A model generated the notes under the pieces. The model was not told the origin of the DNA. It did no database searches and worked only from the letters and a program-made list of their open reading frames with translations. Below, one piece after another: positions 1 through 32,092 of a stretch of DNA of 32,092 nucleotides; within the stretch, counting starts at the first letter, position 1, and each line of letters opens with the position of its first letter. This DNA comes from Oscillospiraceae bacterium. Lineage in GTDB: Bacteria > Bacillota > Clostridia > Oscillospirales > CAG-272. The stretch lies in contig SVTX01000002.1 of NCBI GenBank assembly GCA_015063545.1, positions 67,672-99,763 on the forward strand, given 5' to 3'. The position numbers and the translations under genes are program-made.

Positions 1-1854
1 AAGGGAACGATATACACCGGACCCACAAAAAACATCTGCACACCGGGTCTTAACTGTTACTCATGCCCCGGAGCTTCGGGCGCTTGCCCTCTTGGAGCAC
101 TGCAAAATTCCCTTGCAAGCTCAAACAAGCGACTTCCCTATTACATGTTTGGAATCATTCTGCTTTACGGAATTATAGCCGGACGCTGGATCTGTTCATT
201 CCTTTGTCCGTTTGGCCTTATTCAGGAACTCTTACATAAGATAAAAACTCCCAAGATAAAGAAAAGCCGCGTAACCAGAATACTTTCATATTTCAAATAC
301 GTTATTCTCGTTGTATTTGTATTCATATTCCCGTTGATGTACATGTTCAGACGTGTTCCTCTCCCGGCATTTTGCAAGTATATTTGCCCGGCAGGCACGC
401 TCGAAGGTGCTATGGGATTGCTCTCAAATAAGGTCAATGCAAGTTGGTTCTCAATGCTTGGGCCTCTCTTTACATGGAAGTTCATACTCCTTGTAAGCTT
501 TGTTGTCGGAGCAATATTCATGTTCAGATTTTTCTGCCGTTTCTTCTGCCCTCTCGGTGCGCTTTACGGCTTGTTTAACAAGATTTCTTTCTTCGGCATT
601 CAGCTTGATAAATCCAACTGTACAAACTGTAATCTTTGCGTCAAAAAGTGTCAGATGGACATTGCGCACGTAGGAGATCAGGAATGTATCAGCTGTGGAG
701 AATGTATTGACGTTTGTCCTACCGGAGCAATCTCATGGAAGGGTTCAAAGATAATTCTCCACGCAAATGAGATAAACATTGACGAAAATGTAACTCCCAT
801 AGGCACACCCGAACACGATAAACTCGTGGAAGAAAAGAAAAAGAAGATAAAGACCAGAAACACAATCATAAAGGTTTCTATCATTGCTTCCATGGCGGCA
901 CTGCTTATCGGCGCGCTTCTGTACTACAACGTTTTCTACGGACGTAATGACGATAAAAAGTCATCGGAAAATCAAACCGAAGTACAAACCGAAAGACCTA
1001 CAGAGCCTCCGATAGTTATTCCCGACACGCACGGCATGGAATTCGAGCTTAACGCTGACGGCGAATCCTACACCGTTACAGGACTTGGAGATGTCACGGA
1101 TTCCGAAATCGCAATTCCCGCAACTTACGAAAATCTTCCTGTAACAGCTATAGGCGAGTCTGCGTTTGCTAATACAGATATAACTCTTCTTTCTATACCG
1201 TCATCAATTACAAGCATCGGCGCTAAGGCGTTTGAAAATTGCGCTGAGCTCACAAGAACAATAATACCAGAAAGCGTTACGGTAATTGGCGAAAACGCTT
1301 TTGCAGGATGTAGCAAAGCGACCATATCCTGTAGCATTCTCAAAGCAGATAAGCCTGCCGGATGGGCGAAAAATTGGTGCTCCGATGACGTAGCAATAAA
1401 GTGGCTTCTCCCCGCAACAGGATACAAGGTCGGCATGCTCTGCCCTGAAATGTCACTTGACACATACAAGGGTTCCTCGTTTAATATATCTCAAACCAAG
1501 GGCAAAGTCACTGTCATAAACTTCTGGGGCACATGGTGTACTCCTTGCGTTCAGGAGCTTCCGCATTTTAATGATATCGCAAATGAATACTCTGATTCCG
1601 TAGCTGTTATTGCAATACACTCTGCTCTTGACAGCGACACCGGTGGAGATTACATTAGCGAAAACTTCCCCGGCACAAAAATGATCATTCCTCGCGATAC
1701 CCAAAACGATGATTATTTTAAGTCGCTTGGCGGCACAGTCGCATATCCTATGACACTTGTACTTGATGCTGACGGAATAGTTGTATTCCGCACCGAAGGA
1801 AGTCTCACTCACGCACAGCTCAAAAACGCTGTTGAATTAGCACTTTCAAAATAA
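1..1854 (+). CDS. Membrane polyferredoxin fused to leucine-rich repeats and a TlpA-type thioredoxin domain (5' end outside window)
   Basis: The frame is open from base 1, so the start lies upstream; 617 residues are visible. Numbered from the first visible codon: Cys-Pro clusters typical of NapH/YccM-type 4Fe-4S membrane proteins (about 19-35, 65-70, 125-130, 179-184) among hydrophobic segments; two 4Fe-4S motifs (C207, C210, C213, C217 and C229, C232, C235, C239); a further membrane helix (about 291-315); a Thr/Pro/Glu linker; BspA-like leucine-rich repeats (about 358-443); and a TlpA/AhpC-like domain with WCTPC (C513, C516) and a cis-Pro-type AYPMT motif. Family knowledge places the ferredoxin part in the cytoplasm. 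The extra helix would then put the repeats and thioredoxin fold outside. Role inferred: passing electrons outward to extracytoplasmic disulfides. It converges on the lipoprotein cluster across a shared terminator. The domain calls are firm; the electron path is not proven. Confidence 0.88.
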   Translation, partial: KGTIYTGPTKNICTPGLNCYSCPGASGACPLGALQNSLASSNKRLPYYMFGIILLYGIIAGRWICSFLCPFGLIQELLHKIKTPKIKKSRVTRILSYFKYVILVVFVFIFPLMYMFRRVPLPAFCKYICPAGTLEGAMGLLSNKVNASWFSMLGPLFTWKFILLVSFVVGAIFMFRFFCRFFCPLGALYGLFNKISFFGIQLDKSNCTNCNLCVKKCQMDIAHVGDQECISCGECIDVCPTGAISWKGSKIILHANEINIDENVTPIGTPEHDKLVEEKKKKIKTRNTIIKVSIIASMAALLIGALLYYNVFYGRNDDKKSSENQTEVQTERPTEPPIVIPDTHGMEFELNADGESYTVTGLGDVTDSEIAIPATYENLPVTAIGESAFANTDITLLSIPSSITSIGAKAFENCAELTRTIIPESVTVIGENAFAGCSKATISCSILKADKPAGWAKNWCSDDVAIKWLLPATGYKVGMLCPEMSLDTYKGSSFNISQTKGKVTVINFWGTWCTPCVQELPHFNDIANEYSDSVAVIAIHSALDSDTGGDYISENFPGTKMIIPRDTQNDDYFKSLGGTVAYPMTLVLDADGIVVFRTEGSLTHAQLKNAVELALSK

Positions 1855-1863
1855 AATAAAATT

Positions 1864-1895
1864 GGGACATTCACAAATGCGAATGTCCCTTTTTT
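1864..1895. terminator. Bidirectional intrinsic terminator
   Basis: A 9-bp stem (GGGACATTC, 1864-1872, with GAATGTCCC, 1881-1889) is followed by TTTTTT on the plus strand. An A/T-rich run lies on the other side, so it can serve both the polyferredoxin gene and the convergent lipoprotein gene. Confidence 0.85.
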
Positions 1896-1901
1896 GTTTT
1901 A

Positions 1902-4900
1902 TTATCCAACCTCGGGTGTCAACGTTACAGACGAGCCGGTTGTATTTTTTATTGAGAAATAACAAGGCTCTGTATACTCGATCGGTATCGTTGCGCCGGT
2001 CTCATCCTTCTGCTTATCAAACTTAACGGTTATTGTGCCGTTAACGTCAGCAGAATATGTCTTTCCCTTATATATCACCTTAATACCTGCGGCATTTTTG
2101 AAGGTGATCGTCATTCCTGCGGAACGGGGGTACATGCAGTAAATGGTTGAGTTTGCAGCGACCGTTACGCTGCCGCCGTTTTGAGGAATATTGTAAGAAT
2201 GTGCCTCATCTCTTCCGTCGTAGATATAATCTGCCTCATTCATAATACCTATCGTGTACTCATATCCGAATGCAGAATCTTCTCCAAGAAGTGTTGATTC
2301 ACCAATAAATCCTTCAGGAAGGTTCACAGGGAAAACGCTTACAGTCGCACCTACTGTTGTAACAAATTCAATATATCCGTTAGCATCAGACGTAACGGTT
2401 GCAAGAAGCGCGTCTGTCGCGAAATCATAGATTTCGAACATCATTCCTTCAAGAGGCGCTTTGGTTGCAGAATTTATAACTGTTATTTTATAAGTATATA
2501 CTGCCTTAGCAGCGCCACAAACCTTACAGTTGCTTCCATCGCCGAAATCATGTCCCAATGCGGGGCTAATATCCCAACCGCATACCGTACATTTCTGAGC
2601 CTCGGTACATGTAGCTGCTGCGCCGGGGGTATGATCCTTATAAGGTTCAAGAACCGTCATGCAATGTACACATACCTTCTGGGAGGCACAGGTTGCGCTT
2701 TCGATATTAGGCTCATGAGCAGCCTTGGCAAGAACTTCGCCGCACACTGTGCAAGTCTGATCCTTCTTACATGTAGCCGCCGCACCGGGCTTGTGTCCGA
2801 GAGCAGGCTTTATTTGAATTCCACACACAGTACACGTCTGCGCCGTAGTACATGTAGCTGCTGCACCGGGAGTATGTCCCTTTGCACTCACAAGAGTTGT
2901 TCCGCACACAGTACACGTCTGCGCCGTAGTACATGTAGCCGCTGCACCGGGAGTGTGGTCTATAACACTCGCCAATACGGTATTACATATTTGACATCTC
3001 TGAGGTGTAACGCAAGTTGCAGGTTCACCGGGAATGTGGTCTATGACGCCTACCAATACCGCACCGCATACTGTACAAACCTGAGGTGTTGTACACGTCG
3101 CCTCAGCGCCGGGAGTGTGTCCAAGCGCAGGCTGTATCAGTATTCCACAAGTATTACAAGTTTGTTCTCTTATGCAAGTTGCAGGTTCACCGGGGGTGTG
3201 ACCGGTTGCACTGTCAATAATATAACCGCACACCGTACATGCTTTATCTAAAGTACACGTGGCATTTGCCATGTTAGGGGTATGTCCCTTGGCGGGAGCA
3301 TACTGATAGTCACATCTTATACACAGCTGAGGTGTTGTACACGTTGCCTCGTCGCCGGGGGTATGTCCAAGCGCTGCCTTTATCTGCGTTCCGCACACCG
3401 TACACGTCTGTGCCGAGGTGCACGTTGCCTCAGCGCCCGGAGTATGAGCAAGCTTCGCTATCTGTTCTTCATCAGTAATCGCTCCACACTTTGTACATGT
3501 AGCAACCTTTGTGCCCGTCTCAGCACACGTAGGCTGCTTGGAAACACTCCACTCAAGATCCGCGTGAGCGCATCCAAATCCGCATATGCAAGAATTGCTG
3601 TTTACATATGTATGCTCTTGATATGCGGAAATCTCTCCGCAATTACGTACACAGATCTTCCAATGGTTAGTATCATCAACTGTATATGCCTCAGACCATG
3701 AGTGTCCAAGTGCGGAAATGCTCTGCTGTTCAACTGTAGTTTCTCCGCACACGTCACACATCTTACCGTCAGTAAGTCCGCTTTCCGTACATGTTGCCGC
3801 AATTCCCGGAACTACTGTCTCGGTATGACCTTTTGCAATTATTACGGTCTGCTTTTCCAACTCAATGCCACACACACCGCACACCTTGCCTTCGGTCAAA
3901 CCTGTCTCGGTGCACGTTGCTTCTTTGGCGGACAAAATGACCTCATCATGTCCAAGCGCGGGAATCTCCTGTCTCTGGACAATAACAACACCGCACACTT
4001 CACATATCTTACCGTCGGTAAGTCCGCTTTCCGTACATGTTGCCGCAATTCCCGGAACTACTGTCTCAGTATGACCTTTTGCGGATATTGTTTCTCTCTC
4101 AACAATTGTTGCTCCACACACGCTGCAAGCCACGCCTTCGGTAAGACCGTCTTCTGTACACGTAGCCTGTTTTCCAGGAACAACAACTTCTTGATGTCCG
4201 AGCGCCGGTATCTTACTCTGCGCAACAACATCTGCTCCGCAAACAACGCAAACCGTTCCCTCTGTCAATCCCTCTTCCGTACACGTTGCATCTTTGCCCG
4301 CAATTACTTCTTCGGTGTGTCCTGTCGCAGGAATTTCAACGGGCGCGGAAATGATCTCGCCGCACACTGCGCACTTTACACCGGATGTATATCCAACATC
4401 TGTACACGTAGGTTCAACAGCTAGAATTTCTTCCTCTGTGTGAGAAGGAAGTCTTTCTGTTCCACATATATTACAAGAGCCGTCACAGTCGTTGTCATAT
4501 TCATGAACACACGTAAATCTATCAGGGATGTCGGTGCGTCCCGCTTCAAATCCCGCTATAAAGCTTACGGGATCGGTCGACCATGTCTCGCTCTTGCTTT
4601 CGATGTGAATGTTTATCTCATCGTCCGCTTTTACCAATACATAATTGGCAACGTCTCCGGTTCTATCATCTGTAACGATAGTTCCGTTTACAAAAAGGGT
4701 AACTGCCGCATCAAGCGAATCTATCCAGAAAAATCCGTCGGTACTTACTTTGTAGTAGTAATAATATCTGGAAACACCGGGGTTTGAAAGTGAAGTTCCC
4801 AAAATGAATTCAGGAGTTGTAGTAGTAACACCTATCTCGAGTTCAAAAGGATTTGCTTCTGTTCCGCCGTGATCGTCAGGAGAAACGATAGATGCCTCAA

Positions 4901-5990
4901 ATGTAAATTCAGCGCCTGAATTTACTATTGTGAAATGGTTAGGCAATGAGTAATTTGCAGCTATCGGATTTCCGGCATCATCAAGCTGAGCTTCAAACGG
5001 AACGGTAATTATGCCGTCAACCGGCTCAAATTCCTCATCGTTGTATATCACCTTTATGTTAGCCGCATTTTTGATAGTAAAAACAAATCCGGGTGTTCTG
5101 GGCGCCATGAAATAAACCGTAGCACCTGCGGGAACTGTTACATTGTCTCTGTGATATACTATTAAAGGATGTTCTTCATCACGTCCGTCCGTAGCATAGT
5201 CATCGGGATTCATCAAAGTAATAGCAAGCTCAGTAGTTGTACTATCCAAAAGATATGAGTCGGAATTCGAATAAGGCTCCGGAATACTGCTCAAATATAC
5301 TGTGTAAGCCGCATTCTTTACCAATATAACTGCTATTCCGTTTGCATCCGTAATGCCAGATGCAACCATTCCCTTGCTGTTGTGAAGCTCTACGGTAACT
5401 CCGGAAATAGCCGCCCCATCATATACGTCTGATACCTTAATCTTGTACTCAACTGCCGCATCAACTGTAAATTCTACACTTCTGCCGTCCTCAAACGCAA
5501 TCTTTTCATCAGTAAATATGTATCCGGGGGCACTTACTATTTTTGCAGTATAACCGCTATCTTTTACAAGGTTGACTGTATATTTGCCGTTAGCAGCGGT
5601 AGTACCGCTTGCAACGCACTCGCCGTCCTTATATATCTCAATAACAGCGCCTTCTACTTCGTTGTAGTCATAATCTTCTACAATAACTGAATATGCTATC
5701 TTCTGTTCAGTAGGCTTTTCGGTATTGTCCTCGGAAGGCTTTTCGGTATTGTCCTCGGAGGGTTTTTCGGTATTGTCCTCGGAAGGTTTTTCCGTATTGT
5801 CCTGAGTGGGAGGTTCTGTATCCTCCTCAGAAGGTTTTTCGGTATTCTCCTCCGTAGGTTTATTGGAATTGACATCGGTAGGCTTTTCGGTATTCTTCTC
5901 TGTATGTGTGTTCACATTCGCCTGACATGCAACAAGAACAACTGCCAGGCATATACACAAAACAATTACCGATATTCTCTTAAATATCAT
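1902..5990 (-). CDS. Giant lipoprotein with tandem His/Cys (HCCC) repeats
   Basis: 1362 residues. A lipobox ends at C22 (LVAC), so it should be an extracytoplasmic lipoprotein. The order is: TEKPSEDN-type linker (about 28-95); two CnaB/carboxypeptidase-regulatory-like beta-sandwiches (about 98-262); a domain of about 105 residues repeated at the C-terminus and in the neighbouring 389-residue lipoprotein; a PPC-like region; six 41-residue repeats (517-762) of the pattern H-x11-C-x10-C-x2-C; two degenerate units; eleven repeats of about 26-28 residues, mostly H-x7-C-x5-C-x2-C, plus a final half unit, to about 1164; a third CnaB-like domain; and the repeated domain again. One His and three Cys per unit suggest metal binding or disulfides. 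Similar repeats occur in gut Clostridia surface proteins, and I know of no proven function. AGGAG lies 10 bases before the ATG. It is last in the lipoprotein cluster, 46 bases after the previous gene. Confidence 0.9.
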   Translation of the reverse strand: MIFKRISVIVLCICLAVVLVACQANVNTHTEKNTEKPTDVNSNKPTEENTEKPSEEDTEPPTQDNTEKPSEDNTEKPSEDNTEKPSEDNTEKPTEQKIAYSVIVEDYDYNEVEGAVIEIYKDGECVASGTTAANGKYTVNLVKDSGYTAKIVSAPGYIFTDEKIAFEDGRSVEFTVDAAVEYKIKVSDVYDGAAISGVTVELHNSKGMVASGITDANGIAVILVKNAAYTVYLSSIPEPYSNSDSYLLDSTTTELAITLMNPDDYATDGRDEEHPLIVYHRDNVTVPAGATVYFMAPRTPGFVFTIKNAANIKVIYNDEEFEPVDGIITVPFEAQLDDAGNPIAANYSLPNHFTIVNSGAEFTFEASIVSPDDHGGTEANPFELEIGVTTTTPEFILGTSLSNPGVSRYYYYYKVSTDGFFWIDSLDAAVTLFVNGTIVTDDRTGDVANYVLVKADDEINIHIESKSETWSTDPVSFIAGFEAGRTDIPDRFTCVHEYDNDCDGSCNICGTERLPSHTEEEILAVEPTCTDVGYTSGVKCAVCGEIISAPVEIPATGHTEEVIAGKDATCTEEGLTEGTVCVVCGADVVAQSKIPALGHQEVVVPGKQATCTEDGLTEGVACSVCGATIVERETISAKGHTETVVPGIAATCTESGLTDGKICEVCGVVIVQRQEIPALGHDEVILSAKEATCTETGLTEGKVCGVCGIELEKQTVIIAKGHTETVVPGIAATCTESGLTDGKMCDVCGETTVEQQSISALGHSWSEAYTVDDTNHWKICVRNCGEISAYQEHTYVNSNSCICGFGCAHADLEWSVSKQPTCAETGTKVATCTKCGAITDEEQIAKLAHTPGAEATCTSAQTCTVCGTQIKAALGHTPGDEATCTTPQLCIRCDYQYAPAKGHTPNMANATCTLDKACTVCGYIIDSATGHTPGEPATCIREQTCNTCGILIQPALGHTPGAEATCTTPQVCTVCGAVLVGVIDHIPGEPATCVTPQRCQICNTVLASVIDHTPGAAATCTTAQTCTVCGTTLVSAKGHTPGAAATCTTAQTCTVCGIQIKPALGHKPGAAATCKKDQTCTVCGEVLAKAAHEPNIESATCASQKVCVHCMTVLEPYKDHTPGAAATCTEAQKCTVCGWDISPALGHDFGDGSNCKVCGAAKAVYTYKITVINSATKAPLEGMMFEIYDFATDALLATVTSDANGYIEFVTTVGATVSVFPVNLPEGFIGESTLLGEDSAFGYEYTIGIMNEADYIYDGRDEAHSYNIPQNGGSVTVAANSTIYCMYPRSAGMTITFKNAAGIKVIYKGKTYSADVNGTITVKFDKQKDETGATIPIEYTEPCYFSIKNTTGSSVTLTPEVG
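2520..4442 (-). repeat. DNA encoding the His/Cys repeat array
   Basis: Tandem units of 123 bp (six, 3702-4442) and about 78-84 bp (eleven plus a partial, about 2520-3450), with two diverged units between. Some units are nearly identical: 3761-3836 and 4007-4082 differ at 2 of 76 bases and lie exactly 246 bp (two units) apart, which indicates recent duplication of a two-unit block. Confidence 0.85.
5716..5811 (-). repeat. 24-bp tandem repeats encoding the TEKPSEDN linker
   Basis: Four 24-bp units start at 5716, 5740, 5764 and 5788. The first three are nearly identical and the fourth is diverged. Each encodes eight residues of a Thr/Pro/Glu/Asp/Asn-rich stalk just after the lipobox. Linkers of the same composition, with less exact repeats, follow the lipobox in the three other lipoproteins of the cluster. 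Confidence 0.85.
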
Positions 5991-6036
5991 AATTTTCTAG
6001 CTCCTATTTGATTTGTTTGCTCCAAATAAAGCAAGT

Positions 6037-7206
6037 TTATTGCTCTGTAAATGTAATTTGAAAACTCACAGGTGATGTCTCGAAATTAGGATTTTCTACC
6101 GTTATGATTATGTAGTCTCCTATCTCAATCTCCGCTGTTGTTGCAGGATTGTTTTCCTCATCTACAAGCGGCACTGAACTCTCGTTCAAATATACCGAGA
6201 TGCTTGCATCGGATGTAGATATTGATATTGTTCCGTCTGCGATCGCGATCCATTCGTAATAGTACACGGTTATACCGGGATCGGCAAGTGACGTGCCCGC
6301 TATGAAATCCGGAGTTGTAATCATCTCGTTTATCTTAAGCATAAACGGGTTATCTTTGCTCTCTCCCGCATTTTTGGGAAGGAGAGAAATCTTTTGAGTA
6401 TATGCGGTATCAGAAAGATTTGTGATAACAAATTCATTAGGCTCACTATAAAGCACATCAATATTCTGTTCCTCAAACTCAACGGTTATGACACCATCCA
6501 CGGGAAGGTATTCCGTTTCCTTATATGTTACCATAAGTCCGGATGCATTCTTAAGTGTAAGTACATAACCGGATGTTCTTGCCGAAATGCAATAAACAGT
6601 CGCGCCGCCGGCAATGCTTATTTCATCATCGTCAAACACAGGCAACGCATGATCTGCATCACTTCCGTCTGTCGCATTATCCGAAGGATCCGAAAGTGCT
6701 ATATTCAATTCATAGCCATCGACAAAAATATATGTATCCGTGTTATCATAATTCTCGGGAACATTTGAAAGCTTTACAATATAATACATATCAAGCGCAA
6801 GAAACTCGGCCTTGCCGTTGGAATCCGTGTTTGAGGACATAACAAGTTCATCGTTTCGGTTATAAAGTCCTACAGTGACATCCTTGATGGGCGCACCATC
6901 AAACATATCCGATACTGTTACGGTATGCAACACCTTATCTTCATCTTCATCATCGGTTGGAGTCTCTGTGGGATCTTCCTTTGACCCATCCTCAGTTGGT
7001 GTCTCAGTGGGTTGCTCTTGTGTGGGGTTCTCAACATTTTCATTAGTAGGCGCTTCGGTGCCCTTGTCGTCAGTATTGGCTTTTGTAGATTGCTCTTTTG
7101 ATGATTTTTCATCACCGGAAGAGCTATCGCAAGCAACGATAACAAACATGACAGATAATACTAAGCAAATGCATAAAATACTCGCTGCCAATTTTCTTAA
7201 ATTCAT
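6037..7206 (-). CDS. Lipoprotein with CnaB-like and PPC-like domains, paralogue of the His/Cys-repeat protein
   Basis: 389 residues, lipobox VIVAC with C26 as lipidation site, then an acidic Thr/Pro/Glu linker (about 27-92). A CnaB-like beta-sandwich (about 93-178) is followed by the about 105-residue domain starting near DGSDADH, and then a C-terminal beta-rich region. The whole layout matches the N-terminal half of the 1362-residue protein, including the phrases TTPDF or TTPEF and AGTSL or LGTSL, but the Cys repeats are absent. AGGAGGT lies 8 bases before the ATG. A good promoter (7245-7273) sits directly upstream, so this gene and the next can be expressed apart from the rest of the cluster. 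Function is unknown; a surface scaffold or binding role is only a guess. Confidence 0.88.
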   Translation of the reverse strand: MNLRKLAASILCICLVLSVMFVIVACDSSSGDEKSSKEQSTKANTDDKGTEAPTNENVENPTQEQPTETPTEDGSKEDPTETPTDDEDEDKVLHTVTVSDMFDGAPIKDVTVGLYNRNDELVMSSNTDSNGKAEFLALDMYYIVKLSNVPENYDNTDTYIFVDGYELNIALSDPSDNATDGSDADHALPVFDDDEISIAGGATVYCISARTSGYVLTLKNASGLMVTYKETEYLPVDGVITVEFEEQNIDVLYSEPNEFVITNLSDTAYTQKISLLPKNAGESKDNPFMLKINEMITTPDFIAGTSLADPGITVYYYEWIAIADGTISISTSDASISVYLNESSVPLVDEENNPATTAEIEIGDYIIITVENPNFETSPVSFQITFTEQ

Positions 7207-7244
7207 ATCGTTGTACCTCCTGTTTGATATTTTATACCATTCTA

Positions 7245-7273
7245 ATTATAACACTTATTTCTTTATTTTGCAA
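7245..7273 (-). promoter_or_regulatory. Sigma-A-type promoter for the 389-residue lipoprotein gene
   Basis: Read on the minus strand: -35 TTGCAA (7268-7273), 17-base spacer, -10 TATAAT (7245-7250), then about 38 bases to the ATG with an AGGAGGT ribosome site in between. A 22-base palindrome (7281-7302) lies 7 bases upstream of the -35 box. Confidence 0.8.
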
Positions 7274-7280
7274 TAGTTTT

Positions 7281-7302
7281 CTATATTTGTTTACAAATAT
7301 AG
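7281..7302. promoter_or_regulatory. Palindrome, candidate operator
   Basis: Perfect 10-bp arms CTATATTTGT and ACAAATATAG separated by TT, just upstream of the -35 box. It could bind a dimeric regulator, or it could be the weak 3' part of the terminator next to it. The regulator is unknown. Confidence 0.4.
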
Positions 7303-7325
7303 CGCGCCGATTTTCATCGGCGCGC
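7302..7325 (-). terminator. GC-rich hairpin, probable terminator of the 575-residue lipoprotein gene
   Basis: A 10-bp stem (GCGCGCCGAT with ATCGGCGCGC) around a TTTC loop. On the minus strand it is followed by TATATTTG, a weak T-run, so termination may be partial. Confidence 0.55.
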
Positions 7326-7351
7326 CGTATTATCTGTGTTACTTGAGTTCA

Positions 7352-9079
7352 TTAAATATAAGCGTAAGTGTATACCACCTCTACGGGTTCTGACATATCT
7401 GCACTTCCCTTGATACAGAATGTTCTTGTCTCACCGATAGTAACAGTTATAACGCCATTTTCATCTGCGGTATATACCTGTCCGTCGTATTCAACACTTA
7501 TTCCCTCAGCCGCGTTTACTGTAAGTTCAACGGATATACTGTTGGATTTTTCATTCACATTGTAGTAGAATGTGTCGGATGCACCAACAAGCGATGTTGC
7601 GCCTTCGGGATTTACAAGAAGTGCGCTTTCGCCATCTGTTCCTTTGTCCTCAACAGTTACAATACACGCGGCGAAGAGCCATGCATTTTCAACGGGAGGC
7701 TGGGACATTCCGTACATACTGTACAGATTATTGGAAGACTCACTATCCCACCATCCAACATACTCACCGTGCTGTTTGATAACATATTCAAGCATCTCGT
7801 CCAAGGGATATACTCCGGATGCATCAAGCATTTCCTTATATGCCAAGATAATCTGATTATAGCTCTCTTTCCTTATAGGATTACCTTCTTCATCAAAGAA
7901 ATAACGGCACATTCTGCTTGTATCTATAATCGTAGTGAAAGATGCAAGGTTGGGTGCATTAGTTTCAGGATCAAAGCCAAAATAATCTATGGTAGCAGAA
8001 AGACGTACGTAAACTATGGGGCCGTCAGCCGTTCCAAGATGATAATATCCGTCGCTTTCGTTCATAACGAGCTTCAGATCAGGTGACATAAGATCAAGAT
8101 TTGTAAGGACGACATTCTTGTTGTGATATGAAAGCTTGATGGGAGTAAGCTCTTTTTCTATTGTAGGTACGATCCATTCAAGATCTTCTGTTGAAAGAGG
8201 CATATCGGCTACTCGCTCAATAACAAGAACACAATCCTTTGCAGATCCGTCTGTTGTGAGACCGATAACGCACACTGCGCTATCCCCTGTCGTGATGCTG
8301 CTCTTTCGTATAGAATACTCAACAACGTTGTCAACTGCCGGAATAAGGGAATTATCATAAACGTTTATTACCGTTCCACCGTAATATCCAACCTCTACAA
8401 AATTATCGGATATTACACTTATATTGTAAATGCCGTCACGGGTGGGGCGGAATATGAAATAGCTTCTCTCGCCCTCGTAAGCGTCAGATGTAACTCCGCG
8501 AAGCTTTACGTACGTTGCGCCGGGATGAACGTATCCTGCGCCGTTTTCACTCTTATAAAAATCCTTGTTTGTATCCGTCACTTTATTGTAAACAGGGATA
8601 CGTACAGATGTGATCTCTTCTGTAAAGTCGCAGAAGTCATCACACTTATAATCATGATCCGAAAGTTCAAAGGTAGCGCTGTAATCTCCCTTTTCCGCCT
8701 TAAAGCTCGCTTTTCCGTTAGCTATAGGAGCAATCTGTCCGTTCGAAAGGCTCATTACACCGGACATTGATGTTACGGTATTTCCCTTGTAATCTACAAA
8801 TTCAAGAGAGTAATCTATCTTCTCACCGTCAGTAACATTGTCGGTGGGCTTTTCGGTAGGCTGCTGTGTATTATCTTCTGAGGGCTGTTCGGTAGGCTGC
8901 TGTGTATTATTTTCTGAGGGCTTATCATCCGTTGCTTTTTCGGTAACGGTATCTTTTTCTTTGTCTTGTGTTTTTTTATTCTCTTCAGTATTGCCCCCGT
9001 CACATGCAGTGGCAATAAACATTGCGCTTATGAGCATACAAGCAATAAGCACAATTCCTATATACTTTTTAAATTTCAT
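7352..9079 (-). CDS. Lipoprotein of unknown function with PPC-like beta-sandwich region
   Basis: 575 residues from the ATG at 9079. GGAG lies 6 bases before it, and the next residues form a proper signal peptide with lipobox IATAC (C26). An in-frame TTG at 9091 would add four residues but would sit on the ribosome site. The lipobox is followed by a linker rich in Gln, Pro, Thr and Glu (about 30-85), a short beta domain, a region with RSYFIFRPTRDGIYNISV like PPC domains (about 190-300), and a segment containing DGYYHLGTADGPI that is matched by DGYYHVGSADGPI in the upstream 977-residue protein. The two are therefore partial paralogues. No catalytic motif or redoxin motif is seen. It lies 75 bases after the 977-residue gene with a terminator hairpin between, so it probably depends on read-through. 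Confidence 0.87.
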   Translation of the reverse strand: MKFKKYIGIVLIACMLISAMFIATACDGGNTEENKKTQDKEKDTVTEKATDDKPSENNTQQPTEQPSEDNTQQPTEKPTDNVTDGEKIDYSLEFVDYKGNTVTSMSGVMSLSNGQIAPIANGKASFKAEKGDYSATFELSDHDYKCDDFCDFTEEITSVRIPVYNKVTDTNKDFYKSENGAGYVHPGATYVKLRGVTSDAYEGERSYFIFRPTRDGIYNISVISDNFVEVGYYGGTVINVYDNSLIPAVDNVVEYSIRKSSITTGDSAVCVIGLTTDGSAKDCVLVIERVADMPLSTEDLEWIVPTIEKELTPIKLSYHNKNVVLTNLDLMSPDLKLVMNESDGYYHLGTADGPIVYVRLSATIDYFGFDPETNAPNLASFTTIIDTSRMCRYFFDEEGNPIRKESYNQIILAYKEMLDASGVYPLDEMLEYVIKQHGEYVGWWDSESSNNLYSMYGMSQPPVENAWLFAACIVTVEDKGTDGESALLVNPEGATSLVGASDTFYYNVNEKSNSISVELTVNAAEGISVEYDGQVYTADENGVITVTIGETRTFCIKGSADMSEPVEVVYTYAYI

Positions 9080-9104
9080 ATCATTCTCCAATATTGTGAT
9101 TTGT

Positions 9105-9143
9105 CAAAAATGGCGGTCTGTGGGTACACCCTCAAACCGCCAT
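9105..9143 (-). terminator. Intrinsic terminator inside the lipoprotein cluster
   Basis: On the minus strand, ATGGCGGT (9136-9143) pairs with ACCGCCAT (9110-9117) and is followed by TTTTT. It sits right after the 977-residue gene and only about 25 bases before the next start codon. Confidence 0.75.
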
Positions 9144-9154
9144 AACTTTAAATA

Positions 9155-12088
9155 TTAGTCTACACTGACGGTAGGACCGTAATGCTTATAGTAGAAGCAA
9201 AGCTTGGTCCATGAATGTTCAACGTCTTCAAATGTATAGATATCCATGTATGTCTGAAGTATTTCGGCGAGCTCCTCGGTCACTTCTATGCATCCGTTAA
9301 GCTCTACGTTTTCACTATCGGTAATCACCTGATCAAGGTATACCCGAATCTGCTCGGTGTAGTCACCGGGACCGTGATATATGCCGTTCTTGACGTCATT
9401 TATTACACCTACTCTCTGAGCATACAAATACTCACCCCAAAGATCCTTGAATCCCTGAACCTCATCAATTCCCTCTTCTGCAAAGAAAGGAATATATTCT
9501 TCAATTTCCCTGTCGAGTGAAGTTTTTTCAAAATTGAATGCTCCCATATTGACAGCCTCTTCAAGCGAGTGGCTGAACAATCCTGTAAGCGTCCAGAAAT
9601 CTGCATAAAGCACGGGGCCCTGAGAACCGTCTGCGTTCTTAACGTAATACTTGCCGTCAACAAGCATCACGTCCACACCGCCCGCTTCAGGGGATGCGCC
9701 GTAATCTATCTCACCGTCGCCATCATCAGGCATAGTGAAATATCCGGGAGATGCAAGTGTGAATATATCCGCGGTATCGCCTATCTTTTCAACTCTGAAA
9801 GTAAATGTTCCCGCAGCATAAATGTCATAGTATGCAAGGTCAAGATAGTACGTCTGTCCCGCTTCCATGTAGTATATTATAGATACGTTCTTGGTATCCG
9901 ACCACATTTTCTCACTATGTTCATAAGTGAACATAAGCTCATGATTTTCATTAAATATCCAAGCATCAACCGCATAGTCTACTCCGCTGACAATGCCTGC
10001 TTCCGTACTATACGATGTTATACGGTAAACACCCGATTCTTCGGGAGTGAACTTGAACAAGTAACCTCTGGGCATTATTATCTGGGTATATGTTACAGAG
10101 TTTGCAATATCAAGCTTTGCCTCATATGCCGAGAAAGGAGCAAGTCCCTTTATGGGATCTTCCATCTGCTTTCCACCTGTTCCGTACGCATCATAGTATA
10201 CGCACATCTGAAGCCACTGATCCTCGTTTCCAACTTCGATTCCGACTGCTTCTGCCACTTTTTCGAGAATCTGTCTGAGCTCCTCGTTTACGCTACAGTA
10301 GCCGTACATTTTGGAGTTTATGGAGTAGTTGGCAAATTTTTCGATATCATCAACGTAATCTTTTCCATCTACAACTATCAAACCGTTGTACGCCATGTTC
10401 CAAACGGACATATCTCCGAATCTGGAACCACTCATAAGGTTTGCAAGAAGGATAGGTCCGTCTGCAGAACCAACATGATAATAACCGTCTGCTCCGAGCA
10501 CAACATCTACATAGCTGTTGTATCCGGATCCGAGATCATTAAAATCGTTTACCGCATGTCTGAAAATATACGTTTCCTTGTCTATAAGGTCAAGATCTTC
10601 AACAACTCTGAGGTTGTCAATATATATGGTGTCGTCTCCAACATCGCTTCCGGTATCCTTGAGATAACAAAGGGAAAGCTCATATACTCCGTCTTCAAGA
10701 GCTACGTAAGGATAACACGTTTCCCATCCGTCACCGTCACCGGATATCTGATACATTGCCTCTCTGTCAACAAGAACATAGAGTATATCGTTTCCAAGCT
10801 CGGTAGATGACCAATAATCAAATGCAAGCGCCTGTCCTGCTTTCATCTCAACATACGCATAAATGATAGAGTAGGTTCCGGGCTTGAATGCGTTGGATGT
10901 TTTTATGCAGGTCTGTCCGCCCTTTTCTCCTACTATGAAGGGCCATGCGTATTCCGCATCTTCATCATCCATTTCAGGAGTGAAGTTAACATTCAGGTCT
11001 CCGCAACCGAGAGCATTGGAAATCTCATCCGACGAAGGCATATCAATATTAGGCTTTTCCACAGGAGTAAGGATAGAAGGATCTTCTATGATCTGCTGCT
11101 GATAATCATCTGCTGTAAAGTACTTGAATATAGCCTCAAATTCATATCCCGACATAGCGCCTGTAACGATAAGGCAAACTACGCCGTATCTGTCAACGAT
11201 TACGGAAGTAGGCGCGCCGGAGGGATTGAACTTGTATACTATTCCCTCTCTATCATATGCTACAGGGAATGTGAGTCCTTCTGCGGGAAGATCACCGGAT
11301 GCAATGTATTTATCCATAAAGGACTTTATTGCCTTGTCATCATCAAAAGGAGAAATTGCAACTATTTCAACGGAATCGCTGTACTTTTTATACATCTCAT
11401 CCATCTCGGGGAATTCCTGCAAGCAGTATGCACATCCGTCATACCAATAGTTGATAAGCATCATTTTCTTTTCCTTGAGAACTTCGGAAAGAGTTATTTC
11501 GCGCTTATCATCAAAGGTGGTTACGGTGAAGTCGTACATAACGTCGCCAAGCTTATAACTGTCGGGAGCGACATCGTCGGTGATTACACTTGACGTAAGA
11601 ACAACATCCGCATGATTTTCTTCAAATGCATAGCTTTCCTTGGCAGTATATCCTGCGGGCATGCTTGTCACCTTTGCAACGTAAGAACCGTTGGGGGCAA
11701 GCTTTATAGAAGCTTCTCCGTTTGCATCTGTGGTAGCATAGCCCATAATGGCATCCGAACTGTCATGAACAAACACCCAGATATCCTTCATCGGCATTCC
11801 GCCTACTGTTTGTACACTAATGGTGTATTCAACCTTATCATCGGGCTTTTCCGTAGGCTTCTCTGTGGGCTTCTGTGTGGGCTTTTCTGTAGGATCTACC
11901 GAGTTATTCTCTGTAGGATCTTCTGTGTTGTCCTCAGACGGAGCAGCCGTCGGCCCCTCTGTTTTTGTTTCCTTTTGCTTTTTATCATCCGTATCAGCGC
12001 CATCGCATGCGACCAGCGTCGTAAAACATACCGTTACGAGCATGATAATTGCAAGAAAAAGCGAAAGATATCGTTTCAAATCCTTCAT
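9155..12088 (-). CDS. Lipoprotein with TlpA-type redoxin domain and adhesin-like modules
   Basis: 977 residues, lipobox LVAC (C28), with AAGGAGA 7 bases before the ATG. The order is: Thr/Pro/Glu/Lys linker (about 30-85); CnaB-like domain (about 86-175); TlpA/AhpC-like thioredoxin fold (about 181-345) with catalytic C219-A-Y-C222 and GAPTS supplying the cis-proline; a beta-sandwich (about 365-500) with FDYWSSTE and DDTIYIDNLRV, as in gingipain-type cleaved-adhesin domains; a helical segment with DGYYHVGSADGPI; a PPC-like domain (about 670-780); and a C-terminal helical region. TlpA-family proteins exchange thiols and disulfides outside the cytoplasm. Here the domain would be held on the outer face by the lipid anchor. 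Partners may be the Cys-rich lipoprotein and the TlpA domain of the polyferredoxin fusion, but this is inference. It is first in the minus-strand cluster. Confidence 0.9.
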   Translation of the reverse strand: MKDLKRYLSLFLAIIMLVTVCFTTLVACDGADTDDKKQKETKTEGPTAAPSEDNTEDPTENNSVDPTEKPTQKPTEKPTEKPDDKVEYTISVQTVGGMPMKDIWVFVHDSSDAIMGYATTDANGEASIKLAPNGSYVAKVTSMPAGYTAKESYAFEENHADVVLTSSVITDDVAPDSYKLGDVMYDFTVTTFDDKREITLSEVLKEKKMMLINYWYDGCAYCLQEFPEMDEMYKKYSDSVEIVAISPFDDDKAIKSFMDKYIASGDLPAEGLTFPVAYDREGIVYKFNPSGAPTSVIVDRYGVVCLIVTGAMSGYEFEAIFKYFTADDYQQQIIEDPSILTPVEKPNIDMPSSDEISNALGCGDLNVNFTPEMDDEDAEYAWPFIVGEKGGQTCIKTSNAFKPGTYSIIYAYVEMKAGQALAFDYWSSTELGNDILYVLVDREAMYQISGDGDGWETCYPYVALEDGVYELSLCYLKDTGSDVGDDTIYIDNLRVVEDLDLIDKETYIFRHAVNDFNDLGSGYNSYVDVVLGADGYYHVGSADGPILLANLMSGSRFGDMSVWNMAYNGLIVVDGKDYVDDIEKFANYSINSKMYGYCSVNEELRQILEKVAEAVGIEVGNEDQWLQMCVYYDAYGTGGKQMEDPIKGLAPFSAYEAKLDIANSVTYTQIIMPRGYLFKFTPEESGVYRITSYSTEAGIVSGVDYAVDAWIFNENHELMFTYEHSEKMWSDTKNVSIIYYMEAGQTYYLDLAYYDIYAAGTFTFRVEKIGDTADIFTLASPGYFTMPDDGDGEIDYGASPEAGGVDVMLVDGKYYVKNADGSQGPVLYADFWTLTGLFSHSLEEAVNMGAFNFEKTSLDREIEEYIPFFAEEGIDEVQGFKDLWGEYLYAQRVGVINDVKNGIYHGPGDYTEQIRVYLDQVITDSENVELNGCIEVTEELAEILQTYMDIYTFEDVEHSWTKLCFYYKHYGPTVSVD

Positions 12089-12196
12089 AAATTTTCTCCT
12101 TGTGTGTGTGTTTTGTGGATGCTTTTCTTCCTATTATATAATGCAACGTGTAACAGCACGTTTTGCTCCGATGTCATGAAAGCATACTCTTTTGAT

Positions 12197-12225
12197 AGTA
12201 TATCATAAATGACTTGCAAAGTCAA
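12197..12225 (-). promoter_or_regulatory. Promoter of the lipoprotein cluster
   Basis: On the minus strand: TTGACT (12220-12225), 17-base spacer, TATACT (12197-12202). This leaves a leader of about 100 bases before the ATG at 12088. A second TATAAT lies at 12133-12138 but has no good -35 box. Confidence 0.7.
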
Positions 12226-12258
12226 CAAGAAAAATGTTAAAAATTATGAACGACCATA

Positions 12259-12301
12259 TTTACAAATTATACATGATTTTTTATTATAGGTGTGGTATAA
12301 T
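12259..12301 (+). promoter_or_regulatory. Promoter region of the giant protease gene
   Basis: TTTACA (12259-12264), 17-base spacer, TATTAT (12282-12287). An extended -10, TGGTATAAT (12293-12301), lies just downstream and could act alone. It is divergent from the lipoprotein promoter, with about 35 bases between the two -35 boxes. Confidence 0.6.
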
Positions 12302-12335
12302 GTTTTTTATGTATAATGGTGTAGTATGAGCTACT

Positions 12336-15300
12336 ATGGCCAAAACCAAAAAAAGAAAGGCAAAAACACTGATTATGAAGCAAAAAACATTGAAACGAGT
12401 GACCCTCTCCATACTGGTCACACTTCTTGTTGCATCAATGACTCTTGCTTTCAGCGCATCTATGGTGAAAGAGGTTGCAGCGGCGGTTGCAGCACCCGAC
12501 ACATCATACATCACGCTTTTTGACAAGAACATTAACACCAACAAGGAACAATTCTATGACAACTCGGTAATTTACAAGCTCCCGGATACAGTAAAAGACA
12601 CCGACATTATCTCGCTGATAGTTGAGGTGCCTCAGGCTCCCCTTCTCGAAACCTATAAGACCGCTAACACCGACATGAGCTTTTCGGAATACGCGGTAAG
12701 CGATGAGGCTGAAGAGATAAGATCAAACATCCTCTCTCTCAAGAACGAACTTATCAGCGATCTTGAAGGCACCGATATAGAATACGGCAGCGGAGCTTCT
12801 TACGCATCTATTCTCAGCGGATTCGAGATTAGTATAAAGGCGGCGGATTTCGAGCAGACATGTAAGTTGTTCGGAGATCGCGCAAACGTAATCGTATCCG
12901 AGGTGTACAAGCCCGCAGAGACAAAGCTGGTTGAAAATGAGGTCAACGTATACGATACCGGTATTTTCGACAGCTCCAAGTTCGGATACGACGGAACCGG
13001 TATGGTTGTCGCAGTTCTTGATACGGGTATTGACTACGGACATTCCGCATTCTCTCTTGAGAACTTTACGGCAGACAGAAGTAAGCTTGGTCTTACATTT
13101 GAACAAATATCTGCTCTTATGGCAAACAACTCCTTCGCATCCGAAAGACTGTATAACGGTCTTACCGCATCTGACGTTTATATAAACGAGAAGATTCCCT
13201 TCGGTTTCGACTATGCCGACTACGACCCGGATGTATTCCCCATCAAGAGCGATCACGGAACTCACGTTTCCGGTATTATCGCAGGTAAGGATGACACGAT
13301 CACAGGTGTTGCTCCCAACGCTCAGCTTGTTGAAATGAAGATATTCTCCGATGTTCAGGATTCGGCTATAGCTTCTTGGATCCTTACTGCGGTTGAAGAC
13401 TGTGTGCTTCTCGGCGTTGACGTTATCAACATGTCCATCGGTACGAGCTGCGGATTCAGCCGTGAGACCGATAAGGAAGCAATGTCCGGCGTATATGACA
13501 GAGTTCGTGAAGCAGGCATAAGCCTTATAGTTGCCGCTTCCAACAGCTACAACTCAACATACGGCTCTGAAAAGAACGGTAACCTCGGTCTTACATCCAA
13601 CCCTGACAGCGGTACGGTAGGATCGCCCTCTACATACGCAGGTGCGCTCTCAATCGCTTCCATCAGCGGCAAGAAGACTCCTTACCTTCTTTACAACGAT
13701 AAGATAGTTTACTTCACCGAATCCTCCGATAAGTACTCTGAGGAGAAAAACTTCCTTGATGACATTCTCCCTGAGGGTGTAAATGAAAAGGAATTCGAGT
13801 ACGTTACCATTCCCGGTGTAGGACGTAGAGCAGACTACACGGGCGTTGACGTAACCGGCAAGATAGTTCTTGTTAAGCGTGGTGATACGACGTTTGAAGA
13901 AAAAGCCAACATAGCTCAGGAAAAGGGCGCTGTCGGTATCATCGTTTACAATAATGTATCCGGTGAGATCAAGATGAACGTCGGAAGTATTACGATTGCG
14001 GCATGCTCCATCGGTCAGGACGATGGTGAAGCCTTGGCGGCATCCGCAAGCGGCAAGATCAAAGTAAGCCGTTCACAGACATCCGGTCCCTTCATGTCCG
14101 ACTTCTCCTCCTGGGGCCCCACTCCCGACCTCAAGCTCAAGCCCGAGCTTACAGCTCACGGCGGCTCTATTCTCTCCTCAGTTCCCGGTCAAGCCTACGA
14201 CCGTATTTCGGGAACATCCATGGCCTGCCCCAACATCGCAGGCGCAACAGCTTTGCTTCGTCAGTATATTATAAATAGATTCCCCGAATATAAAGATAAC
14301 AACGTAAAGATCGCAGAGATCGCAAACCGCCTGTTCATGTCAACAGCGGATATCATAACAAACAAGAACGGTCTTCCCTATTCCGTAAGAAAACAGGGAG
14401 CAGGACTTGCAAACCTTGATAATTCCGCTAAAACCAATGCCTACATCATCACTTATGATGAAAACGGACAGGCAACCGACAAGACCAAGATCGAACTTGG
14501 CGATGACCCTTCAAAGGCCGGTGTTTATACGCTTAAGTTCTCTGTATGTAACTTTGGAAGCACCACTCTCACATATGACATCTCCACTTATGTTCTCACA
14601 GAAGGTGTGAGTGATACAAAAACAAATGATGGAAAGACAACAGTTACCGAAGAAGCTTACGAGCTCAAGGACGCTGTGATTTCCATAGCTTCTGCGGGCG
14701 CTAACGGAAACACCCTCAGCGTAAGCGCAGGACAAACTGTTGACGTTACTGTTACTGTAACTCTCGGCGCGGGCGACAAGGAATATCTTGATAAGTCATT
14801 TGAAAACGGAATGTACGTTGAGGGCTTTGTTGTTCTTGACGCAAAAGAAGAAAATTCCGTTGACCTCAGCGTTCCCTACCTCGCTTTCTACGGCGACTGG
14901 ACAAAAGCTCCTTTGTTCGACCTTGATTATTTCCAGACCAACAAGGATGAGCTTGACGATTCAATAAGCCTTCTTGACAAGACTCTCCCCGATGCGTACG
15001 CTACGCGTCCTATCGGCGGTCTCAACAGTGACTACGTAAACTACCTCGGCTCTTACTACTTTACTCAGAATCCCGCTACCACTCCCATTGCCGCAGACAG
15101 AAAGTATATTTCTCTGTCTAACCAAGATGACGCGGTAAATTCTCTCAGATTCGTTTGGGCAGGTATGCTCAGAAGCGCCGAAAGAATAGAGATAACCATT
15201 ACCGAGGATGCAACCGGAAAGGTGATATTCTCTAAGACCGAATCCGATATACGAAAATCTTACGGTGACGGTGGATCTATCTATCCTGCTAACGTTAAAA

Positions 15301-18300
15301 TAGAATTCAGCGCAATCGAAAATCAACTTAAGAACAACACAAAATACACCGTAAAGCTCAAGGGATATCTTGACTATGGTGACGGCGGCGAGAATTCCAA
15401 CCTTAATAATGAATTTGAATTCCCGCTTGTTACAGACTTCCAAGCCCCCGCGGCAACCGACTGTCAGTTCTACACAGAATACGACAAGGCCACCGAAAAG
15501 ACAAGACTTTTTGCTAAGGTTGCGATATATGACAATCATTATGCAATGTCAGCACAATTCGGATACGTTGAATATGATCCTAGCGATACAGAAGTTCCCT
15601 TTACATTCCAGACATTTGACAAGTATATGACTCCCATATACTCGGAAGAAGATTCTGTTTCCTACGTAGTTTACGAGCTTACAGATTATATTTATCAGAT
15701 CAAAAACAATGCATACAATAAGAACACACTTGCAATAGCCGTTTATGACTATGCGCTCAACCAGGCTACTTACGAGATAGAACTTCCCGACGAGATCTCG
15801 GATCTCTACTTTGAGGAAGAAGAAATCACCCTCAGCCCCAACGAGATATTTGATCTCAAGCCCCTTATTTACCCCAATACAAAGTGGTCTGAACTCCTTC
15901 AGTTCACAGTTACCATTCCTCCTACAGGAGAGGTAGCAAGAATAGTAAACAACAAGCTCGTTGCCATTGCCCCCGGTAAGTGCAAGGTAATTGCAACAGC
16001 AAGAGACCCAATCACAAACAAACAAAAACAGGCAAGCTTCATTTTGACTGTTTTGGGAGAAGACGATGAAGGCTACGTAGAATACGATAAGACGGTAACC
16101 GACAACTTCTTCCTTTCCGGATACTATGTCAACAAAGCATTCTACATGCTCAACACAGAGGATAGAGATGTCGGCGTTACTGGAGACAATATGAAATTCG
16201 GCTCAAGTAACTACTCTCTTGCTATGTTCCCCTCCGAGGCAGTTACGCTCCAATATGTTCTTGATGCATACTATCCTGCAGAAACCGATGTCGTATTCAA
16301 GTCCAGCAACGATAAGATCGCAACGGTAGATGAAAATGGAAAGATAACAGCTGTTGCCGAAGGATTTGCATCCATCTCCGTAAACGTTCTTTTGGACGGA
16401 AAGAGCACCTACTACTCGCAATCCATAAGCATTGAGGTTAAGAACCCCTTCCTTAACACAGGTCCTTCTCTTACTCACTATTTTGGAAACGGCGGAACGG
16501 TTGAATTCCCCGACAGTGTGGCAGTAACCGAGATCGGTCAGTTCGCATTCTCCAACTTCGACTATATCGCCAAGGACCCCGCAATGGGAGACATAATCAA
16601 CGACGATTATCCCGAACTTACAAAGATCTGGTTCATCGGTGATAAAGATGTTACCGAGGGTGAAAAAATAAAGAAGGTCATTATCCCCTTGGGTGTTGAA
16701 AAGATAGGTTCTTACGCATTTGCAGGACTTGTCGAACTTGAAGAGGTAGTTATTCCTCACACCGTTACCATGATAGATCAGGGCGCATTCTACGGATGTA
16801 CTTCTCTTTCCAAGATATCCTACATGGATGAGAATGGCGAAATACATTCCGATAACGGCTTGAAGTACGTTAAGCTTATCAACCAGAGCGCCTTTGAAAA
16901 CACGAATCTTAACGGAACCTATAATCTTGAAAGCGCAGTTGCTATCGCAAGCTACGCATTCAGAAACTGTAAGAATCTTGACGGCATAATTCTCGGAAAG
17001 AATACGGTTTCCGTAGGTGACTACGCATTCGCGTCAAACGTTTCTCTTGAAAAGCTTACCTTTGAGGCAAGCAAGACAAAGCTCGGTGTTTACGCATTCT
17101 CAGGTTGCTCTTCTCTTGAATCTGTAACATTGAACACAGAGGTAATTCCTACCGGCTTGTTCAGCGGAGCATCCGCGCTTACAGAGATCAACCTCGGAGC
17201 AAGCATTGCAGTTATAGGCGAATATGCTTTCGCGGGAACGGATATTGACACCATCACAATTGATGCTGCAAACAAGTTCTTCGCGGTTCGCGACAAATAT
17301 ATTGTTAACACAACCGGCGACACTCTCGTTTTGGTAATGCCTTACATCAAAGGCAACTTTACTCTTAACGATCCCGCTATTACAAAGATAGGCAACGGCG
17401 CATTCTCCGGAAACAAAGCTATCACCTCTGTAAGCATGCCTTACGCGACTTCCGTCGGTGACTTTGCATTTGCAAGATGCTCTTCTCTTGCCAGCGTTGA
17501 ACTCGCTTCGACACTTACTTATATCGGAGATTACGCATTCTACAACACGGAAATATCCTCGCTTCCCTCTTTTGCAGGCGTAAGCAGCATAGGCAACTAT
17601 GCATTTGCAGGTACTAACATTGAGAACGTCAATGTTCCAAGCGGAGTAAAGATAGGCAACAGCGCATTTGCTAACTGCCTCGTTCTTGAAAACATCACCA
17701 TTGGCAACGATGTCGAAATAGGAAACTTTGCATTTGGTCTCGTTACATCTGATAACTGGTCACTTGTAAAAGGAGCAGACGGAAATTACCGTTACGTATT
17801 TGCTTCTCCCATTCACTCGCTTACCATAGGCGACAATGCTGTAATCGGTGACAGAGCGTTCTACGGCGCGTGTGAGCTTGAAAGCATAACTCTCGGTCAG
17901 GGTGCTGTAATCGGAGAATATGCATTCTATAACACAAGCAAGCTTACAAGCATTGATGGCCTTTCCAAAGCTCTCTCTATTGGCGCGTTTGCGTTCAACG
18001 GAGACGTGTACAACATCTTCACAGACAGCTCTGCGCAGTCGATGTTGATAGATGAAAATAATGAATATGTGTATGCATACTATTCATCTGCATTCACAAG
18101 CATTGACCTCTCTGCTGCGACAAGCATCGGTGAAAGCTCGTTCGCAGGATGTGTAAACCTTGAAAGTGTAACTCTCGGTAATGCTATCAAGGATATCCCC
18201 AATACAGCATTTATCGGATGTACTGTTCTTACAGACATTGACCTTTCCGGCATTGAAACAATAGGCGATAGCGCATTTGCTCGCACTGCTCTTACAGCCG

Positions 18301-19919
18301 TTGATATCTCGGCAGCTACAACCGTAGGTTCTTATGCGTTTGCATACTGTCCCGAGCTTATCTCGGTTAAATTCAATGAAAATGGTGTAACACTTGCAGA
18401 GGGCGCATTCGCAGAATCCTCCAAGCTCGCTACGCTCACAAACCTTAATAAGGTCACAGAAATCGGAGACTATGCTTTTGCATACACATCCGTAACGGTT
18501 GCAGATCTCTCAAACGCAACCTCTATAGGCTCACACGCATTCATAAAGAAGACCATGACAGACTTCACGGTCGTTCTCGGAGATGCTCTTGAGTCCATAG
18601 GAGATAACCCGTTCGCTTACTGCAATATCGCTCCCTTCTCCTCCTATGAGAAGGTTGAATTCAACGGCAGTGAATACCTCATTCCCACATATACGTATGA
18701 TATCAATGATTACGTTAAAGTGATCAACGGTTCTCTTTACACAGTTGTTCCCAACGGAGGACTTGAGCTTATATGCTTTGCGGGAATTGACTCAACAGAA
18801 TTTGTTGCCGACAACACAGTAAGAATTACTGCTTATGCCTTTGCAGGCACGAACGTTTCCTCGGTAGTTCTTCCTTACACCGTTCACTCTATAGGTCATA
18901 AGGCATTCTTTGATTGTAACAACCTCACATCCGTAACATTCACAAGCTACGATGCTCCCATTCTTGAGGAAGAATACGACTTTGACTACTATTACTCCTA
19001 CGACAATATTCCCGCTTCGGGATCGTTTGGATTCATAGACACAGACGGCGTAACAGAAATATACAAGGATGGTCTCGGAATCATTCCCTATTACATGTGG
19101 AACGTTTCTTCTCTCCCCAATAACTTCTTCTACGGTGCAAACTTCGTTGACTATATCGGTCACGTAAACACCAACGTAGTAATGATAAGACCCTCCAACG
19201 GAATCAACTACGATTCCTTCGTGCTAAACCAGTACTTCTCCGGAGTTATCAACGGTAAGGCGGCAGCAGATGAAATAACCTTGAATGCTATCAAGGTCAT
19301 CAACTCATTGCCCGAAACAATATTGCTCTCTCATAAGTCTCTCGTTGAGGCAGCGCGCGCAGCATACAATCTTGTAACAACCGTTGAACAACAGTCTCTT
19401 GTAACAAACTACTCGATACTTACAAACGCAGAGAGAAGAATCCAGGATCTTGAATATCTGCAGAACCAGCAGCCCGAAGAGCCTACTGACGATCCCATAG
19501 AGCAGCCTACAGAAACTCCTACCGAGCCTATAACAAACACCGCTGCTCCAAAAACTTCGCTTTCGGGCGAAAAGATAGCGATAATCGCTATGTCTGCAGG
19601 CTTGGCTATATTGCTTGCTCTCGCAATCGTATTCATGATACTCTACATCAAGTCCAAAAAGAATAATTCATCCGACAGCGCAGAAGAAAACGCCGAAGAT
19701 GCTTTGATCTCTGATGCAAACGCCGAAGATGCTTTGATCTCTGATGCAAACGGTGAAGAAGCCGTGGACACCGAAAGCGAGGCAGCCGCAAGCACAGACG
19801 AAATCGCAACCGATGAATCAACCGAAAATACGGTTGCCGAACCGACTGCGGAAAACGACGAATCAGCTGAAGAACAAGCAATCGAAAACACAGAACCCGA
19901 CAATACAGCTGAAAACTAA
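12336..19919 (+). CDS. Giant membrane-anchored S8 (subtilisin-family) protease with leucine-rich repeats
   Basis: 2527 residues. The order is: signal peptide (about 20-52); I9-like propeptide (about 80-195); subtilase domain with D229 (LDTGID), H307 (DHGTHVSG), N403 and S628 (GTSMACPN) all intact; inserted PA domain (about 505-575); Fn3-like domain as in lactocepin/C5a peptidase (about 710-860); two BIG2-like domains (about 1159-1245 and 1299-1372); about 28 BspA-type leucine-rich repeats with IGxYAFAGC-like cores (about 1384-2210); Pro/Thr linker; membrane helix (about 2414-2438) followed by KSKK; and an acidic cytoplasmic tail of 89 residues. It is predicted to cleave proteins at the cell surface, feeding the downstream peptide importer. 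Anchoring is by a helix, not LPXTG. The ATG at 12336 has no clear ribosome site. ATG at 12375, with AAAGG 14 bases before it, keeps the signal peptide and is an alternative start. Confidence 0.93.
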   Translation: MAKTKKRKAKTLIMKQKTLKRVTLSILVTLLVASMTLAFSASMVKEVAAAVAAPDTSYITLFDKNINTNKEQFYDNSVIYKLPDTVKDTDIISLIVEVPQAPLLETYKTANTDMSFSEYAVSDEAEEIRSNILSLKNELISDLEGTDIEYGSGASYASILSGFEISIKAADFEQTCKLFGDRANVIVSEVYKPAETKLVENEVNVYDTGIFDSSKFGYDGTGMVVAVLDTGIDYGHSAFSLENFTADRSKLGLTFEQISALMANNSFASERLYNGLTASDVYINEKIPFGFDYADYDPDVFPIKSDHGTHVSGIIAGKDDTITGVAPNAQLVEMKIFSDVQDSAIASWILTAVEDCVLLGVDVINMSIGTSCGFSRETDKEAMSGVYDRVREAGISLIVAASNSYNSTYGSEKNGNLGLTSNPDSGTVGSPSTYAGALSIASISGKKTPYLLYNDKIVYFTESSDKYSEEKNFLDDILPEGVNEKEFEYVTIPGVGRRADYTGVDVTGKIVLVKRGDTTFEEKANIAQEKGAVGIIVYNNVSGEIKMNVGSITIAACSIGQDDGEALAASASGKIKVSRSQTSGPFMSDFSSWGPTPDLKLKPELTAHGGSILSSVPGQAYDRISGTSMACPNIAGATALLRQYIINRFPEYKDNNVKIAEIANRLFMSTADIITNKNGLPYSVRKQGAGLANLDNSAKTNAYIITYDENGQATDKTKIELGDDPSKAGVYTLKFSVCNFGSTTLTYDISTYVLTEGVSDTKTNDGKTTVTEEAYELKDAVISIASAGANGNTLSVSAGQTVDVTVTVTLGAGDKEYLDKSFENGMYVEGFVVLDAKEENSVDLSVPYLAFYGDWTKAPLFDLDYFQTNKDELDDSISLLDKTLPDAYATRPIGGLNSDYVNYLGSYYFTQNPATTPIAADRKYISLSNQDDAVNSLRFVWAGMLRSAERIEITITEDATGKVIFSKTESDIRKSYGDGGSIYPANVKIEFSAIENQLKNNTKYTVKLKGYLDYGDGGENSNLNNEFEFPLVTDFQAPAATDCQFYTEYDKATEKTRLFAKVAIYDNHYAMSAQFGYVEYDPSDTEVPFTFQTFDKYMTPIYSEEDSVSYVVYELTDYIYQIKNNAYNKNTLAIAVYDYALNQATYEIELPDEISDLYFEEEEITLSPNEIFDLKPLIYPNTKWSELLQFTVTIPPTGEVARIVNNKLVAIAPGKCKVIATARDPITNKQKQASFILTVLGEDDEGYVEYDKTVTDNFFLSGYYVNKAFYMLNTEDRDVGVTGDNMKFGSSNYSLAMFPSEAVTLQYVLDAYYPAETDVVFKSSNDKIATVDENGKITAVAEGFASISVNVLLDGKSTYYSQSISIEVKNPFLNTGPSLTHYFGNGGTVEFPDSVAVTEIGQFAFSNFDYIAKDPAMGDIINDDYPELTKIWFIGDKDVTEGEKIKKVIIPLGVEKIGSYAFAGLVELEEVVIPHTVTMIDQGAFYGCTSLSKISYMDENGEIHSDNGLKYVKLINQSAFENTNLNGTYNLESAVAIASYAFRNCKNLDGIILGKNTVSVGDYAFASNVSLEKLTFEASKTKLGVYAFSGCSSLESVTLNTEVIPTGLFSGASALTEINLGASIAVIGEYAFAGTDIDTITIDAANKFFAVRDKYIVNTTGDTLVLVMPYIKGNFTLNDPAITKIGNGAFSGNKAITSVSMPYATSVGDFAFARCSSLASVELASTLTYIGDYAFYNTEISSLPSFAGVSSIGNYAFAGTNIENVNVPSGVKIGNSAFANCLVLENITIGNDVEIGNFAFGLVTSDNWSLVKGADGNYRYVFASPIHSLTIGDNAVIGDRAFYGACELESITLGQGAVIGEYAFYNTSKLTSIDGLSKALSIGAFAFNGDVYNIFTDSSAQSMLIDENNEYVYAYYSSAFTSIDLSAATSIGESSFAGCVNLESVTLGNAIKDIPNTAFIGCTVLTDIDLSGIETIGDSAFARTALTAVDISAATTVGSYAFAYCPELISVKFNENGVTLAEGAFAESSKLATLTNLNKVTEIGDYAFAYTSVTVADLSNATSIGSHAFIKKTMTDFTVVLGDALESIGDNPFAYCNIAPFSSYEKVEFNGSEYLIPTYTYDINDYVKVINGSLYTVVPNGGLELICFAGIDSTEFVADNTVRITAYAFAGTNVSSVVLPYTVHSIGHKAFFDCNNLTSVTFTSYDAPILEEEYDFDYYYSYDNIPASGSFGFIDTDGVTEIYKDGLGIIPYYMWNVSSLPNNFFYGANFVDYIGHVNTNVVMIRPSNGINYDSFVLNQYFSGVINGKAAADEITLNAIKVINSLPETILLSHKSLVEAARAAYNLVTTVEQQSLVTNYSILTNAERRIQDLEYLQNQQPEEPTDDPIEQPTETPTEPITNTAAPKTSLSGEKIAIIAMSAGLAILLALAIVFMILYIKSKKNNSSDSAEENAEDALISDANAEDALISDANGEEAVDTESEAAASTDEIATDESTENTVAEPTAENDESAEEQAIENTEPDNTAEN
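19689..19748 (+). repeat. Perfect 30-bp tandem duplication in the protease tail
   Basis: Two identical 30-bp units (19689-19718 and 19719-19748) encode NAEDALISDA twice in the acidic cytoplasmic tail. The lack of any difference points to recent slippage or duplication. Confidence 0.93.
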
Positions 19920-19987
19920 AAAACATACGACTTGTCCGTATAAGGACAGGATCTTACAAACACGTATAAAAAATACGGAAAATAAGC

Positions 19988-20031
19988 CCGATGAACTATG
20001 AGGGTAGATATTCCCTTGCATAGTTCATCGG
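19988..20031. promoter_or_regulatory. Long perfect hairpin before the lipoprotein ribosome site
   Basis: CCGATGAACTATG (19988-20000) pairs without mismatch with CATAGTTCATCGG (20019-20031), and AGGG/CCCT can extend the stem inward. There is no T-run, so it is not a standard terminator. The 3' arm ends on the first GG of an upstream GGAGG, and the GGAG used for the ATG at 20052 lies just beyond. Two weaker hairpins (19931-19950, and near 19963-19977) precede it. It may be an RNA processing, stability or translation-control element. Confidence 0.5.
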
Positions 20032-20051
20032 AGGCTTTGGAGAAACAACAA

Positions 20052-21446
20052 ATGAAGAAAATAATTAAGATTTCAATAGTTCTGGTAATGCTTCTCCTTT
20101 CAATTTTTGTTATCACGTCATGCTCAAGAAAAGACGCTTATTCTGATATAACAGATAAAGGCTACACAGTCAGCGTTAAATTTGACATTGGAGATGGCAT
20201 GTTTGAGGGAAGAAACGACCTTGTACTTGTTGATGTGTTCAATCTTTCCAAAGAAAAATCAGACGACAGTGGAAACAAGGTAATAAAAATCCTTGATCCC
20301 AACAGCACCCTGCGCGGTGACGAAGCGTTTGAATACAACTACAGCGGACATTATTTCGTCGGCTGGTATCAGGAGAGATATCCTCTGGAAGACGAACAAG
20401 GAAATATGCTTGACGAGTACGGAAACATTACCACAGATCCCGAACAGCAGGCTTATTACTATCAAAAGAAGTGGGATTTTGAAAAAGACAGACTCTCTGT
20501 TGATCCCTCAAAGGAATATTCCCCCGAAGAGCCTTGTCTGACACTTTATGCGGCATGGGTACCTCTTACCAAATTTGAGATTTATGCCCCCAACGAAAGC
20601 GGCGAATTTGAGCTTTTGGACATTCCCGACAATGATGAGGATTGTATAAAAGCGTCCGCACTCAACATTCCTCAGTGGGATAAGCAAAGCGGCGAATTGA
20701 TCTCCGTTGGCTTCCCTACCATAGACAACAAAACATTCAACAAAGCGTATTCGTCTCCCGAATGCACAGACGAATATGAAATAACCTCATCTACCGTTCT
20801 CGGACATATAGACGAGGAAAAGGGTATTCTCATATCCGATACTGTTAAAATCTATACCACATGGCTTGACGGAACGTGGTACAAGATATACAACGCGGGA
20901 GTTCTCGCAAACAAGACAGATGAAAATGCCAATTACGAAATATGCGCAAACCTTGATTTCTCCAGCATTCGCTGGTCCGATACCATGTTCGCGTCGAAAA
21001 CCTTCAACGGCACGCTCTGCAGCGAAGAAGGAAGCAATTATAAGCTTTCGGGAATTTTTGTAAGAGCAACCGGTGTTGAAGACGCAACCGGCATATTCCA
21101 TTCTCTCGGTGAGAATTCCGTTATTAAAAATATAACCTTTGAAAACACGGCACTTTCTGTATCCGGCTTGACCAAAGACAATATACTCAATTTGGGACTT
21201 ATTGCTTCCCTTAAGCCCGACGGCGCGGTGTTTGAAAATGTTGAATTTTCCGGCACAAACGTTATAACCATAGACACAGCGGGTATAAATGCCATAAAAA
21301 AGCACTCCGTAGGACTTGTATTCGGTTCGGGAGACTGTAGCAATATCGCTATGAATAACATTGACTGTGTTCCCGTGGACGAAAACGCACCGGTCAAGAT
21401 AATCGTTGACTACGAAACCGGCACTGTTCGTTTCATTCAACCTTAA
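20052..21446 (+). CDS. Lipoprotein with InlB-like and GLUG-like segments
   Basis: 464 residues from the ATG at 20052. GGAG lies 9 bases upstream, and the lipobox ITSC gives C24. An upstream in-frame ATG at 19998 would put 18 hydrophilic residues before the signal peptide and lies inside a hairpin, so I reject it. The N-terminal part (about 35-170) holds VKFDIGDG and GHYFVGWYQERY, like Listeria-Bacteroides InlB-type repeats. The C-terminal part (about 290-460) has LSGIF, GIFHSLGENSVIKNITFEN and LGLIAS, like GLUG-type beta-solenoid repeats. Its function is not known; binding at the cell surface is a guess. It stands between the protease and the importer, 30 bases before oppA, and is probably cotranscribed with the importer. 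Confidence 0.85.
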   Translation: MKKIIKISIVLVMLLLSIFVITSCSRKDAYSDITDKGYTVSVKFDIGDGMFEGRNDLVLVDVFNLSKEKSDDSGNKVIKILDPNSTLRGDEAFEYNYSGHYFVGWYQERYPLEDEQGNMLDEYGNITTDPEQQAYYYQKKWDFEKDRLSVDPSKEYSPEEPCLTLYAAWVPLTKFEIYAPNESGEFELLDIPDNDEDCIKASALNIPQWDKQSGELISVGFPTIDNKTFNKAYSSPECTDEYEITSSTVLGHIDEEKGILISDTVKIYTTWLDGTWYKIYNAGVLANKTDENANYEICANLDFSSIRWSDTMFASKTFNGTLCSEEGSNYKLSGIFVRATGVEDATGIFHSLGENSVIKNITFENTALSVSGLTKDNILNLGLIASLKPDGAVFENVEFSGTNVITIDTAGINAIKKHSVGLVFGSGDCSNIAMNNIDCVPVDENAPVKIIVDYETGTVRFIQP

Positions 21447-21476
21447 CATTGAAAAAAATTCAGGAGGAAATATATA

Positions 21477-24095
21477 ATGAAAACAAAAATTTTGTCCCTG
21501 ATTCTTTGCCTTGCTCTTTGCATCAGCGCCCTTGGCGTTCTTGCTTCCTGCGGCAAAAAACAGGACGGCACAACCCCCAATGCTACTAATCCCGACGCTC
21601 CCGGTAGTACCGGCAAAAAGCCCGACGCATTGGTTGTTATGACAGAAGACCTTGACGGTCTCTTCAATCCCTTCTACTCTACCACCGCAAACGATGCTAC
21701 GATCGTTGCTATGACACAGCTCGGCATGATCACTACTGATTATGTTAACGGCGAAGTGGTTGAGGCTTACGGCGATGAGCACGCTGTAGTTGTTAAGGAT
21801 TACATGAACTCATACAACGCGGCGAGTGATAAAACGACCTATACATTCGTCATTAAGAACGGACTCAAGTTCTCCGATGGCAAGCCCCTGACAATGCACG
21901 ACGTTCTCTTCAACATGTACGTTTACCTTGATCCTACATACGCAGGTTCTTCTACAATGTACTCTATCGACATCGTAGGTCTTCAGGAGTACAGAACTCA
22001 GCAGGCGACCTCCGGTTCAACAGGCGGAAGCTCCGCTGCTATTGACAAGGCTGCTCAGGACAGAGCTCAGGACCGTATCAACGAGCTTATCAACGTATTT
22101 AAGCAGATCGGTAAAACAGGAACTCAGGGTTCGTACTACGCGTCTGTAGATGACATGAAGGCTTACCTTGCAACACATAATCCTTCCGACGGATACAAGG
22201 CTGCTGTTTCTGTATCTTCCAAGTTCAACGAGGTTACATCCGCTAACGTTCTTGCCGACTATGAGAAGGCTCTCCAGCTCTTCCGCGAGGAGCTTGAATC
22301 CGACTATAGCGGCGCTACGGAAAACTTCGTTGAGGAGCCCTACAAGTCTTGCGGTGTTGTGTTTGACGAGGTTCTCTCCTTCATGGCTCTTGAAGGCTAT
22401 GTAAAGTTTGAGTATGAAAAGATCGACGGCAAAGATAACTACAACAAGATCGAAAAGGTAGTAATTAACTACAACCAGGACGTAATCAACTCTAAGGAAG
22501 CGGCTATCAACTTCGTATTTGAAGACAAGATCGAAAACAACTTCGACCAGGTAGTTTCCTACTGGCAGACAGCTTCCAAGCTTCTTACAGACTTCACAGC
22601 AAAGGCTAAGGAAGTTCTTCTTAAAGAAAACATGTCCGACGGAAGCGGCATGAAGTACCCCAACATCTCCGGTATCGTTTCTCTCGGTCACACCACGGAT
22701 ACACAGACTGTAACAATTGGTGACAATACTTACACGGTTGCTCACGAGCACAACGCAGACGGAACAGTAAAGAACAGCGAAGAATATGACGTTCTTCAGA
22801 TCACAATAAACGGCGTTGACCCCAAGGCTATCTGGAGCTTTGCTTTCAGCGTTGCTCCCCAGCACTACTACGCTAAGGGCTACACTGTTGATATCGCAAA
22901 CAACAAGTTCGGTGTTGAATGGGCTTCCCACGAATTCATGACCAACGTTATTCAGGCAACCGAGGTAACAAAGGTTCCTATGGGCGCAGGTCCTTACAAA
23001 GCAACTAACAAGGATAATGCAGATAACCCCAAGGGTAACGAATTCTATTCAAACAACGTTGTTTACTTCAAGGCAAACTCCAACTTCATGTTCCCTGTCA
23101 AGACAGAAAAGCTCCGCTACCAGGTAGTAAGCTCTTCTAACGCACTCAACGCACTTCAGGCAGGTTCCGTTCACTTCGTATCTCCTCAGCTCACTGATAA
23201 CAACATGGCAAAAATCGAGGAGCTTAAGAGCAGCGGTATCGAGAGCATGTTCACAGACCAGCTCGGTTACGGTTATATCGGTATAAACGCAGGTAAGATC
23301 CCGGATATCAATATCCGTAAGGCTATTATGACCGCAATGGATACAAGCCGCGCTATCGACTACTACCGTTCAGGTACTGCTTCCACAATTTACTGGCCCA
23401 TGTCCAAGGTAAGCTGGGCATATCCTAAAGGCGACTCCGAATATGACAACGGTCACTCCTACCCTGCAATTAAGTTTGATGAAAACACAGCTAAGGCACA
23501 GATAAAGGAATATATGAAGGCTGCCAAGGTATCCGCAGGACACTCCAGCCTTAAGATCACATTCACTATCGCAGGCGCAAACCTTACAGAGCACCCTGCA
23601 TACAACGTGTTCCTCAACGCAGCAGCTATTCTTAACGACTGCGGTTGGAATATCGAGGTAGTTGCGGATACACAGGCACTCACAAAGCTCTCCACAGGTT
23701 CGCTCGCAGTATGGGCTGCAGCTTGGGGCTCAACTGTTGACCCTGACCTCTATCAGGTATATCATAAGAACTCCACAGCAACAAGCACACTCGCATGGGG
23801 CTACCGTGAGATTCTTGCTAACCCCTCCAAGTACTCCGAAGAGAACACAATAATCAACGAGCTTAGCGATCTCATAGATCAGGCGCGCGAAACAGATAAC
23901 CAGGCAAAGCGTACAGAGCTTTATGAAAAGGCTATGAAGAAGATCCTTGATCTTGCAGTAGAGCTTCCCGTATATCAGAGAAGCGTACTCTACGCTTACG
24001 ACTCCACTGTTATCAATAAAGATACTCTTCCCAAGGAGATCAATCCCTTCTCCAGTCCTCTTGACAAGATTTGGGAAATTGAACTTGTTGGATAA
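21477..24095 (+). CDS. oppA: Oligopeptide ABC transporter substrate-binding lipoprotein (SBP family 5)
   Basis: 872 residues, lipobox LASC (C25), AGGAGGAA before the ATG. It captures peptides outside the cell and delivers them to the OppBC pore. Family-5 landmarks: TYTFVIKNGLKFSDGKPLT near the N-terminus, the GAGPYKA segment, LNALQAGSVHFV, and the GYGYIGINAGKIPDINIRKAIMTAMD-like region typical of OppA/DppA (split here by the usual lobe boundary). It is about 300 residues longer than usual. The extra part lies around residues 165-440, between the first lobe and the GVDPKAIWSFAF segment. It is charged, partly helical (AAQDRAQDRINELINVF) and preceded by a Ser/Gly-rich stretch. Substrate range cannot be read from sequence, but a peptide ligand fits the protease upstream and the ATPase pair downstream. 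Confidence 0.92.
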   Translation: MKTKILSLILCLALCISALGVLASCGKKQDGTTPNATNPDAPGSTGKKPDALVVMTEDLDGLFNPFYSTTANDATIVAMTQLGMITTDYVNGEVVEAYGDEHAVVVKDYMNSYNAASDKTTYTFVIKNGLKFSDGKPLTMHDVLFNMYVYLDPTYAGSSTMYSIDIVGLQEYRTQQATSGSTGGSSAAIDKAAQDRAQDRINELINVFKQIGKTGTQGSYYASVDDMKAYLATHNPSDGYKAAVSVSSKFNEVTSANVLADYEKALQLFREELESDYSGATENFVEEPYKSCGVVFDEVLSFMALEGYVKFEYEKIDGKDNYNKIEKVVINYNQDVINSKEAAINFVFEDKIENNFDQVVSYWQTASKLLTDFTAKAKEVLLKENMSDGSGMKYPNISGIVSLGHTTDTQTVTIGDNTYTVAHEHNADGTVKNSEEYDVLQITINGVDPKAIWSFAFSVAPQHYYAKGYTVDIANNKFGVEWASHEFMTNVIQATEVTKVPMGAGPYKATNKDNADNPKGNEFYSNNVVYFKANSNFMFPVKTEKLRYQVVSSSNALNALQAGSVHFVSPQLTDNNMAKIEELKSSGIESMFTDQLGYGYIGINAGKIPDINIRKAIMTAMDTSRAIDYYRSGTASTIYWPMSKVSWAYPKGDSEYDNGHSYPAIKFDENTAKAQIKEYMKAAKVSAGHSSLKITFTIAGANLTEHPAYNVFLNAAAILNDCGWNIEVVADTQALTKLSTGSLAVWAAAWGSTVDPDLYQVYHKNSTATSTLAWGYREILANPSKYSEENTIINELSDLIDQARETDNQAKRTELYEKAMKKILDLAVELPVYQRSVLYAYDSTVINKDTLPKEINPFSSPLDKIWEIELVG

Positions 24096-24122
24096 TCAAA
24101 CTCAGACGATCAGAGGTAGATC

Positions 24123-25211
24123 ATGCTTAAATATATACTGAAAAGACTTGGACTTTCAATTCTGATTCTTCTCGGTGTTTCATTGATACTATACTTTTTA
24201 ATCAGGTGCATGCCCGTCGATTTTATCAGAAGTAAGATCGACGCCATGAACCAAGGCGGCGCAACGATCAAGCCGGATGCTCAGGTTACCATGTACACCT
24301 CATACGGCTTGGACGTTCCCGAAGATGTTGTTGAAGAATATAGGAATCAATTAAAAACCGAAGGACGGCTTGAAGAACTTGATAAGTTCAACAAAGAATA
24401 CGGAAACGATTCCGGATTTGTAAAAATGCTCAAGGGATACTTGGGTTGGCTTGGAAAAATATGCCGACTTGATTTCGGAAAGAGCTTCAAATACGGTGAC
24501 AATGTCGTAAACGTAATTAAAGACAACATGGGAGTTTCCTTCGCTATTGCTTTGATTGCAACGATATTTGAATTTTTGATAGCTATCCCTCTCGGAATCA
24601 CAGCCGCAACACATCAATATTCCATAAGAGACTATATCGTAACCATCCTCGTTATGATAGGAATCTCGCTACCCGCGTTCTTCTTTGGACAGGTGCTGAA
24701 AAATCTATTGGCGATGAAGCTGGGATGGTTCTATCCATCCGGACTTGTCAATGCTGCGGTTTCGGGAATGACCTTCTGGGAACAGATCGTAGACTATTTC
24801 AGACACTTGTTTATTCCTATTTTGACCGTTGTAATACTCAGCATCGGCGGACGTATGAGAATGACTCGTACCAATATGCTTGAAGTCATGAACTCAGACT
24901 ACATCCGAACCGCGCGAGCTAAAGGTCTTAAGGAAAAAACCGTAATTTATAAGCACGCATTCAGAAATACGCTCATTCCCCTCGTAACCTCCCTTGCCGG
25001 ATTGCTCCCCTCCCTGTTCTCGGGAGCTATCATCACAGAGCAGGTATTTGACCTGCCCGGTATCGGTAACATCGCTCTTCAGGCAATGAGCGCAGGTGAT
25101 ATTCCGTTTATCATGGGATACAATATGTTTCTGGCTCTCCTCAGCGTTATAGGTGTTCTGCTCTCAGACCTTATGTACGCCGTTGTTGACCCCAGAGTTA
25201 AACTGTCATAA
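24123..25211 (+). CDS. oppB: Oligopeptide ABC transporter permease OppB/DppB
   Basis: 362 residues, with AGAGGTAG close before the ATG. The protein begins with the family's usual first helix (ILKRLGLSILILLGVSLILY) and ends with DPRVKLS. The cytoplasmic EAA loop that contacts the ATPases is clear (DYIRTARAKGLKEKTVIYKH). The loop after the first helix (about 35-135) is longer than in E. coli OppB (306 residues) and highly charged. The gene follows oppA by 27 bases and precedes oppC by 12, so it is one operon. Opp and Dpp permeases cannot be told apart here; the symbol is by operon order. Confidence 0.92.
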   Translation: MLKYILKRLGLSILILLGVSLILYFLIRCMPVDFIRSKIDAMNQGGATIKPDAQVTMYTSYGLDVPEDVVEEYRNQLKTEGRLEELDKFNKEYGNDSGFVKMLKGYLGWLGKICRLDFGKSFKYGDNVVNVIKDNMGVSFAIALIATIFEFLIAIPLGITAATHQYSIRDYIVTILVMIGISLPAFFFGQVLKNLLAMKLGWFYPSGLVNAAVSGMTFWEQIVDYFRHLFIPILTVVILSIGGRMRMTRTNMLEVMNSDYIRTARAKGLKEKTVIYKHAFRNTLIPLVTSLAGLLPSLFSGAIITEQVFDLPGIGNIALQAMSAGDIPFIMGYNMFLALLSVIGVLLSDLMYAVVDPRVKLS

Positions 25212-25223
25212 AGGAGGGGCGTT

Positions 25224-26321
25224 ATGGAAAACAAAGAATTTAACAACTTAGAAGAATCCGCAGTTGAAGTAACTCCCACCCCTGCAGATATTGAAGAACC
25301 CGACTACAAAGGCGACGACGAATTGCTTGAAAGAAACGTCAAGCTCATGTCCCCCATGCAAATGGTGCTCCGTCGATTCTTCCGTTCAAAGCTCTCCATT
25401 ATCGGACTTGTTCTTATCATTGGTCTGTTTGTATTCTGTTGGGTAGGTCCTCTTATCTATAATAAATGGGAACCCACCGAAATGGATAACAGCGGCAAGT
25501 GGGAAGTTGAAACTCCCGTAGTCATTGAATATGAGGACGAGGACGGAAAGCACGAATTTTATAAGGTCACAGAGGTAAAGAAAAAGGCAAATGCCTTAGC
25601 TGATCCCAGCAGTGACCATCCCCTCGGAACCGACAAGATCGGCAGAGACGTTCTTGCCCGTGTTATGGAGGGCGGTAAGGTATCTCTTACCATAAGCTTC
25701 CTCTCAGTATTTATCATTACTCTGTTCGGAGTTGTTTTCGGTGGAATTGCCGGATACTTTGGCGGTGTGATAGATAACATAATAATGAGACTGTGTGATA
25801 TTCTTATGTGTTTGCCCGGATTCCCTATCCTTTTGATAGTGGGTACCGTGTTGCAAAATGAAAGCTTGGGAATAGCATCACAGCACAGAATTTATTATTT
25901 GATGGGCTTCTTAACACTCATTTCGTGGTCCGGAACCGCACGTTTGGTAAGAGGTCAGATCCTCTCCCTTCGTGAACAGGAATACATGGTAGCGGCGGAA
26001 GCTATGGGATATTCTACGGGAAGAAAGATATTCAAGCATCTTGTTCCTAACGTAATGCCCCAGCTTATCGTTTCCATGACATTGAGCCTTGGTAGTATGA
26101 TCCTTTACGAGGCTTCCCTTTCCTACCTCGGTCTCGGTGCTCCCGAGCAGCATGCCGCATGGGGTACGATGATAAACATTGTCGTAGAAGACCCGAACAT
26201 TCTGGAAAATTACTTTAACATATGGGGACCTCCCGGTATCTGTATCATTCTCGCCGTTTTGGGATTCAACTTCATCGGCGATGGCTTGCGCGATGCCCTT
26301 GACCCCAAAATGAGGAGGTAA
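25224..26321 (+). CDS. oppC: Oligopeptide ABC transporter permease OppC/DppC
   Basis: 365 residues, AAAGGAGG before the ATG. It has a charged N-terminal cytoplasmic stretch of about 65 residues, the first helix (LSIIGLVLIIGLFVFCWVGP), an extracytoplasmic loop with the family motif HPLGTDKIGRDVLARVM, and further helices with the EAA loop AAEAMGYSTGRKIFKHLVP. The C-terminus, GFNFIGDGLRDALDPKMRR, is characteristic of DppC/OppC. An acidic insert (YEDEDGKHEFYKVTEV) lengthens the first outer loop. It pairs with OppB to make the pore. The stop codon overlaps the ribosome site of oppD, which suggests translational coupling. Confidence 0.93.
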   Translation: MENKEFNNLEESAVEVTPTPADIEEPDYKGDDELLERNVKLMSPMQMVLRRFFRSKLSIIGLVLIIGLFVFCWVGPLIYNKWEPTEMDNSGKWEVETPVVIEYEDEDGKHEFYKVTEVKKKANALADPSSDHPLGTDKIGRDVLARVMEGGKVSLTISFLSVFIITLFGVVFGGIAGYFGGVIDNIIMRLCDILMCLPGFPILLIVGTVLQNESLGIASQHRIYYLMGFLTLISWSGTARLVRGQILSLREQEYMVAAEAMGYSTGRKIFKHLVPNVMPQLIVSMTLSLGSMILYEASLSYLGLGAPEQHAAWGTMINIVVEDPNILENYFNIWGPPGICIILAVLGFNFIGDGLRDALDPKMRR

Positions 26322-26325
26322 TCGT

Positions 26326-27582
26326 ATGTGCGCAAAGAAAAACACTAATACAAACTATCTTTCAAATAAAGAAATTCGCGCTATTGCCAAGGCAAACCGC
26401 AAGGTAATGAATGCCCTTGAAAAGAAGAAGTACCGTAAGGCAGATGAAAGCGAATTTACAACTCAGATGAAGGATAGCAAAAACATCCTTGAAATAGAAG
26501 ATCTCAATACATATTTCTTCACCGACCAGGGTGTCGTTAAGGCTGTTAACGGAGTTTCATTTGAGGTTCCCGAAAACTCTACCGTAGGTATCGTTGGTGA
26601 ATCCGGTTGCGGCAAATCCGTTACAAGTATGTCTGTCATGAGACTTCTTCAGGGCCCTCAAGGTCAGATAGTTTCCGGTAGCATCCGATTCAAATCTTTG
26701 GAGTACTGCCGAGATGAAAAAGGCAGACCCATTCCTGCATACACTGTTGATGAAAACGGAAATACAGTTCAGGCTGTAAATGAAAGCGGTGTTGCGCAGT
26801 ACGAGATGGAAGAAAAGGTATATGACATCGCTCAGATGCCTATACGCGACATCCACCGTATTCGCGGCAGACAGATATCCATGATATTCCAGGAGCCTAT
26901 GACTTCTCTCAATCCTATATTCACTATAGGAGATCAGCTTGATGAGGTCACGTTCATACACAATCCCGGCGCGACCAAGGAAATGGCTAAGAAACGTTCC
27001 CTTGACATGCTCGGTCTTGTTGGAATTGCTGCTCCCGAACGCGTATATAAGTCCTATCCCCACGAACTGTCGGGCGGTATGAGACAGCGTGTAATGATCT
27101 CCATGGCTCTTGCCTGTGACCCCCGTCTTATCATCGCAGATGAGCCTACCACGGCGCTTGACGTTACTATTCAGGCTCAGATACTTGACCTTTTCCGTGA
27201 CTTGAAGCATAAGATAAACGGCTCTATTCTTCTTATCACACACGACCTTGGCGTAATTGCCGAAATGGCAGATTACGTTGTCGTAATGTATGCCGGCAAG
27301 GTAATTGAAAGAGGTACGGTTCAGGAAATATTCCACAATCCCATGCATCCCTACACCATCGGATTGCAGAAGTCCAAGCCTACTATGGATTCGGACGAGG
27401 ATACACTCTTTAATATTCCCGGAAACGTTCCCAACCCCGTTAATATGCCTAACCACTGTTTCTTTAAGGAAAGATGTTCAATGTGCACTCGCAAGTGCTC
27501 CGGCGAATATCCCGGTATGATACAGGTAAGCCCCACACACTTTGTAGCATGTCATTTGTATGACGAAAAAGAGGAGGTTTAA
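26326..27582 (+). CDS. oppD: Oligopeptide ABC transporter ATPase OppD/DppD
   Basis: 418 residues. It carries Walker A GESGCGKS (K97), Q-loop QEPMTSL (Q189), signature LSGGMRQR (248-255) and Walker B LIIADEP (D272, E273), so it should be an active ATPase. The C-terminal oligopeptide-family extension has several Cys ([14 protein letters not shown], then ACHL). Some OppD homologues bind an iron-sulfur cluster there. Oddities are a basic N-terminal extension of about 55 residues before the ABC domain and an insert of about 45 residues between Walker A and the Q-loop (near 125-175). GAGGAGGTAA at the end of oppC serves as its ribosome site, and the gap is 4 bases. It works as a heterodimer with the next gene product. 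Confidence 0.93.
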
Positions 27583-27584
27583 AT

Positions 27585-28688
27585 ATGGAAGAACAATTGA
27601 ATAATATCAATGAAACAGAAGAAACCTCCGTTGTTTACGATGACGCGCTCGAAGCGAAAAAAGAAAAGGAAAGACGTCAGGCTCAGATAGAAGCTGACTC
27701 TACTCTTCCCTTTGATGAAGAAGCGCTTCTCGAGGTAAGACACCTTCGCAAGTGCTTCCCCATCAAAAAATCCCTGACAGGTAAGGTCCTTCAGGAATTG
27801 GTTGCAGTTGACGACGTATCATTTAAGCTCAAGCCCGGTGAAACACTCGGTATCGTTGGTGAATCCGGTTGCGGTAAGACCACTATGGGTAGAACTATAT
27901 TGAAGCTCCATCCCTCAAACGGCGGTCAGATCATTTTCAACGGTGAAGATATAACAAATTACAAATCTGCTCAGATGCGCAATATTCGTACTCAGATGCA
28001 GATAATCTTCCAGGATCCTTATTCTTCACTTCCTCCCAGAAGCACAATAGGAGATATTCTCTCCGAGCCCGTTAAGGTTCACAATATAGTGCCCAAGTCC
28101 GAGGTCAAGGATTACGTTATGGATCTCATGGAAAAATGCGGTCTCCGTGACTATTACTACGAAAGATATCCCCATGAATTCTCCGGCGGTCAGCGCCAGA
28201 GAATATGCATCGCGCGCGCGCTTTCGGTAAATCCTAAGCTTGTCGTATGCGATGAACCTGTATCCGCGCTCGACGTATCTATTCAGGCGCAGATAATCAA
28301 TTTGCTCAAAGAGCTTCAGTCTTCTATGGGGCTTACGTATCTGTTTATATCACATGACCTTTCCGTCGTTAAGTTCATTTCGGACAAGATCGGTGTTATG
28401 TATCTCGGAGCTATGATGGAGTTTGGTAACAAAAAGGATATATTCTCCAATCCCATTCACCCCTATACGCAGGCACTCTTCTCTGCGATCCCCAATCCTA
28501 ATCCCGATGTCAAGATGAACAGAATCGTTCTTTCCGGAGATATTCCCTCTCCCGCTAATCCGCCCAAGGGTTGCCGCTTCCATACCCGTTGCCCCTACGC
28601 AAAGGAAATATGCAAGCATGTTTGCCCCAAGTATAAGGAGTACGAGCCCGGTCACTTCGCGGCTTGCCACCTCTATTCTCAGGACTGA
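27585..28688 (+). CDS. oppF: Oligopeptide ABC transporter ATPase OppF/DppF
   Basis: 367 residues. Walker A GESGCGKT (K98), Q-loop QDPYSSLPPR, signature FSGGQRQR (F199 onward) and Walker B LVVCDEP (D223, E224) are intact. The C-terminal segment has the usual Cys pattern (GCRFHTRCPYAKEIC, then AACHLY). An N-terminal extension of about 48 acidic and basic residues precedes the ABC domain. It starts 2 bases after oppD with GAGGAGGT overlapping the end of oppD, so the two ATPases are likely made in equal amounts. It powers import by the OppBC pore. Confidence 0.94.
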   Translation: MEEQLNNINETEETSVVYDDALEAKKEKERRQAQIEADSTLPFDEEALLEVRHLRKCFPIKKSLTGKVLQELVAVDDVSFKLKPGETLGIVGESGCGKTTMGRTILKLHPSNGGQIIFNGEDITNYKSAQMRNIRTQMQIIFQDPYSSLPPRSTIGDILSEPVKVHNIVPKSEVKDYVMDLMEKCGLRDYYYERYPHEFSGGQRQRICIARALSVNPKLVVCDEPVSALDVSIQAQIINLLKELQSSMGLTYLFISHDLSVVKFISDKIGVMYLGAMMEFGNKKDIFSNPIHPYTQALFSAIPNPNPDVKMNRIVLSGDIPSPANPPKGCRFHTRCPYAKEICKHVCPKYKEYEPGHFAACHLYSQD

Positions 28689-28694
28689 TAAGCT

Positions 28695-29012
28695 ATGAGT
28701 AAGGATCTCAAAAAAAACAAAAAGAAAAAAGCCAAGACCGTCTACATTGATGATGGCTCGACTATAGCTGATATGTCGGGTGTAAACGGCGCGCGTCCCC
28801 GCGCATTTGGCTCTCACCCAAAATCCAACAAGGATTTTGAAAAAAACAATCAGACAAAAGGAAGCGAGATCTACACAGGAAACAGATTCAAGGATTCTCT
28901 TCGAACCTATTTCCGATCAGTAAAGCTCATGATAATCCCTATGCTTGTAACCATGGGAATTATAGCGGCTGCATTTTTGATCATGTGGATACTTCTCAAC
29001 CTTGCATCATAA
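28695..29012 (+). CDS. Small basic protein with one C-terminal membrane helix
   Basis: 105 residues, not recognised. It starts with a very Lys-rich stretch (KDLKKNKKKKAKT), has a hydrophilic middle with no Cys, and ends in one strong membrane helix (about 78-102). Basic residues ahead of the helix predict a cytoplasmic N-terminus. The start lies 6 bases after oppF. A modest AGGA is about 9 bases upstream of the ATG, inside oppF, so translation may be coupled. As the last gene before a strong terminator it belongs to the opp transcript and might assist assembly or regulation of the importer; that is inference. Confidence 0.75.
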   Translation: MSKDLKKNKKKKAKTVYIDDGSTIADMSGVNGARPRAFGSHPKSNKDFEKNNQTKGSEIYTGNRFKDSLRTYFRSVKLMIIPMLVTMGIIAAAFLIMWILLNLAS

Positions 29013-29039
29013 AAAAGAGAGGCAAAGCCTCTCTTTTTT
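29011..29039. terminator. Bidirectional terminator closing the opp operon
   Basis: GAGAGGC (29017-29023), loop AAA, GCCTCTC (29027-29033), with six A before and six T after. It serves both the opp operon and the convergent glnA gene. The same hairpin and T-run recurs on the minus strand at 31909-31933. Confidence 0.92.
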
Positions 29040-29043
29040 GTTG

Positions 29044-30468
29044 TTAAAGATTATAATACTTATCAAACTCTGCAGGATGAGGGATCTTTGACATTTCGCT
29101 GCACTCTGCTCTCTTCCCCTTTATGAAGTTCTTTATAAGCTCCTCGGGGAATACGCCGCCTACAGTGAGATAATCGTGATCTGCTTCAAGCGCGTCAAGC
29201 GCATCGGGAAGATTTGTGGGCAGTCCCTGAAGCTTTGCCTTTTCCTCGTCGGAAAGGTGGAAAAGGTTGAAATCATAGGGACCCCATCCGTTTGCGTGAG
29301 GATCTATTTTGTTCTTTATGCCGTCAAGACCTGCCATGAGTATTGCCGCGTAGCAGAAATAGGGGTTGCAGGTAGCGTCGGGATTACGAAGCTCAAAGCG
29401 ACGAAGCTCGGGGCTCTTCGCGTATGCGGGAATACGGATTACCGCGCTTCTGTTGGAGGTAGCATATCCGACCGTTACGGGAGCCTCAAATCCGGGAACA
29501 AGTCTCTTAAATGAGTTCGTACTGGGGTTTGTGATAGCACAAAGACTGCTGATGTGCTTGAGAAGTCCACCCATAAAGTAATGCGCGGTCTCGGAAAGGT
29601 GAGCATATCCGTTATCATCCGAGAAAACAGGCTTGCCGTCCTTGAAAAGAAGCATGTGAACGTGCATTCCGCTTCCCGCCTCGCCGTATATAGGCTTGGG
29701 CATAAAGGTCGCGCTCTTACCGTACTTGAGGGCTGTGTTGTGAATAATGTACTTTATCATCATGGTAGCGTCAGCCATGTGAATAACCTCGCCAAGCTGG
29801 GGCTCGATCTCATACTGGCCTGAAGCTGCAACCTCGGGATGATGGTAGTTAATGTCAATTCCCATCTCCTTCATGAGCATACACATCTCGCTTCTGCACT
29901 CATAGGAAGTATCAAAGGGCTTTGCAATATGATAGTTCTTTTGCTTTGGAACGACAACTCCCATTCCGTTTGTATCACTGTTCCAATAAGACTGAGAAGC
30001 GTCAACAGACGCGCCGATATAGTTGCCCTGAACACTCCAGGTAACGTCGTCAAAAAGGTAAAATTCAAATTCGGGAAGTATCTTCATCTCGTCAGCGACG
30101 CCGCAGTCCTTCATATACTGAACAGCCGCTTTGATGATGTTTCTGGGATACTGCGCGAGTGGGCGATTTTCGGGGTTGTCTATGATCATGGCATTACCCG
30201 TCATTGAGAGCGTGGGGATAGAGCAGAAGGGATCAATAACTGCCGTATCGGGATCGGGAATAAATACCATATCGCTCTTCTCTACTACCGCGTAGCCGTA
30301 GTTGGACGCATCAAAGCCTATTCCGTTCTTCATCGTTGCCTCGGAGAAATTCTCTGCAGGAATGGTAACGTGGCGGAACTGTCCGTGAATATCGACCATT
30401 TTGAAATCGACCATCTTGATACCGTTTTCACGGATCATATTCATAATCTTCTGCACCTTGTTGTTCAT
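29044..30468 (-). CDS. glnA: Glutamine synthetase, type I
   Basis: 474 residues from the ATG at 30468, which has AGAGGAT 7 bases upstream. A longer frame from 30519 would add 17 residues that cover the ribosome site. The enzyme makes glutamine from glutamate, ammonia and ATP in the cytoplasm. Metal and substrate residues visible: E133 and E135 (PEFEFYLF), E220, GSGMHVH (H269, H271), R340 in NRSAVIRIP, and E359 in RRFELR. The region matching the adenylylated tyrosine of enteric GlnA (NLYDLP) reads NLFHLS here, with Phe, so control by adenylylation is not expected; Firmicutes enzymes rely on feedback and GlnR-type control. It has its own promoter (30510-30538) and no nitrogen-regulator gene beside it. 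Confidence 0.96.
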   Translation of the reverse strand: MNNKVQKIMNMIRENGIKMVDFKMVDIHGQFRHVTIPAENFSEATMKNGIGFDASNYGYAVVEKSDMVFIPDPDTAVIDPFCSIPTLSMTGNAMIIDNPENRPLAQYPRNIIKAAVQYMKDCGVADEMKILPEFEFYLFDDVTWSVQGNYIGASVDASQSYWNSDTNGMGVVVPKQKNYHIAKPFDTSYECRSEMCMLMKEMGIDINYHHPEVAASGQYEIEPQLGEVIHMADATMMIKYIIHNTALKYGKSATFMPKPIYGEAGSGMHVHMLLFKDGKPVFSDDNGYAHLSETAHYFMGGLLKHISSLCAITNPSTNSFKRLVPGFEAPVTVGYATSNRSAVIRIPAYAKSPELRRFELRNPDATCNPYFCYAAILMAGLDGIKNKIDPHANGWGPYDFNLFHLSDEEKAKLQGLPTNLPDALDALEADHDYLTVGGVFPEELIKNFIKGKRAECSEMSKIPHPAEFDKYYNL

Positions 30469-30509
30469 TGCAATATCCTCTTTTCTATACAGAAATACTT
30501 TATACGGAT

Positions 30510-30538
30510 ATTTTAACATAAAAAAACATTTTTTGCAA
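30510..30538 (-). promoter_or_regulatory. Promoter of glnA
   Basis: On the minus strand: TTGCAA (30533-30538), 17-base spacer, TAAAAT (30510-30515), about 42 bases before the chosen start. The -35 box sits in CTATTGCAAAA, identical to the promoter at 7245-7273. Confidence 0.75.
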
Positions 30539-30589
30539 TAGAAAAAAACAAAATATAATACCGCTTATAAAATTTTATTGTAAATACTA

Positions 30590-30618
30590 TTGCTTGTTTT
30601 ATCAAAAAATGATATAAT
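30590..30618 (+). promoter_or_regulatory. Promoter of the flavodiiron protein gene
   Basis: TTGCTT (30590-30595), 17-base spacer, TATAAT (30613-30618), then about 30 bases to the ATG with AAGGATGG between. It is divergent from glnA. Confidence 0.8.
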
Positions 30619-30648
30619 AATATAGACGACAAAAAGGATGGTAAAAAA

Positions 30649-31803
30649 ATGATTACAAAAGATATAAGGTACATTGGCGTCAACGACCACAAAATAGATC
30701 TGTTTGAAGGTCAGTACGACGTCCCCAACGGAATGGCATACAACTCATACGTAATACTTGACGAAAAAATTGCAGTAATGGACACCGTAGATGCAAAGTT
30801 CGGTGATGAATGGCTGAGCAATCTCTCAGACGCTCTCCAAGGCAGAGCTCCCGATTATCTCATAATTCATCACATGGAGCCCGATCATTCCGCAAACATT
30901 GCAATATTTATGGAAAAATATCCCGAAGCTACCATCGTGTCATCGGACAAAGCGTTCGTTATGGTAAGTCAATTCTTTGGTAACGATTACAGCGACCGCA
31001 GAATTTCTGTCAAGGACGGCTCTACCCTTTCGCTTGGCAAGCACAACCTCAGATTTATTTCCGCGCCCATGGTACATTGGCCTGAGGTAATAGTAACTTA
31101 CGATGAATACGACAAGGCGCTCTTTTCTGCCGACGCGTTCGGTAAATTCGGCGCGCTTGACGTAGATGAGGACTGGGCTTGCGAGGCTCGCAGATATTAT
31201 TTCGGAATAGTTGGAAAGTACGGACCTATGGCTCAAAAGCTTTTGAAAGCTGCGTCGGGACTTGACATATCTGTCATCTGTCCTCTGCACGGCCCCATGC
31301 TCACCGAAAATCTTGCGTATTACATCGATTTGTACAACACCTGGACAACTTACGGGGTTGAGAGCGAGGGCGTTCTTATCGCGTATACGTCGGTCTACGG
31401 CAATACAAAGCGTGCAGTTGAGCTTTTGGCAGAACAGCTCAAGGCTATCGGTTGCCCCAAGGTAGTAGTCAACGACCTTGCAAGATGCGACATGGCTGAG
31501 GCAGTCGAGGATGCGTTCAGATACGGAAAGATAATTTTCGCGACTACAACATATAACGGCGAGGTATTCCCATTCATGCGAGAATTTTTGCATGAGTTGA
31601 CCGAAAGAAACTTCCAGAACCGCAAGGTCGGTATAATTGAGAACGGCTCGTGGATGCCCACTGCCGCCAAGGTCATAAGAAAAATGCTTGAAAACAGCAA
31701 AAATCTCACGTTTACTGATACTACGGTAACAATAAAGTCTGCTGTAAGTAATGCTAATATTGAACAAATAAATGCACTTGCAAAGGAAATTTGCGAGGGA
31801 TAA
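30649..31803 (+). CDS. fprA: A-type flavodiiron protein (FprA family)
   Basis: 384 residues. A metallo-beta-lactamase-like domain (about 1-240) carries the di-iron ligands H75-x-E77-x-D79-H80, H143, D162 and H214, all present with spacings close to the family pattern; the D162 to H214 stretch is a little shorter. A flavodoxin domain follows (about 243-384) with the FMN loop TSVYGNTKR and TTTYNGEVFPF. Such proteins reduce oxygen to water or nitric oxide to nitrous oxide in the cytoplasm of anaerobes, taking electrons from rubredoxin or a related donor. No donor gene lies in the window. It is a single-gene unit with its own promoter and terminator, typical of oxidative-stress defence in Clostridia. 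Confidence 0.95.
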   Translation: MITKDIRYIGVNDHKIDLFEGQYDVPNGMAYNSYVILDEKIAVMDTVDAKFGDEWLSNLSDALQGRAPDYLIIHHMEPDHSANIAIFMEKYPEATIVSSDKAFVMVSQFFGNDYSDRRISVKDGSTLSLGKHNLRFISAPMVHWPEVIVTYDEYDKALFSADAFGKFGALDVDEDWACEARRYYFGIVGKYGPMAQKLLKAASGLDISVICPLHGPMLTENLAYYIDLYNTWTTYGVESEGVLIAYTSVYGNTKRAVELLAEQLKAIGCPKVVVNDLARCDMAEAVEDAFRYGKIIFATTTYNGEVFPFMREFLHELTERNFQNRKVGIIENGSWMPTAAKVIRKMLENSKNLTFTDTTVTIKSAVSNANIEQINALAKEICEG

Positions 31804-31806
31804 AAA

Positions 31807-31827
31807 AGAGGGCGATGCCCTCTTTTT
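31807..31827 (+). terminator. Terminator of the flavodiiron protein gene
   Basis: AGAGGGC (31807-31813), loop GAT, GCCCTCT (31817-31823) followed by TTTT, starting right after the stop codon. Confidence 0.9.
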
Positions 31828-31828
31828 C

Positions 31829-31903
31829 TTTACAATCGGGATTCGAACCTTTACATAAAACCTTGCGGTTTTATGTGTGTGGGTTCTCTTCTCCGTCACT
31901 CCG
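31829..31903 (-). other. tRNA-like relic
   Basis: On the minus strand, CGGAGTG (31897-31903, the 5' acceptor strand expected for tRNA-Pro) and a T-arm core GGTTCGAATCCCG (31837-31849) lie at about tRNA spacing. The 3' acceptor strand is missing, and the middle is replaced by a perfect 10-bp hairpin (31853-31862 with 31867-31876). It may be a decayed tRNA or an older attachment-site scar. Confidence 0.35.
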
Positions 31904-31951
31904 ACCACAAAAAAAGAGAGGCTTTGCCTCTCTTTGCGTGGTCGGAGTGAC
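31895..31951. repeat. Inverted copies of the tRNA-Pro 3' end around a terminator
   Basis: GTCACTCCGACCAC (31895-31908) and its exact reverse complement (31938-31951) flank a 29-base spacer that holds the terminator hairpin. The right copy is the end of the tRNA fragment; the left copy faces the other way. Confidence 0.9.
31909..31933 (-). terminator. Terminator downstream of the tRNA-Pro 3' fragment
   Basis: On the minus strand: AGAGAGGC, loop AAA, GCCTCTCT, then seven T, five bases after the encoded CCA. The hairpin is the same as the one that closes the opp operon. Confidence 0.8.
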
Positions 31952-31983
31952 GGGATTCGAACCCACGGCCTCTTGGTCCCGAA
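31939..31983 (-). pseudogene. 3' half of a tRNA-Pro gene, candidate attachment site
   Basis: The minus strand reads, from the anticodon loop on: TTCGGGA (loop, anticodon CGG if the register is right), CCAAG (3' anticodon stem), AGGCC variable loop, a T-arm with GGTTCGAATCCC, CACTCCG acceptor strand, A, and encoded CCA. The 5' half (acceptor CGGAGTG, D-arm, anticodon 5' strand CTTGG) is not upstream: the preceding bases are ATTTG, and unrelated T/A-rich DNA follows. A break at the anticodon loop is the classic result of integration by a tyrosine recombinase, so this is a probable att site. The element would lie to the right, beyond the window, with the intact tRNA at its far end. Confidence 0.65.
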
Positions 31984-31993
31984 CAAATACGCC

Positions 31994-32048
31994 ATCGTTT
32001 TTTGACTACTTTTGTTGACTTTTTGATGCTTTTTAGTCCAAAAACGAT
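31994..32048. repeat. Imperfect inverted repeat and short direct repeats at the putative element end
   Basis: ATCGTTTTTTGACT (31994-32007) matches the reverse complement of 32035-32048 at 13 of 14 bases. TTGACT occurs twice (near 32002 and 32015), and GATGCT occurs three times (32025, 32046, 32056). Repeats of this kind next to a core site are what integrase arm-binding sites look like. I see no convincing integrase end in the remaining bases. Confidence 0.5.
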
Positions 32049-32092
32049 GCTTTCCGATGCTCTCGTTCGCACTGTTTCCACGTAGTCCGAAG

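Follow-up and report, generated by a model that had tools for sequence, protein, structure and literature searches.

A candidate disulfide-reducing electron line beside a surface protein-digestion locus in gut Clostridia of herbivores

Two questions are raised by the locus described here: from where would its thioredoxin-like surface proteins draw their electrons, and which proteins would make use of them? The window, by which we mean the whole stretch of 32,092 nucleotides that was analysed, occupies contig positions 67672–99763 of a draft genome of 1.83 Mb. The first-pass annotation had proposed a chain in which cytoplasmic electrons pass through a fused membrane carrier to a TlpA lipoprotein and from there to a Cys-rich lipoprotein. 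Pfam matches and Cys counts place all three proteins where it had put them. We propose a disulfide-reducing electron line, encoded by this locus, which leads from the cytoplasm to the cell surface and is tied to surface protein digestion, a reading that we hold with as much belief as doubt.

Relatives of the carrier gene (80 of 439 relatives kept, all 80 used) come from metagenome genomes titled Clostridia or Oscillospiraceae, with Agathobacter in two. By record title, 61 stem from gut sections of deer, goat, sheep, cattle, yak or buffalo and five from rabbit (Lapin); the other 14 titles give no host. A second survey covered 395 family genomes, which are related to one another and mostly drafts. 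The two surveys overlap and are not independent (e.g., locus L129 is a contig of genome G005).

The fused carrier and its CXXC neighbor

Gene 1 (positions 1–1854, forward strand) encodes a NapH-like polyferredoxin followed by an extra transmembrane helix, an LRR_5 stretch and a TlpA/redoxin domain, as assigned by Pfam, alignment and helix scan. The full frame comprises 655 residues and begins at contig position 67558, 114 nt ahead of the window, which leaves its first 38 codons outside. The Pfam matches above cut-off are Fer4_5 (54.4 bits; cut-off 22), Fer4 (38.4 bits; cut-off 21.1), LRR_5 and Redoxin; DsbD_TM is not among the matches of this protein. With Fer4_5 membrane Cys motifs and 4Fe-4S repeats, the protein is by sequence a NapH-like polyferredoxin with predicted clusters. 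It is related to the NapH/MauN subfamily TIGR02163 and is not a member of it (80.7 bits versus a cut-off of 213). The N-terminal group of four Cys, three CxxxCP sites and eight ferredoxin Cys, which include the probable iron-sulfur ligands, are invariant in 62 aligned carriers. Relatives in the PDB (33 sequences at E 0.01) cover the ferredoxin part only, from about profile position 218 on.

The TlpA/redoxin domain of gene 1 (1426–1812, forward strand; Redoxin match at residues 476–604 of the window translation) carries the motif WCTPC. Its C418, C421 and P491, in the numbering of the reference row, are invariant in the 62 sequences, and the TlpA motif is in frame with the carrier at 76 of 80 related loci. 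The redoxin model, the CXXC motif and the cis-Pro position identify it, at the level of sequence, as a TlpA/ResA-like thioredoxin domain. In the helix scan, all four fused proteins examined have an additional helix after the Fe-S part and ahead of TlpA, and none of four stand-alone carriers has it. Because this one helix separates the two, the ferredoxin part and TlpA would lie on opposite sides of the membrane, and TlpA is probably on the outer side. The scan finds three strong helices ahead of the ferredoxin part, which leaves the orientation unsettled; a cytoplasmic ferredoxin part requires a weaker N-terminal helix, whose best window scores 1.06 against a threshold of 1.6. A BspA-type LRR (window positions 1144–1326) is inserted between the Fe-S part and TlpA of this gene; a search with a crude LRR motif was negative at all 80 loci related to gene 1.

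Directly upstream of the carrier, and outside the window, contig positions 66669–67553 encode a membrane protein that ends in a CXXC motif. A CXXC tail is present just upstream of the carrier at all 79 loci with enough sequence, the remaining one of the 80 being cut. The protein belongs to the CD1871A family by the NCBIfam cut-off of NF040920 (34.2 bits versus 32; 40.3 bits in the genome search), and the genome search for this family was positive in none of 14 controls. At eight stand-alone-carrier loci, a small CXXC frame lies directly upstream in seven and a TlpA gene is adjacent in seven. The trio of CXXC protein, carrier and TlpA is thus wider than the present locus. By inspection, genes similar to L-cysteine desulfidase are found close to the carrier in G042 and G021 (L041:3605–4885 and L049:2041–3306), and a cysK-like gene lies upstream in the genome of origin.

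The lipoproteins, the subtilase operon and their joint occurrence

The TlpA lipoprotein (977 residues; 9155–12088, reverse strand) was delimited by Pfam, alignment and PDB search. Above the Pfam cut-offs it matches AhpC-TSA and Redoxin at about residues 180–306, and its TlpA-type domain (11171–11551, reverse strand) contains C219 and C222 and has ResA as its nearest PDB relative. C219, C222 and P293 are invariant among six aligned orthologues. Fold model, CXXC and cis-Pro mark the domain as TlpA/ResA-like by sequence, with a predicted reductase activity, while the C-terminal 631 residues of the protein have no Pfam match at E 1.

Two further lipoproteins, each with a lipobox by inspection, sit between the Cys-repeat lipoprotein and the TlpA lipoprotein. 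One (389 residues; 6037–7206, reverse strand) has a SpaA/bMG3-like part after an N-terminal linker, by Pfam matches below the curated cut-offs. The other, p579 (7352–9091, reverse strand), showed no known domain above cut-off in the Pfam scan, and a related protein lies beside the TlpA lipoprotein in mapped relatives. The significant stretch common to p579 and the TlpA lipoprotein falls mainly in the low-complexity N-terminal part, together with a short GYYHxGxADGPI motif. The p579-type protein of G167 (L121:14179–16404) bears a TlpA-type domain of its own. In G145 a lipoprotein (L223:3678–5474) joins a TlpA domain to a trigger-factor/FKBP-like, i.e., foldase-like, part recognized by inspection, and in G284 a TlpA protein has a SpaA-like partner part, also by inspection.

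A spacer of 247 bp (12089–12335) separates the TlpA-lipoprotein gene from a divergent subtilase gene. The promoter scan of this spacer returned one promoter-like match per strand, two in total versus a shuffle mean of 1.4, which is not above chance. The subtilase operon spans 12336–29012 and lies outside the stretch on which the first-pass observation was made. Its first gene encodes a giant subtilase (12336–19919, forward strand; Pfam, helix scan and orthologue survey) with Peptidase_S8 (146.4 bits), PA (60.8 bits), fn3_5 (53.4 bits), Big_2 and LRR_5 domains, an N-terminal hydrophobic stretch and, according to the helix scan, a C-terminal transmembrane helix at residues 2414–2432. Envelope subtilases of the lactocepin/C5a-peptidase type are defined by an S8 catalytic domain, PA, fn3_5 and a surface anchor. 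The present protein, with all four features predicted from its sequence, is of this type. It is followed by the lipoprotein LP482 (19998–21446, forward strand; no Pfam family, lipobox by inspection), which comes after the subtilase in most mapped relatives. Next is an Opp-like ABC importer (21477–28688, forward strand) whose binding protein, two permeases and two ATPases were named by inspection; the model scan was confined to the binding protein and gave a weak Opp4A match (92.6 bits versus a cut-off of 650). The mapped relatives have a similar set of Opp-like genes in similar order. The operon ends with p105 (28695–29012, forward strand), a small protein with one hydrophobic stretch by inspection. 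Beyond it, the window holds a glutamine-synthetase-like gene (29044–30519) and a flavodiiron-protein-like gene (30649–31803), both recognized by inspection.

Among the 395 family genomes, the fused carrier is present in 52, the TlpA lipoprotein in 52 and the subtilase orthologue in 48, and 46 genomes hold all three. Fused and stand-alone carriers were split by open-frame length (at least 478 residues, or the split frame of G021) and not sequence by sequence; a short TlpA-lipoprotein match in G424 and subtilase matches of at most 54% identity, the closest ones available in 15 genomes, were left out before counting. The pairwise counts are 47 for carrier and TlpA lipoprotein, 46 for carrier and subtilase, and 48 for TlpA lipoprotein and subtilase, so that each of the 48 genomes with the subtilase orthologue also holds the TlpA lipoprotein. 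Where two genes share a contig they are less than 20 kb apart: 24 of 24 cases for carrier and TlpA lipoprotein, and 34 of 34 and 37 of 37 for the other two pairs. Joint conservation had been put forward with the original chain as its check, and for the carrier and the TlpA lipoprotein it was borne out. Because the genomes are related, Fisher p values for these counts overstate independence.

In five genomes, including G124 and G262 (both 96% complete), the carrier is present but a full TlpA lipoprotein is missing, and five show the reverse. Within the genus of the present genome (12 genomes), three hold all three genes, G002 and G010 (68 and 76% complete) hold only lipoprotein and subtilase, and seven hold none. 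The 23 genomes with only the shorter, stand-alone carrier contain neither the TlpA lipoprotein nor the subtilase orthologue, and eight stand-alone-carrier stretches of 11–20 kb contain neither a catalytic subtilase nor the C-terminal part of the TlpA lipoprotein. At the 38 of the 80 related loci that have 9 kb on both sides, a catalytic subtilase is present in 25 and absent in 13 (catalytic domain alone, LRR matches excluded), and the C-terminal part of the TlpA lipoprotein is present in 18.

The block mapped in other genera comprises the CXXC membrane protein, the carrier, a p579-type protein, the TlpA lipoprotein, the subtilase, LP482 and the Opp-like genes. It is rearranged yet kept in G014, G021, G173 and G308, where the gene for the TlpA lipoprotein is found on the far side of the Opp genes. 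The subtilase locus, left out of the first-pass chain, is the strongest partner of the redox genes and the better-supported client side. A more distant subtilase (35–53% identity) occurs in 15 genomes that have neither redox gene, so surface subtilases in general do not need the system. Given the joint presence and proximity of these genes and the envelope-proteinase-like domains of the subtilase, the surface protein-digestion locus is the likeliest user of the reductant.

The cysteine repeats

The Cys-repeat lipoprotein (1362 residues; 1902–5990, reverse strand) was characterized by Pfam scan, Cys count and repeat pattern, and contains 71 Cys, 65 of them within the repeat region. An array of 18 repeats (2550–4406, reverse strand), counted with a pattern that demands three Cys and one His, has two spacings: seven repeats are near C-x10-C-x2-C-x14-H, one of them shorter, and 11 are C-x5-C-x2-C-x8or9-H. 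In a pattern-free check, 19 of 20 CxxC motifs are preceded by a Cys and followed by a His, which gives an odd number of Cys. The array matched no Pfam model at E 0.1 and no PDB entry below E 0.3, with a rubredoxin (E 0.31) as the sole relative. Three Cys and one His per repeat suggest metal binding; together with the scattered distribution described next, this favors a metal-binding stalk module over a dedicated client.

In the survey of family genomes, for which three first-look candidates were scored in each, repeats were found in 155 of 395, comprising 45 of the 52 with the fused carrier and 110 of the 343 without it, counts that are uncorrected for kinship; none of the 23 genomes with a stand-alone carrier has them. 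Close to the carrier they are found at four of the 38 well-flanked loci. The genome of origin has more than 20 open frames with repeats (in the window and on contigs C12, C31, C41, C61, C64 and C66), among them that of a protein with 131 Cys. Two of its proteins, of 2197 and 1006 residues, have a TlpA domain flanked by repeats (L056, G000 C31:27841–34434, and L058, G000 C12:18773–21793), joined to a NAGPA domain according to Pfam or to a part that by inspection is SGNH-like. A further lipoprotein with Cys repeats, whose C-terminus looks esterase-like by inspection, is encoded at L009 (G000 C55:52000–54996), some 13 kb upstream of gene 1. In G009, G005, G280, G385 and G348 the position next to the TlpA lipoprotein is taken by a repeat protein, and in G389 the repeats lie within the TlpA lipoprotein itself.

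The electron half of the chain first proposed, i.e., carrier and TlpA lipoprotein, is thus supported by co-conservation, while its other half, the Cys-repeat lipoprotein as conserved partner and client, is rejected as the general case: the repeats are scattered, seldom near the carrier, and also present in genomes that lack it. A degree of exchange between TlpA domains and repeats may nonetheless take place. That the TlpA lipoprotein reduces the Cys-repeat lipoprotein, as client or as electron store, is very unlikely on this evidence, in which the enrichment of repeats in carrier genomes, the repeat-flanked TlpA domains and the proteins in the adjacent slot are set against the four of 38 loci, the many other frames, the metal-site-like pattern and the odd Cys number.

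The proposed electron path, its alternatives and known systems

The sequences show the domains, the invariant redox Cys, and the joint and close occurrence of carrier, TlpA lipoprotein and subtilase across genomes; the path built on them is predicted. In it, electrons from reduced ferredoxin would enter on the cytoplasmic side, at the ferredoxin part of gene 1 with its two clusters. The NapH-like membrane cysteines would carry them across, as the positions of the conserved Cys suggest. On the outside their acceptor would be the fused TlpA domain, probably reached by way of the neighboring protein's CXXC tail, and Fe-S electrons would there become dithiols. The fused TlpA would then reduce the TlpA lipoprotein, held by its predicted lipid anchor, as well as the additional TlpA proteins that some genomes encode. 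Finally, disulfides of protein substrates would be opened, the membrane-anchored subtilase would cut the chains, and the Opp-like importer would take up the peptides. Some gut bacteria of herbivores may in this manner use cell electrons to open external disulfides, aiding protein digestion.

Genes of established thiol systems were also sought. CcdA/DsbD as the electron donor was rejected, since DsbD_TM (PF02683) was found neither in the genome of origin nor in any of 20 genomes with the fused carrier, while 10 of 14 controls were positive. It was likewise not found in nine of 10 genomes in which no carrier was found and in three of five with a stand-alone carrier. The absence fits a replacement of CcdA/DsbD but is not specific, because the carrier-less genomes mostly lack it too. 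Methionine sulfoxide repair of the Etrx-MsrAB type was rejected, SelR/MsrB being found in none of eight genomes with the system and in 10 of 14 controls (MsrA was outside the search). Oxidative folding via VKOR was rejected as well: VKOR was found in none of the eight genomes tested, in a search that was positive in only three of 14 controls and did not include DsbB. Few enzyme-made disulfides would accordingly be expected in these eight genomes.

The subtilase could itself be the client, with the reductase keeping its catalytic-domain Cys reduced for activity or for redox switching. C356, C372 and C557 are present in 14, 13 and 13 of 14 block-linked subtilases, respectively, nine of which also have a Cys three residues past the catalytic Ser (assigned by motif). 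In ten paralogues of about 50% identity these Cys occur in two, nine and four, and in seven more distant subtilases in none, one and one. C372 is therefore nearly as frequent among the ten paralogues, although eight of these belong to genomes that lack the system and only two (of G418 and G425) to genomes that have it, and the other lipoproteins of the block would be left unexplained; we regard a protease client as unlikely, though worth keeping in mind. The opening of substrate disulfides is likelier, because the block encodes at least two TlpA modules along with large lipoproteins of the surface; the sequences themselves leave the choice undecided.

A broader role, general thiol repair in the envelope, would have the system correct wrong disulfides in any exported protein, with the proximity of the protease reflecting quality control. 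This would suit the joining of TlpA to unrelated parts, such as the foldase-like part in G145, the SpaA-like part in G284 and the Cys repeats in the genome of origin, but not the presence of the TlpA lipoprotein in every genome with the subtilase orthologue, nor the result for VKOR with the limits given above, and we consider it distinctly unlikely. The ferredoxin-type input and the peptide-uptake context would also agree with electron disposal, in which peptide fermenters dump ferredoxin electrons onto external disulfides as a respiratory sink. As no respiratory enzyme is seen in the mapped block and the supply of disulfides would limit the flux, this is highly improbable. The reading preferred here remains the reduction of substrate disulfides ahead of the subtilase. 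Its strongest form, a new class of transmembrane disulfide reductase in which electrons pass from Fe-S clusters through a CXXC tail to TlpA dithiols, replacing CcdA/DsbD, and which was recruited in hindgut Clostridia, with protease and importer, for reductive protein digestion, is put forward tentatively, and we lean against it rather than toward it.

In the best-known envelope thiol-reducing pathways, electrons travel through thiol cascades of the DsbD/CcdA type. A carrier that turned Fe-S electrons into surface dithiols would, if real, be another route beside these cascades. No paper in the open-access library searched mentions polyferredoxin together with TlpA, or NapH together with TlpA, and none contains the word CD1871A. 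In the arrangement of the CD1871A family, a CXXC protein also stands beside a 4Fe-4S membrane protein and TlpA, and most of the eight stand-alone-carrier loci resemble it; in the present locus, by comparison, the CXXC motif ends a larger membrane protein, carrier and TlpA form one fused protein, and a subtilase block adjoins. The cell-envelope proteinase of the lactocepin type is a membrane-anchored protein with S8, PA and fn3_5 that works with an Opp peptide importer. We know of no thiol reductase at lactocepin loci. The present subtilase shares the domains, the membrane anchor and the importer, and has a putative thiol reductase added.

The CcdA-Etrx-SpMsrAB2 system of Streptococcus pneumoniae (PMC3914529) has a membrane donor that feeds thioredoxin-fold lipoproteins on the surface, so that surface proteins are kept reduced. 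An integral membrane donor and surface thioredoxin-fold lipoproteins are features of both systems, whereas here the donor resembles an Fe-S carrier and not CcdA, MsrB is not found in the eight genomes searched, and a protease and peptide locus adjoins. Clusters for extracytosolic electron transfer with NapH-like proteins have been found through FMN-binding domains and ApbE (PMC8238504). They too use a Fer4_5 membrane protein as a modular transmembrane carrier, but here the partner domain is TlpA, a term that does not occur in the main text of that paper. Disulfide reduction is likewise coupled with proteolysis in the breakdown of keratin, where a protease acts together with a disulfide reductase (PMC8260994). 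The reductases described there are of other kinds, and the line proposed here would be membrane-fed and surface-anchored, with no implication that keratin is its substrate. The link to the protease offers a testable answer to the question of how gut anaerobes digest disulfide-stabilized proteins.
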